Assembly: GCA_037157565.1 (NCBI GenBank)
Contig: JAZHRO010000026.1
Coordinates: forward strand, 32,168,501 to 32,232,500
DNA: 64,000 bases
Source of the DNA: Thalassia testudinum
Taxonomy: Eukaryota; Streptophyta; Magnoliopsida; Alismatales; Hydrocharitaceae
Direction of reading: 5' to 3'
Shown: piece after piece, positions 1-64,000 of the stretch
How the letters are laid out: each line of letters opens with the position of its first letter
Numbering within the stretch: position 1 is the stretch's first letter
Made by a program: the position numbers and the translations under genes
Notes under the pieces: generated by a model
What the model was told of the DNA's origin: nothing
Seen by the model: the letters and a program-made list of their open reading frames with translations, nothing else
Databases searched by the model: none

Positions 1-1309
1 TGATGGTAAAATTACAATTTTAACCCTATTTTCTTGTCATTCTCTCACAATGGATTTGCAATGACTTAGGGCTCTCTAGCGGTTATGTTGGAACATTTAT
101 TCCTTAATAATAACTAAATTAAGCTAGTTATAGCTCATGATGGTGTTCCCATTAGTGCCATTAAGTCATCTTCACAACACTTCTTGGCTGCAGCACATTG
201 GTTGTGAAGGCTGCTCTCAAAGAGAATGTGCGGGTTCAAAACCCACTACCCCCTCAACTAAAGACTTGAGGCGAGGCGTAGCATCAAGGCACGCTTGCGC
301 ACACGAGAGCGCAAGTGGCAGCGCAGCTACGCACAGCAGCAGCTAATGCACTCCAGCACACGCGCGCTCGACAAGGTGCACGATGCACGTGCCAGCGGAG
401 CATGAACAACGGGCAGATCTTTTGCGATGCGGGCCTTTAGTGACACTTGTAGCTGTCACTAAATGGCCCGCGCAATGTGTGCGCCAGCCAAGGCAATGAA
501 AAGGCACAGATCTTTTGGTGACAGCTTGAGCAGCCTTTAGTGATGCTTGTAGCTGTCACTGAATGTCTGTGCGTGGGATGCCTCTCCTCCCATCACTATA
601 TAAACACCCCTACACCTCCCATTCCTCTGCATCTCTACCTACTCTACTCCTACCTACTCCTAAGCTCTAGCAAGCCTAACAACGCTCCATTAGAGCTTAC
701 TCTCAAGCTCCCAAGGCTTTTATTAGTTTAGCGAACCTCTATCTCACCAAATATTCCTCCATCTCCCCATCACCATTCATAGGTCGCCTTGGAGCCGTCC
801 TCTTACCTCCATTCTGGTAGCAGATCATCTCTGCCTCCTCATCCCCATTCCGGAGCCACACCAAAGCTTTCCTCTACCCGACGTCCTCCTGCACCCCACC
901 TCCATCGTCTCGCTCCTTACCTCTTTCGTCCAAGCTTCGCCAGGCACCGTCGTCTCGCCGAACAACCGATTCGAGAGATTCCTTCTCACCTCCCTCTCTT
1001 TTTATGCTTTCGTAGATTATTGTAATAGACAATTGTGCAATATATATCATATTTGTTTCTACCTCCATTATGATCCATATTATTTTCTTGCTTTATAAAA
1101 ACAAAAACACAAAAAAAATAACAAAAACTAAAACACCAAAAACAAACAAAATGAAGCGCAGTTTCACGCTAAGTAAGCGTCGCCTCCCTATGTTCAACCT
1201 GGGACTCCCTTGGAGTTTCGGTAAAAATTTTATTTGATAAACGAGTTTTGCGGCTACAACGATGGGTTACTCTTAACCCCGATTTCAAACGTGCGAAACG
1301 CGTGCATCA
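1..1309 (+). mobile_element. LTR-like segment, probable Tat/Athila-type LTR tail
   Basis: The segment ends in GCGTGCATCA at 1309, preceded by a CTCCCTTGGAGTTTCGG block (1203-1221) resembling the 'CTCCCTGTGGATTCGACC' block near the 3' end of many plant Tat-type LTRs. A TATA box near 596 is followed by pyrimidine-rich DNA, as in an LTR leader. The copies at 12177-23731 and 60768-62925 also end in CATCA. The 5' boundary is unresolved and may lie outside the window, so no target-site duplication can be tested. No coding region is visible. Confidence 0.35.
596..605 (+). promoter_or_regulatory. TATA box of LTR-like segment
   Basis: CTATATAAAC followed by a pyrimidine-rich, AUG-poor leader. It is placed as a Pol II promoter inside an LTR would be. 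No host gene follows it. Confidence 0.4.
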
Positions 1310-1406
1310 AACACCATCACCACATGCCCTATCGCAAGCACCATGCATACACACCCACCACAAGTCACGACACCACCACCACCTTTGTTGCCTTCCTCTC
1401 ATTCTC

Positions 1407-1460
1407 TCTCACTCACTCACTCACTCACACACACTCTCTCTCTCTCTCTCTCTCTCTCTC
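1407..1460 (+). repeat. (ACTC)n/(CT)n microsatellite
   Basis: About five ACTC units are followed by CA dinucleotides and roughly 14 CT dinucleotides. This is simple-sequence DNA directly downstream of the LTR-like segment. The reading frames through it (Ser/Leu/His/Thr-rich) are composition artefacts. Confidence 0.9.
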
Positions 1461-1850
1461 ATGCACACACACCTAACCAACACAGGCACTAGTCCACAAC
1501 TGCTTCATCTTTGTTGTCCTTTACTCTCCCTCTTTCTCTCTCGCATGCATGCTTACGCCACTCACAACTCCCCTCAGCCACTACCAACACCACACACACA
1601 CATACATGCACCAAAGAAAATGAGAGAGAAGAATCGTCATGAGGTGGTAATGCGGTGGCGATCATGGGAAGGGAAGGGCGTGGGAGTGAGGGGGCGTGGG
1701 CATGGAGTGGTGGTAGCGAGCAAAGAGGAGAGGAGGGGGCTTGGATGGATGAGAGTGAGGATCGATGGAGGTAGTGGCATTGGATATAGAGAGGGGAAGC
1801 ACCGGAAGGGAGGGGGGAAGAGATCAGGAGCATGAGAATGGTTGGATTGG
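1461..1850. other. Pyrimidine-rich then purine-rich low-complexity DNA, no gene
   Basis: CT/CA-rich DNA (1461-1615) switches to G/A-rich DNA (1616-1830). Open frames exist on both strands but have biased, repetitive composition and no recognisable domain. I see no gene here. Confidence 0.5.
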
Positions 1851-3480
1851 CCAGCAGTTATTGCAACTTCATGAGAAGGAAACATGTTATTTTGTTTATT
1901 CTTCCAGTAATCAATATCTCGTGGAACAACTAGATCCCTTTTGAGGCATAACATGTATATGCATTTGTTTTCATGTATATCATGCATTATTTCAGGTATA
2001 TGTTTTCTTGCACAACGTATCCCCTTGTTTGTGGCTCTTTGCATATATATGCATTCGTGAGGAGCTATGTCCCTCGGGAGTTTTTTGAGTGCAGATAGTC
2101 TCTTTTTTGTGCACATGGATACCTTTTTTTTTGGAGAAAGATAAATTATTGTCAATTTCTAAGAAGGTTGACCATAACTTAACTCGGACATTTAGACATT
2201 TTTTATTGCTATACGACATGGTGAGGTGAAGAATGAAAAGCCTACATCAGCAAAAATTATCTTGAAGAGGTGCAGAATAGAAGTCCAACAGCATTTTGTA
2301 GGAGGCATGGGCGATGTGCTGAGGAAAATGCATATCATTTGTCCTTAAAGTGAGGACCTGCATGGTTGATGCACAGCACATGTAGTATTAATGCGGCAAG
2401 AGTGAGTTGCAGTTGCTGCAAAGACTGTGTGAGAGAGGTGGAACCATCACATATGAAGGTGCATGACAATTATAGAGGCATGAGGTAGAAGATGCTAGCT
2501 GTAGAGTCATTGTACATGTAAGAAGTAATTTGCTAGATTAGTTATAGGTCATAGAAAGGCAACCCTTCCAGGAAAAAAAAATGTCATTGAAAGATAGTAA
2601 AACGAAGGGATCCTACTAAATCTAGACAAAAGGTTTTAATTACTAATACTTCCTTTTTATGGATCCCACTTCTGCGTTTTTTTTTTTGTGTTAGATTGTT
2701 TCTTAACTCTAATTTTTGTAATCACATTATGGGTTATTATAAAATCTACTACTAATCTCATGATCTCAGCATAATAGTTAATGCCATAATTTTGGAGTTA
2801 CACGACATTGAAAAAATGGAAAGTTACATCATATATTAATCATGTTCTTTCTCCAAAAAGGGCAAACCTACATGTTAGCAATTGGATAAAGTTGTGCTTT
2901 GATATCCTTTTTTAGGGGAGACACCTTATATAAATTGTGCTCCTGCATCAAATCGCGAGCTACCAACTGATATATTTGTTATAAAGGTGGAGTTAGTGAT
3001 ATCCGCTTGAAATGACTTTCGCATATGCTTTTAACATAAACAAATCATAATCCATTTTTCAATGATGCCTTTACTTACTTCCCTGTCCATACTCTTATTT
3101 TTCATTCAACATGTGATGACGAATCGAGATGACAGAAATTATTGAACAAGTGGAGGAAGTCAGCGATTGAAACTCTAATTAACTTCGACGGAAAAAATTC
3201 ATGTTCTAATTTATATCTATACAATACCCAGAAGATTGATGTGTGAAAATAATTTTTTTTAAAATTAATCTGATGAACAATGGACTGCCCTACATCTACT
3301 AATAATAGTCTCTGGAGTTTGATTATCGTTTATTAATAAATAAGGAAAGGAATGTTGTTTGCAAAAATAATGACACAAATATTACTCTAGGAAATATATG
3401 TGAAATTTATGATTTCAAATACCAATAATAATTAGTGAAAAATTAAAGAAATACATATTTACAACACATCTTGAAACATG
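1851..3480. other. AT-rich intergenic DNA, nothing recognised
   Basis: No open frame with a recognisable domain, no LTR ends and no terminal repeats could be identified. A run of T at 2124-2132 and scattered poly(A) are the only features. Confidence 0.5.
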
Positions 3481-3830
3481 TGAAGGGAGAGAAATTAGTT
3501 TTAATCGGTGTATGTTAATTTTCTACCGGTGAAAATCACTTTTTATAAGTGAAAAATCACTTTTTAAATGAAAATTACTTTTCCATAGGTGTGTTCTTCA
3601 TTTTCAACTGATGTGTTTTGATTTTCAACTGCTAAAAAATCATTTTGAACAGGTACCGGTTGAGATGCAAAACACACCAATGTGTTTTCATTTTCAACCT
3701 ATTGAAAACCATTTTCAACTGGTATATTTTGGTGATTTTGACTTTTAACTAGTGTACTTTGATTTTCAACCAGTTGATTCTAATTTTCAACCAGTTGATT
3801 CTTTGAATGGGAGCATTAGTGGGAACCACG
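3481..3830 (+). repeat. Degenerate array of TTTTCAAC(C/T)(A/G)GTTGA, 21-bp spacing
   Basis: TTTTCAAC units recur with 21-bp spacing: three local pairs and a triplet checked by hand are exactly 21 apart. Halves such as CAACCAGTTGA and CAACTGGT are what CpG decay of a CAACCGGTTG palindrome would give, and ACCGGTTGA survives near 3655. The layout matches the arrays in recognised LTRs elsewhere in the window, so this may be the U3 region of a degraded LTR. That assignment is inference. Confidence 0.55.
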
Positions 3831-4308
3831 CATTGCAAAATGCGTTGCAACATGTGTTTTCGTACTTAGACCCAATTATAATGAGCTTCGCATATTTGGG
3901 AATGATTCTTCCACCAAAATGTTAATTGCATGATGCTGCAAGGTTTGTTGCCAAGACACATTCAGGAACTATTTCATATACTAGTCAGTCAATAATAGAA
4001 AGGGAAACTTTTCCGAAGATAGGAACATTTTTGGAGGAAATATAGGAGGCAAATGACGATCGGGTTTTGAGGGTGAGAGCACATATGAACGAAACTGTAT
4101 CAGAAAAGGTGAAGTGTCATAGGAGATGCCAATTGATTTCCCTAGGATTCTATCTACCAAGAGATAGTAACTTGAGTATATATGTTCATAATTATGGTTC
4201 TAAAGTTTAGCCAACCAAGTTTGATTTCACAATGAATGAGTTTTAAGTTACATCTCTAAATAAACTTCCTTCAATGGGTCAAATCAAATAAAAATTCACA
4301 AGCCTTTA
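3831..4308. other. Intergenic stretch, no gene seen
   Basis: AT-rich sequence without a recognisable coding domain or element end. It leads directly into the TTA target site of the MITE. Confidence 0.5.
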
Positions 4309-4640
4309 GGTTGTGTTTGGATGAGAGTTAACATTTGTCATAAGATAAGAGTTAGAAAGAGATATTGTAAAGGTAATGATGTAGATGGCGGGTTACTAGA
4401 TGATAGATGTGATAGATGATTTGATATGTTATAAATTATATGTTGATGTAATTTAAATATAAAGAGAGTTGTAATTTATTTTATATTTAATATTAAATTA
4501 TTTATTATTATTATTTCATTCAAAAGTGAAGTAAATGGGATTAGGTGTGATAGATGATTTAATATATTATGGATAAATCTTTCCAAAAAAATATATTATG
4601 GATAAAGAATTAAGATGCACAATGGATCAAAAGATGTATC

Positions 4641-4999
4641 ACTACGTCTTCCTTCTGTCCATTGATTAATGGCCGACCAACAGGGAAGCGGATTCAGCCT
4701 CAGCAAGGGGTGAAGCAGGGGTGCCCTATTGCTCCACTTATCTTCATATTGGAGATTGACACGTTAACCAAATTCACCTTCAAAGCCAGCGCAGGAGGGC
4801 TTATTTTTGGTTATACTCTCTCCACACACAAGGTGCTAACGCCTATATTGCAATTTGCAGATGATACAGTGTTCATTATTGAGGAGAGTACTAGGTAGGC
4901 AGAGTGCCTGTAACATCTCATGAACACTTTTGGTAAGGTTTCTAGTTTAAAAGTTAATGGTGCTAAATCTTCTTTGATTTGTTTTGGGATGGCCTGCAA
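4641..4999 (+). pseudogene. LINE reverse transcriptase fragment (palm)
   Basis: The translated frame contains INGRPTG, then QGVKQGCPIAPLIFILEID, the typical '(R/Q)GxRQGxPxSPxLF' stretch of plant L1 reverse transcriptases. The catalytic block QFADDTVF lies near 4853-4876. After a stop at 4896 the frame continues with NTFGKVSSLKVNGAKSS, equivalent to the 'F..xSGLKxNxxKS' element that follows the active site. The domain starts abruptly at the LINE truncation point. A pseudogene without a start codon. Confidence 0.8.
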
Positions 5000-5019
5000 T
5001 ATTTAAGGTTCTATTTCAA

Positions 5020-6182
5020 AAATTCTTAGCATGCCTATTGTTAGCCTTCCAATCAGATACTTGGGTCTGCCATTGCAAGCAAAAAAAATGAAGAAAAAGA
5101 CTGGATGCAACTATTTGAGAAGATGTCGGCTAAAATGGCAGGGTGGTGTAGCCAATTCTTGTCTAAGGGGGTAGACTAATTTTGCTCAATTCAGTGTTGT
5201 CAGCTATTCTAGTCTTTTTTATGTCCATGTTCACATCGCCTAATTCTATTCTGAAGAGGATGGATGTGACAAGAAAGCAGTTCTTCTGGAAAGGGCCATT
5301 TTGTAATGGGTGATTTATACAATCGATCAAGTGGAAGAACATTTGCTATCATAAGAAGGGGGGAGGCATGGGAGTCAGATACATTAGGGAGTTTGGAGAC
5401 TCATTGCTTCTCAAGTGGGGTGTCATTATCTTGAGAAGAGAAGAGGGGTTGTGGCAGGATATCATTCAGGATTCTTATGGTGATTCTATCTCGTTGGATA
5501 ATGTGTTACACCCATTTGGAGCTTCCCCCTTTTGGTCTACGGTCTCCAAACCGTTGGAGACAAATTGGGATATATTTTCTCCCAAGTTAGGAGATGGCAA
5601 TGATTTCAAATTCTACAAGGATGACTGGAGTGGGCTTAAGCAATTCCAAGATCTCTACTCCCGCATGTATAATTATTCTGATATGAAGGAGGCCAAGGTG
5701 ATGGAGTTCTGGCAGGAGGATGCAACCGTGTGGAGACCCATCTCCATAGGTGGGCCGCATGCTAGCAAATCAGGTGAGGAGTCTCAGCACTTGATGGAGA
5801 CGCTGGCTACCTTCCAGCCTAGGGAGGGCACTGATAGATTTGATTGGAAGTATGGTGTGTATGCTCCGTGTAAAGCATACGAGAAGCTCATTGGGAACAA
5901 GGATGATGATGGACACAGGAGATTCTGTGCCTCGATGTGAAGCTGAAGATTCCCTTGAAGGTGCAGATTTTCTTGTGGCTAACCAAGCGTAAAGAGTTGA
6001 TTACTGGTGCTCTTAGAAGATGGCTCTTGGGAGCCGATGTCCTCTCTTGCCCTTTGTGTGAATATGATGAAGATGATGTTAGACACCTTTTCAGAAGCTG
6101 CTTATTCACAGATGAGGTGTGGAGAGATTCTGTGCTTCCCTCATTCCGACATGGAATGTCTTGTGGCATGATTTTACTGTGA
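5020..6182 (+). pseudogene. LINE RT C-terminal region and zf-RVT domain
   Basis: This continues LINE-1. IRYLGLPL and KMAGWCSQFLSKGGR are landmarks of the plant LINE RT connection region. A 190-codon open stretch (5368-5940) gives GGGMGVRYIREF and FYKDDWSG, the usual 'GGLGxRxL' and 'FWxDxW' signatures. The frame then shifts to 5937-6182, which holds KIPLKVQIFLWL, then CPLCEYDEDDVRHLFRSC, a zf-RVT zinc-binding motif (C-x2-C...H-x4-C). Stops near 5176 and the frame change at about 5940 mark it as non-functional. Confidence 0.8.
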
Positions 6183-6506
6183 GTTCCAAGCCACGTGTTT
6201 ATATTGCTGCTGTCACATGGGGTGTCTAGAGGGCTAGGAATGATGCTTTGTTTAATGGGGAAAGAGTGTGGGTTGAGAATGTTTATAATGAGGTGTCTTT
6301 TTATGTTAAGTTATGGCTAGCATCCCTATAATTTTTTCTAAGCTTATAATAAATATAGACACCTATTGCATTCGGTAGTGGTCCTCCCTTTGCATTAAAA
6401 AAAAAGATGATATTTCTCATAAATCATGACTACACCACGAAACTATTCATCATCCATCATTACCACACCACCTAATTCATAACTTTAGTCCTCAACCAAA
6501 CATAAC

Positions 6507-6913
6507 TTAAGTTCACTCGTCTTTAAAAAAAAAACAAAGAAAGAAAATAGAAACGAAAAAAAATAAAAGGTTTGCAAACTCCACGACCCATCTATACTCA
6601 ACTCGCACCGGTCTACAAACTATAAAAACAAATCTACATTGCCAACTTGCTGCCAACCAACTTCAATACAAAGGAAGTATCGAAGAGGTCCAACATACTT
6701 GACGTTTGATTTTTGACCTAAAAAGAGAAGGGATAATATTTTAGTAATTGCGATGCATTGTTTATGACTATGAGGCATGGTCTTCTTTGTTTTTTCTTTG
6801 GCTATTAAAGAGGGTGCAAGACTCCAAGTTGTGGTCCCTTGGTCTTGCTTGTCATTCGACTTTAACCTTTTTTTTCCCTAATATTACTCTAAAAAAAAAA
6901 TGAAAATCGGTGG
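6507..6913. other. Intergenic spacer, no gene
   Basis: AT-rich DNA with A-runs and no coding signal, ending at the start of a SIRE-like LTR. Confidence 0.5.
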
Positions 6914-7927
6914 TGTTGGTGCCATAGCATTAATAAGTTTATTTTGATGATAACAAAATCATATCAATTAAATACATATTCTTGAAAGTTAATATTTTAG
7001 GTAAAGGAATGTTGAAGAATATCCAAACTTAGAGAAGAAAATGCGAAGAGCTTAGAAGAAGATGCTAAGATTGTCATGAAGCAACTTCATGAAGGGAAAT
7101 AAAAAAGTCTTATTTTTTTTATTTTTAAGTGTTGGAAAATATACCTGGGAGGATCCTTTGAGCACATAAATGAGTATTAATTACGATTCATTCGATGAAG
7201 ATCACATGAATGTGAATAATATCATCTATCTTGATGGAGGTGATTTTGCAAAGAATCGATAATAATGGCCATTGAAAATTCCCTAAAAAATAGGATGCAA
7301 TAAGGACTAATTGGATTATACATTCTATAAATAGATATGATAATTAATTGGTAATACAAGAAAATGTTCATATTACAAAAAATAATAATTAATGAACTAA
7401 AATATATTATACAAATGATTGTAATACAAGTAATAACTCAAAACTTCTTGTAATACAAACTTATATTATAAAGTATTATTTGTAATATAATTGCAAAAAT
7501 TTTTATTACAAGTGAAAATTGACCTGTAATATATGCAAAAACATTTATTACAAAGTAAGACAAGTTGTAATACAACATCATTACGAAACACGTTGTAGCA
7601 GAAGCAATTGTAATACAACATATATAGTAGTAATACAAGTCCAGAACAAGTGCACATACTATTAGTTTCACTAAGAAACAAGTTGTAATACAACATCCTT
7701 ATAAAAGCATGTTGTAGTGGAAAAATTGTAATACAACATGACATATAATTATAATGCAAGCCTAGAATAAGTGCATCATCCGTAAGTTATAGTAAAAAAA
7801 TAAGTTGTAATACATCATGACATATAGTTGTAATACAAATCCAGAAGAAATGTACCTATTGTAAGTTCCAATAAGAAATAAGTTGTAATATAATATCCTT
7901 ACAAATATGTTGTAGTGGAAATAATTA
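6914..7927 (+). mobile_element. SIRE-like copia LTR fragment, left part
   Basis: It starts TGTTGGTGCC and shortly after has TTTTGATGATAACAAAATC, the 5' block also seen at 26847 and, inverted, near 40940. The array at 7320-7927 occupies the position where the related LTR at 26824 has its palindrome array. It is cut by the second LINE at about 7928 and resumes at 32618-32740 with the same repeat. No TATA box or LTR 3' end is seen, so the copy is truncated. Confidence 0.5.
7320..7927. repeat. TTGTAATACAA near-palindrome array with a ~115-bp higher order
   Basis: TTGTAATACAA and variants occur more than 15 times. Blocks containing AAGTTGTAATACAACATC recur near 7562 and 7680 (period about 115-120), with more diverged copies near 7803 and 7880. 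Neighbouring units are roughly 15-22 bp apart. Related sequence reappears at 32618-32735, on the far side of the LINE insertion. Confidence 0.7.
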
Positions 7928-8341
7928 CAATTGGGAATCTAAAATGTCACAAATTTCTTCCCAAGATTTATCGTATTCTAAATTTCTACGTGTTCTTCAG
8001 TTTGTTTCTTTGGAGGGTTTGAAGGTAATCAACACACATCTCAACTTGGTAAAAGTGATTTTACAAGGAAATCTTTACTTCAAGATCAGGAAAAATGTTC
8101 TGTTCAAGATGTGGATTGGAAACTTGGGTGCAAAGAACCTATAGATTGTAAGGTTGATTCTGGGGCATCTACCTTCCTTTGCACAATTTCGAAACTCAAT
8201 CTATGTCAAATTTGGCATATGAGGCACACTCTCCTATTAAGGCTAGAGGAGCCTGTGGGGGTCAATCCTCAATGGGGATGAGTAGAGTCACAGAAGTCGG
8301 TCAAAATCCCTTTTTGTTTCTCTTTCTTCATGAAGTGTCAT

Positions 8342-9100
8342 TTTTGAAATTGTAGGGGTATTCTTAACAATCCTACATTGATTCGACTTAAAGCTATGAT
8401 CGAGGTCATCATTTTGACATTATGTTTCTTTTCGAGCCCTTTGCTCACCCCTTCCTAATTAATTTAATCAAGGACTCCATATCATTTGATTTTTGTATGC
8501 TAGACCCTTGTGGTCCTAATATCTAGTGCTTTTGGAGAGGATCACTTGTGGTCTCTCCTTTAAATGCCATATCTCAAGCATCAACGATTACCTGCCAAAT
8601 GGGGGACAGGCTTTTCGTTGTGTCTGGGGTCTACGTCTCTTATGAAGCGGAGAGCTGATCTAGCTTATGGAATCATCTTCAGGCCTGCTCCCCCTTCATC
8701 CCTTCCTTTGATCATTAGGGGGATTTTAATTGTATTTTACATCCTTCTGAAAAGACTAGAGGCCTCCCCTTTTGAGAATCTCACTCATCTCCTTTTCGAG
8801 TGTTTATTGATGACCATGCTCTTCCCGTTCTTCCTTTAGGCGGTAATCAATTTTTGTGGTGTAATGGAAGAAGAGGGAGTGCCAAGATTTATCAAAAGCT
8901 TGACCATATTCTTGTCAATTCCAATTGCATGCTTCTTGGCCCTTTAGGTAGATACCTTTCTCATTGGAATTCATATCATGCCCCCATGTTTCTATCCATT
9001 CAGTCGACACAAGCCACTCGTCCTCACCCTTTCCGCTTCCAAAATATGTGGATGAGGGACGAAAAATTTCAAGATCTTGTAACTTCAATCTAGGGTCAAC
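8342..9100 (+). pseudogene. LINE AP-like endonuclease remnant
   Basis: The first recognisable motif is NCRGILNNPTLIRLKAMIE (about 8353-8409), which in intact plant LINEs begins WNCRG; here the Trp codon reads TGA. Later come IIRG/GDFNCILHPSEKTRG-like fragments in shifted frames. The best-preserved stretch (8800-9093) contains GGNQFLWCNGRRG, KLDHILVN and HWNSYHAPMFL; the last is a degenerate 'SDHxPL' active-site motif with Tyr in place of Asp. A changed catalytic residue plus frameshifts make it inactive. Confidence 0.75.
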
Positions 9101-9239
9101 CTCTGGTTGGATCCTCCTGTCTTCAATACCCATTGTCCTTACCTCCCCACTCTTTGTTTGGTTCAACCCTTCTTTCATCTAATATGCCTTCTAACCCTAT
9201 GACCATCTTGTGCATCAAACTGTCTATTTGAAAAAGGCA

Positions 9240-10232
9240 CTCAAATTTTGAAATAGATCAAGTTTTGGTGATAGTCAGGTGCTAGTTGGGAACTTAGAAA
9301 GTTGCTATGAGGACCTTGATTCAAAGTTATCATCCCAATAGGATGAAATTGTTGCCGCTGAGCTCACTAACGTTCATATTCAACTTGATGATGCCCTGAC
9401 TAAGTTTAATGATTTCTTACTCAAAAGGCTAAGATTGATTGGATTGTGAATGGGAAAAGAAATAATTAATTCTTCTACACGACTATTAAAAAATATTTTG
9501 CAAAAAAGTCCCGATCTTCCCTCACTAATTCCATTGGCCTTGGTTCCTGGTCAGTTGCCGCTACTAAAGCCTCCACTTATTTTGGGAATCTTTTGACTTC
9601 GGCAGGTATTGGTGATATCGATGATTTCCTTCAGGTTATTCCTCCCATTACCACCGAGAGCGAGTCCGACTTCCTCACGAGCTTGCCTTCCGACAACGAA
9701 ATTGATCTTTCAAACTTTAAATCAAATGTCCCCAAACAAAACTCCTGGACCTGACATATTCAACGTTGAATTCTTTATCAAATTTTGAAATATTATTAAA
9801 ATTATTATCATAGCAGCAATCTTCACCTTCTTTGTTAAATAGAGGGCTAACAATACTTTTATCTCTCTCGTTCCCAAATAATCGGATGCCTTGGAGCTAT
9901 CTGATTATAGACCTATTAATTTATAAAATGTGTTTATAAGATTGTCTCCTCGGTATTCTGGCAAATCGCTTAAGGACGATGCTCCCTGAAATTATTTCCC
10001 CCGAATAAGTTAGTTTCATCAAGGATAGATCAATTTTTTATCATATCTCCATCGTGTTTGAACTTACTCTGAAAATTAATCATAAGGTCTTTAGATCCAA
10101 TATCATTTTACAGCTTGACCTTGAAAAAGCATATGACCGAGTTGACTAGGAAGCCTTATTTCGAATCTTATCTAAGTTTGACTTCTCATTTCATATTATT
10201 GGTCTTGTCATGACCTTTCTTCAGTATGATGG
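9240..10232 (+). pseudogene. LINE linker and N-terminal reverse transcriptase remnant
   Basis: A linker with helical, charged character (LESCYEDLDSKL, AELTNVHIQLDDALTKF) leads to the RT fingers. LELSDYRPINL (about 9892-9925), then a shifted ISPE..FI.DRS and LDLEKAYDRVD (about 10114-10146) match the plant L1 RT motifs 'YRPISL' and 'DxxKAYDxVxW', including the first catalytic Asp. Several stops and frameshifts are present. The sequence stops at the copia LTR at 10233 and continues at 11299. Confidence 0.7.
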
Positions 10233-10832
10233 TGTTGAAATTAATGCATACTAGAAATAAATAAATAAAAATATATGTATTTCCAACAATTCACATAAAT
10301 CCAAAATATTAAATCAAATAAATTAAACATAATTTGCTAAGATCCATAATAAAATAAAGAATAAATAATATATAATAGCATATATAAATAAAATAAAGAA
10401 AGGTTAGATATTACTCCGATCGAAGAGTCCATAAAGGACTTCTCTTAGAGAATGTATCGCCCTCTCACAATACCAGTGCGTAAGGATCTGACAAACTCCT
10501 CCCAGGATATGACGATCTACCTCTAAGATTCGGCGTACTCCGATTTTGGACATTCTCGAAAATCACCTCAAGAGAATGAAGCTGAGTCAATTTGGTTGAT
10601 CAACCAAATTCCTGATTGATCTACCAATTAATCGGTTTGATTAATTAAAAACTTGTCGTGGATCTTTTAATCTCCTTATGCAAGATTGACAAAACTGATT
10701 GGAGATTTTTCTACCAATCTCATATCGAACAATCACACCAAGAAAGAGCGACAAGAACGAGAGAGGGGAGAGAGTGTGAAGAGAGCTTTTCTGCTCTTAT
10801 TGTGTGTCAAATGAGAGCTTCCTTGTGACCCT

Positions 10833-10843
10833 TGTATATAGCC
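10833..10843 (-). promoter_or_regulatory. TATA box of copia solo LTR
   Basis: GGCTATATACA on the minus strand. It lies just downstream of the palindrome array and upstream of the sequence AGAGCAGAAAAGCTCTC, a likely transcript start region. Confidence 0.5.
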
Positions 10844-10869
10844 TACGACCCAACATTTATAGAAATTCC

Positions 10870-11045
10870 TATTTTATGGAAATACGGCAATTAATCGACC
10901 AATTTAGTCCTATTAATCCATCAAAATCAATTGATCGATCAAACTTAACTTTTTGGTCGACCAAACCAATTAAACGACCAAAGTTAACCCATTAATTGAT
11001 CAAAAACAATTAATCCATCAATTTTACCTTTTAATCAACCAGTCT
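10870..11045. repeat. TTAATCGACCAA/TTGGTCGACCAA palindrome array
   Basis: Palindrome centres (TCGA and variants) were counted with successive spacings of 22, 18, 22, 17, 22 and 18 bp, averaging about 20. Units include TTGATCGATCAA and TTGGTCGACCAA. The array lies directly upstream of the minus-strand TATA box, that is, in the U3 of this LTR. Further units occur near 10595-10640. Confidence 0.75.
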
Positions 11046-11298
11046 AGGCCAAAATCATGAGATTAAAAATCCATAGCAAAAGAGTCCAAGTTCCAAGTTT
11101 CAAATTGATTCTCACTAAAGACCGAGCTCAAGCTGGGCCAAGGTGGGGAGTGCACACGTGCGTGCATGGTCCCCAACCCCACATCTCACTCTTTGCTACA
11201 TAAGTCATAGGAGGCAAAAGCATTTTACTCCTACCAAAAGGTTTATCCACTTCCAATATTAGACTAAAAACCTCTACCAAATCTCACTGATTTCAACA

Positions 11299-11974
11299 TG
11301 AATTTACACGTCACCATATATCAATTACATCCCGATTGATGCAATTAGGCTCTCAAATCCAACAGATGGATCCTATGTCCTCGTCAACAGAATTTCCACT
11401 CCATTTTTTAAGGTCTTCTGTGGTATGCATCAAGGAGATTGCCTTTCTCCATTCTTATTCGATATCATCATGGAACCTTTTATTCGTCATCTCAAAGAAT
11501 TGGTATATGAAAGGATAATCATCCCTTTTTCAATTAAGCGAGGAGTTCAACCTCTCATTGCTCTTCTTTATGCTGACGATATCATCACCTTCCTAAATGA
11601 TAATATTATATTTGTTTAAGGTCTATCCCAGTTCATTATAAGGATTATGAAAGGGCATTTAGTCAAAAAGTTAGTCTATCTAAAAGCTTCTACTTTGTTG
11701 GGAAAAACCTCCCGATTGGAAGACTTTCTCAGATCCTCTCGATCACAAGATATCAGTTAGGAACCTTTTCTTTCAATTATCTAAGATGTCCCATCTTTCC
11801 AAGTAGGTCTAAAGTCTCCTATTTTAACTCTATACTGGACAAAATCCAATCCAAGCTCTCTGGTTGGAAAGCCAATCTTTTATCCTTAAGCACGTTCTTG
11901 CTAATCAAGGACATTCTTACTTCAATCCCAATACATAGTCTATCCGTGTTGGATGTTCCTAAGGTTATAATTAG
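11299..11974 (+). pseudogene. LINE-2 piece 2: reverse transcriptase core
   Basis: It reads YINYIPIDAIRLSN, then FFKVFCGMHQGDCLSPFLFDII and LLYADDIITF (near 11566-11595). This is the central RT palm with an intact YADD catalytic motif. Later SIPIHSLSVLDVPKVII marks the post-catalytic region. It follows piece 1 across the copia solo LTR. It ends at ATTAG (11970-11974), the target site of the family-2 LTR, and the frame resumes cleanly at 26437. Frameshifts make it inactive. Confidence 0.8.
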
Positions 11975-12156
11975 TGAAATGACCCTTCCCAAGGGTCGTG
12001 AGGCCATTTTCTGAAATTTAGGGGGGTTGCTGCAATTTGTAACCCCCTGGATATCTTATTTTGGGGGTTCTACGGATAAAAGAGGCTCTTGCAGGGCATT
12101 TCTTGCAAAATGCCTTGGCCCCACCCACACTCACACACACCCCTAAACCCCCCTCT

Positions 12157-12166
12157 CTATTTAAAC
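12157..12166 (+). promoter_or_regulatory. TATA box of family-2 LTR
   Basis: CTATTTAAAC, the same motif as at 58583 in another copy of the family. The Tat-like LTR inserted 11 bp downstream. Confidence 0.5.
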
Positions 12167-12882
12167 CCCTTGCCTCTGATGAGCCCATTTTAATGGACTA
12201 TTGTTACGCCTAAGTAATTCAATTCTAACATTGTATGTTTGTTAATAACCACATTAGGTCATTAAATAATTGCATATGTCATTATTTAAGTTTACATTTA
12301 TTCTATTGCTTATTATGTAATTATTTTATATTTCATGCAGGTCCCACAACAGCGCGCTCGTTACATCTTCTCCACTTAATCTACTCCATCAGACTAATAA
12401 TTGGGAAGAAGAGGGAGGAGGATCAATGGTGGAAAAGAACAGAGGGGTGAAAAGATATTTTCCCCCACAAATTTCTCAACCTACGGCCGGCCTCAACAAC
12501 CCCACCAATAGCACCGACCATGTTTAGTAAGGGATTTTGAAAATCCCTTGACTTGCGCGGGGAGAGGAGATAACAAGAGAGAAGCAGAGGGGCTTGAGGG
12601 GAGAGACCATCGTGAAGTTACTGCGTGCACTGTGGGGAGAGCGTGCACTGTGCGCACCAACTTCCACCGCCTACCCACCGCAAGTGCTCCGGCCTGCCCT
12701 CGCCAGGCACCCACCGCACCACTACTTTCACCATCCTCCTGCAGTATCGCAGCGTTCCCACCGCAGCCGCACGTCCTACCACCAGCGCCTTCACCAAGCC
12801 CTCGCAAGCCTGCCACTGCATGCCTCCAAGCGCGCGCGTCATCTTCCCACTGCAGTATCGCCCTTTGTTATGAACGCGCGCT

Positions 12883-12996
12883 CCAGACGTCTTTTAAGAC
12901 GTCTGGGAGGTGGCCCAGACGTCGGACCAGACGTGTGGAATCACCTCCAGACGTCTGATAAGATGTCTGGGATCATTTACAGACGTCTGGAAATCG
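12883..12996. repeat. AGACGTCT palindrome array in U3
   Basis: About eight AGACGTCT half or whole sites in 114 bp. It begins with CCAGACGTCTTTTAAGACGT..., a near-perfect long inverted repeat. It sits at the very 5' end of the LTR, upstream of the TATA-like box. Confidence 0.85.
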
Positions 12997-13121
12997 GTTA
13001 TTTTGGCACGATTGTTTCGTCTGCGTGCCTGAGCGCGCAGACCTGCGGAAATACCCTCTCCCTCTTTCTCCCTCTCCCTCCTGCGCCCTCTGTCGCGCTC
13101 TCTCTCTCCTCCTCGCGAGGC

Positions 13122-13130
13122 CTTAAAAGG
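13122..13130 (+). promoter_or_regulatory. TATA-like box of element A 5' LTR
   Basis: CTTAAAAGG in a GC-rich context, repeated at 20183-20191 in the 3' LTR. It is at the expected place between the U3 array and a C/T-rich leader. Transcription start is inferred. Confidence 0.4.
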
Positions 13131-13446
13131 CCACGCCCTCTCCCTCACTCCCGTCACCTCCGTCTCCTTCCTTTTCTCCTTCCAGCTAGTGCGCGAGAGC
13201 GAGCGCGAGGGTGAGCGGCGGCGGCGACAGCCGCGGCGGGTGCGGGAGGAGGTGCTGCGCAAGGGAGGAGGCGTCGGCCGTGAGGGCTCGAGCCTGCCGG
13301 GGCAGCGGGAGCCGGCCGGCGGGGGCGCAGCGGGCACAGAGCGACGCGGGAGGCCTGCTGCAGCTCGAGCAGTAGGCGGAGCACTCGCAGCGCGGCCAGG
13401 CGTCGCGAGCGGAGGGCCAGTCGTGCCCTGGCTCTGGAAACTTTTC

Positions 13447-13790
13447 CAGAATCAGACGTCGGGGATGATAGCCAGACGACGGGAACGACGCCTGGAAGAC
13501 TGTCCAGACGTCTGAAAGGTGAGTTTTTCTGCCTTCTTCCTTCCCTTCGATTGACCGTACTAAGAGAGAGAGGAAATGGGTACGCGCAGGGTCGGAGATT
13601 CGCATCCAATGCGAATCAGACGTCTGGCTGCAGTGCCAGACGGCGGGAATGACTTCCAGACGTCCTGGGTGACCATCGGACGTCTGGGACCTAGGCCAGA
13701 CTCCCCCGCAGGCTTCTGGACGTCTGAGAGCCCACGCAGAGCGAGGTAATTCCCTGATCCACTTTTTAAGACGTCTGGAAGAAGTTCCAG
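13447..13790. repeat. CAGACGTCTG array with exact 20-bp phasing
   Basis: From 13619 the GAC of each unit falls at 13619, 13639, 13659, 13679, 13699 and 13719: six units, all exactly 20 bp apart. Spacers differ in sequence. More units lie at 13447-13515 and 13768-13798. Confidence 0.9.
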
Positions 13791-14466
13791 ACGTCTAATT
13801 TTGCACTATTTCGTCATTTTCGACCCGTTTCGGGCCCATTCGGGCTCCGTTTTCCGCATTTCGAGTTGCGTTCTTTTCGGAATTACATCCTCTACCTGTC
13901 TACAATCACTGTATACTATTTTGAGAAGTTCCTTGTGTTTGATCCTTGTGATAGGACCCCATTCCGTTGCAGTCTCGGGGGTTGCGGAGGCACGCGGGAT
14001 TTCCGACCACGCCCCCAGTTCACCTGTTGTAACCGGTAGAGTGGCTTTAAGTATAATCCGTTAAATTATGAAACCATAAATAGAACCTAGGACATTGCAT
14101 GAATCCTAGGAATGAGAAATAGATTGAATGGTAGATTCCTAGGGTGTTGCATGAATCCTAGGGCTGGAAAACTAGATTGTATGATAGATCCTAGGATATG
14201 GCATGAATCCTAGGACGGGAAAACTAGTGGAATGTATGAATACTGCAGTCTTCGAAAATGTGGAAAGGAAATAATAGCTGCCTGTGAATTGAATTAACAG
14301 CTGCCTGTTATGAATAAATGAACATGATTAAGAATATGGGATGTATGAACGTGAAACTGGAATGGTGAAACTGGAATGTCCTGAGTTAAAGAGCTAGAAC
14401 CCTACGGGGAATTAGGAGTAGAACTCCTGGAAAGTGAATGGAATAGAATTGGGGAAGTGAGCTGGC

Positions 14467-14602
14467 CCTTGAGTACGGAGTACCAAGGAGAGCGACTGTC
14501 CCCCCTGTTTAGTGTAGAGCGGAGCCAGCCGCCCCAGGGACCCGGGGTTAGGGCTGGCCACTCTGTACCGACTTGCTGGCCCTCGTGTACGTAGTACCGA
14601 GG
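14467..14602 (+). other. Paired conserved hairpins in LTR
   Basis: CCTTGAGTACGGAGTACCAA... (14467-14488) folds with CCTTG/CAAGG arms. The second, CCTCGTGTACGTAGTACCGA... (14581-14602), folds with CCTCG/CGAGG arms. The fourth pair is T-A in one and C-G in the other. Both blocks recur in family-2 LTRs. An RNA role is inferred. Confidence 0.6.
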
Positions 14603-15581
14603 AGAGCTACTAGTGTAGGGAGGTACTAGCTACCCCACGGGCCCCGGGGTTCTGCTAGCCTCCCACACCGACTTGTTAGGCCCACTGGGGCAAACCAGGG
14701 TAGTCAGGCGAGGGTGCGCGGACTGTGGAGGGGCGAGGCCCCTGTTTGGTTACTGTGGAGGGGTTGGACCCCTGTTACTGAGAGGGCTCTGCCCTGTACT
14801 GGTTCCGTGCTGTGCTTTGGGCGCACCCGTTAACGGAAATGTCTGACCGCGTGCCAGTGCGAGTTAGCTACCCGTGCGTTTACCCCGCGTGCTGTAGTCA
14901 CCGTTACGTCTGTCAGTGACCTTGGGGTGGTTGACTAAGAGTAGGATCACCACGGGGAACTCTCCCGGCCAAGAGAGCACCACGTGCTACTTCTACTGTT
15001 CGGAAAAGACTGCAATCAAGATCGTTCCCACGAGGAACATTCGAGATCAAGTGAAGGATCCGAGAAATAGATAAATTGTGAAACAATAGAAAGACTTAAA
15101 TAAAGGAAGAAAGAAAATTAAACAGCTACTGTAAAGTTTACTGTTTCTTTAGTTTAGCTGCCACTCTACTCAGCGTTTTGCTGACGTGTTACACTCGTTA
15201 CCTTTCAGGACCAGGTGTTGAGCAGCCGGGGTCAGCGGCTGCAGAGGACGCTGGGCCGAGTAGGGTCCAGTAGAGTTACCACTGTTCTCTTGTACCTCTT
15301 TTTGTTCCATTATAGTGAGTAGTTCTTGTTTCCGCTATACTTTTCTTTCCCTACAGTTCATATTATGTTATGAATGTTGTTCTACTGTTGTGGTGGTATA
15401 TACTGTAGTGGTTTCTTTCCTTACTGCTGTATTCCCTTACTGTTAGTTATATTCATGCTGAATGTGGTTTATTTTAGTGCTCTTTTGGTTACTTCCTCGT
15501 TGGACGACTAGGTCTTGGGATTAGTCGAGTCGGTCCGGTTCTCGTGTCTCGTAGGGACTTAGGAATCGGGTCGTTACAAGA

Positions 15582-15593
15582 TGATATCCGAGC
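15582..15593 (+). other. Primer-binding site of element A (degenerate)
   Basis: TGATATCCGAGC, three bases after the 5' LTR. It differs at two positions from TGGTATCAGAGC, the complement of initiator tRNA-Met, which is intact in the copies at 54290 and 63265. Confidence 0.75.
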
Positions 15594-15758
15594 AAGGTCG
15601 TCCCGAGAAGTGAATCAACTGACTGAAAAATAACCAATTCACATGTCTATAACTAGAGTAGCCACCACAACATATCTCTTGACATGAGCTCTTAGACGTT
15701 TTCGTTAGGTACTGTTCCGTACTGACGTATTTCGTTGTTTTACGTCTCCTTATAGGAG

Positions 15759-16265
15759 ATGCCTCGTCGTGGAACTAGGAGGGTGGGCCGCGGGCGCGGC
15801 CGAGGTCGGGGCCCGAGGGACAGATCTGTCGGGCTTGGAGTACATACTACCCCTCCTCTTCTCCTGAGCATACCGTCTCCGGACCTCGTCCAACTAATTC
15901 GAGAGGTGGTTCGTGAAGAATTTCAGCTTCCATCCACATCGCCACCCCCTCCTCCCCCTTCCGAGCGTACGACAGGGGAGTTGGTGGTGGAACGAGATTT
16001 CCGCCGTCACACTAGGCGTGTTAGGAGAACCCAAAGGAGACACGTGGTGTCCGCAGGAGAGTCGTCACGTTTTACAGGGCCATCAGTGGCCTTTGGGGGC
16101 CCTCAACAGGGGCCAGTCGCCAGCACCAGACCCCCGCCCAGCCGACAGCAGGGACCCACTGAGGGCGGGAGTCGGGTTCCCCTCTGTTACCAGTGTGGCC
16201 AGCCGGGCCACATCAGGAGGGACTGCCCGTCTAGGGCAGGAGGTCAGCAGATACTTCCCGCGTAG
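15759..16265 (+). pseudogene. gag of element A with capsid region deleted
   Basis: The start ATG (15759) follows TATAGGAG and begins a basic, Arg/Gly-rich N-terminus (MPRRGTRRVGRGRGRGRG), as in the gag of the other copies. Residues 40-60 (PDLVQLIREVVREEF) match IQAQDLARLIRDIVREEL of element B. The frame then passes straight to the C-terminal zinc knuckle CYQCGQPGHIRRDC (CX2CX4HX4C). The capsid domain that element B has between these points is absent; the internal region is about 650 bp shorter. A protein made from it could bind nucleic acid but not build particles. Confidence 0.85.
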
Positions 16266-16367
16266 AGCACTGGAGGGCACGTAGGAGGCCACGGTTACCA
16301 GGCGGGAGGAGGAGGACAGCAGTCACGAGGAGGGTACCGGCCAGCACCTACCCGTCCGACGCAGAGT

Positions 16368-16934
16368 GTGGCTGCTTCATCCGCACCTAGAGCTAAAGGG
16401 CGTATCAACGCCCTGACACACAGGGACGCCAGAGCTTCGGGATCGGTGGTAGCAAGTATGGTTTCAGTTTCTGGCAGACTTGTTTACACGCTTTTCGATT
16501 CCGACGCTACGCACTCGTTTGTCGCAACCAGTTTCGCAGTTAGTTTGGACCAGGATTATACAGCATTAGAAAATCCGTTCGTAATCAGAGGTCCGAGTGG
16601 TCAGCTGTTTGTAGCTGAGGAGGAGTACACGGATTGCGAGGTCAGCGTCGGGGGACATAGTCTGCCAGCTAACCTGATTATGATACAGATGGACGACTTT
16701 AGAGTGATTCTGGGGATGGATTGGTTGTCCGCTTACCACGCCTTGGTGGACTATTTTGAGAGGAAGATTGTCTTCTCCATGCCGGAGTTGCCTTCTTTCG
16801 AGTTTCACGGACAGCCAGTGGATGGGGGTTTCTGGTGCATTTCGACACTTCGGGCGGCGAGACTTTTGAGCCAGGGGTGTGAGGGCTTCCTAGCTTGTGT
16901 GGTGGCAGAGCCCAGCCCTGTGGCAGACTTCTAG
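16368..16934 (+). pseudogene. Protease domain of element A pol
   Basis: A retropepsin-like domain that would cleave Gag-Pol. The active-site region reads LFDSDATHSF, whereas element B reads LFDSGATHSF. The conserved DSG triad has become DSD, which should abolish activity. VILGMDWLSAYHALVDY downstream is the usual 'GMDWL' landmark. The frame ends at a TAG (16932) where element B has a Gln codon, so the link to RT is cut. It starts in a linker after the gag zinc knuckle. Confidence 0.85.
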
Positions 16935-16943
16935 AGTATCCCG

Positions 16944-17612
16944 GTGGTCAGGGAGTACCCTGACGTGTTTCCAGACGAGTTACCAGGACTACCACACGAG
17001 CGTGAGATCGAGTTTAAGATCTCACTAGTACCAGGGACCAGCCCCATCTCCACCGTGCCATACAGGATGGCACCGCTTGAGCTGCGAGAGCTCAAGTCCC
17101 AGTTCCAGGACCTTTTGGAGAAAGGTTTCGTGAGGCCCAGTGCGTCTCCCTGGGGAGCCCCGGTACTGTTTGTGAAGAAGAAGGATGGTACCCTACGCCT
17201 TTGTGTGGACTACCGACAGCTGAATAGGGTCACCATCAAGAACAGATATCTGCTGCCAAGGATCGACGACTTATTTGACCAGTTGCGGGGTGCCACGGTG
17301 TTTTCCAAGATTGACTTGAGGTCTGGATACCACCAGTTGAGGATCAGGGAGACCGACGTCTCAATGACAGCTTTCCGCACCCGGTACGGACACTACGAGT
17401 TTCTGGTCATGCCATTTGGGTTGACCAATGCCCCCGCTGCTTTCATGGATCTGATGAACCGGGTGTTTAGACCGTACTTGGACCAGTTCGTGGTGGTTTT
17501 CATAGATGATGTACTCGTCTATTCTAGAGATCGGATGCAGCACGGACAGCATTTGCGGATGGTTCTGGACACTCTGAGACGACGCAGGCTGTACGCCAAG
17601 TACAGCAAGTGA
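16944..17612 (+). pseudogene. Reverse transcriptase of element A pol
   Basis: [20 protein letters not shown] precedes the RT. Fingers and palm follow: [53 protein letters not shown] (first catalytic Asp), [13 protein letters not shown], and [13 protein letters not shown] (the catalytic Asp pair, intact here). It copies the genomic RNA to cDNA in the particle. A TGA at 17610, where element B has TGC (Cys), ends the frame within YSK(C)EFWL. Confidence 0.9.
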
Positions 17613-17621
17613 GAGTTCTGG

Positions 17622-18317
17622 TTGAGGGAGGTGACCTTCTTAGGTCATGTGCTCTCTGGAGACGGCTTGGCGGTGGATCCAGCCAAGGTTGAGGCAGTAC
17701 TCAGGTGGGAGAGACCGCGTTTAGTCACTGAGATTCGTAGTTTCCTGGGACTGGCAGGCTACTACAGACGATTCATCAGAGGTTTTTCACAGATTGCACG
17801 TCCTATGACACAGTTGACCCGGAAGGACGTGCCCTTCGCTTGGACAGACGCCTGTGAGGCGTGTTTTCTGGAGCTGAAGGAGAGGTTGACCTCGGCTCCC
17901 GTGCTCACCATCCCTGACAGTAGTGGCGGGTTCGTTGTGTACACTGACGCCTCCTTGCAGGGGTTAGGAGGTGTGCTCATGCAGAGGGGTCACGTTGTCG
18001 CTTACGCTTCGCGGCAACTGAAGCCCCATGAGCATACCTACCCTACCCACGACCTAGAGTTGGCAGCTGTTGTCTTCGCGCTGAAGACCTGGAGGCACTA
18101 CTTGTACGGTGAGACCTTCGAGATTTTCACAGATCACAAGAGCCTCAAATACCTTTTTGATCAGAAGGAGCTCAACATGAGACAGAGACATTGGTTGGAG
18201 CTCCTGAAGGACTACGACTGTAGCATTTCCTACCACCCGGGAAAGGCCAATGTGGTGGCTGACGCCTTGAGCCGTAAGGCGCCCGCACACTTGGCTAGTC
18301 TACAGTTACAGAGTTAG
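17622..18317 (+). pseudogene. RT thumb and RNase H of element A pol
   Basis: It opens with [15 protein letters not shown], the end of the RT domain, and [17 protein letters not shown]. The RNase H core follows: [20 protein letters not shown] (catalytic Asp), [21 protein letters not shown] (catalytic Glu region), and [11 protein letters not shown], then [15 protein letters not shown] at the C-terminus. This enzyme removes RNA from the RNA-cDNA hybrid. The frame stops at TAG 18315, where element B has Trp. Confidence 0.9.
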
Positions 18318-18323
18318 AGCCTT

Positions 18324-18692
18324 TTGGAGGAGGTAGGCAGTTGGCGACCTCTAGAGTTTCGAGGGTACTGTGGGGCAGTGACGGTGACACGGCAGACCAG
18401 GCCAGAGCCGATAGACCGCATCATCACAAGACAGATGGCCAATCCGTACTTGCAGTCCTTGCACGACAGAGTACTGTCGGGAGACCCGGGGGACTTCTCT
18501 TTCACAGACCAGATGCTGCGCTTGAGGGGACGGTTGTGCGTTCCCAGAGATGAGGAGCTGTTGAGAGAGCTCCTGACTGAGGCACACGGTTCCAGATTCA
18601 CCATATATCCCGAAAACACGAAGATGTACCACGACTTGAGACGCGAGTTTTGGTGGAGGGGGATGAAGCGGGATGTGGGTGAATTCGTGTAG
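18324..18692 (+). pseudogene. Integrase N-terminal zinc-binding part, element A
   Basis: HGSRFTIYPENTKMYHDLRREFWWRGMKRDVGEFV corresponds to the H-H half of the HHCC zinc module; the Cys pair (CLVCQQ) lies just past a TAG at 18690 in the next segment. Element B reads through here with CAG (Gln). Confidence 0.85.
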
Positions 18693-18701
18693 CAGTGCTT
18701 A

Positions 18702-19070
18702 GTGTGCCAGCAGGTGAAAGCCGAGCATCAGAGGCCTGCAGGGCCGCTACAGCCGCTTCCAGTGCCAGAGTGGAAGTGGGAGAGCATCACCATGGACTTG
18801 GTGGTGGGCTTACCCGTTACCCAGCGGGGACACGACGCAGTCTGGGTAATAGTGGACAGACTGACGAAGACGGCGCGATTCTTGCCGATCCGAGTCACTT
18901 TGGGACCAGCACAGTTGGCAGAGAGGTATATCCGGGATGTGGTACGACTACACGGAGTTCGGCAGGAGATCGTATCCGACCGGGATACCCGCTTTACGTC
19001 CCAGTTTTGGGCTGAGTTTCAGCAGGCCTTGGGGACGCGGTTGAGGTTTAGTACAGCTTACCACCCCTAG
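18702..19070 (+). pseudogene. Integrase catalytic core, element A
   Basis: [20 protein letters not shown] carries the first catalytic Asp, and [14 protein letters not shown] carries the second. The core breaks at YHP-stop (TAG 19068), with a second TAG at 19080; element B has Gln at both. The catalytic Glu (SERT, about 19083-19094) therefore lies after the stops. The enzyme would join cDNA ends to host DNA but cannot be made here. Confidence 0.9.
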
Positions 19071-19115
19071 ACGAACGGATAGTCTGAGCGCACGATACAG
19101 ACACTTGAGGACCTT

Positions 19116-19865
19116 TTGCGCACCTGTGTACTGGACTGGAGGGGCTCTTGGGAGGAGCACCTGCCCCTGGCGGAGTTTGCATACAACAACAGTTATCACT
19201 CGAGTATCGGCATGGCTCCCTACGAGGCTCTGTACGAACAGAGGTGTACGGCACCCTTGAGTTGGGTTGAGGTGGGGACCAAGTGGGAGGTTGGCCCCAG
19301 GTTGATCCGGCAGAGTCAGGAGGTAGTCGAGCAGATCCACAAGCGACTCCGCACTGTCAGGAGCAGACAGAAGAGCTACGCGGATCGGAGACGCAGAGAG
19401 GTGCAGTTTGAGGTTGGGGACAACGTCTTTCTTCGTGTTTCTCCCATGAAGGGCCTGCAGCGGTTTGGGGTGAGAGGGAAGCTCGCGCCGAGGTTTGTGG
19501 GGCCCTTTGAGGTCCTGGAGCGGGTTGGACCCGTTGCTTACAGGCTTGCCCTCCCCCCGCAGCTTTCTGGCGTGCACGGCGTGTTCCACGTGTCCAACCT
19601 CAGGAAGTACGTGGCCGATCCCAGTCACGTACTGAGTCACGAGAGCGTCAAGGTGAGCGACAACCTGACCTACCCCGAGCGGCCAGTGCAGATTCTAGAC
19701 CGTGCCGTCCGCAGTTTGAGACGAAAGCAAGTACCCCTGGTAAAGGTTTTGTGGAGGAGCCAGCGGTACGAGGAGGCTACCTGGGAGCCTGAGGCAGCAA
19801 TGCGGGAGCGGTACCCGGAACTCTTCGCGGGTACGTCTTTTCGGACCGGCTTCGGTCCTCTTTGA
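19116..19865 (+). pseudogene. Integrase C-terminal region and chromodomain, element A
   Basis: LPLAEFAYNNSYHSSIGMAPYEALY and SYADRRRREVQFEVGDNVFLRVSPMKGL are landmarks of chromoviral integrase C-termini, followed by the GPFEVLERVGPVAYRLALP module. The last 60 residues (PVQILDRAVRSLRRKQVPLVKVLW...ATWEPE) are a chromodomain. In chromoviruses this domain is thought to direct integration to chromatin with particular histone marks. This segment is open to the natural stop at 19863. Confidence 0.9.
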
Positions 19866-19913
19866 GTTTGTTATGGTTATTTTGACGTCTTTTCCGCACC
19901 CTAGTTAGCGCAA

Positions 19914-19933
19914 GTTTCGGGGACGAAACTTCC
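19914..19933 (+). other. Conserved pre-LTR motif, no adjacent polypurine tract
   Basis: TTTCGGGGACGAAACTT with self-complementary halves is typical just before the 3' LTR of Tekay-type elements. The 15 bases between it and the LTR (19934-19949) are not purine-rich, so the usual polypurine primer is not obvious. Confidence 0.6.
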
Positions 19934-19949
19934 TTTGAGCTTGTTATAT

Positions 19950-22640
19950 TGTTATGAACGCACGCTCCAGACGTCTTTTAAGACGTCTGGGAGGTGGCCT
20001 AGACGTCGGACCAGACGTCTGGAATCACCTCCAGACGTCTGATAAGACGTCTGGGATCATTTACAGACGTCTGTAAATCGGTTATTTTGGCACGATTGTT
20101 TCGTCGCGGAAATACCCTCTCCCTCTTTTTCCCTCTCCCTCCTGCGCCCTCTGTCGTGCTCTCTCTCTCCTCCTCGCGCGGCCTTAAAAGGCCACACCCT
20201 CTCCCTCACTCCCGTCACCTCCGTCTCCTTCCTTTTCTCCTTCCAGCCAGTGCGCGAGAGCGAGCGCGAGGGTGAGCGGCGGCGGCGACAGCCGCGGCGG
20301 GTGCGGGAGGAGGTGCTGCGCGGGGGAGGAGGCGTCGGCCGTGAGGGCTCGAGCCTGCCGGGGCAGCGGGAGCCGGCCGGTGGGGGCGCAGCGGGCGCAG
20401 AGCGACGCGGGAGGCCTGCTGCAGCTCGAGCAGCAGGCGAAGCACTCGCAGCGCGACCGGGCGTCGCGAGCGGAGGGCGAGTCGCGCCCTGGCTCTGGAA
20501 ACTTTTCCAGAATTAGACGTCGGGGATGATAGCCAAACGAAGGGAACAACGTCTGGAAGACTGTCCAGACGTTTGAAAGGTGAGTTTTTCCGCCTTCTTC
20601 CTTCCCTTCGATTGACCGTACTAAAAGAGAGAGGAAATGGGTACGCGCAGGGTCGGAGATTCGCATCCAACGCGAATCAGACGTCTGGCTGCAGTGCCAG
20701 ACGGCGGGAACGACTTCCAGACGTCCTAGGTGACCATCGGACGTCTGGGAACTAGGCCAGACGCCCCCGCAGGCTTCTGGACGTCTGAGAGCCCGCGCAG
20801 AGCGAGGTAATTCCTTGATCCACTTTTTAAGACGTCTGGAAGAAGTTCCAGATGTCTGATTTTGCACTGTTTCGTCGTTTTTGACCCGTTTCGGGCCCGT
20901 TCGGGCTCCGTTTTCCACGTTTCGAGTTGCGTTCTTTTCGGAATAACATCCTCTACCTGTCTACAATAGTTGTATATTGTTTTGAGAAGTTCCTTGTGTT
21001 TGATCCTTGTGATAGGACCCCGTTCCGTTGCAGTCTCGGGGGTTGCGGAGGCACGCGGGATTCCCGACCACGCCCCCAGTTCGTCTGTTGTAACCGGTAG
21101 AGTGGCTTTAAGTATAATCCGTTAAATTATGAAACCATAAATAGAACCTAGGACATTGCATGAATCCTAGGAATGAGAAATAGATTGAATGGTAGATTCC
21201 TAGGGTGTTGCATGAATCCTAGGGCTGGAAAACTAGATTGTATGATAGATCCTAGGATATGGCATGAATCCTAGGACGGGAAAACTAGTGGAATGTATGA
21301 ATACTGTAGTCTTGGAAAATGTGGAAAGGAAATAATAGCTGCCTGTGAATTGAATTAACAGCTGCCTGTTATGAATAAATGAACATGATTAAGAATATGG
21401 GATGTATGAACGTGAAACTGGAATGGTGAAACTGGAATGTCCTGAGTTAAAGAGCTGGAACCCTACGGGGATTTAGGAGTAGAACTCCTGGAAAGTGAAT
21501 GGAATAGAATTGGGGAAGTGAGTTGGCCCTTGAGTACGGAGTACCAAGGAGAGCGACTGTCCCCCCCTGTTTAGTGCAGAGCGGAGCCAGCCGCCCCAGG
21601 GACCCGGGGTTAGGACTGGCCACTCTGTACTGACTTGCTAGCCCTCATGTACGTAGTACCGAGGAGAGCTACTAGTGTAGGGAGGTACTAGCTACCCCAC
21701 GGGCCCCGGGGTTCTGCTAGCCTCCCACACCGACTTGTTAGGCCCACTGGGGCAAACCAGGGTAGTCAGGCGAGGGTGCGCGGACTGTGGAGGATCGAGG
21801 CCCCTGTTTGGTTACTGTGGAGGGGTTGGACCCCTGTTACTGAGAGGGCTCTGCCCTGTACTGATTCCGTGCTGTGCTTTGGGCACACCTGTTAACGGAA
21901 ATGACTGACTGCGTGCCAGTGCGGGTTAGCTACCCGTGCGTTTACCGCACGTGCCGTAGTCACCGTTACGTCTGTCAGTGACCTTGGGGTGGTTGACTGA
22001 GAGTAGGATCACCACGGGGGACTCTCCCGGCCAGGAGAGCACCACGTGCTACTTCTACTGCTCGGAAAAGACTGCAATCAAGATCGTTCCCACGAGGAAC
22101 ATTCGAGATCAAGTGAAGGATCCGAGAAATAGATAAATTGTGAAACAATAGAAAGACGTAAATAATGGAAGAAAGAAAATTAAACAGCTACTGTACACTT
22201 TACTGTTTCTTTAGTTTAGCTACCACTCTACTCAGCGTTTTGCTGACATGTTACACTCGTTACCTTTCAGGACCAGGTGTTGAGCAGCCAGGGTCAGCGG
22301 CTGCAGAGGACGCTGGGCCGAATAGGGTCCAGTAGAGTTACCACTGTTCTCTTGTACCTCTTTTTGTTCCGTTATAGTGAGTAGTTCTTGTTTCAGCTGT
22401 ACTTTTCTTTTCCTGCAGTTCATATTATGTTATGAATGTTGTTCTACTGTTGTGGTAGTATATACTGTAGTGGTTTCTTTCCTTACTGCTGTATTCCCTT
22501 ACTGTTAGTTATATTCATGCTGAATGTGGTTTATTTTACTGCTCTTTTGGTTACTTCCTCGTTGGACGACTAGGTCTTGGGATTAGTCGAGTCGGTCCGG
22601 TTCTCGTGTCTCGTAGGGACTTGGGAATCGGGTCGTTACA
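19950..22640 (+). repeat. 3' LTR of element A
   Basis: 2691 bp, collinear with the 5' LTR. It lacks 22 bp present at about 13024-13045 and has many CpG-type transitions (compare 20870-20935 with 13801-13862). It ends TTACA at 22640, followed by the CCCTT target duplication. A TATA-like box lies at 20183. Confidence 0.92.
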
Positions 22641-25600
22641 CCCTTACACTGCCACAGCCGCGCCCTTGCAAGCACAAGGCAGTCTTCCACCACGCGCCTA
22701 CATCTGCATCCTTGTGCGCATCAACACCCTCGCCATCCTACCCTCACCGCACTGCCACAGCCGCGCCCTTGCACTACCACAACCGCGCCCTGCAAGCACC
22801 GCACCATCCTCTCCACCACCCGTGCACGCGTGTGCAGGCGCCCCCCCTCATCGCGCAGCACCCTCACAACTCGCAAAGGCGCACACTGCAAACCACACTA
22901 CCCCTCTTCAACATCTTCTTCCTCTCCAGCAGCCCTGCAAGTACCCAAACCACCACCCACAGCAGTGCGCCCACAGCAGCCACACGCCTGCAGGCAGTGC
23001 AGCGTAGCCACATGCGCCCGCGCGCAAGAGCCAGAGCAGCCACGCGCGCCCGCGTGCCACAACCATAGCAGTCGTGCAGCCATTTGCCACCGGCACTCCT
23101 CTCCGCCAGCCGGCCACCTCCGACCGATGCATCACCACCATCACGTAGCCCTCGTCGAGACGTGCCTTCCCGCAATGTAGCTCCTCCCACGAAGCCTCCT
23201 CGTGCGCGCAAGGAAGAGAGAGGAGAAATCCTCTGTTTTCTCCTCAATTAAAATTTACATTGCATGCCATTGCCATTTAGATATTATTATTTTATTTAGG
23301 CCACATTGCATGGATGCACTTATAGTTTCTTGAATTTACTTCACTTGTGTTAGTGCATCATTCTACATTGAAATTCAAATCAGATTTGCATGCAAATAAA
23401 ATTTACATGATATGCCATTACACATGCATCATATACATATTTTTGGGATCTTAATTCCTTATGTGAAAATTGCATAAATAACCTTGAACTTTTAAGGAAA
23501 TTGCAAGCTCCATTTAGAGTAGTATATTCCTCGCATTGAAGTTGCAAGGTTGTCTGCAAATAGCATCATCCTCTACTCGTGAATTTATTGGTTCTATTCC
23601 TCCCTGTGGATGCGACATTTTTATTGTGGTTAAATTTGATATTTATTTTTGATTGAGATATTTTCCACCACATAAAACACAATGACATATCATTCTATTG
23701 CTATTTTAATTAAGTGAAAATCTCTACATCAACCTCGATTTTCGAGCCACCTACCCTCTCCCATTCCCTCCCTGCAACACACACCAGCACCTTCCTTTCC
23801 CCCTCCCTTCCATGTACTCCCTACCTGCACAAGGAGCTCCAACTGTGGGAGCTTGAGTGTGCAAAGAGGAGCTTGGACGAGCTAACGATAGGGCTTGGAG
23901 GGAGGGCGTATGTGCGAAGTTGAGGGAGTGCCATTGCTGCTGCAACTCCTGGTGTGGGGGGGTGATTTTGCGATGAGAAGAAGGCTCGTGAACGGTTCTG
24001 CAGAGTCATTTTTTCGTAGAACTAGACGTCGAGGGAGTCTAACAGACGTCTGGAGCTATCACCGGACATCTGATACTGCGCAAAATCTGAGGTAACACCC
24101 TGTTCAAGACTTGTATGCATTTTTTGGGTTTTCTACTATGCCCAAACTGAACACGTTGGTGTGAGTGTACTGCACATAGCGTGGGCACTTTCCCCGAGGA
24201 GAGGAAGGCTTGCGAAGTGCTTTGGGAGAAATTCTCTCCGTAGATCAAACATCTGTATCTCTCAATTGACGTCTGACCGAACGTCCAAACGTAGCACCAG
24301 ACGTCCAATAAAGCATATTCAAACGGTAAGGTCCTGTCCGCATGTATATTTCGTACGTGTTGTCTGCGAGTGATTATACATCACTGTATGCATGTAGGGT
24401 CGTTGGGAAGAGGCACAGGCGCGGCTCCCCAGATACTTTAGGATGTCTGGACGTCTCTTTAGATGGCTGATACCCATCCCAGACATCCGAGTACACTGCC
24501 AGACGTCTAGAAGGACCCCCGGCCGACCGTAAGGGGTTTTAGACATCTGATTTTAGCGCAGAACACAAGGTGAGCATTCTGGTGTCGTTTAAGATGTTTG
24601 GAAGCTATTCCAAACGTCTGATATCAACAGGTTTGGAATATTCTAGGTATCAGGCGGCCGGTCCAGGCTGGTCCGGTTCGGATGAACTGGGAAGTGTGTT
24701 TGGGCTAGTTCAGGTCCCAAATGAGGTACCATTGGCTTTCTGTCAGATTTTCCAATGTGATGGAGCTTTGTTCTAATTGTTTTGAGTGCATTCCTGTCAT
24801 GTGAGATGTTAGTAATGTGTGGGTTGACCGTTCGTGATATGCACGAGACCTGCAGAGGCTACGAGATCCGTCATTTGTGCCCCCACATCTCCCAGTTACA
24901 TTAGTAGAGTGGTTTTGCTATACCCTGTGAATTACATAATTGAAGTACATGTTACATTAGAACTATTGATTGAACCCTTAGGATGTGCAATGAACCTGAG
25001 GGCTAAGATAGAGGAATATGCATTATTTGAGTGCTTAATCTATTGTGATGTTTCCTGAACGCGGTAAATCATGAGCTGCCTATTTATAGTTATTGAACCA
25101 TGACTTAAACTGAAATACATGTTGTATCATGTATAATTAATTACTGAGATAATTGCCGGATTGTAAAACCATGAGCTACCTGTTATGTGTTTAATTAATC
25201 ATGACATGAATATAGATATATGGATGCTACGGAAATAAGGAAATCTATGCATGAACCCTACAGAGAATTTGAAAGGAAACTGAACTGTGATGTGAAAAAT
25301 ATGTGGAATGATGGAACTTGTTGCCTATGAGCGGTTGCTCGGACTTGGTAAGGGAACTGAGTTGGCCCTCGTGTACATGATACCGAGGAGAGCAACTGTC
25401 CATTAATATGGAAGCGAGCTGGCCCTCGTGTACGTGGTACCAAGGAGAGCTACTGTTCCTTTTGTGTAGGGGGAGCTAACCACCCCATGGGGCCAGGGGT
25501 TAGTACTGGTCCCTCTACACCGACTCCTATTGAGGCCCACTAGGCAAACTAGGATAGTCGGCGAGGGTACGCAAACTGTTGAGGGGTGAGACCCCTATTC

Positions 25601-26436
25601 TGTTCTGTGTTGTACATTTGGGCGTACCTGCTAGCGAAAATGATTGACTGCATGCTAGTGCGGGGTAGCTACCTGTGCGCTTATCGCGCATGCCGTAGTC
25701 ACCGCTACGTCACGACCGTGACCTCGGGGTGGTAGACCAGGTGTAGGACTACCACGGGGTGCTCTCCTGGCCAAGAGAGTGCCACGTGTACATCCTGCAT
25801 CGTAAGAAAAACTGCAATTAAGATCGTTCCCTTAGGGAACAGGAAGATTAAGAGACACTGTGGATCTTTGTTAGAGAACCGACTCATGAACACTTAGTAG
25901 TTAAATTAACTGTATGATTGGATAATTAGATAAATGCATGCATAAAACTACTATTCTTTACTATCTTTAAGTGCTATAATTGCTTTAAATATACCACTCT
26001 ACTCAGTGTTAGCTAACCACCGTCATATATAATTGTGTACAAGTCAGGGAGTTGAGCAGCCAGAACTATCGGCTGCAGAGAGTGCTAGGCCCAGTCGAGT
26101 CCAGCCATAGTTCTACTTGTTCCTTTCCATTTCCACTACTTTCTATCGTTAGTGAATACTTCTATTTTATGTTAACAACTATTATCATTATGCCTTTTTG
26201 CCTTAGTTGTGATGGTTAGTGACTATGTTTTCTACCTATGGCTTGGTATCATTCTGGAATCTAATTTATATTTCCACTGTTGGCTTTATTTAAATTGCTT
26301 AGCTACTTGCATCGTGGTTTGTGGTTTGTTTCGTACATTTGGGATAGTCTCTCATTGGACGACTAGATCTTGGGGTTAGTCGAGGTGAGTCATACACAAG
26401 TTCCCAGAGAGGCCGGATTCGAGTCGTAATAATTAG

Positions 26437-26823
26437 AAAATTGGAGTCTACTTTCACCAACTTCTTGTAGGCCTCATCTGATTCAGAGTATCATCGCCAT
26501 TAGATCTCCTGGGATAAGATTTCAAAGCCTTGAGATTTTTAGGGCTTGGGTATAAGGGATCTCTCTTTCTTCATCAAAGCCCTCAAAATGAAATGTGCTT
26601 GAAATATAATTTTTGGGGATTCTTTGTCTAGCAAACTCATTAATGATTTATATGGAGTTTACGACAATGGTCATGTTCCTACTGGGCTTCAAACTCTTAG
26701 GGTGGTCTACCTTGAAATGAGACCGCACATCCGTTGGGAATTGCATGAAGGAAAATTCTATTTTTGGGTGGATGCTTGGATTAGGGTCTCTCCTTTGAGA
26801 GATTTTCTTCTCCTGCCATCTAT
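26437..26823 (+). pseudogene. LINE-2 piece 3: RT connection region
   Basis: Immediately after the ATTAG duplication the LINE reading resumes with KLESTFTNFL, followed by degraded RDLSL.IKALKMK and SSKLINDLYGVYD, then IRWELHEGKFYFWVDAWI, the plant LINE 'W.I.NG..I.FWxDxW' signature. It directly continues piece 2. It ends at PSI near 26823, where the SIRE-like LTR inserted. Confidence 0.75.
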
Positions 26824-27114
26824 TGGTGATAAAGCACCACGATCATTAATTTTGATGATAACAAAACATGTTATATTTAACATTATATTTGGAGATGTAT
26901 GTTTCAAGCTTAAGGTTGGACGAAGCTTGATGAAAGCTTAAGATCAAGTTCTATGGAAGATAGAAGGAGATGAGGAGATAGAAGAGATGTAATTAGATTA
27001 GTTTTGTTTCATTTTTAGAATGTAAATGAACCTTGAATTATCCTTAGGATTCTTTTAGAGTCTTCCTATTCTCATTCTTCTAATTCAGCATACAAGTCCT
27101 TATTTCTGATTGAT

Positions 27115-27310
27115 TTTTCAAACGTCCTATGATTCCTTTAGACGTCTGAGTCTGCTTGGTCAGATGTTCGATATACTTCTTCAGACGTCTAAGATCCTGT
27201 CCAGAACTTAGATTTTTGTCCAGAATTTTCAACCTATGTCACCTAGGATTTCAGACGTCTGTGATCCACTTCAGACATCTAATATTGTCTTTCGGATGCC
27301 TTTTTCAGTT
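27115..27310. repeat. CAGACGTCTG-type array in SIRE-like LTR
   Basis: Units counted from about 27119 have spacings of 20, 22, 21, 20 and 19 bp; later units near 27253 are 20 and 21 apart. Intact CAGACGTCTG is mixed with CAGATGTTCG and CAGACATCT variants. The array continues past the nested LTR at 30048-30540. Confidence 0.8.
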
Positions 27311-27358
27311 TTTGATATCTCTTTAACTCAATTGAACAATGGTCATAATAGTTCCTGT

Positions 27359-30047
27359 TGTAACGACCCGATTTCCGAATCCCTACGAGACACGAGAATC
27401 GGACCGACTCAACTAATCCCAAGACCTAGTCGTCCAACGAGAAAGTAACCAAAAGAGCAGTAAAATAAACCACATTCAGCATGAATATAATTAGCAGTAA
27501 CAAAATACAGCAGTAAGAAAAGGAAATACTACAGTATGCACCACCACAACAAAAGGGGAATAAACATGTACATAACATAAAGTTTCGATAATTAAAGTAC
27601 AGGGAGTAACAAAGAAAACTACTCACTATAGTGGAAGAAAAGTACAGAAAGCACAACAGGTAACCCTACTGGACCCTACTAGGCCCAGCGTCCTCTGCAG
27701 CCGCTGACCCTGGCTGCTCAACACCAGGTCCTGAAAAGTAACGGGGGTAACACGTCAGCGAAACGCTGAGTAGAGTAGCAACTAAAAGCTAAAGAAGCAG
27801 TAGAGTGTACAGTAGCTGTTATATTTTTACTTTCTTTATTTACGTCTTTCTATTATTTCACGATTGATTTATTTCTCAGATCCTTCACTTGATCTCGAAT
27901 GTTCCTCGTGGGAACGATCTTGATTGCAGTCTTTTCCGAAAAGTATAAGTAACACGTGGTGCTCTCCTGGCCGGAAGAGTCCCCCGTGGTGGTCCTACCC
28001 TCAGTCAACCACCCCAAGGTCGCTGACAGACGTAACGGTGACTACGGCACGCTCGATAAGCGCACGGGTAGCTACCCCGCACTGGCATGCGGTCAGTCAT
28101 TTCCATTAACGGGTGCGCTCAAAACATAGCAAGGAACCAGTATAGGGCAGAGCCCTCTCAGTAACAGGGGTCCAACCCCTCCACAGTCCGCGCACCCTCA
28201 CTTGACTACCCTGGTTTGCCCAGTGGGCCTAACAAGTCGGTGTAGGAGGCTAGCAGAACCCCGGGGCCCGTGGGGTAGCTAGTGCTCTCCCTACACTAGT
28301 AGCTCTCCTCGGTACTGCGTACGCGAGGGCCAGCAAGTCGGCGTACAGTGGCCAAACCCACCCCGGTCTCAACCTGAGGGCGGCAAGCTCCCCTCTACAC
28401 TAAGAGGTAATGTGTGCTCTCTTTAGTACCACGTACCCGAGAGACAACACACTTCCACGTTTTACTTTCTCAGTTCCCTTCTATTCTCTTTTCCAGGAGT
28501 TCTACTCATAATTCCCCGTAGGGTTCGTGTTCTTTTTGTTTGGCCATTTTAGGTTTCACCGTTCCAGTTTTACGTTCATACAACCCATATTCTCAATCAT
28601 ATTTATTCATTCATAACGGGCAGCTATTAAATCAATTTACAGGCAGCTATTATTTCCTTTCCACTTTTTCAAGACTGCAATATTTATATATTCCACTAGT
28701 TTTCCAGTCCTAGGATTCACGTCGTACCCTAGGATCTATCATTCGATCTAGTTTTTCAGTCCTAGGATTCATGCAATGCCTTAGGATCTATCATTCAATC
28801 TAGTTTCTTAGTCCTAGGGTTCATGCAATGCCCTAGACTATATTAATTATTCCACATTTATAACAAATTATGTTAAATAAAATAAAAGCCACTCTACCAG
28901 CGAAATCGGGAGTACTGGGGGCGTGGTCAGCAATCCCGCGCGCCTCTACAACCCCCAAGACTGCAACGGAACGGGATCCTAACACAAGGATCAATCATAA
29001 GGAGTTTCTCAGAATGGTGTACAATCACTGTAAACGGGTAGAGGAATTTATTCTGGAAAGAACGAAACTCGAAACGCGGAAAACGAACTCCGAACGGGCC
29101 CTAAACGGGTCAAAAATGACGAAACTGTCCAAAATCAGATGTCTGGAACCTCTTCCAGACGTCTTAAAAGGTGGGTCAGGTCGTACCTCAGTTCTGCATA
29201 GTCCTTCAGACGTCCAGAAGCCTGCTGGGATGTCTGGCTTGGTTTCCAGACGTCCGATTGTCTCCCCGGACGTCTGGAGGTTCTCTCCGTCGTCTGGCAC
29301 TACGGCCAGATGTCTAATTCACGTGGGATGGCGACCCTCGCGCCCTCCCGAGCAGGACCTGCGCACACAAACACCGGCTCTCAGCACGACGGAACGCAGA
29401 AGAAGTCACGGCGGACGGCTGCATGGCCGTACACGTGCAAAAAGGAGAAGATATGAAATATCTTACCTGTCAGACGTCTTGACAGTCCTCCAGACGTCTC
29501 CAACGTCGTTTGGACGTAAGTCCAGATGTCTGATTCTGGAAAAATTTCCAAAACCAGGGCCCGGTTCGCTCTCCGCCCGCGACGCACGGCCACATCACGC
29601 CCCGTCCGCCTACTGTCCGAGCTGCAGCAGCCCCTCCACGACACCCCACTCCTGCCGCTCCCCCGCCGGCCAGCTCTAGCTGCCCCGGCAAGCTCGCACC
29701 TCCGTGGTCAAGCTTCTTCTTCCTCTCGCAACACTCCCTCCCGCACGCCCACTGCAGCCACTACTGCGCCCTCGCTTGCTCGCTCGCTCGCAAGGGGAAG
29801 GAGAAGAGAAGACGGTGGAGTAGGGGTGAGGGAGAGGGGGAGTGCTCTTATAGGGCAGCCGCGGGAAGAGAGAGAAGGAAAGCGGTGCCTACAGGGAGAG
29901 AAAACGAAGGCTGCGGGTTCAGTCTGCACGCGCACGCGGGCAGACGCGAAGCCGTACGCCGAAAAAATTTATTACCAGACGTCTGGGAAGGGTTCCTGAC
30001 GTCTGGCCAGACGTCTTAAACTGCTTTTGACGCCCATGATCGTAACA
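27359..30047 (-). mobile_element. Gypsy family-1 solo LTR (reverse strand)
   Basis: 2689 bp from TGTAACGACCCG (27359) to GATCGTAACA (30047), collinear with the LTRs of elements A and B read on the minus strand. The flanks CCTGT (27354-27358) and CCTAT (30048-30052) match at four of five bases, and the difference is a transition. No internal sequence is present. Open frames on the plus strand (28870-29999) run through the palindrome array and GC-rich leader and are not genes. Confidence 0.85.
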
Positions 30048-30637
30048 CCTATCTTTCAAACGTCTTCTGTCTTCTTCAGACGTCTGGAAATGACCAACGT
30101 TCACTTTCTATCCAATGATCAAATTGATCGCAATTGATTATGTCAGTTTCTCTTTTGTTTTTGGAACGTTGTAAGCCATCTGACGACCTTGCATTTATTC
30201 AAACATCTAATGATTCTTTTTAAGACGTCTAACCTTTTGTCCAGACATCCAATAAGATGTCAGATCATTTGTCTTTAGATCCCTATTTGGATCCGATCTC
30301 ATTCCATGAACGATCACTTTAACCCTGAGGCTTTTTCAGACGTCCTATTTTATTTTCAGACGTCTGAAACTATCTGTTCAAAAGTCTCTTTTTGTTCAGA
30401 CGTCCCTGTATCCAATCTTGAGAAATCCAGTAACGACTACTTTCTCACTGTAGTTATTCAAATGTCTAGCTTTATTCTCAGATGTCTGAAATGACTCCTT
30501 CAGACTTCTATCTTGCCTTTTCAGACGTCTAATCCAGTTAGACTTTAAGTAATTGCTTTGTGGCCGTTCCACCTTAATTTGTTCCATTCCAATTCAAATC
30601 CCAACGACTACCTAGGCTTAAATCTAACCTCCTACAG

Positions 30638-30647
30638 CTATATATAC
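30638..30647 (+). promoter_or_regulatory. TATA box of SIRE-like LTR
   Basis: CTATATATAC, roughly 100 bp after the last array unit and followed by an AT-rich leader. Confidence 0.5.
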
Positions 30648-31344
30648 CCACCAAGGATTGCTTTAAGCCTACACATATATAAAAAAGAAATATACTAGTG
30701 CCAAATACTTTCTATTATCATATTCTAAGCTTTCTAAAGCTATTGTGCTCCATTGTGCTCTTTTGTTCTTAGAGATTCTTGAGAGCAACATCACTCCAAC
30801 TCTAATTTTCTGCATCAAATAGGTTTGCAAAGGGAGTATCTTAACCTACTTTATATTCTATATCTTTCAAGGCTTTTAGGATTGTTTACATTATTTCCTT
30901 TTGTTAGTTTATTTGGGTGCTCGAGCTGTAGGTTTCATGTTTCCTCTTAGTAGAGGGGTTAAACTCTCCTTGGGGGTTGCCCAGGAGAGGGGAATTATTT
31001 TTTAGGAACACCACCCTCGGATTTATGATGTGGATTAGTGATTCCTACTTGAGTAGGGGCAAAATCCTAGAATGGGAGATCTAGGTAGAGATTTTTCCAG
31101 CAAGGATTTCCTCTCTAAATACCTGTGTTCTTGTTGCGATTGTTTGAATTTAATTTTGTTAAACAATTCAACCCCCCTTCTTATGCCACTAACACCATCT
31201 CGGTTAGGGACATGATTCCTAGCTAGGGGGATTCCAGTTTATTGACTTATATCCATGCCTCCATCATGTCGAATGTTGATGATGCTTCTATTGACTCTCT
31301 CAAAGATGCTCCTATTTGGAAACTTCAATGTCACCTCATCTTAT

Positions 31345-31640
31345 TATCTTAATTTTAGGAACTGCCATGTGGACCATGTGGCCAAAAACATATGGCAATT
31401 AAAACTTCCATTACATATTCTCTTTAAGTTCCTAGCAAATTTTGAAGAAGATCTCTACAAATGATGATGTTCTTAAGTTGGGTATCTACCTCCCCTCTCA
31501 ATGTTATTGTTGTCCCCCTTCTCCTTCCATTGAAAATGTTGAACATCTTTTTACCCATAGTCAGGTGGTTCTTATGATCTCAAAATGTGTTACGGAAAAT
31601 TGCATTACCTTTGTTGATCCTTGTTATTATCGGAATATTT
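31345..31640 (+). pseudogene. LINE-2 zf-RVT domain remnant
   Basis: KNIWQLKLPLHILFKFL matches the 'WxxKxPxKxxxFLW' start of zf-RVT. After a frame change LGIYLPSQCYCCPPSPSIENVEHLFTHS gives a C-x2-C...H-x3-H-like zinc motif. The frame is shifted near 31440. Confidence 0.7.
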
Positions 31641-31796
31641 TGAGAGAGGAGTAACATTCGCTCAAAGAAAAACAATTATAGCTCCTATATGCTTTATTTG
31701 GTTCAATATGGTGCCTTAGAAACAAAATTAAACACTACTATACCTTTAAGAAGATCCCTTATTATCTGAGACATAAATGGCATATGTTCGAGATGC

Positions 31797-32323
31797 CCAA
31801 TTGGTTTAAAAATCAAAGGCCCACCACTTTTACATTAAGCTGGGTTTGTCCAACCTCTGGTTTTAAAGCCAATATCACTATTTCGCTTAATGGAACTTAC
31901 ACTTGTATCAGTTGGGTCATCCTTTATGGGGACTTCATTCAAGGTGCTGCTACTTGAGTTAGTCGAATCAAGCACAAAATTGCGCTTATGCATGCAAATT
32001 TGCATTCTCTTCGGACTATTGCTTCTACTGGGATTCCCTTTCAAATTAAAGTTGACTCCACGCTTTTATACTATTGCTGGAATGGGAAGGTGTCAGTACC
32101 TTGGTCAACTAAAAGGGACTTTGGCTGCATTCACTCAAGGAGGTTGCAGATTCAAAGTTTATCCTTTGTGCACACATCTGTTAACATGTTGGCTCATAGA
32201 ATGGCAAACCTAGGGATAGACAATTGGAAGATTTTTACCAACTACAAGGATCTTAACCGACACGGTAAGGGGATTATCCATCTTGGCATAATTCAAATGC
32301 CTTACATCATTCCAGGCAATTAG
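31797..32323 (+). pseudogene. LINE-2 RNase H-like domain remnant
   Basis: WVCPTSGFKANITISLNG resembles the first strand of the plant LINE RNase H ('WxxPxxGxxKxNxDG'), with the catalytic Asp apparently replaced. IALMHANLHSLRTIASTGIPFQIKVDS and FVHTSVNMLAHRMANLGI correspond to the middle helices and the C-terminal 'HxxREANxxADxLA' region. A TGA near 31957 interrupts it. The role would be removal of RNA during target-primed synthesis. Confidence 0.65.
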
Positions 32324-32617
32324 TATACTTTCTTTAGGGGCTGCCTTGGCTCTGAGATGCTTTTATCCTTCTAATCGATTTTGATTCGCTTCTTTTTGGT
32401 TGTGGGCTTTTTCTATCTGGTCGTCTCTTTTTTGCTAGGTTGTTTATTTTTTCATGTAATTTTGGTTAATTTATCCTTTTGTATTAAGTCACTAGTCGTG
32501 ATCCAACCATTTTTTTGTAATAGATAAGTTTTGATCTAATCCTCCTGCTTCTTTTTGAAAGCATCCAGAGAGTGGGAGATAAATAAGATTTACTCTCGTA
32601 TTTTATTAAAGAAAAAA

Positions 32618-32740
32618 CTGTAATGCAACATAACATACAGTTGTAATACAAGTCTAGAACAAGTGCATCTTTTGTAAGTTATAATAAAAATAAGTTGTAA
32701 TGCATCATCTTTACAACACGTTGTAGCATTATCAAACATG
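32618..32740 (+). mobile_element. SIRE-like LTR fragment, right part
   Basis: CAGTTGTAATACAAGTC followed by AGAACAAGTGCATC repeats blocks at 7625-7655 and 7755-7780. It is the continuation of the LTR fragment that ends at 7927. Confidence 0.6.
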
Positions 32741-33429
32741 TTCGCTCAAGAACAAACAACAAGAATGTTTGAGTTGAATGATAAGGAATATTCCATATAT
32801 GTATTATTCAATAAATAACATAATAAATATTATTGGATAATTATATAAATAATAGGTAATTTTAAGTGCATAACCCAAAATCACTACCAAATGTTGATGC
32901 TGGTTTCCTCAATTGAGAGTACACTCTAACGACCATAAATATGGATTTATTTAGGCACTTATGAGCGCAATGCTGAATGAATACATTTCCTAATATATGC
33001 TTAATAACTTGGTCCTTTTTTTAGGATCGAGAGGGCTACCAAGTCAGGTAAATCACATGGATCCAATAATTACTATAATTAGGCAAAAAATAGCATCTTA
33101 GTACCACGATGAATTCAAGAGAAAAGACAAAATCCAAGTATCTACCAATGAGGTTGGGGTGTCTCCGTTATCCTACTTTCTACCTCGCGTCCCATCATAC
33201 GATTTCGTTAACGTTAATAAAATATTATTTTGAAGAAAAAAAAGCTCAGTACCCTAATTGGCAAGAGAAAAGACAGCAGCTGAGCACCTCTTAAAGAGAG
33301 AAAAGACAAGAAATTGACTTGGCTCTACACAAAAATCAAAATATAGTTGGAGATTTGATATTCCCGAGTATACTTAGAAAAGAAGATTTCCAGCTCAGGG
33401 AACGTTGTCGGATTATGATATAGGAACGG
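32741..33429. other. AT-rich DNA, no gene
   Basis: No recognisable domain or element end. Short frames only. Confidence 0.5.
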
Positions 33430-34280
33430 TTGATTATTATACTATTATATGTTGCTATTTTAACAGGCTATGCTTATTATGTTTACGTGTATTCCGACCG
33501 CTCGCGGGGTAAGGTGCGACAAACTAATCATGAAAAAACGTGGATGGAGTCCAAGTGCATTTTAACAGGATTAATTCCATTTCCATCTGCGGCGCGGAGA
33601 GCATTTGGCTTGAACTCCCCCTTCCGCTACCCTCCTTTCGCTCCTCATCCATCTACTGCTTGGGTCTCGATCAGTTGTCGATCATCGATCAAGGCTCCCT
33701 TCTCACCACACTTTACCTACGTCTCTATCTTCTTCTCTTCGATGCACTTGGTTTGAGTTACGACAGCCTTTACTCTGTGGCTGCTGCTATAATGTGCAGG
33801 TGCAATGGGCTCGATCGTTAAGCCAGAAGACACCCGTAGTGTTGCAACCACCACATTGGAAGAAGGTTTCACAATGACATCGATCCATCACCTCCAACTC
33901 TACTTCCACATTTCAACGTCATTTTTACTTCTGGGGTCACGTAGAAATCAGGCTTATCACGATCGGGTTGATGATCGCTCTCCGTCCGACCACTTCTCAC
34001 CCATTAACGTGATTATCAATGACGTCAGCAGCATTTTGTTGTTCTTAATACGTTGTGCAAGTTTACATGCAACGGAATTAATATATTAGGTATTTCTTTT
34101 CTGTTTTCTTTTTATTTTGTTTCGTGTTCGTTATTTTTTTGAGTCCCCCCCTCTTCAGAGGGAGTTACCTTATCCCTCTCGAACGGGAGTAGAGGATGTC
34201 TTTTCTTCCTTACTCTAAGGTTTAATTCTATATGATTTTCGTTCCCCTAATGAAAGATTTTATTTCAAAAAAGAAAAAAC
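33430..34280 (+). other. Possible poly(A)-ended retrocopy, origin unknown
   Basis: A more GC-rich island contains short frames (33540-33821 and 33805-34089) and a splice-acceptor-like TATAATGTGCAG before ATGGGCTCGATC. It ends in GATTTTATTTCAAAAAAGAAA (34256-34279), a LINE- or mRNA-like 3' end. I do not recognise the translated sequences. It could be a 5'-truncated LINE, a processed pseudogene, or a fragment of a gene with its UTR. Confidence 0.25.
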
Positions 34281-34900
34281 ATTGACCATAATTGAGTCAA
34301 TCATCCATGCCAAAATTGACTAATTGACTAGGGCAAACAACCATGTCATCAGTAAAATAAAGATTGGCAAATGTCATCGATCCATTTAGATAGGTTTGAA
34401 TTATTTAGTTTAGGTCACATTTGATTTGAGTTGATAAAATAATCATCCATGACCCAACCAAATTAGATTAGATTTGGGTCGATTCGAGTCAGATGCAATT
34501 TAGGTGGGGGTGAAACTCAAATTTTGCATATATTTGTTAACAAAGAAAGAATTTATAAAAGGAAAAAAATTTTACAACATGATAATGACTAAATACTTCA
34601 TTTATCTTATAAAAAATTAAATAACATCGATGATTACAAAAAAAAACTTTTAAAATATATATTAATATTATTTATAAATTAATTCACCTTTATATAAATT
34701 ACATATACTAAGTTCATCAATCAATCAATCCAAAATCCACGTAACTTTTATAATTTAGATCTCAACCTAATCCATAACCCAAATAATCTAAATCAAGTAA
34801 CTTATATTCAATAATTGGATCGAATTATTTAAATTGACCAAAATAAGGTCCACCTTGAATACCAGCATCTCGATGACTCAAATTAATCTCCGTGGAGATT
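34281..34900. other. AT-rich intergenic DNA
   Basis: Very AT-rich, with A-runs and no coding signal. Confidence 0.5.
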
Positions 34901-35250
34901 TCTAGGAAATACCTCTTCATGAACAGGTCTGCCACTTCAGTTGGAGATGTTCCATCTTCTGAAGCCTATAAATAGGGGTTGACCACCTCAGCAATTTCAT
35001 TCTCTTTTCAATCTGTTCATTTTAGTTTGCATTTCTTTTTCAACTCTACGAGTGCTCTGCTTCTCCCAAGATTAGTTGTAGAGATATATGATTTTGGAAA
35101 ATCAAACAAGTTACAAATCCAATTGAGGATTGACTCCAAAGATAGATCAAATTTTCATACTTACAATCCAATTAGTAAATGCGATCTAGGCAATAGGATG
35201 GATCATGATGTAATCACGGGACTTTTGACCGGGTTTATCTTGTTCTCTTG
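34901..35250 (+). promoter_or_regulatory. LTR-like promoter region with TATA box
   Basis: CCTATAAATAGG (34965-34976) followed by a C/T-rich leader resembles a copia-type U3/R junction. LTR ends were not found. The open frame after it (34979-35251) has no recognised domain. Confidence 0.3.
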
Positions 35251-35786
35251 ATTCGACAATGATACAAAGATTAGATTAACGAGATTTCAAATCATTTGTT
35301 TGAACTTTTTTTCTATTCCTTGATAATTACATGATTTCAATAGTATTCTATGCATAGCTTTGCTACTCTTAAGTCATTTTGTGAATAAATAATTATATTT
35401 AGCATGATATTACGTTTAGGAGTTTGAATCTTAAACTATTGTATTTTTCATTTGTAGGAGTAAGGACGGGAGGAAGTCTTGAAAATATAAAACATAGAAG
35501 CACCATGAAGTAAGAACGCAACATTCTTCGAGGTCCAAGAAAGTAAGAGATGACCAACGATATTTTTGGAGGAATCATAAAAGAGAAACCTTTTTTTTTT
35601 GTTTGAAGTAAAGAGAGATCATATTTAGGCCCACTGTATTGATATCTTTTTGTTATAGACCTAAACATACCACTTAGGGCCAATAAATCCCACAAAAGTC
35701 CTAATTTACCTCCTAGTCAGCATGGACTCAGGCCTAATAAGTTGACTCAAACCCAACACAATAGTATTGGATCTCAAATCAGGATC
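35251..35786. other. Intergenic DNA, no gene
   Basis: No recognised domain. It ends in the GGATC target site (35782-35786). Confidence 0.5.
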
Positions 35787-38341
35787 TGAAATGACCCTTT
35801 CCTGGGGTCATTTGGCCTTTTCGAAATCTGTAAGATTTTCATATAATTTTAAACCCCCTTGGATTTTGTCTTGAGACTTGGGAGGAAGAGAGGATAATTG
35901 CAGGAGTATCCCCGCAACTTTCCTCACCCCACCATCCCTCTTCCATGACACCCTCACCTCACCTCCCTCATTGCACCATCCCTCTCCTGCGACACCCTCC
36001 ACCATGCTGCTGCCCATCTCTCGCCAACGCCTCCACGCTCCATAAAAGCCCCTCCCCTTCCCCTCATTCTCTCACCACTCAGCCGTTGAGCGAGAGGAGA
36101 AGAAGAGGGAGAGCGGAGGACCGAGGGATCGGAGGATTCCCGAAGGGAGCGAGGAGGTGCTGCTGTTGCAGCCGTTTCTATAGCGAGAAAATATTCAGAA
36201 ACGGTTCTGCGGAATCATTTTTCCGCAGAATCAGACGTCCGGAACAACATCCAGACGTCAAGCTGGACGTCCGAAGGTAGTATCAGACATCTGGTAAAGC
36301 ATTTTTTTTCTTCCATTATTTTCCTGCCAAAGTCCTGACCAAGTATGCACATGTGTCAGAGGTTGGGAGCTGCATCAGCACGAGGATCGAGGCAGTTTCA
36401 GATGTCTGGGATCATCTCCAGACGTCTAAAGGGACCCCCAAATGTCTACACTGAGTCCCAAACGTCCGAGGAAGGCGCCCCGAGCAAGGTATGCCTGTGA
36501 GTTCGTTTAAGACATCTGGGGACCTTTCCTAGACATCTGATTTCAATCAGGATTGGTGTTTTTGGGCCCATTCAAGGCCCAAACGAGGTCGATTTTCCGC
36601 AAACAAAACGTCTTTGGTTTCCGTGCGAGTTTCTCTATGTAATGGTACTTTGTTCGTGTCATTTTGAACACTTTTGACCTGCCAAACCATGTCATAGGTC
36701 TCCAGTCCGTCGAGTATACGAGACCTGCGGAGACGTTGGGAGCTACTGTACGAGCCCCCATTCCACTCGGTTACCCTGGTAGAGTGGTTCTTACTCTAAT
36801 TTCGAAATTAATAAAGTGCATGTATAAAATTAGTTGAACCTAAGATGTGAGATGAACTCTAGGAAGAAGTAAACGCATGCTTTAGAATACATCTATTCGA
36901 TTGAACCCTAGGTTGTGACATGAACATTAGGGCTAGAGAAGATGCATGTGTAGAGAGATGAATGATTGAATAAATCTTAAGTTGCCTATACTAACTGAAA
37001 TAAACTACGTTATGAGTAGAAAAATGAACTCGTACTATGGAAACTGAGATGCCTGTTCTATATGTAACAAACCAGATACGGAATAAGAAAAGTTCATGTA
37101 CGAACCCTATAGGAAATGTAGAATGGACAAGAATACTGTAGTACGGAGAACTGGATGGTTCTGGAACACGTCGCCACGAGCAACAGTCCGGACTTAGCTT
37201 GGGGAGGTGAGCTGACCTTCATATACGTAGTACCGAAGAGAGAAACTATCCCTTTTAGAGTAGAGGGGAGCTTGCCGCCCCTTGGGTGGAGACCTAGGGG
37301 TGGGTTTGGCCACTCTACGTTGACTCCTGTTAGCCCTCACGTACGTGGTACCGAGGAGAGCTACTTAGTGTAGGGGGGAGCTAGCCGCCCTAGGGGGCCC
37401 GGGATTAGGTTTGGCCACCCTACACCAACTCTTGTTAGGCCCATTGGGCAAACCTGGATAGTCGGACTAGGGCACATAGACTATGAGGGGCAAGACCCCT
37501 ATTTTTGAGGGACGAGACCCCTGTTCTGAGAGGGCAAAGTCTTGTGTTGTCCCGTACTGTATGTTTGGGCATACCCGCTAGCGGAAATGACTGACTACAT
37601 GCCGTGTGGAGTAGCTACCCATGAGCTTATCACGTGTGCCATAGTCACCGTTACGTCACGACCGTGACCTCGGGGTAGTAGACCGGGTATAGGACTACCA
37701 CGGGGAACTCTCCCAGCCAGGAGAGTGCCACGTGTACATCCTGCATCGCAGGAAAACTACAAGCAAGATCGTTCCTTTAAAGAATAAGAAGATTGAGAAA
37801 TGTCATAGAACTCGATTAGAGTACTCAGATCAATCACACGTAATAAGATAATTGGAATCGACAGATAATATTTTAAGCTACTTATTTAAATTGCATTACA
37901 TGTTTTAGCCACTACTCTACTCAGCGTTAGCTGACTCCAGATGTTATAACTTTGTACAAGTCAGGGATTCGAGTAGCCAAAGCCACCAGCTGCTGAGGGT
38001 GCTGGGCCCAGTCGAGCCCAGCTATAGTTTCCTTCTGCTTATTGTTGTAGTGAGTTCCTGTAGTTCACGTTATTCCAGCTATATTTACATCATATGTGTG
38101 CTAGTTTTTGTGCTGTGATGGTTGTGTTCTATACTAGTTCTGTTGTGATGGCCTGTATTATTATCATAATTGCCGTTCTTTTTCCTCTATTATCAGTTTT
38201 TATTTTCTACTTAGTTACATTACTTGTGTGGTTTTGGAATAAATGTGTGTTCAGTTATTTCTCGATGGACGATTGGGTCTTGAGGTTCGTCGAGGCGACC
38301 CGTCCTCATGTTCTATTGGGAACCGAGAACAGGCCATGACA
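35787..38341 (+). mobile_element. Gypsy family-2 solo LTR
   Basis: It begins TGAAATGACCC and ends GGCCATGACA (38341), with GGATC perfectly duplicated on both sides (35782-35786 and 38342-38346). Length is 2555 bp. It carries a CATAAAAGCC TATA-like box near 36041, an ACGTCT array at 36230-36540, stacked hairpins near 37480-37550, and the TTGGACGA-like 3' block. It is a solo LTR left by recombination between two LTRs. Confidence 0.92.
36230..36540. repeat. 20-bp phased ACGTCT array in family-2 LTR
   Basis: Units start exactly at 36401, 36421, 36441 and 36461. An earlier group near 36233 has spacings of 20, 12 and 20. Central CG is often TG or CA. Confidence 0.88.
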
Positions 38342-38930
38342 GGATCGGTCCGACGCGACCCACCTCTCTATTGTGTTAGGTCTTGGGTTCAATTCTTGGA
38401 CCCACATGGACCTGATGATCCTGATAAGTAGAACTCGATCGACCTAAGACAGACCCGATGAGCCTAATAAATATGATCCATTAAACCCATATTTGATCTG
38501 CATTGACCCATTGGACCCGATAGAGGATCCCTTAAACTCACGGACCCCTTAGACCTACATAAGACCCAACCAATATCGAGTCAGGTCTATTAAATCTTTA
38601 TCTGGTCGGGTCTCAAGTTAAGGACATAGGATCTATTTTCTTATCGAGTTGGATCCAACCTGACCTGATAATTTTCAGATTAAGTGAAATCAAGTCAATT
38701 CCATTAGACCTAATTGACACCCCTAATCCTAACCTATAATCACCTTCCATGCCACCCCTTGGACATTCACTTTCCCTCTCTCCCAAGAAATGCATGTCTA
38801 AGAAAGAAACCCTAAGTCTCCCTTTATTTCCATTCATGCACTCAATTAAGAGAGAGATTGATTGTTATCCTAATTCTATTTAGGAAATGCTAATTAGAAC
38901 CAATTCAAGCCTATTCCTTCCCCTCAAACT
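38342..38930. other. GGACCC/GACCCGA-rich degenerate DNA
   Basis: Short GACCC- and GGACC-containing motifs recur across 38350-38600. No coding region is recognised. Confidence 0.45.
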
Positions 38931-40280
38931 TGTTGGACAAACAATTCATCTGCGGCATTGCGAAAGCATGAAAATGATTTATTAAAACTTTTGATTTGAG
39001 AAACGGTTTAATGCCTGAAAAAACTGAACAATCAAGATCAAATAGCAACCTAAATTGGAACCATATCGGAAGAACTAGTTTCTTCCCATTTTAGGATCCT
39101 CACAAATATCAAGATTATACCTCTAGCCTAGCATGGCACAACACCCCACTTGTTGTGCTTCCTATCATAAGTCCTGACACGGCAAGACTCCCTTATTCTC
39201 GGTAGGCGGATGAACCCTTTGATGCCAATTGTACATAGCACTAACCTTTTGCGAATCCCAGAGGCAACCCTTACCAACACAAACTTGGCAACATAAGTCG
39301 TAAAGCCCATAGCCAATACATACTGGATGTCTAGTGACCTTACTACACGTCTACAAGCCCCCCAAGACTTCTAATCACGATCTTGGAAGTCTGACAACCA
39401 AGTTAGACATCTAGCATGAGAGGCTCTGGATGTTTGGAAGGAAAATTGGACTTCTAATGCCCATCTTGGATGTCTCCCAAAAAGGTGAGACATCCAAAAG
39501 ATGAAGAAGATGGGTGACGCCTCTTCTTCTTTTCTCTCTTAGAAGTGGTAGGAATAATTATGACTTCAAACCTTGCCTAGGGAGATATATAGGGAATCAC
39601 CCTAATCCTAATATAATGGAGACCATTGTGTTAAATCTTTCAATTGGGAACTACTCCTACTTGATTATTTATGAATTGGCCCTTCCATTAATTGAACTAA
39701 TTGAGTTTTAGTACCTAAATTGCATTTAGTTTCTATACAAATCACTTTGAATCAAAACTAAACCTTATTAGCCCAATTAAATGCAAAATTAAATACTATT
39801 TAACTTTTAAATATTAGTTGATTTTTCTATAAGTAGGAACCCATTGAAATTATTATTGATTTCATCACGTCAATAATGAAGTGTTCAAGATTCGTGATTT
39901 ATGGCACTACACCTCCCTCAGATATTTCAAATACACATGAATCCTTTACACTGGAAGACTTATGTAAACTCAAGGTTTAATTCTCAAATTCACTGCCCTT
40001 CCTACCAAGGGTTACAAATGTTCATATTCTCCTTGTATAATTATGATGAGAACCAAAGCTAATTGCTTTATAGAAGGACTGTCTTTTTCCTTTCATGCAT
40101 GGGTCTGATCAAGACCTATACAACCATGCATAGACTTTCATACATTTTTATATGCCTAGAATAAACATGTGTCTTACAATCAACTATGTACACCTACAAT
40201 AGTATATTTGTTTGATCCCTTCAAGAGATCATATGTCTTATATGCTCTCACATGCATATCAGCTTTCTAGTCTCAACACC
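38931..40280 (-). mobile_element. Probable copia solo LTR (right boundary uncertain)
   Basis: TGTTGGACAAACAATTC with GCATGAAAATGATTTATTA following is a common terminal sequence of plant copia LTRs read backwards. A candidate opposite end is GTCTCAACA at about 40272-40280, but no matching duplication flanks the two. A minus-strand TATA (near 39580-39590) precedes the array at 39325-39490. Assignment and right boundary are tentative. Confidence 0.4.
39325..39490. repeat. 20-bp phased degenerate GAYGTCT array
   Basis: Equivalent A positions fall at 39327, 39347, 39367, 39387 and 39407 (exactly 20 apart), then 39430, 39450 and 39470. Units include GGATGTCTAG, AGACATCTAG and GGAAGTCTG, mostly with the CpG lost. 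Confidence 0.8.
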
Positions 40281-40559
40281 ATGGTGGGTGCACTATTGGT
40301 CCACCAAATGTATATATTCAAGTACAAAGACACATCTGTCTCAGGTTCAAGGATACGCCTTCTCCATGATGGCAATAAGAGAAGGACTTACCACATCTTT
40401 GTCTCATCAAATCAACCCCTTGACTCCACTTGCATAATAACCCTGATTCTCCATTCCTATGCAAAAGGCATGCATCAAGGCCATCCGTTAGGAAACAGTC
40501 CCTCAAGAAGATTAACATCTCCTCCTAGACTTGAGACAATCAGTTAGCTATCATGATCA

Positions 40560-42200
40560 TTCTTGATGACATCTGAAAGAAAAATCAAACATCTGAAACA
40601 TTAGATATAGATGTCTGAAGGAACAAATTAGACATTTGAAAAATCTGGAAGAATGAGTTCTCAAGGTTTTAAAGAAGTAAAATTGAACAGATAGGTTTTA
40701 AGATGTATCCTATGGGTATTTTCAAGATTGTAAAGGCTAAGGCTCTTTTACATTCTAACAAAGAAAAAATAATACATCAAAATAAAAAAAATTAAACTAT
40801 CAAAACTATTTATCTTCATCTCCTTGATGCTTTTTCTCCTCCATCTTTTTGAGCTTGAGCTTTCATCAAGCTTCATCCATCTCTAAGCCTAAAATATTGA
40901 TATCTAAATACAATGTTAAATATAATATGCTTTGCTATCATCAAAAGCAATAACCATGGTGTTTTATCACCTTCACTATCTAGGATGTTTCCCTTACTCT
41001 CCAAGCAAGAATCACTAATTACATCACAAATCCGAGGGTGGTGTACCTCAAGTACAACTTCACTTCTTGGACAACCTCAAAAATGATTTCATTCCTCTTC
41101 AAAAAATAATAATATGCCTACAACTTAGACACCCAACTTTACACAAAAATACAAAATTAAGCAAGTCCTATAGAGCCAATAGCATGTGTAATGAAAGTGA
41201 ATACAATTAGGACTTAAAATATACTCCCCAAAACTTCCCTTTTCAAAATATAAAAGTATAGCGTGAAGGAAGCAGAGTACGAAAGCTCTTCATAAATGGG
41301 AATGAAAATTTGAGCATTTTATGAACACTGACCGTTGGAACTTAAGAGTAAGTGAGAGAGAGATCTGTTTGTTGGTTTTAAGACTTTGTATGCCATTTAT
41401 AGACTTTGATTTAAGGCTTAGTAACTATTGAAAAATCAAAATATTTCATTCGAATCCAAAACGAAAAGGTACAATTTTGAAAAGATGTAACAGTTCAAAA
41501 TTCTCTAAATTAATTGATTAGCTCTCATATTAGTCTATTAATGGATTGTAGTTAAACAATTAATAAAGAAAAAATTGATTGATTAATTTCTTCTCATCAT
41601 AGTTCGACCCAAAACACAAACTTACAAAATTAATTGATTGACTGATTTTGTTAATCGATTAACCCTGTTCCAAAAACTTTGATTAATTTTCAATTTGACT
41701 CAATTGAAGCTCTTTTCAAACTCTGAAATTAATTGATTAACCGTTACTCTTAATCGATTAATTATTTATTTTAAGTGTTAGAAAGTTTGAAAATTGTGTC
41801 TTTTCATCAAGGGGTGTTTTCAAACTTATAACTAACATTGCAGATGAATCATAAACGTTCTTAATCAATTAATTTTGAATCATTTCAATTTTAAAAAAAA
41901 TTCTAAGTAAATAACTCTAAGAAGTGCGATGCGTGTGTATGCTCATGGATTGACTCTTTAACAAAGAATCTAAAACTTAAAATACAGCTTTACATGAGCT
42001 AAGCTTTGAACTCTTTGAGCTAAACTTTGATCATATTGAAGCTTCAGAAATAGCACTTCATGTATCAAGATTCCTTCATATTTTTAACTCAACATCATCA
42101 TTATCGTATTTTATCTTCTTTGCAAGTGATTTTAGATTCCACTTGATAAAGTTAGACGTATCCAAATATTATATCTTATTTTGCTAACATCAAATATCAT
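40560..42200 (-). mobile_element. Two abutting SIRE-like LTR fragments
   Basis: Read on the minus strand, a block near 40970-40890 (GGTGATAAAACACCATGG then TTTTGATGATAGCAAAGC) matches the start of the LTR at 26824. A block at 41170-40985 (ACACCACCCTCGGATTTGTG) matches that LTR's late region (31010-31030). A second start-like block lies near 42200-42160. So the late part of one copy abuts the start of another. Array motifs differ: ACATCTGA types at 40560-40640 and TTAATTGATTAA types at 41500-41780. Confidence 0.5.
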
Positions 42201-43040
42201 TCTTCTTCTTCTTCTTTGAGCTTCGCGCTCTCAACTTTGTCATTGGAAGAAGTCATGGTGTAACCTCTTGCGACCTCCGGAGTTGTTGCTTTCTGTGGTG
42301 ACCTCAATAGTCATCGCGACGACTGTCGTTGCCTTCTCTTCTTTTTGTATCTTCTCAAGATTGATAGATGTAAGAAAATCCTCATGTGAGGTGCCAGTAG
42401 CCCCACATGGAAACCTTTGCATCTTACCTAGATCATTAGTGAAGGAACTTCTTGGATCAACCATTAGTCTTTTGGCAACCTGAGAAGTCGTTGCTTCTTT
42501 TGGCAACTTCGAAAGTTATTGTGTGGACTGCAGTGTCCTCTTCTTGGAGTGATAAACTAATGTACGACCTCATACATAATATTTGACATCTTTTCTCTGG
42601 GAAAATCGCCTCTTTTGAAGGAGAGTAAAAAATCGGATATAATGTGTCAATTAGAAGAGTAAGAAGATCACAAACCATATAACTTGATAAATCTCCTCTT
42701 CCCTTTTCTGGATCTCAAACTTCGCCATCTTTGTTGACATTGCAGCTTCAATGGCAGATGTATCTGTCATCTCCTCTAATTCACGATCTTCCTCCTTCGT
42801 ATAAGGCGCTGGATGTCACAAGGAAGATGATTCGATGAGAATCCATACACGATTCCTTGGGCGTTGCGTAAGGTGCCAAGATCTTCCAAGGAATTCGAAG
42901 CATGAATCCCCGTGTTGAAGGATGAAAAACCACATGTATGGCCTGATTTGTATTTCTAGAACTCACACACAAGTGCTCGTGCATGAATCCTTCTCCCGAT
43001 CTTCTCTCCAAATGTGGCATGCCAAGAGCCTAGACCGTAG
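42201..43040 (-). mobile_element. Internal remnant of a copia-like element
   Basis: It lies just downstream, on the minus strand, of an LTR-PBS pair. Short frames (42240-42506 and 42781-43020) give no recognisable gag or pol domain. It is probably the degraded leader/gag region cut off by the SIRE-like fragment. The element type rests on the LTR and PBS only. Confidence 0.4.
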
Positions 43041-43052
43041 GCTCTAATACCA
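43041..43052 (-). other. Primer-binding site
   Basis: Minus-strand TGGTATTAGAGC directly follows the LTR end. It differs by one base from the initiator tRNA-Met complement TGGTATCAGAGC. Confidence 0.7.
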
Positions 43053-43518
43053 TGTTGAGTTTGGCGTGAGCATGGAGACATGGAAGCTCCTTGGTGTGGC
43101 AAAAATAGTCCACGTGGGGACTGTTCCATGTTGGAACACAGAGAGAGAGAGAGAGAGGGCAGCAGCCGACGCAGAGAGAGAGAGAGAGGAGAGGAGTTGT
43201 TGTGTTGGAAGTATTATTTTATTAACTCAAAGATCAAAGGATTACAAAGATTCTTTGTTTTTTTATAGAAAAGAGAACATATCACAATCCCTTAAAACAT
43301 GAAACAAACGAAATCAAATCTTCTATTTTTAAAAAGACTAAATCCTAATTAACAAATCAAATCTTCTAAACAAACTTACTAAAACCAAATATTCGAAACT
43401 AGAAAACACCTAACTTGGACCACAAGAAAACACCAAAGCCACCCTCAAGCACTGGCGTCCCTTTGGGTCCCTGACAAGTTGCCACGTGGCACTGCTACAT
43501 AGCTCTTTATTTCTAACA
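43053..43518 (-). repeat. 5' LTR of a copia-like element
   Basis: On the minus strand it runs from TGTTAGAAATAAAGAGC (43518) to GCCAAACTCAACA (43053), 466 bp, immediately followed by a PBS. A TATA box, TTCTATAAAAA, lies near 43270. The R/U5 part contains GA microsatellites. The partner LTR was not found in the window. Confidence 0.7.
43140..43193 (+). repeat. (GA)n microsatellites
   Basis: Two GA runs (about 43140-43158 and 43172-43193) lie inside the LTR leader. Confidence 0.9.
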
Positions 43519-44174
43519 GATGATAATGACCATAAATGTTGAGAGTGATACACTTCTAACTAATAGTTAATTGATTGATAATGAATAACAAGAATGAGTT
43601 AATGGAAATAACTAATTAGTACCCATCTTCTAAGCTCTTATTTCTATGCTTTTCATTTTGCACTACTTTATTTAACTTTTGCTAACGTATTCCTTAGACT
43701 CTATACTTAGCTAGAAGCAGTTGCATTTAAAGCATCTTGTACAAGACCTAACTCAACATTAGCAAAAGGTTCATGAGGATTATACACCCTTCTTATAGTT
43801 GTTTAGTTTTGTTTCCATACTTTCATTACTTGATTCTTGATTTCTTATTTTCTTTTTAGTACTTCCTGAGAGAACCTGTACCCATCATAGTTTTGTGGAC
43901 TTGTGGAATTGTATTATTTATTCTGGTTGTCATTTGCTCACTTATTTTATAATGCTTCATGATTTGTTTGTTTAACTAATGTTGTTTTATGATTACGTGT
44001 TGGGTGATTGTAGATCTTATGGTTTAAATGAGAATTAATACTTGGAGACTTGGGTTCTATTAGGTCAAGTCAATTGTTCAAGCCTAGGTAGTCACATAAG
44101 CTATCAATGAATCAACTTGATTTGATTGATTAGTCAAGGACCAATTATTATGGAGGTTAAATGATCCTCCTAAG
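43519..44174. other. Intergenic DNA, no gene
   Basis: AT-rich, without recognised domains. Confidence 0.5.
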
Positions 44175-44332
44175 TGTTAAGAGAACAACAAGGAGTGAAA
44201 GTTGTAAGAGAGAGTGTACACTCTCTTCTCTTACACCTTTGTATTTATAGAAAAGAATCAAGTTGTTACAAGAATGGTTACAACCTATATGTAAATTTAC
44301 AAAAACACACTCAACATAATTACATATCGACA
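44175..44332 (-). repeat. Probable 3' LTR of Ale-like copia element
   Basis: On the minus strand the segment starts TGTCGATATG right after the polypurine tract and contains CTATAAATAC (44250-44241). A candidate end is CTCTTAACA at 44175. A length near 158 bp would fit the short LTRs of the Ale lineage. The left boundary is a guess from the TG...CA rule. Confidence 0.4.
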
Positions 44333-44344
44333 CCTCCCCTCAAA
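44333..44344 (-). other. Polypurine tract of copia element
   Basis: Minus-strand TTTGAGGGGAGG ends at the LTR start. It is a normal plus-strand primer and contrasts with its absence in elements A and B. Confidence 0.65.
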
Positions 44345-44345
44345 C

Positions 44346-45622
44346 TTTAGCATATGAAAGAAGCTGAAGTTGCTCAAATCTAGCTGTGGGTAAAGACTTT
44401 GTAAAGAGATCTGCTGTTTGCATTGTGCCTGGAATTAAACTGTACTTGTAACTGTTTGGAAGTAAGTTGATCTCATACAAAATGATAGTCTATTTCTATA
44501 TGTTTTATTCTTGCATGAAACACTGGTTTTGATTCCATATATGTTGCTCCAATATTGCCACACCAAACAATTGGTGTGGCTGATAAGAAGAATCCTAATT
44601 CATTTAGTAGTGATCTTATCCAAGTGATTTCAGCAGCAACATTAGCTAAGGCTCTATATTCACCTCTGTACTTCACCTAGCTACTGTTGATTGTTTCTTT
44701 GTTGCCCACGATATTAATGTTTTTCCAAGATAAATGGCATATCCTAATGTTGATAGACGATCTTCTATAGAACTTGCCCAATCTGCATTAGTATTCTCTT
44801 GTATGCTACAAGTTGAGGAAGAAATTTGTAATGAATAAGAGATAGTTCCCTTGAAATATCTAAGTAATCTTTGTAAGCATTCCATGTGTCTCTCAATAGG
44901 ATTGCTCATCATTTGAGCAAGTTTATTAACTGCATAGCATATGTCAGGTCCAGTGAGCTACAAATAATTTAGGTTGCCAATGATTTAACAATAAATGGTT
45001 GGATCTGATAATATCTGACCATTGTCTTTTACCAGATGCTGAAGATGGGCAGTAGTGAGAGGTGTACGGATTAGTTTAAGTCCTTCACATTTGTATTTCA
45101 GTAAGAGATCAGGTATGTATCTTTGTTGGCAGAGAGCAATTCCAGTCTTTGTCTTAGAAATTTCTATTCCAAGAAAGAACTCTGGAAAACCAAGATTTCT
45201 GACTGGAAATTCATTTGAAAGCTTTTGAAGAAAGTTAGTCATGCTTGCATTAGTGGAAGAGATGAAAAGAATATCATCCATATATATGAGGAAAAACATT
45301 CTTATGCTGCCTTGTTGAAAGAAAAATAGTGATGGATCTATTTTCAAACCTTGAAAACCATTTTTAATAAGAAAGGATGTTAATCTTGTGAACCAAGCTC
45401 AGGGAGCCTGTTTGAATCCATAAAGAGATTTCTTATGTTTGCATACGTGATTTGGATAATCTTGATGAATAAAACCTTTTGGTTGCATCATGTAGACAAT
45501 CTCATCAAGAAAACCATGTAGGAAGGCTTTTTGAATATCTAACTGAGAAATTGACCATTTATTGCTAATAGCCAATGTCAACACTAATATGATGGTTGTA
45601 GCTTTAATAACAGGACTAAAGG
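44346..45622 (-). pseudogene. Copia pol remnant: RT and RNase H
   Basis: Reading right to left: TFSPVIKATTIILVLTLAISN and QLDIQKAFLHGFLDEIVYMMQP (RVT_2 start, first catalytic Asp), SLYGFKQAP, then IYMDDILFISS with the catalytic Asp pair. NPIERHMECLQRLLRYFKGT follows. The RNase H is NADWASS...STLGYAIYLG and EYRALANVAAEITWIRSLL, ending HIEIDYHFV (44473). Frame changes between 45399, 45347, 44985 and 44912 inactivate it. The 5' end is cut by the family-2 LTR at 45623, so gag, protease and integrase lie elsewhere. Confidence 0.88.
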
Positions 45623-48369
45623 TGTTACGATCCAATCCTAGATCCCTATAGGATCCGAGATTGGCTCGCCTCGACTAATTCTAAGACCCAGTCGTCCAAC
45701 GAGAAATAACAAAAAATAGAAAATATTTTACAACCACACATGTAATATAACTAAGTAGAAATAAATAAGAGACATTAATGGAAATCAGAACAGGAAGTTT
45801 CAAAGATACTACATGCCACAAGCGGAAAAGTACTATAACATACATGCCATCACAACTACAACAGAGGGAAATAGAACAGAAATATAGCAGGAACAGCTAA
45901 TTTATGCCAATGGTACTTACTATTACAAAAAAAGCTCTGAAACAGAAAGTAATAACTATGGTTGGGCTCGGCTAGGCCCAGCACCCTCTACAGTTGGTGG
46001 CACTGGCTGCTCAACTCCCTGACCTGAACATGGTTATATAATTCGTGGTTAGCTAACGCTGAGTAGAGTAGTAGTTAAGCCATTTACATGTAATTTAACA
46101 TAAACAACAAGCATATAACTATTCATTCATTTCCATTTATCTCAACAAGGTGTTACTAATTCCGTTATTCTAATAAGGATCCACCACATTTCTTAATCAT
46201 CTTGTTCCCTAAGGGAACGATCTTGATTGCAATTTATTCCGTGATGTAGGATGTACACGTGGCACTCTCCTAACTAGGAGAGGACCCATGGTAGTCTTAC
46301 ACCCGGTCTACCACTCCGAGGTCACGATCGTGACGTAGCGGTGACTACAGCACGTGCGATAAGCGCACAGGTAGCTACCCCGCATTAGCACGCGGTCAGT
46401 CATTTCCACTAGCAGATACGCCCAAACGTATAGCACAGAACAGAACAGGGCCTTGCCCTTTCAGAATAGGGGTCTCGCCCCTCAGAAGTCTGCATACCCT
46501 CGCCCGACTATCCCGGTTTGCCCAGTGGGCCTAACAAGAGTCGGTGTAGGGTGGCCAGTCCTAACCCTGGGCCCAATGGGGCGGCTGGCTCCCCCCTACA
46601 CTAGAGTGTAACGACCCGGTTCCCGAGTCCCTACGAGACACGAGAACCAGACTGACTCGACTAATCCCAAGACCTAGTCGTCCAACGAGGAAGTAACCAA
46701 AAGACAGTAAAATAAACCACATTCATCATGAATATAACTAACAGTAAGAAAGTACAGCAGTAAGGAAAGAAACTACTACAGTAGGTACCACCACAACAGC
46801 AAAACAACATTTACCATATAACAAGAACTGCAGGTAAAGAAAGTACAGCGGAAACAAAAAAAAAAGCTACTCACTAAAACAGAAACAAAAGAGGTACAAG
46901 GACTGTGGTAAACTCTACTGGACCCTACTTGGCCCAGCGTCCTCTGCAGCCGCCGACCCTGGCTGCTCAACACCTGGTCCTGAAAAAGGTAACGAGTGTA
47001 ACACGTCAGCAAAACGCTGAGTAGAGTGGCAAACTAACTAAAGGCAACAGTAGAGTGTACAGTAGCTGTTATGTTCTATTACTTCCTTTATTCACATCTT
47101 TCAATTTTTCTCACTATTTCATTTATTTCTCAGATCCTTTACTTGATCTCGAATGTCCTCGTGGGAACGATCTTGATTGCAGTCTTTTCCAAAAGTAGAA
47201 GTAGCACGTGGTGCTCTCCTGGCCGGGAGAGTCCCCCGTGGTGATCCTACCCTCAGTCAACCACCCCAAGGTCACTGACAGACGTAACGGTGACTACGGC
47301 ACGTGCGATAAACGCACAGGTAGCTAGCCCGCACTGGCACGCGGTCAGTCGTTTCCGTTAACGGGTGCGCCCAAAGCACAGCACGGAACCAGGGCAGAGC
47401 CCTCTCAGTAACAGGGGTCCAACCCCTCCACAGTAACCAAACCGGGGCCTTGCCCCTCCACAGTCCGCGCACCCTCACCTGACTACCCTGGTTTGCCCTA
47501 GTGGGCCTAACAAGTCGGTGAAGGAGGCTAGCAGAACCCCGGGGCCCGTGGGGTAGCTAGCACTCTCCTAACACTACTAGCTCTCCTCGGTACTACGTAC
47601 ACGAGGGCCAACAAGTCAGTACAGAGTGGCCAGTCCTAACCCCCGGGTCCCTGGGGTGGCTAGCTCAGCTCTGCACTAAATAGGGGGACAATCGCTCTCC
47701 TTGGTACTCCGTACTCAAGGGCCAGCTCACTTCCCCAATTCTATTCCATTCGCTTTCCAGGAGTTCCGCTCCTACTTCCCCGTAGGGTTCCAGAACATCT
47801 TATGTCTTACTTTCCAGTTTCACGTTCTTACCAACCATGATCCCAATCATGTTTCTTTATTCATAACAAGCAGCTGTGAATTCAATTTACAGGCAGCTTC
47901 ATATATTCCTTTCCATTTTTCCAAGACTGCATTATTATATATTCCACTAGTTTTTCCATCCTAGGATTCATGCCATATCCTAGGGTCTATCATACAATCT
48001 AGTTTTCCGGTCCTAGGATTCATGCAACACCTAGGAACTATCATTCCATATATTTCTCATTCCTAGGATTCATGCAATGTCCTAGGTTCTAGTTATGGTT
48101 CCATACTTTAACAAATTTTATTAATACTTAAAGCCACTCTACCAGGTACAACGGGAGTAATGGGGGCGTGATCGGGAATCCCGCGTGCCTCCGCGACTCT
48201 CAAGACTGCAACTGAACGAGGTCCTATCACAAGGATCAAACACAAGGAGTGTCTCAAAATAGTGTATAGCTACTGTAGACGGGTAGAGGAATTAATTCTG
48301 AAAAGAACGCAACTCGAATCACGGAAAACGGAGCCCGAACGGGCCCTAAACGGGTCGAAAAAGACGATA

Positions 48370-48740
48370 CTGTGCAAAATCAGACGTCTGGAACTCCTTC
48401 CAGACGTCTTAAACGGTGGATCAGAGAATTACCTGTTCAGCGTGGTTTCCCAGACGTCCAGAAGTCTGCGGGGACGTCTGGCCTAGATCCCAGACGTCCG
48501 ATGGTCCATACGGACGTCTGTAGGTCACTCCCGCCGTCTGGCACAACTTCCAGACGTCTGATTCGCAAAGGATGGCGAATCAGCGAACCTGCGCATAGCC
48601 AACCCCCCCTCCCTCAGTACGGTCAGTCGACAAGAAGGAAGAAGAAGGCGGAAAACTCACCTTTCAGACGTCTGTATGATCTTACAGACGTCGACCTTGC
48701 CGTCTGGCTATCAACCCAGACGTCTGATTCTGGAAATTTT
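48370..48740. repeat. 20-bp phased CAGACGTCTG array, element B
   Basis: Units fall at 48453, 48473, 48493, 48513, 48533 and 48553, six consecutive positions exactly 20 bp apart. The pair near 48382 and 48402 is also 20 apart. Spacer sequences differ from unit to unit. Confidence 0.92.
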
Positions 48741-49213
48741 TCCAGAATCAGGACCCTGCTCGGCCTCCGATGGCGACGCCGCCCGCGTCGCACCTCGCGC
48801 TCCTGCTGCTCAGACCGCAGCAGGTCCCTCTCCGCGTCGCTCCGCGCCCCCTGCACCCTCCGCAGGCTGGCCAAGCCGCTCCGGCGAGCTCGCCCTCACG
48901 GCAGAGCTCCGCCCTCGCACACCGCACCTCCGCGCTCACTGCGGCCGCCGCTGCCGCCCTCGCGTCCGCTCGCTCTCGCGCACAGGAAGGAGAAGAAGGA
49001 GGGGAGGCGTGGCCCCTTTAAGGCCGCACGAGGAGGAGAGAGGGGGTGGCAGGCTGCCTGCAGCCGCAGAGAGAGAGAGAGGGAAAAAGAGAGAGAGAGA
49101 GGAATCGCGGGTCTGTGCGCACAGGCGCGCAGACGACTCTCCCGTGCGAAAATAACTGTTTTCCAGACGTCTGGAAACGATCCCAGACGTCTGTTCAGAC
49201 GTCTGGATGTGAT

Positions 49214-49271
49214 CCCAGACGTCTTAAAAGACGTCTGGGCCTCCTCCCAGACGTCTTAAAAGACGTCTGGG
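49214..49271. repeat. Two 26-bp perfect palindromes at the LTR end
   Basis: CCCAGACGTCTT-AA-AAGACGTCTGGG at 49214-49239 and again at 49246-49271. Arms of 12 bp with a 2-bp centre, close to the 5' end of the LTR on the element strand. Confidence 0.92.
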
Positions 49272-49373
49272 GCACGCATTCGTTACAATATAACAAACTC
49301 AAAGGAAGTTTCGTCCCCGAAACTTGCGCCAACTAGGGTGCGGGAAAAGGATGTCCAAATAACCATAACAAAC

Positions 49374-50780
49374 TCAAAGAGGACCGAAGCCGGTCCGAAA
49401 AGACGTACCCGCGAAAAGCTCCGGGTACCGCTCCCGCATTGCCGCCTCAGGCTCCCAGGTAGCCTCCTCGTACCGCTGGCTCCTCCACAAAACCTTTACC
49501 AGGGGTACTTGCTTTCGTCTCAACCTGCGGACGGCTCGGTCTAGGATCTGCACTGGCCGCTCGGGGTAGGTCAGGTCGTCGCTCACCTCGACGCTCTCGT
49601 GACTCAGTACGTGGCTGGGATCGGCTACGTACTTCCTGAGGTTGGACACGTGGAACACGTCGTGCACACCAGAAAGCTGCGGGGGAAGGGCAAGTCTGTA
49701 AGCAACGGGTCCAACCCGCTCCAGGACCTCAAAGGGCCCCACGAACCTCGGCGCGAGCTTCCCTCTCACCCCAAACCGCTGTAAGCCCTTCATGGGCGAA
49801 ACACGAAGGAAGACGTGGTCCCCAACCTTGAACTGCACCTCTCTGCGTCTGCGATCCGCGTAGCTCTTCTGTCTGCTCCTGACAGTGCGGAGTCGTCTGT
49901 GGATCTGCTCAACTACCTCCTGACTCTGCCGGATCAACCTGGGGCCAACCTCCCACTTGGTCCCCACCTCAACCCAACTCAAGGGTGCCGTGCATTTCCG
50001 TCCGTACAGAGCCTCGTAGGGAGCCATGCCGATGCTCGAGTGATAACTGTTGTTGTATGCAAACTCCACCAGGGGCAGGTGCTCCTCCCAAGAGCCCCTC
50101 CAGTCCAGTACACAGGCACGCAAAAGGTCCTCAAGTGTCTGTATCGTGCGTTCCGACTGTCCGTCCGTCTGGGGGTGGTAAGCCGTGCTAAACCTCAACC
50201 TCGTCCCCAAAGCCTGCTGAAACTCAGCCCAAAACTGGGACGTAAAGCGGGTATCCCGGTCGGATACGATCTCCCGCGGAACTCCGTGTAGTCGCACCAC
50301 ATCACGGATATACCTCTCTGCCAATTGTGCTGGTCCCAAAGTGACTCGGATCGGCAAGAATCGTGCCGTCTTCGTCAATCTATCCACTATTACCCAGACT
50401 GCGTCGTGTCCTCGCTGGGTAACAGGTAAGCCCACCACCAAGTCCATGGTGATGCTCTCCCACTTCCACTCTGGCACTGGAAGCGGCTGAAGCGGCCCTG
50501 CAGGCCTCTGATGCTCAGCTTTCACCTGCTGGCACACTAAGCACTGCTGCACGAACTCACCCACATCCCGCTTCATCCCTCTCCACCAGAACTCGCATCT
50601 CAAGTCATGGTACATTTTCGTGTTTCCGGGATGTATGGTGAATCTGGAACCGTGTGCCTCAGTCAGGAGCTCTCTCAACAGCTCCTCGTCTCTAGGGACG
50701 CACAACCGTCCCCTCAAGCGTAACACCTGGTCTGTGAAAGAGAAGTCCCCTGGGTCCCCTGATAGTACTCTGTCGCGCAA
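49374..50780 (-). pseudogene. Integrase with chromodomain, element B
   Basis: A 468-codon open segment. It begins inside the RNase H-integrase linker with MRDRVLSGDPGDFSFTDQVL. The N-terminal zinc module is HGSRFTIHPGNTKMYHDL...CLVCQQVK (HHCC). The catalytic core shows [18 protein letters not shown] and GQSERTIQTLE, the D-D-E triad, all intact. The C-terminus has AYNNSYHSSIGMAPYEALYG and a chromodomain ending ATWEPEAAMRERYPELF. This is the only part of the element without an internal stop. It is cut from the upstream pol by a TAG at 50781-50783 where Gln is expected. Confidence 0.9.
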
Positions 50781-50783
50781 AGA

Positions 50784-51776
50784 CTACAAGTACGGATCGG
50801 CCATCTGTCCCGTGATGATGCGGTCTATCAACTCTGGCCTGGTCTGCCGTGTCACCGTCACTGCCCCACAGTACCCTCGTAACTCTAGAGGTCGCCAACT
50901 GCCCACCTCCTCCAAAAGGCTCCAACTCTGTAACTGTAGACTGGCCAAGCGTGCGGGCGCCTTACGGCTCAAGGCGTCAGCCACCACATTGGCCTTTCCC
51001 GGGTGGTAGGAGATGCTGCAGTCGTAGTCCTTCAGGAGCTCCAACCAACGTCTCTGTCTCATGTTGAGCTCCTTCTGGTCAAAAAGATATCTGAGGCTCT
51101 TGTGATCTGTAAAAATCTCGAAGGTCTCACCGTACAAGTAGTGCCTCCATGTCTTCAGCGCGAAGACAACAGCTGCCAACTCTAGATCGTGGGTAGGATA
51201 GGTATGCTCATGGGGCTTCAGTTGCCGCGAAGCGTAAGCGACCACGTGGCCCCTCTGCATGAGCACACCTCCTAACCCCTGCAATGAAGCGTCCGTGTAC
51301 ACAACGAACCCGCCACTACTGTCAGGGATGGTGAGCACGGGAGCCGAGGTCAACCTCTCCTTCAGCTCCAGAAAACACGCCTCACAAGCATCTGTCCAAG
51401 CGAAAGGCACATCCTTCCGGGTCAACTGTGTCATAGGACGCGCAATCTGTGAAAATCCTCTGATGAACCGTCTGTAGTAACCTGCCAGTCCCAGGAAACT
51501 GCGAATCTCAGTGACTGAACGCGGTCTCTCCCACCTGAGCACTGCCTCGACCTTGGCGGGGTCCACCGCCAGGCCGTCTCCAGAGATCACATGACCCAAA
51601 AAGGTCACCTCCCTCAACCAGAACTCGCACTTACTGTATTTGGCGTACAGCCTGCGTCGTCTCAGAGTGTCTAGAACCATCCGCAAGTGCTGTCCGTGCT
51701 GCGTCCGATCTCTAGAATAGATGAGTACATCATTTATGAAAACCACCACAAACTGGTCCAAGTACGGTCTAAACAC
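50784..51776 (-). pseudogene. RT C-terminal half and RNase H, element B
   Basis: It starts at [23 protein letters not shown]. The RT catalytic pair reads FINDVL instead of FIDDVL (as in element A), an Asp-to-Asn change that should inactivate it. [12 protein letters not shown] leads to RNase H with [42 protein letters not shown] and [15 protein letters not shown]. It is bounded by stops at 51777-51779 (TAG, CG to TA relative to element A) and 50781-50783. Confidence 0.9.
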
Positions 51777-52124
51777 CTAGTTCATCAGGTCCATGAAAGC
51801 AGCGGGGGCATTGGTCAGCCCAAACGGCATGACCAAAAACTCGTAGTGTCTGTACCGGGTGCGGAAAGCTGTCTTGGAGACGTCGGTCTCCCTGATCCTC
51901 AATTGGTGGTATCCAGACCTCAAGTCGATCTTGGAAAACACCGTGGCACCCCGCAACTGGTCAAACAAATCGTCGATCCTCGGCAGCGGATATCTGTTCT
52001 TGATGGTGACCCTATTCAGCTGTCGGTAGTCCACACAAAGGCGTAGGGTCCCATCCTTCTTCTTCACAAACAGTACCGGGACTCCCCAGGGAGACGCACT
52101 GGGCCTCACGAAACCTTTCTCCAA
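51777..52124 (-). pseudogene. RT N-terminal half, element B
   Basis: [55 protein letters not shown] and [17 protein letters not shown] are the expected fingers and palm blocks, including the first catalytic Asp. It is out of frame with the protease segment because one base is missing near 52115 relative to element A. Confidence 0.88.
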
Positions 52125-52870
52125 AAGTCCTGCAACTGGGACTTGAGCTCTCGCAGCTCAAGCGGTGCCATTCTGTATGGCGCGGTGGAGATGGGGCTGG
52201 TCCCTGGTACTAGTGAGATCTCAAACTCAATCTCACGCTCGGGCGGTAGTCCTGGTAACTCGTCTGGAAACACGTCGGGGTACTCTCTGACCACCGGGAT
52301 GCTCTGGAAGTCTGCCACGGGGCTGTGCTCTGCCACCACACAAGCTAGGAAGCCCTCACACCCCTGGCTCAAAAGTCTCGCCCCCCGAAGTGCCGAAATG
52401 CACCTGAAACCTCCGTCCACTGGTTGCCCGTGAAACTCGAAAGAAGGCAACTCCGGAATGGAGAAGACAATCTTCCTCTCAAAACAGTCTACCAAGGCGT
52501 GGTAAGCGGACAGCCAATCCATCCCCAGAATCACTCCAAAGTCCTCCATCTGTATCATAATCAGGTCAGCTGGCAGGCTATGTCCCCCGATGCTGACCTC
52601 GCAACCCGTGTACACCTCCTCAGCTACAAACAGCTGACCACTCGGACCTCTGATTACGAACGGATTCTCTAACAGTGTATAATCCTGGTCCAAACTAACT
52701 GCGAAACTGGCTGCGACAAACGAGTGCGTAGCGCCGGAATCGAAAAGCGTGTAAACGAGTCTGCCAGAAACTGAAATCATACCTGCTACCACGGATCCCG
52801 ATGCTCTGGCGTCCCTGTGTGTTAGGGCGTTGATACGCCCCTCAGCCCTAGGTGCGGACGAAGCAGCCAC
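52106..52870 (-). pseudogene. Protease and pre-RT region, element B
   Basis: The retropepsin motif LFDSGATHSFVAASF is intact (near 52745-52720). GVILGMDWLSAYHALVDCF and [19 protein letters not shown] follow. The open frame extends upstream through a Gly/Arg/Gln-rich linker to the gag zinc knuckle, so gag and pol were one frame. It ends after a 1-base deletion at QDFWRKVS. Confidence 0.88.
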
Positions 52871-53374
52871 ACTCTGCGTCGGACGGGTAGGTGCTGGCCG
52901 GTACCCTCCTCGTGACTGCTGTCCTCCTCCTCGCGCCTGGGAACCGCGCCCTCTAGTGCTCTGCGCAAGAAGTATCTGCTGACCTCCTGCCCTAGACGGG
53001 CAGTCCCTCCTGACGTGGCCCGGCTGGCCACACTGGTAGCAGAGGGGAACCCGACTCCCGCCCTCAGTGAGTCCCTGCTGTCGGCTAGGCGGGGGTCCGG
53101 TGCTGGCGACTGGCCCCTGTCAAGGGCCCCCAAAGGCCACTGATGGCCCTGCACAGCGTGACGGCTCTCCTGCGGACGTCACGTGTCTCCGTTCTCGCCG
53201 GCCCTGTGAGAAGTCTGGCTGAAAGGGCCTCTTCCGCCCGCCATCGGTCTCTCGTGCGGACGGGTTGGTCTCCTCGTAAGTCATAGCTGCCTCTACCACC
53301 CTCGAAAACGTCGGCAGCTTCAGGGGTTTGACATATCCCCGGTCGCAGGACGGAGCCCCTCGGTGAACCTCCAA
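52871..53374 (-). pseudogene. gag C-terminal region with zinc knuckle, element B
   Basis: It contains KLPTFSRVVEAAMTYEETN, the C-terminal capsid region, then a basic stretch (GRRERRHVTSAGEPSR). An in-frame TGA occurs after AFGGP (near 53121-53123). The zinc knuckle CYQCGQPGHVRRDC, of CX2CX4HX4C form, lies near 53000-53040. It is shifted relative to the N-terminal gag frame by an indel near 53340. Confidence 0.8.
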
Positions 53375-54123
53375 AGGCGCTCCTCCTCAGTGGCTACCGA
53401 TGTCGCTGCAAAGCGGGACAGCTCCAAGAAACGCGTGCGGTACGCGCTCACGGTCATCGTCCCTTGGCGGAGAGTGTGGAACTCCCGCCTCCTCTGGTCC
53501 TGCCACGTCTGGGGAAAGTGCTGCTCGCAGAAGAGGGTGACGAACTGGTCCCACGTCGGCTCGTCCCTCTCCTGTCCCCGGACCGCCCTCCACCACCGGT
53601 GTGCTGCACTCTCCAGCTGGTACGTGGCAAAGGCCACGCGGCACTCCACCGGGGGGCGAAGGGTGTCGAAGATCTTCTCCAGCTGCTCAAGCCAGTCCTC
53701 TGCCTCGGTCGGGTCCTCATCCCCCTTGAAGGAGGGGGGCTTCAGCTTCCGGAACTGTCCGAAAAGCTCGAAGTGGCGCTGTAGGGGAGGTGCTGGTGCA
53801 CCTCCAGGCGAAGGTGCCTCGTGTACAGAAGTGTCGGAGGAAGGTGGGGGTGGCAGGGGCCCATCCCCTCCCTCGTGTCCAGCGCCGCGTCCATCGCGTG
53901 GTCCCACAGAGGACTCCCCCTCTGCAACCCCATGAGGAGGTGCTCGGGGCGGTGGGTGGAGCTCCTCTCGTACAATATCCCGTATCAGTCTAGCGAGGTC
54001 CTGGGCCTGGATGCCAGGGAGTGGTGGCTGATCCACCGAGACGTCAACGACAGCACGTCCACCTCGCCGACCTCGCCCTCGACCGCGCCCACGGCCAGTC
54101 TCGCCAGTCCCGCGACGAGGCAT
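53320..54123 (-). pseudogene. gag N-terminal and capsid region, element B
   Basis: The start at 54123 (ATG after AGGAG) gives the basic, Gly/Arg-rich MPRRGTGETGRGRGRGRGRR. IQAQDLARLIRDIVREEL follows, then a Pro-rich linker, and the retrotransposon gag domain: LKPPSFKGDEDPTEAEDWLE, VAFATYQLESAAHRWWRAV, FCEQHFPQTWQDQRRREF and RFLELSRFAATS. It ends by frameshift after GLRPATGDMSN. This is the best template in the window for what element A lost. Confidence 0.88.
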
Positions 54124-54289
54124 CTCCTGCAAGGAGACGCGAAAAAAAAAATGGAAACGTCAAAACAAACGGTACCTAACAAAACTTCTAAGAGCTCATG
54201 TCAAGAGACATGTTGTGGTGGCTACTCTAGCTATAAACATGTGAATTGGTTATTTTCCAGTCAGTTGATTCACTTATCGGGACGACCTT

Positions 54290-54301
54290 GCTCTGATACC
54301 A
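54290..54301 (-). other. Primer-binding site of element B
   Basis: Minus-strand TGGTATCAGAGC, three bases inside the 5' LTR boundary. Complementary to the 3' end of initiator tRNA-Met. Confidence 0.88.
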
Positions 54302-54304
54302 TCT

Positions 54305-56983
54305 TGTAACGACCCGGTTCCCGAGTCCCTACGAGACACGAGAACCGGACCGACTCGACTAATCCCAAGACCTAGTCGTCCAACGAGGAAGTAACCAAAA
54401 GACAGTAAAATAAACCACATTCAGCATGAATATAACTAACAGTAAGAAAGTACAGCAGTAAGGAAAGAAACTACTACAGTAGGTACCACCACAACAGCAA
54501 AACAACATTTATCATATAACAAGAACTGCAGGTAAAGAAAGTACAGTGGAAACAAAAAAAAAAGCTACTCACTAAAACAGAAACAAAAGAGGTACAAGGA
54601 CTGTGGTAAACTCTACTGGACCCTACTTGGCCCAGCGTCCTCTGCAGCCGCCGACCCTGGTTGCTCAACACCTGGTCCTGAAAAAGGTAACGAGTGTAAC
54701 ACGTCAGCAAAACGCTGAGTAGAGTGGCAAACTAACTAAAGGCAACAGTAGAGTGTACAGTAGCTGTTATGTTCTATTACTTCCTTTATTCACATCTTTC
54801 AATTTTTCTCACTATTTCATTTATTTCTCAGATCCTTTACTTGATCTCGAATGTCCTCGTGGGAACGATCTTGATTGCAGTCTTTTCCAAAAGTAGAAGT
54901 AGCACGTGGTGCTCTCCTGGCCGAGAGAGTCCCCCGTGGTGATCCTACCCTCAGTCAACCACCCCAAGGTCACTGACAGACGTAACGGTGACTACGGCAC
55001 GCGCGATAAACGCACAGGTAGCTAGCCCGCACTGGCACGCGGTCAGTCGTTTCCGTTAACGGGTGCGCCCAAAGCACAGCACGGAACCAGGGCAGAGCCC
55101 TCTCAGTAACAGGGGTCCAACCCCTCCACAGTAACCAAACCGGGGCCTTGCCCCTCCACAGTCCGCGCACCCTCGCCTGACTACCCTGGTTTGCCCTAGT
55201 GGGCCTAACAAGTCGGTGAAGGAGGCTAGCAGAACCCCGGGGCCCGTGGGGTAGCTAGCACTCTCCTAACACTACTAGCTCTCCTCGGTACTACGTACAC
55301 GAGGGCCAACAAGTCAGTACAGAGTGGCCAGTCCTAACCCCCGGGTCCCTGGGGTGGCTAGCTCAGCTCTGCACTAAATAGGGGGACAACCGCTCTCCTT
55401 GGTACTCCGTACTCAAGGGCCAGCTCACTTCCCCAATTCTATTCCATTCGCTTTCCAGGAGTTCCGCTCCTACTTCCCCGTAGGGTTCCAGAACATCTTA
55501 TGTCTTACTTTCCAGTTTCACGTTCTTACCAACCATGATCCCAATCATGTTTCTTTATTCATAACAAGCAGCTGTGAATTCAATTTACAGGCAGCTTCAT
55601 ATATTCCTTTCCATTTTTCCAAGACTGCATTATTATATATTCCACTAGTTTTTCCATCCTAGGATTCATGCCATATCCTAGGGTCTATCATACAATCTAG
55701 TTTTCCGGTCCTAGGATTCATGCAACACCTAGGAACTATCATTCCATATATTTCTCATTCCTAGGATTCATGCAATGTCCTAGGTTCTAGTTATGGTTCC
55801 ATACTTTAACAAATTTTATTAATACTTAAAGCCACTCTACCAGGTACAACGGGAGTAATGGGGGCGTGATCGGGAATCCCGCGTGCCTCCGCGACTCTCA
55901 AGACTGCAACTGAACGAGGTCCTATCACAAGGATCAAACACAAGGAGTGTCTCAAAATAGTGTATAGCTACTGTAGACGGGTAGAGGAATTAATTCTGAA
56001 AAGAACGCAACTCGAATCACGGAAAACGGAGCCCGAACGGGCCCTAAACGGGTCGAAAAAGACGATACTGTGCAAAATCAGACGTCTGGAACTCCTTCCA
56101 GACGTCTTAAACGGTGGATCAGAGAATTACCTGTTCAGCGTGGTTTCCCAGACGTCCAGAAGTCTGCGGGGACGTCTGGCCTAGATCCCAGACGTCCGAT
56201 GGTCCATACGGACGTTTGTAGGTCACTCCCGCCGTCTGGCACAACTTCCAGACGTCTGATTCGCAAAGGATGGCGAATCAGCGAACCTGCGCATAGCCAA
56301 CCCCCCCTCCCTCAGTACGGTCAGTCGACAAGAAGGAAGAAGAAGGCGGAAAACTCACCTTTCAGACGTCTGTATGATCTTACAGACGTCGACCTTGCCG
56401 TCTGGCTATCAACCCAGACGTCTGATTCTGGAAATTTTTCCAGAATCAGGACCCTGCTCGGCCTCCGCTGGCGACGCCGCCCGCGTCGCACCTCGCGCTC
56501 CTGCTGCTCAGACCGCAGCAGGTCCCTCTCCGCGTCGCTCCGCGCCCCCTGCACCCTCCACAGGCTGGCCAAGCCGCTCCGGCGAGCTCGCCCTCACGGC
56601 AGAGCTCCGCCCTCGCACACCGCACCTCCGCGCTCACTGCGGCCGCCGCTGCCGCCCTCGCGTCCGCTCGCTCTCGCACACAGGAAGGAGAAGAAGGAGG
56701 GGAGGCGTGGCCCTTTTAAGGCCGCACGAGGAGGAGAGAGGGGGTGGCAAGCCGCCTGCAGCCGCAGAGAGAGAGAGGGAAAAAGAGAGAGAGAGAGGAA
56801 TCGCGGGTCTGCGCGCACAGGCGCGCAGACGACTCTCCCGTGCGAAAATAACTATTTTCCAGACGTCTAGAAACGATCCCAGACGTCTGTTCAGACGTCT
56901 GGATGTGATCCCAGACGTCTTGACCGACGTCTGGGCCTCCTCCCAGACGTCTTAAAAGACGTCTGGGGCACGCATTCGTTACA
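54305..56983 (-). repeat. 5' LTR of element B
   Basis: 2679 bp, almost identical to 46607-49287. Differences include a 2-bp GA indel near 56770 and a changed palindrome near 56920 (CTTGACCGACG instead of CTTAAAAGACG). Open frames at 56070-56955 mirror those in the other LTR. Confidence 0.93.
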
Positions 56984-58582
56984 TAGAGTAACAAGAGTCG
57001 GTGTAGAGGGTCATTCCTAACCCCTGGTCTCAACCTAAGGGTGGCTAGCTCCTCCCTACACTAAAGTGACGGTAGCTCTCCTCAGTATTGCGTACACGAG
57101 GGCCAACTCACTTTCCATGCAAAAGGGACAGTTGCTGTCCTCGGTACCGTGTACTCGAGGGCCAGCTCACTTCCCTCCTATATACGATATTTGTTCCGTA
57201 TACATGAGTTCCTCTTCTAGTTCCCCGTAGGGTTCGTGTATTGTATTCATTTCATTTCATTTCACGACATGCATATCTCGTTGTTCACATCTCAATTCTT
57301 AACCATACAACAGGCAGCTCATGATTTAAAAACTGAAAGTAGCATCACATCACTTAACTATTCCTTTGCTAGCATTAAGGGTTCTAACATGCATATCAGA
57401 ATAGACCATGTGGCTCAAGCAATGTTCATTCACTCAATTCTGCCTTAGGGTTTACTTCATATCATAGGGTTCAATCAATTCATTCTAAGATATCATACAC
57501 TTGATTAATTAATTCATAATATTGAGATAAGCCACTCTACCGGGATACACAGGTGGAATGGGGGCTCGAATTGCAGATCTCGTCATTTTCGTGGGCCCCG
57601 TATACTCTACTGGATGAAGACCTTTATAATTGACAAAGTCACATCAAACGAGTTCAAATAGTATATGAGTGACATAAACACGTAGAAAACTCCGAACTAA
57701 AACCAACGATACTTCGTTTGTGCAAAACCGACTCCGTTTGGGCCCCAAACAGGCCAAAAACGTGTACTCTGGCTAAAATTAGACGTCAGGGACTAGATCC
57801 AGATGTCTTAAACAACAACAAAGACTCACCTTACTTTCCTGTGGCTTTCTCAGACATCTAAACCCCTTCGCAGCCGTCTGAGGGAGATCCCAGACGTCCG
57901 ACACTCATTCCGGTCGTCTGGGAGTGCAGTCAAACGTCTGACACTATCTCCAGGCGTCCTAAAGCACCTCGAAGGGTGCGCCACGTGCCTTTCCAATGTC
58001 CTGTACATGCGCATGAGCGCGGGTAAAAACCACGACACGTAAAGAAATTACATACGTGCATGCAGGCGTGTACAAAAGCACATGCCTCGGCACTCTGCAT
58101 GCTGTCAGGTGTCTGGCGCCAGCTTCGAACATCCTGAGGCTCCTCCAGACGTCTAGATAGCGTCCCAGATGTCTGATACTGTGGAAAAATGATTCCATAG
58201 AATGCCTTGCGAGCCTTCTCCCTGTGCGAACCTCCGCCCACAGGACCGCAGCTACTCCTCCAGCAACTACAAGAGGTCGCACCTCCTCTCCCGAGATCCT
58301 CCTCACACCCCCATCTCCTCCCCTCTCCCTCTCTCTACCGAGCTCCTCACTCTCCCTCTCCCACACTTCTTGCTCTCTCCTCCTCCGTCTCGAGCTCCTA
58401 AAATGACCTGCTACCCTTTTGGGTTGTTTAAGACATCTGGATTAGCCATCAGACGTCTGTCCAGACGTCTGAATGGAGGGTCAAACGTCTAAAAGTAAAA
58501 AAGAATTGTACCTTCTTTCCTTTCCGCACGAGCACACATGCACACACCTCTCTCTTTCCTCACCCCAAACCCTAACCTTTTC

Positions 58583-58592
58583 CTATTTAAAC
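58583..58592 (+). promoter_or_regulatory. TATA box of family-2 LTR
   Basis: CTATTTAAAC followed by ACCCCACACC, as in the copy at 12157. Confidence 0.5.
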
Positions 58593-60767
58593 CCCACACC
58601 CACACCTCCTCTCCCCACTCCACCAGTCACCACCTCCACCTTTCCCTCCTGCCAGCTGTCACCTTCCTCCCAGCCACCAGCGTGGTAAGGGGGAGAAGAG
58701 GAGAGACGGGATGCAGAGGAGGAGAGGAGAGCGAGAGCGTGGGATGAGCTTGAGGGGAGGAGCTCGCAAGGGAGTCGTGGGAGCTTGGAGGAGCTTATGC
58801 GGGAGGAGTCGAGTGCGCAAGGAGGAGCTCGCGAACGTGGGCTTCGCGGCCTCCTGAAGCTGCCGGCGTCGCAGCTGCGGGCAGCGTAGAGGGGTTCCGC
58901 GTGGAGAAGAAGGCTCGCAGATGTTCTGTGTACTGGATATTTTCTAGTATCAGACTCCTAAAGCACATCCCAGACATATGGAATAGCAGAAGGACATCCG
59001 AAGCTAAAGCCGGACGACTGAAAGCACACTCAGTGCTAAGGTACGTGCTTTTTTGCGGTTTACGGCAATGCAAGCCTTATTGTAGGGATTTATCCAGCCT
59101 TATTTAGCTTTACGCATGTGTTCGCAAGAGCAGAGCATTGGAAAGGTGCGGGGTGCACCCTTCAAGGTGCTTTTAGATGTCTAGACACGTCGCCAGACAT
59201 CTGATCGTACCTCCAGACAACCGGAAGGAGAGTCCGACGTCTGGAACTCACCTCAGACAATTGTGGAAGGGTCCGGACATCCGAGGTAGCCGCAAGAAAC
59301 CCAGGGTGAGTATTGACATCTTTTAAGACTTCTGGGATTAGACCCAGACGTCTGATTTTGGACAGTGTGAGTGTTTTTGGCCCGTTTAAGGCCCAAATAG
59401 AATCGGATTTCTGCAAACAAAGTATCGTTGTCATTCGCTTGAGTTTCTCTACGAGTTTGTGCCACTTGTATACGGTTTTGGACTCGTTTGATGTGGATGG
59501 TCAATTGTATAGGTCTCCAGCCAGTTGAGTATGCGAGAGCCGCGGAGGCGATGGGATCTATGATCTAAGCCCCCATTCCTCCCATGTTATGATCAAATAA
59601 TTGAACTGCATGCTTAGAATAACTTGAATGAACCCTAGGATGAGAATGAACCCTAGGGCAGGAATAGATGAATATGGTTAAGCTATACTGTAAACTTGAG
59701 ATACATGTAGAACCCTAGGATGAGAATGAACCCTAGGGCAGGAACAAATGAGTATGGTTGAGCTACACTATTTATTGAGATGCCTGTAAAACTTTAAATG
59801 TACTGGTCATTTAATATGATGCCTTGTTAGTTAGAAAATCACGAGCTGCCTGTTTCAAGAATGGAAATGGAAATGTAAATAGAGAAATCTGAAAGTTTGG
59901 AATACAAAACGAAAGGAATACCTGCATGAACTCTACGGGAAATTAGTAGGAAAACTCTTGTAGACAGGAAGTGAGCTAGCCCTTGTGTATGCGGTACCAA
60001 GGAGAGCCACTGTCCCTTTAGTGTAGAGGGGTACTGGCCGCCCGTTGGGTTGAGCCCCGGGGTCAGGCCTAGACACACTACACCGACTCTGTTTGGCCCT
60101 CGTGTACATGGTATTGAGGTGAGCTACTTAGTGTAGGGAAGGAGCTAGCCGCCCTAGGGGGCCCGAGGTTAGGACTAGCTACCCTACACCGACTCTTGTT
60201 AGGCCCACTAGGCAAACCGAGATAGTCGGATGAAAGTACGCTGACTGTGGAGGGGCGAGACCCCTATTCTGTTCTGTTCTAAGAATTCAAGGCCCTGTAC
60301 TATTCCATGTTGTACCTTTAGGCGTACCCGTTAGCGGAAACGACTGATCGCGTGCCAGTGCGGGATAGCTCCTGTGCATTTATTACGCTTGCCGTAGTCA
60401 CCGCTACGTCGTGACCGTGACCTCGGGGTGGTTGACTGGGTGTAGGATTACCATAGGGGACTCTCCCGACCAGGAGAGCACCACGTGTACCTCCTACATC
60501 ATGGAAAAGACTGCAATCAAGATCGTTCCCGTGAGGAACAGGCCAGATCAAGAAATGTTTTAAGTGAATAAAGGAACAACGAATTAGAAGTACTTGGTTA
60601 AACTAAATGAAAATGGATAGTTACTTAATTGCATTAAATTATAACTTGTCTCAATTACATATAAATGGCTAAATTACCACTCTACTCAATGTCCGCTGAC
60701 TCCGGAAATTTTATAACCTTGACCAGGTCAGGGAGTTGAGTAGCCAGCATCATCGACTGCAGAGGGA

Positions 60768-62925
60768 TGATTGCACAGTAAGTTACGCCAATAAATATGT
60801 CATCTTATGTTATTTCCTAGCATTACCCATGCATTTTATGTAGCCATACTTGCATTTGTAAATATTTACTTGCATGCATTTATAAAGAGGGGAAGAGAGT
60901 GAGAATAAATGGCCATTCAATCCACTTCTATAATTAACATTTTCATTGTGTGTTGCATTGTAGTTTCACCATTTTCATTTTCTTACTCCACAACTGTTGT
61001 GCACATCTCCTTGCACCCTACCCTGTTGCAGCATGGCGAGAGGCGTGCACTCCTTCTATAAAAGATCATGAACCCTCCCCTGCTGTGGCAACCGGCCTCC
61101 ACCCTCAGACACACAAATCGCCACCCCTCATACAACACACACAACACCACACACACCCACCGGCCACCCTCTCTCCCTCTCCCTCTCCATACACAGCACC
61201 TCTTCTCACAAGTTGAGAAGGGGTACACTATGTCCAGGAAAGAGTTCACAGTGGTCTCAAACCCCCACTGTGAGCTCCACCACCACCCAGCTTCGTCGTG
61301 AGCAGGTGGGCATGGTGGATTCGTGTTTGTTTTTTTATTTGCATATTTTTTTCTTTTTCATTTTTGTTTGTTGTTTCCTCTCCTCCGCCATTACTGCAGG
61401 GCTTCAAGCTCTGAAACTCGCGAGCCTAGCACCTCCCAACACCTCCGCGCACCCCCGAGCGCCACTACGTGCGCAAGCAAACCGCTCGGGCTCTCTTTTC
61501 GCGCACACGCGCGCTCCACAGCATCGTCTGGGTGCCGCACTGCCTCAGTCGGTTGCCTTCTCACCACGCGCGCTGTAGCGCACTATTCACACCTCTCTGC
61601 GCGAGACTGTAACCATCGGCTCATTTCTCACTTAGCCGGTGGCTCTGCGCTCTCTCTCCCCTGCACTACCGCCTCTAGCTGGTCGCCGCACCCACACGTC
61701 CGCATGCCCGCACGTCCCTCAGCACTGCACAGCCCTTGTGCGCTGCGTCTCACCCTCCCCACGCGTGCGCACGTTCACCATCACCTCTACGCCCACGTGC
61801 CTAAGCGCCTAAACGATGGTAGCTGACCCCAGACGGCTTAGTCGCTTCCGCCCTCTCACACACACAGCAAGCGCTCACCCTTACTCTCACTCTCTCATAC
61901 TCACACACACAGACACTCATGCAATCACACGCATACATACATATATATATATTCACACACTCTCATCCTCACATATATCTATATACATATATAAATATAT
62001 ATACATATTTATATATATATATAGATATATATATGCACATATACACACATATATATAGTTATAGATACATACATATACATATATACTCATATATCCACAT
62101 ATCCACATTCTCCCATACACACATTTACCTCATATCTACTACCCACATACCCGTGCACTCACCCCTTCACCACGCATCGTATCATGGGAACATTCGCACC
62201 AGTTGTTGATATTTCCCGATACTCGTGCAAAGCAAGCGCTTCCACCCACACTCACACACATCCGGTCCACACTCCACGCGACACTTAGTCTTGTTGGTTG
62301 CGTCTTGTTAAACGTGGATCAACTTGACACCGTGCTACATTCCATCTCCATTTCCACCTCCACCCCTATCTATATAATATATAACTATACATATATATAC
62401 ATATATATATACTAAGCTAAGTATTTCTTTTCATTTCTTTCCTTGTAATTTATTTTGCTTTCATTTGTCTTTTATTTCTTGCTATTAAAAAGACCAAACA
62501 AAAAAGTATAAAAGAGAAAAGATAATTCTTGTCTTGCAGGTACTCAATCTTGTGAGTAACAAGATCGATTTTGGAACCCTAAGTTGGCTTCAAGCCAAGA
62601 ACCATTTGGCTCAAGGCCAAGGACTTCATTTTTGAGGGTGTGCCTTAAGAACAACATTATCACAAAAATATCTTAAAAGTAGAAAAACCAAAAGCATAAT
62701 AAATGCAAGCAAGAGATACGTTTTAGGAAAGGCGTAGAAACTCCTTGATCTCTTAATCCCCACCTCCCTAAGATCGACCTTGGGCCTAAAAGTGACCAAA
62801 ATAAAATCAAGTAGGCCAGGTTAAAAATTTTATGAAACTGGTGTAGACTCAATTTAGGTTAACTCACTATACTAATTTCAACGATAGTATCACCATATTA
62901 ATAAGACCTATTCGAGTACGCATCA
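60768..62925 (+). mobile_element. Tat/Athila-like solo LTR
   Basis: It begins TGATTGCACAGTAAG and ends GTACGCATCA, with AGGGA perfectly duplicated (60763-60767 and 62926-62930). Length is 2158 bp. It shares GTTACGCC near the start and the CATCA end with the LTR at 12177. TCTATAAAAGATC near 61056 is a TATA box. GC-rich open frames (61213-61826) run through C/A-rich simple DNA and show no domain. Confidence 0.85.
61925..62110 (+). repeat. (TA)n/(CATA)n low-complexity tract
   Basis: ATATAT interrupted by CA, CACA and TCTA. Another short AT tract lies at 62375-62412. It sits inside the Tat-like LTR. Confidence 0.9.
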
Positions 62926-63264
62926 AGGGAGCTGGGTCCAGTCGAGCCTAGCCTTAGCTGTGTTTTCTTACTATTTCCTTAGCTTTTGTTATAGTAGTGA
63001 GTATTTTTGTTCTATATAATACTATTTCAGTTACTTTTCTGCTATACTTTTCTCTGTCGTAGTTGTGATGGCCTGTAATATCATAGACTTTTCGGTCTAT
63101 TCTTTTACTGTCTCTTATTTTCTTTCTACTTAGTTACATTACATATGTGGATGTGAATTATTTCCTGCTTTTGGTTATTTCTCGTTGGACGACCAGGTCT
63201 TGAGATTACTCGAGGCGAGCTGGTCACGGATCCTATAGGGATCTGGGATCAGGTCATAACAAGA

Positions 63265-63276
63265 TGGTATCAGAGC
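63265..63276 (+). other. Primer-binding site of family-2 element
   Basis: TGGTATCAGAGC, three bases after the LTR end. Complementary to initiator tRNA-Met, identical to the element B site. Confidence 0.88.
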
Positions 63277-63448
63277 AAGGTCGTCCTAAGAAATGAACCA
63301 ATTAGTTTGAAAACTGGTCACCCACATGCATGTAACTAGGATAGCCATCACAATGTATCGCTTTGATCCTGGCTTCGAGTCTTATCTCTTGATGTAATCT
63401 ATTATCATTAACAGTTCCTGCTCTTTTTCTTGTGTCTCCTTGTAGGAG

Positions 63449-64000
63449 ATGCCTCGTCAAGGAGTTACCAAGGCAGGCCGCGGACATGGCCGTGGGCGGG
63501 GTCGAAGGGGCGGATGTGCCGAACCTGAGGTACTAGCCGACCCACCTCTCCTTCCGGGCATTCAGGCCCAGGATCTCACCCAGATGATTCGAGATATCGT
63601 ATGGGAGGAGCTCCAGCAGCCTCCTCAGCCACCCCTTCCTGAGGACATGGAGGGAGAGTCCTCCGTGGGGCAGGGGAACTGCCACAGCGTCATACGAGCT
63701 GAAAGGGGAGGGGGTGATCCTCCACCACCCCCACCACCCTTAGACACTTCTGAGCACGAGCCCTCCTTACCTAGAGGCGTACCTGTTCCCTCGTTGCAGC
63801 TCCACCACGAGCTTTCGGCTAGTTCCAGAAGCTGAAGCCCCCCTCCTTCAAGGGGGATGAGAGCTCGTCTGAGGCAAAGGACTGGCTGAAGCAGATAGAG
63901 AAGGTGTTTGACACCCTCCGCCCTCCTCCAGAGTGCCACGTGGCCTTTGCCACATACCAGCTGGAGAGCGTAGCCCATAGGTGTTGGAGGGCAGTCAGAG
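63449..64000 (+). pseudogene. gag of family-2 element, partial and frameshifted
   Basis: The start ATG follows TGTAGGAG and gives MPRQGVTKAGRGHGRGRGRR, then IQAQDLTQMIRDIVWEEL, as in family-1 gag. A Pro-rich linker leads to LHHELS, where the frame is lost near 63825. In the next frame the capsid domain continues with KLKPPSFKGDES and CHVAFATYQLESVAHRCWRAV to the window edge. So the copy is broken by an indel, and its zinc knuckle and pol lie beyond the window. Confidence 0.85.

Follow-up and report, generated by a model that had tools for sequence, protein, structure and literature searches.

Palindrome arrays in the LTRs of the window

The window, meaning the whole stretch analysed here, comprises 64,000 nucleotides of the Thalassia testudinum genome (assembly GCA_037157565.1, contig JAZHRO010000026.1, positions 32,168,501 to 32,232,500). 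Its named best protein matches are plant proteins, apart from one labelled Corynebacterium. The window contains two related LTR retrotransposons, elements A and B, together with LTRs that are older or more divergent (C, D, E, E2, and F). The LTRs of elements A and B are 2.7 kb long and their target duplications are 5 bp; the other LTRs largely have the same layout. Arrays of short palindromes resembling CAGACGTCTG lie within these LTRs, as follows.

Element B
46607..56983, minus strand: element B, Ty3/gypsy with a chromodomain; LTRs at 46607-49287 and 54305-56983, 99.1% identical; target duplication TAGAG
48381..48410, minus strand: 3′ LTR, separate doublet at 20 bp
48432..48433, minus strand: GT of donor-like CAG/GTAATT, just after the six-site array
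48451..48560, minus strand: 3′ LTR, second presumed-leader array (six sites, exact 20-bp spacing)
48659..48660, minus strand: GT of donor-like AAG/GTGAGT, just after the first presumed-leader array
48665..48726, minus strand: 3′ LTR, first presumed-leader array, spaced 20/12/20, with three mismatches in one of its four sites
49015..49025, minus strand: 3′ LTR, TATA-like box GGCCTTAAAGG, separating the U3 array from the other arrays
49164..49269, minus strand: 3′ LTR, U3 array at the LTR start, 20 and 12 alternating
56149..56258, minus strand: 5′ LTR, six-site array
56860..56965, minus strand: 5′ LTR, U3 array

Element A
12866..22640, plus strand: element A, a relative of B; LTRs at 12866-15578 and 19950-22640, 96.5% identical; target duplication CCCTT
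12884..12989, plus strand: 5′ LTR, U3 array, 12/20
13119..13129, plus strand: 5′ LTR, TATA-like box
13453..13514, plus strand: 5′ LTR, first presumed-leader array, followed by AAG/GTGAGT (donor-like GT at 13519-13520)
13617..13726, plus strand: 5′ LTR, six units at 20 bp, the fifth (13697) with more than three mismatches, followed by GAG/GTAATT (donor-like GT at 13746-13747)
13768..13797, plus strand: 5′ LTR, separate doublet
20678..20787, plus strand: 3′ LTR, six-site array

Other LTRs
29207..29316, minus strand: older LTR C, six-site array
36399..36468, plus strand: family D, four degenerate 20-bp sites where others have six
57851..57960, minus strand: family E2, six-site array
59174..59283, plus strand: family E, six-site array, with upstream sites at 58430-58491

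The domain matches of element B run in the order gag, protease, reverse transcriptase, RNase H, integrase, and chromodomain, which is the chromovirus order. The match to the integrase core (rve) falls below the Pfam cut-off, while the H2C2, SH3, and chromodomain matches exceed it. Over 4,061 bp, the internal part of element A is 94% identical to that of B, the element whose proteins were scanned. From LTR size and domain make-up, both elements may belong to the Tekay/Del clade. At an assumed substitution rate of 1.3e-8, LTR divergence corresponds to ages of about 1.3 million years for A and 0.3 million years for B. Deeper in gypsy LTRs A, B, and C there is also a 51-52 bp tandem repeat of 2.7-3 copies containing CCTAGGAT (14080-14234, 21141-21295, 28696-28836, 47947-48091, and 55645-55789), which is separate from the palindrome arrays.

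TATA-like boxes at 13119, 20180, 49015, and 56713 separate the U3 array from the other arrays, so the gypsy arrays lie both upstream and downstream of such a box, and the six-site array of element B is probably within the transcribed leader. By eye, boxes similar to that of element B occupy the matching place in the LTR alignments. The possible TATA box of family E (58583-58592) is weak, since its number of matches is equalled in 3 of 100 shuffles.

In the 3′ LTR of element B, 10-mers within two mismatches of CAGACGTCTG start at 48451, 48471, 48491, 48511, 48531, and 48551, a step of 20 throughout, with a perfect CAGACGTCTG only at 48551. The initial annotation had described six like units starting at 48453-48553 and spaced 20 bp apart with no exception; these positions are the inner GACGTC starts of the same 10-mers. 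The spacing holds, while the units are not identical, GACGTC being present in five of the six and GCCGTC at 48533. The same is true of the two further arrays it had pointed to. The array of element A (annotated at 13619-13719) has six units at 13617-13717 with the stated spacing, of which four carry GACGTC, and that of family D (annotated as family 2 at 36401-36461) has four units at 36399-36459, equally well spaced, of which one does. Counting overlaps, there are 18 hits with at most two mismatches in the 5′ LTR of A and 20 in the 3′ LTR of B.

Across the window, AGACGTCT occurs 58 times against 0.81 expected, a number reached in none of 100 shuffles, and 160 sites lie within two mismatches of the motif. 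The commonest distances between sites are 20, 32, 40, 52, 60, and 12. Runs of six sites with up to three mismatches each occur in six places at step 20 and nowhere in the window at ten other steps (15-19 and 21-25). These six places are homologous LTRs rather than independent events, and the 5′ LTR of element A is missing from them because its fifth unit exceeds three mismatches.

The palindrome doublet as the repeating unit

The 20-bp spacing extends far beyond the window. Exact pairs of the form CAGACGTCTG-Nx-CAGACGTCTG were sought in 4.26 Gb of genome, with the reversed pattern as a control, and all resulting counts are lower bounds. Pairs at 20 bp occur in at least 22,560 places and pairs at 12 bp in at least 8,196, whereas spacings of 13-19 combined give at least 199 and spacings of 18-22 at least 22,833; the control gave 0 in each case. 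For spacings of 10-40 taken jointly, with each start apparently listed once, there are at least 50,705 places (control 2). Among the matches listed for this range (76 on the plus strand, all on C1), 34 are spaced at 20, 31 at 32, and 8 at 12, with one each at 22, 24, and 40. Over the spacings counted apart (12, 13-19, 18-22, and 20), the genome counts contain the sharp 20-bp peak that the initial annotation had named as support, and the refuting outcome it had set out, a distribution lacking this peak, was not found. The exact doublet has 0 matches in IMG/VR and 0 in prokaryote genomes, so no outside relatives were gained from these collections.

Partners were also scored in sequence that had not been selected for the motif, namely 14 stretches of 10 kb at a fixed offset. 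Here a site has at most one mismatch, and its partner at most three at the exact distance. A partner at exactly 20 bp exists for 32 of 36 sites, compared with 1 at 19, 0 at 21, 1 at 22, and 7 at 12. The corresponding figures for the window are 76 of 88 sites at 20 bp, with 0 at 19, 2 at 21, and 3 at 22, and one Sirevirus-like 5′ LTR has 20-bp partners for 7 of 8 sites. Samples that include loci picked for holding a doublet give 37 of 39 sites in four Sirevirus-like LTRs and 243 of 274 in all sequence collected.

Doublets are joined to one another in several ways. The step between them is 12 bp in gypsy U3 arrays and in the first leader array and 20 in the six-site array, and the Sirevirus-like family described below uses 12, 22, 52, or more. 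The unit is better described as a doublet, of which six palindromes in a row are one way of chaining. This bears on the earlier suggestion that a protein or nucleosome array reads one face of the helix. Since DNA makes a turn about every 10.5 bp, five 20-bp steps drift by roughly half a turn and the six-site run leaves a single face; the two sites of a doublet would lie nearly on one face. The 20-bp palindrome feature is a real cis feature, sharp and widespread, and far wider than the original observation.

Spacing is kept while spacers diverge

The units of one array, compared within each of 12 array copies out of 16, have an identity of 0.45-0.77 in the motif and of 0.20-0.28 in the spacers (measured on the inner eight spacer bases), the latter being near random. 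D, L007, L008, and L014 were left out of this comparison on account of lost units or a shifted register. L012, which has a one-base shift after its fourth unit, was included and has the lowest motif value. Altogether, 5 of the 16 array copies (these four and L012) have lost or shifted units. When seven representatives are compared with one another, motif identity exceeds spacer identity in 21 of 21 comparisons. Spacers thus vary freely, as the initial annotation had it, and the opposite outcome that it named as pointing to ordinary tandem duplication, spacers as conserved as the motif, was not found.

Insertions and deletions provide a second measure. Over 19 non-independent pairs, gaps open at a rate of 1.5 per 100 substitutions in the six-site array, compared with 9.6 and 10.2 for two regions that precede it. 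Directly behind the array the rate is 2.7, and it is 3.5 farther along; the separate doublet has 2.0, the first leader array 4.0, and U5 14.0. The U3 array reaches 18.5, and its alignment shows that larger pieces have been lost. Because spacers are unrelated and indels in the array are few, it is the spacing, and not the spacer sequence, that is kept. The claim that selection acts in this way is further supported by the genome-wide 20-bp peak and by an unrelated copia family in which this spacing recurs. Register also survives changes in unit number: D lacks 40 bp in one alignment, or 20 bp together with the first site in another, and either way the register is kept. E and L012 have 20 where other copies have 12.

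Within single copies, the motif is not spared. The 5′ and 3′ LTRs of element A differ at 9 of 178 bases in sites and at 85 of 2512 outside them, and those of element B at 4 of 198 and 19 of 2481, respectively. Sites inside single copies change no more slowly than the remaining sequence, which indicates that the constraint acts on transposing lineages. By eye, the LTR pairs of A and B show no protection of motif CpGs after insertion beyond chance (changed CpGs in sites versus outside: 3 of 22 versus 37 of 162 in A, and 1 of 24 versus 9 of 138 in B). Nor are outer half-sites better kept than inner ones, with 215 mismatches in the outer and 163 in the inner halves, of 1080 each.

A Sirevirus-like Ty1/copia carrier

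The same motif is carried by a second family (family G: L004, L019, L022, and L029), which has LTRs of about 1.5-1.7 kb and sites spaced at 20, 22, 52, and 12 bp. Three of these (L004, L019, and L022) have a TATA box, which reads CTATAAATAGAG in L004, and their sites precede it by about 100-700 bp. A PBS junction, multiple PPTs, and a copia gag are given for Sireviruses in the accessible text of PMC2829016. The junction of the 5′ LTR and PBS in L029, CTACA-ATTGG-TATCAGAGC, matches the Sirevirus form CA-ATTGG-TATCAGAGC given there. Four GGGGGAG tracts upstream, followed by TGGGGAG-AT-TG at the 3′ LTR, reproduce the Sirevirus PPT layout, the comparison covering the arrangement of the tracts. A copia gag (PF14223, E 1.6e-9) lies between two LTRs that are 93% identical over 1,511 bp. 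Inverted repeats might suggest that L004, L019, and L022 are a DNA transposon or MITE, a reading rejected on the strength of the LTRs, PBS, PPTs, and copia gag. A comparison of a Sirevirus-like LTR with 12 gypsy LTRs, made with the motifs masked, gave no significant similarity (best E 0.15).

One Sirevirus-like copy (L029:5428-6315 and L004:1-2241) combines gag, several PPTs, and both LTRs. Only about 640 bp separate its gag-like ORFs from the 3′ LTR, leaving no room for pol; judged by its sequence, this copy is a non-autonomous derivative. On C1, at about 131.7-135.4 kb, a gypsy-type array (L029:979-1863) and a Sirevirus-like array (L029:4143-4654) lie no more than about 3 kb apart in neighbouring insertions.

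A putative host factor and competing explanations

The motif, its exact spacing, the unrelated spacers, the low number of indels, the position near a TATA-like box, and the presence in two carrier families without detected homology are all observed. They are best read, and with a probability that we place a little above even, as the mark of a double-stranded DNA binding site for a putative host factor acting as a dimer of dimers. The site would be the doublet, two palindromes of 10-12 bp with centres 20 bp apart. One dimer would bind each palindrome, and two dimers would pair across about two helical turns to form a tetramer. By chaining doublets, LTRs would obtain stronger binding, and the outcome might be control of LTR transcription, either by activation or by escape from silencing. 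The ACGT core of the motif makes it a candidate bZIP site. A single bZIP for all repeated motifs of this kind is disfavoured by the central spacer bases in several other Sirevirus motifs, as given in the part of PMC2829016 consulted. Several observations count against a host factor: the lost or shifted units in 5 of 16 copies, the low indel rate shared with the regions behind the six-site array, the lack of sparing within single copies, and the position of many gypsy arrays downstream of the TATA-like box, where a role in RNA is possible.

The arrays could instead be plain tandem duplications whose spacers have diverged, the spacing being left over since indels are rarer than substitutions. 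The U3 arrays are indeed partly 32-bp tandem repeats, the copy number of a few families makes up part of the sharp genome-wide peak, and many off-grid cases among the matches listed resemble 1-bp deletions by eye. Yet the spacers of the six-site array are as unlike one another as random DNA while the motifs are not, indels in the array are depleted relative to its upstream neighbours, the register survives the unit changes in D, E, and L012, and the same 20-bp pairs recur in an unrelated family. This explanation is already weakened, and we regard it as improbable. A binder might also be encoded by the elements themselves or by a related mobile element, as an anti-silencing or integration factor. 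VANC proteins in Arabidopsis offer a precedent, binding dense, short repeated motifs in non-coding regions of transposable elements, according to the portion of PMC5735166 available. Element B, however, has five ORFs of at least 180 aa between its LTRs, of which the four scanned match gag, protease, reverse transcriptase/RNase H, and integrase-chromodomain and the fifth is antisense to gag. The motif is moreover common to a copia and a gypsy family, and an element-encoded binder seems distinctly improbable.

Two further alternatives place the function in the transcript. Palindromes could form hairpins that serve dimerisation, packaging, or small-RNA production, the last of which has been proposed for maize Sirevirus palindromes; these are structured small-RNA hotspots in the sections seen of PMC5311732 and PMC10760457. 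For six array pieces, the fold is more stable than that of shuffled sequences (z -3.20, -3.15, -9.10, -8.48, -3.51, and -6.75), as would be expected of any palindrome array. A stricter set of 19 doublets shows covariation at one of the ten motif positions (p 0.029). Across 9 array copies, none of 15 site pairings covaries (lowest p 0.13), and six self-pairings reach a lowest p of 0.11. The spacers of 46 de-duplicated 20-bp pairs exceed chance complementarity at the outermost base alone (23 versus 17.5, p 0.044). Motif changes are one-sided in 96 cases and compensated in 5, a count in which the selection of sites with at most two mismatches disfavours seeing double changes. Hairpins, in addition, do not demand exactly 20 bp over 19 or 21. 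Spacer symmetry, compensation, and covariation thus lend little support to hairpins as the selected feature, despite strong folding. RNA roles are only weakened by this, since the sample is small and partly consists of loci chosen for a doublet, and we consider them unlikely. The presumed-leader arrays might alternatively define small exons. Every gypsy row aligned has a donor-like site behind the leader array in question, 11 of 11 for the first (scores 10.0-13.5) and 12 of 12 for the second (11.0-13.5); by eye, 10 of 12 rows also have a CAG at the corresponding position ahead of the second array. This suggests leader introns inside the LTR, with exons that would largely consist of palindrome arrays. 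In random 39-base windows, scores of 10, 11, and 12 are reached with probabilities of 0.235, 0.082, and 0.014, to be read with some first-array windows exceeding 39 bases and with rows that are related; two of the 11 donors behind the first array have a score of 10.0, attained by 23.5% of such windows. The U3 arrays and the Sirevirus-like arrays examined precede the TATA box, one doublet is located past the donor, and a splicing role is very improbable.

If the doublet is indeed the site of a host factor, a broader possibility follows, which we advance tentatively and consider doubtful. Ty1/copia Sireviruses and Ty3/gypsy chromoviruses may each have recruited, independently of one another, a single factor that reads doublets at exactly 20 bp. 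Motif and spacing would then form a shared cis code by which the host could switch or silence a large part of its genome in concert. Two unrelated kinds of retrotransposon carry the same 20-bp-paired site, which suggests that both may have borrowed one host DNA-binding protein for their own control. This would amount to convergent use of a host factor by unrelated retrotransposons. A strict spacing rule common to two superfamilies supplies a 30-bp probe with clear spacing controls, which makes it directly testable what binds and how binding would affect the activity or silencing of LTRs.

Comparison with known systems

Several known systems have features in common with these arrays. In the Drosophila gypsy element, repeated DNA sites for the host protein Su(Hw) lie in the transcribed leader of a retroelement. 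The Su(Hw) array belongs to an insect element, has a motif other than CAGACGTCTG, and is irregularly spaced. The VANC targets of VANDAL DNA transposons, as presented in the part of PMC5735166 seen, are likewise dense, short repeated motifs in non-coding regions, and protein binding has been shown for VANC. They differ in consisting of YAGTATTAY in one orientation, in having a binder encoded by the transposable element, and in belonging to DNA transposons. The palindrome-rich cis region of maize Sireviruses (Bousios et al. 2016), known here through passages of the citing papers PMC5311732 and PMC10760457, resembles the present arrays as a regulatory cluster of LTR palindromes able to fold, but its motif is CACCGGACNNNGTCCGGTG. 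Palindromes have also been reported as insertion targets of LTR retrotransposons, going by the title of PMC6911290. Among the papers listed on the motif, on Sirevirus palindromes, on palindromes in Tekay elements or chromoviruses, and on palindromic LTR spacing, no title or abstract opening describes shared 20-bp palindrome doublets, and the literature covered, seen in part, names no binder of Sirevirus palindromes.

The closest counterparts are the repeated motif (RM) boxes that Bousios et al. (2010; PMC2829016) described in 13 Sireviruses, clustered in the LTR before the TATA box. In the text available, the RM is called Sirevirus-specific and absent from classic Ty1/copia elements. RM boxes are short palindromes with dyad symmetry, present in at least eight copies per element. 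The arrays described here have at least eight copies per element as well, and CAGACGTCTG is its own reverse complement. Within the 10 bp common to both, the Usier RM given there, GTCGGACGTCCGAC, and CAGACGTCTG are a single base apart in each half; the mixed forms CGGACGTCTG and CAGACGTCCG occur in Thalassia testudinum. With respect to the CGG-CCG signature of RM boxes, position 2 is A in 163 and G in 37, and position 9 is T in 162 and C in 42, of 216 sites each; the motif is mainly CAG-CTG, with CGG-CCG forms a minority. Position upstream of a TATA box holds for the Sirevirus-like family and the gypsy U3 arrays. It does not hold for the other gypsy arrays, some of which lie downstream of a TATA-like box, unlike the RM boxes in the text seen. 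Most carriers examined here, including element B and its relative A, are Ty3/gypsy, and only family G fits a Sirevirus carrier. No fixed RM spacing was found in the available text of PMC2829016, where 'interval' and 'bp apart' are absent and 'spacing' appears once, in a reference title. Palindromic repeated motifs in Sirevirus LTRs are thus already known from PMC2829016. As far as searched, their carriage by gypsy chromoviruses, their sharing across superfamilies, and the 20-bp rule are new.
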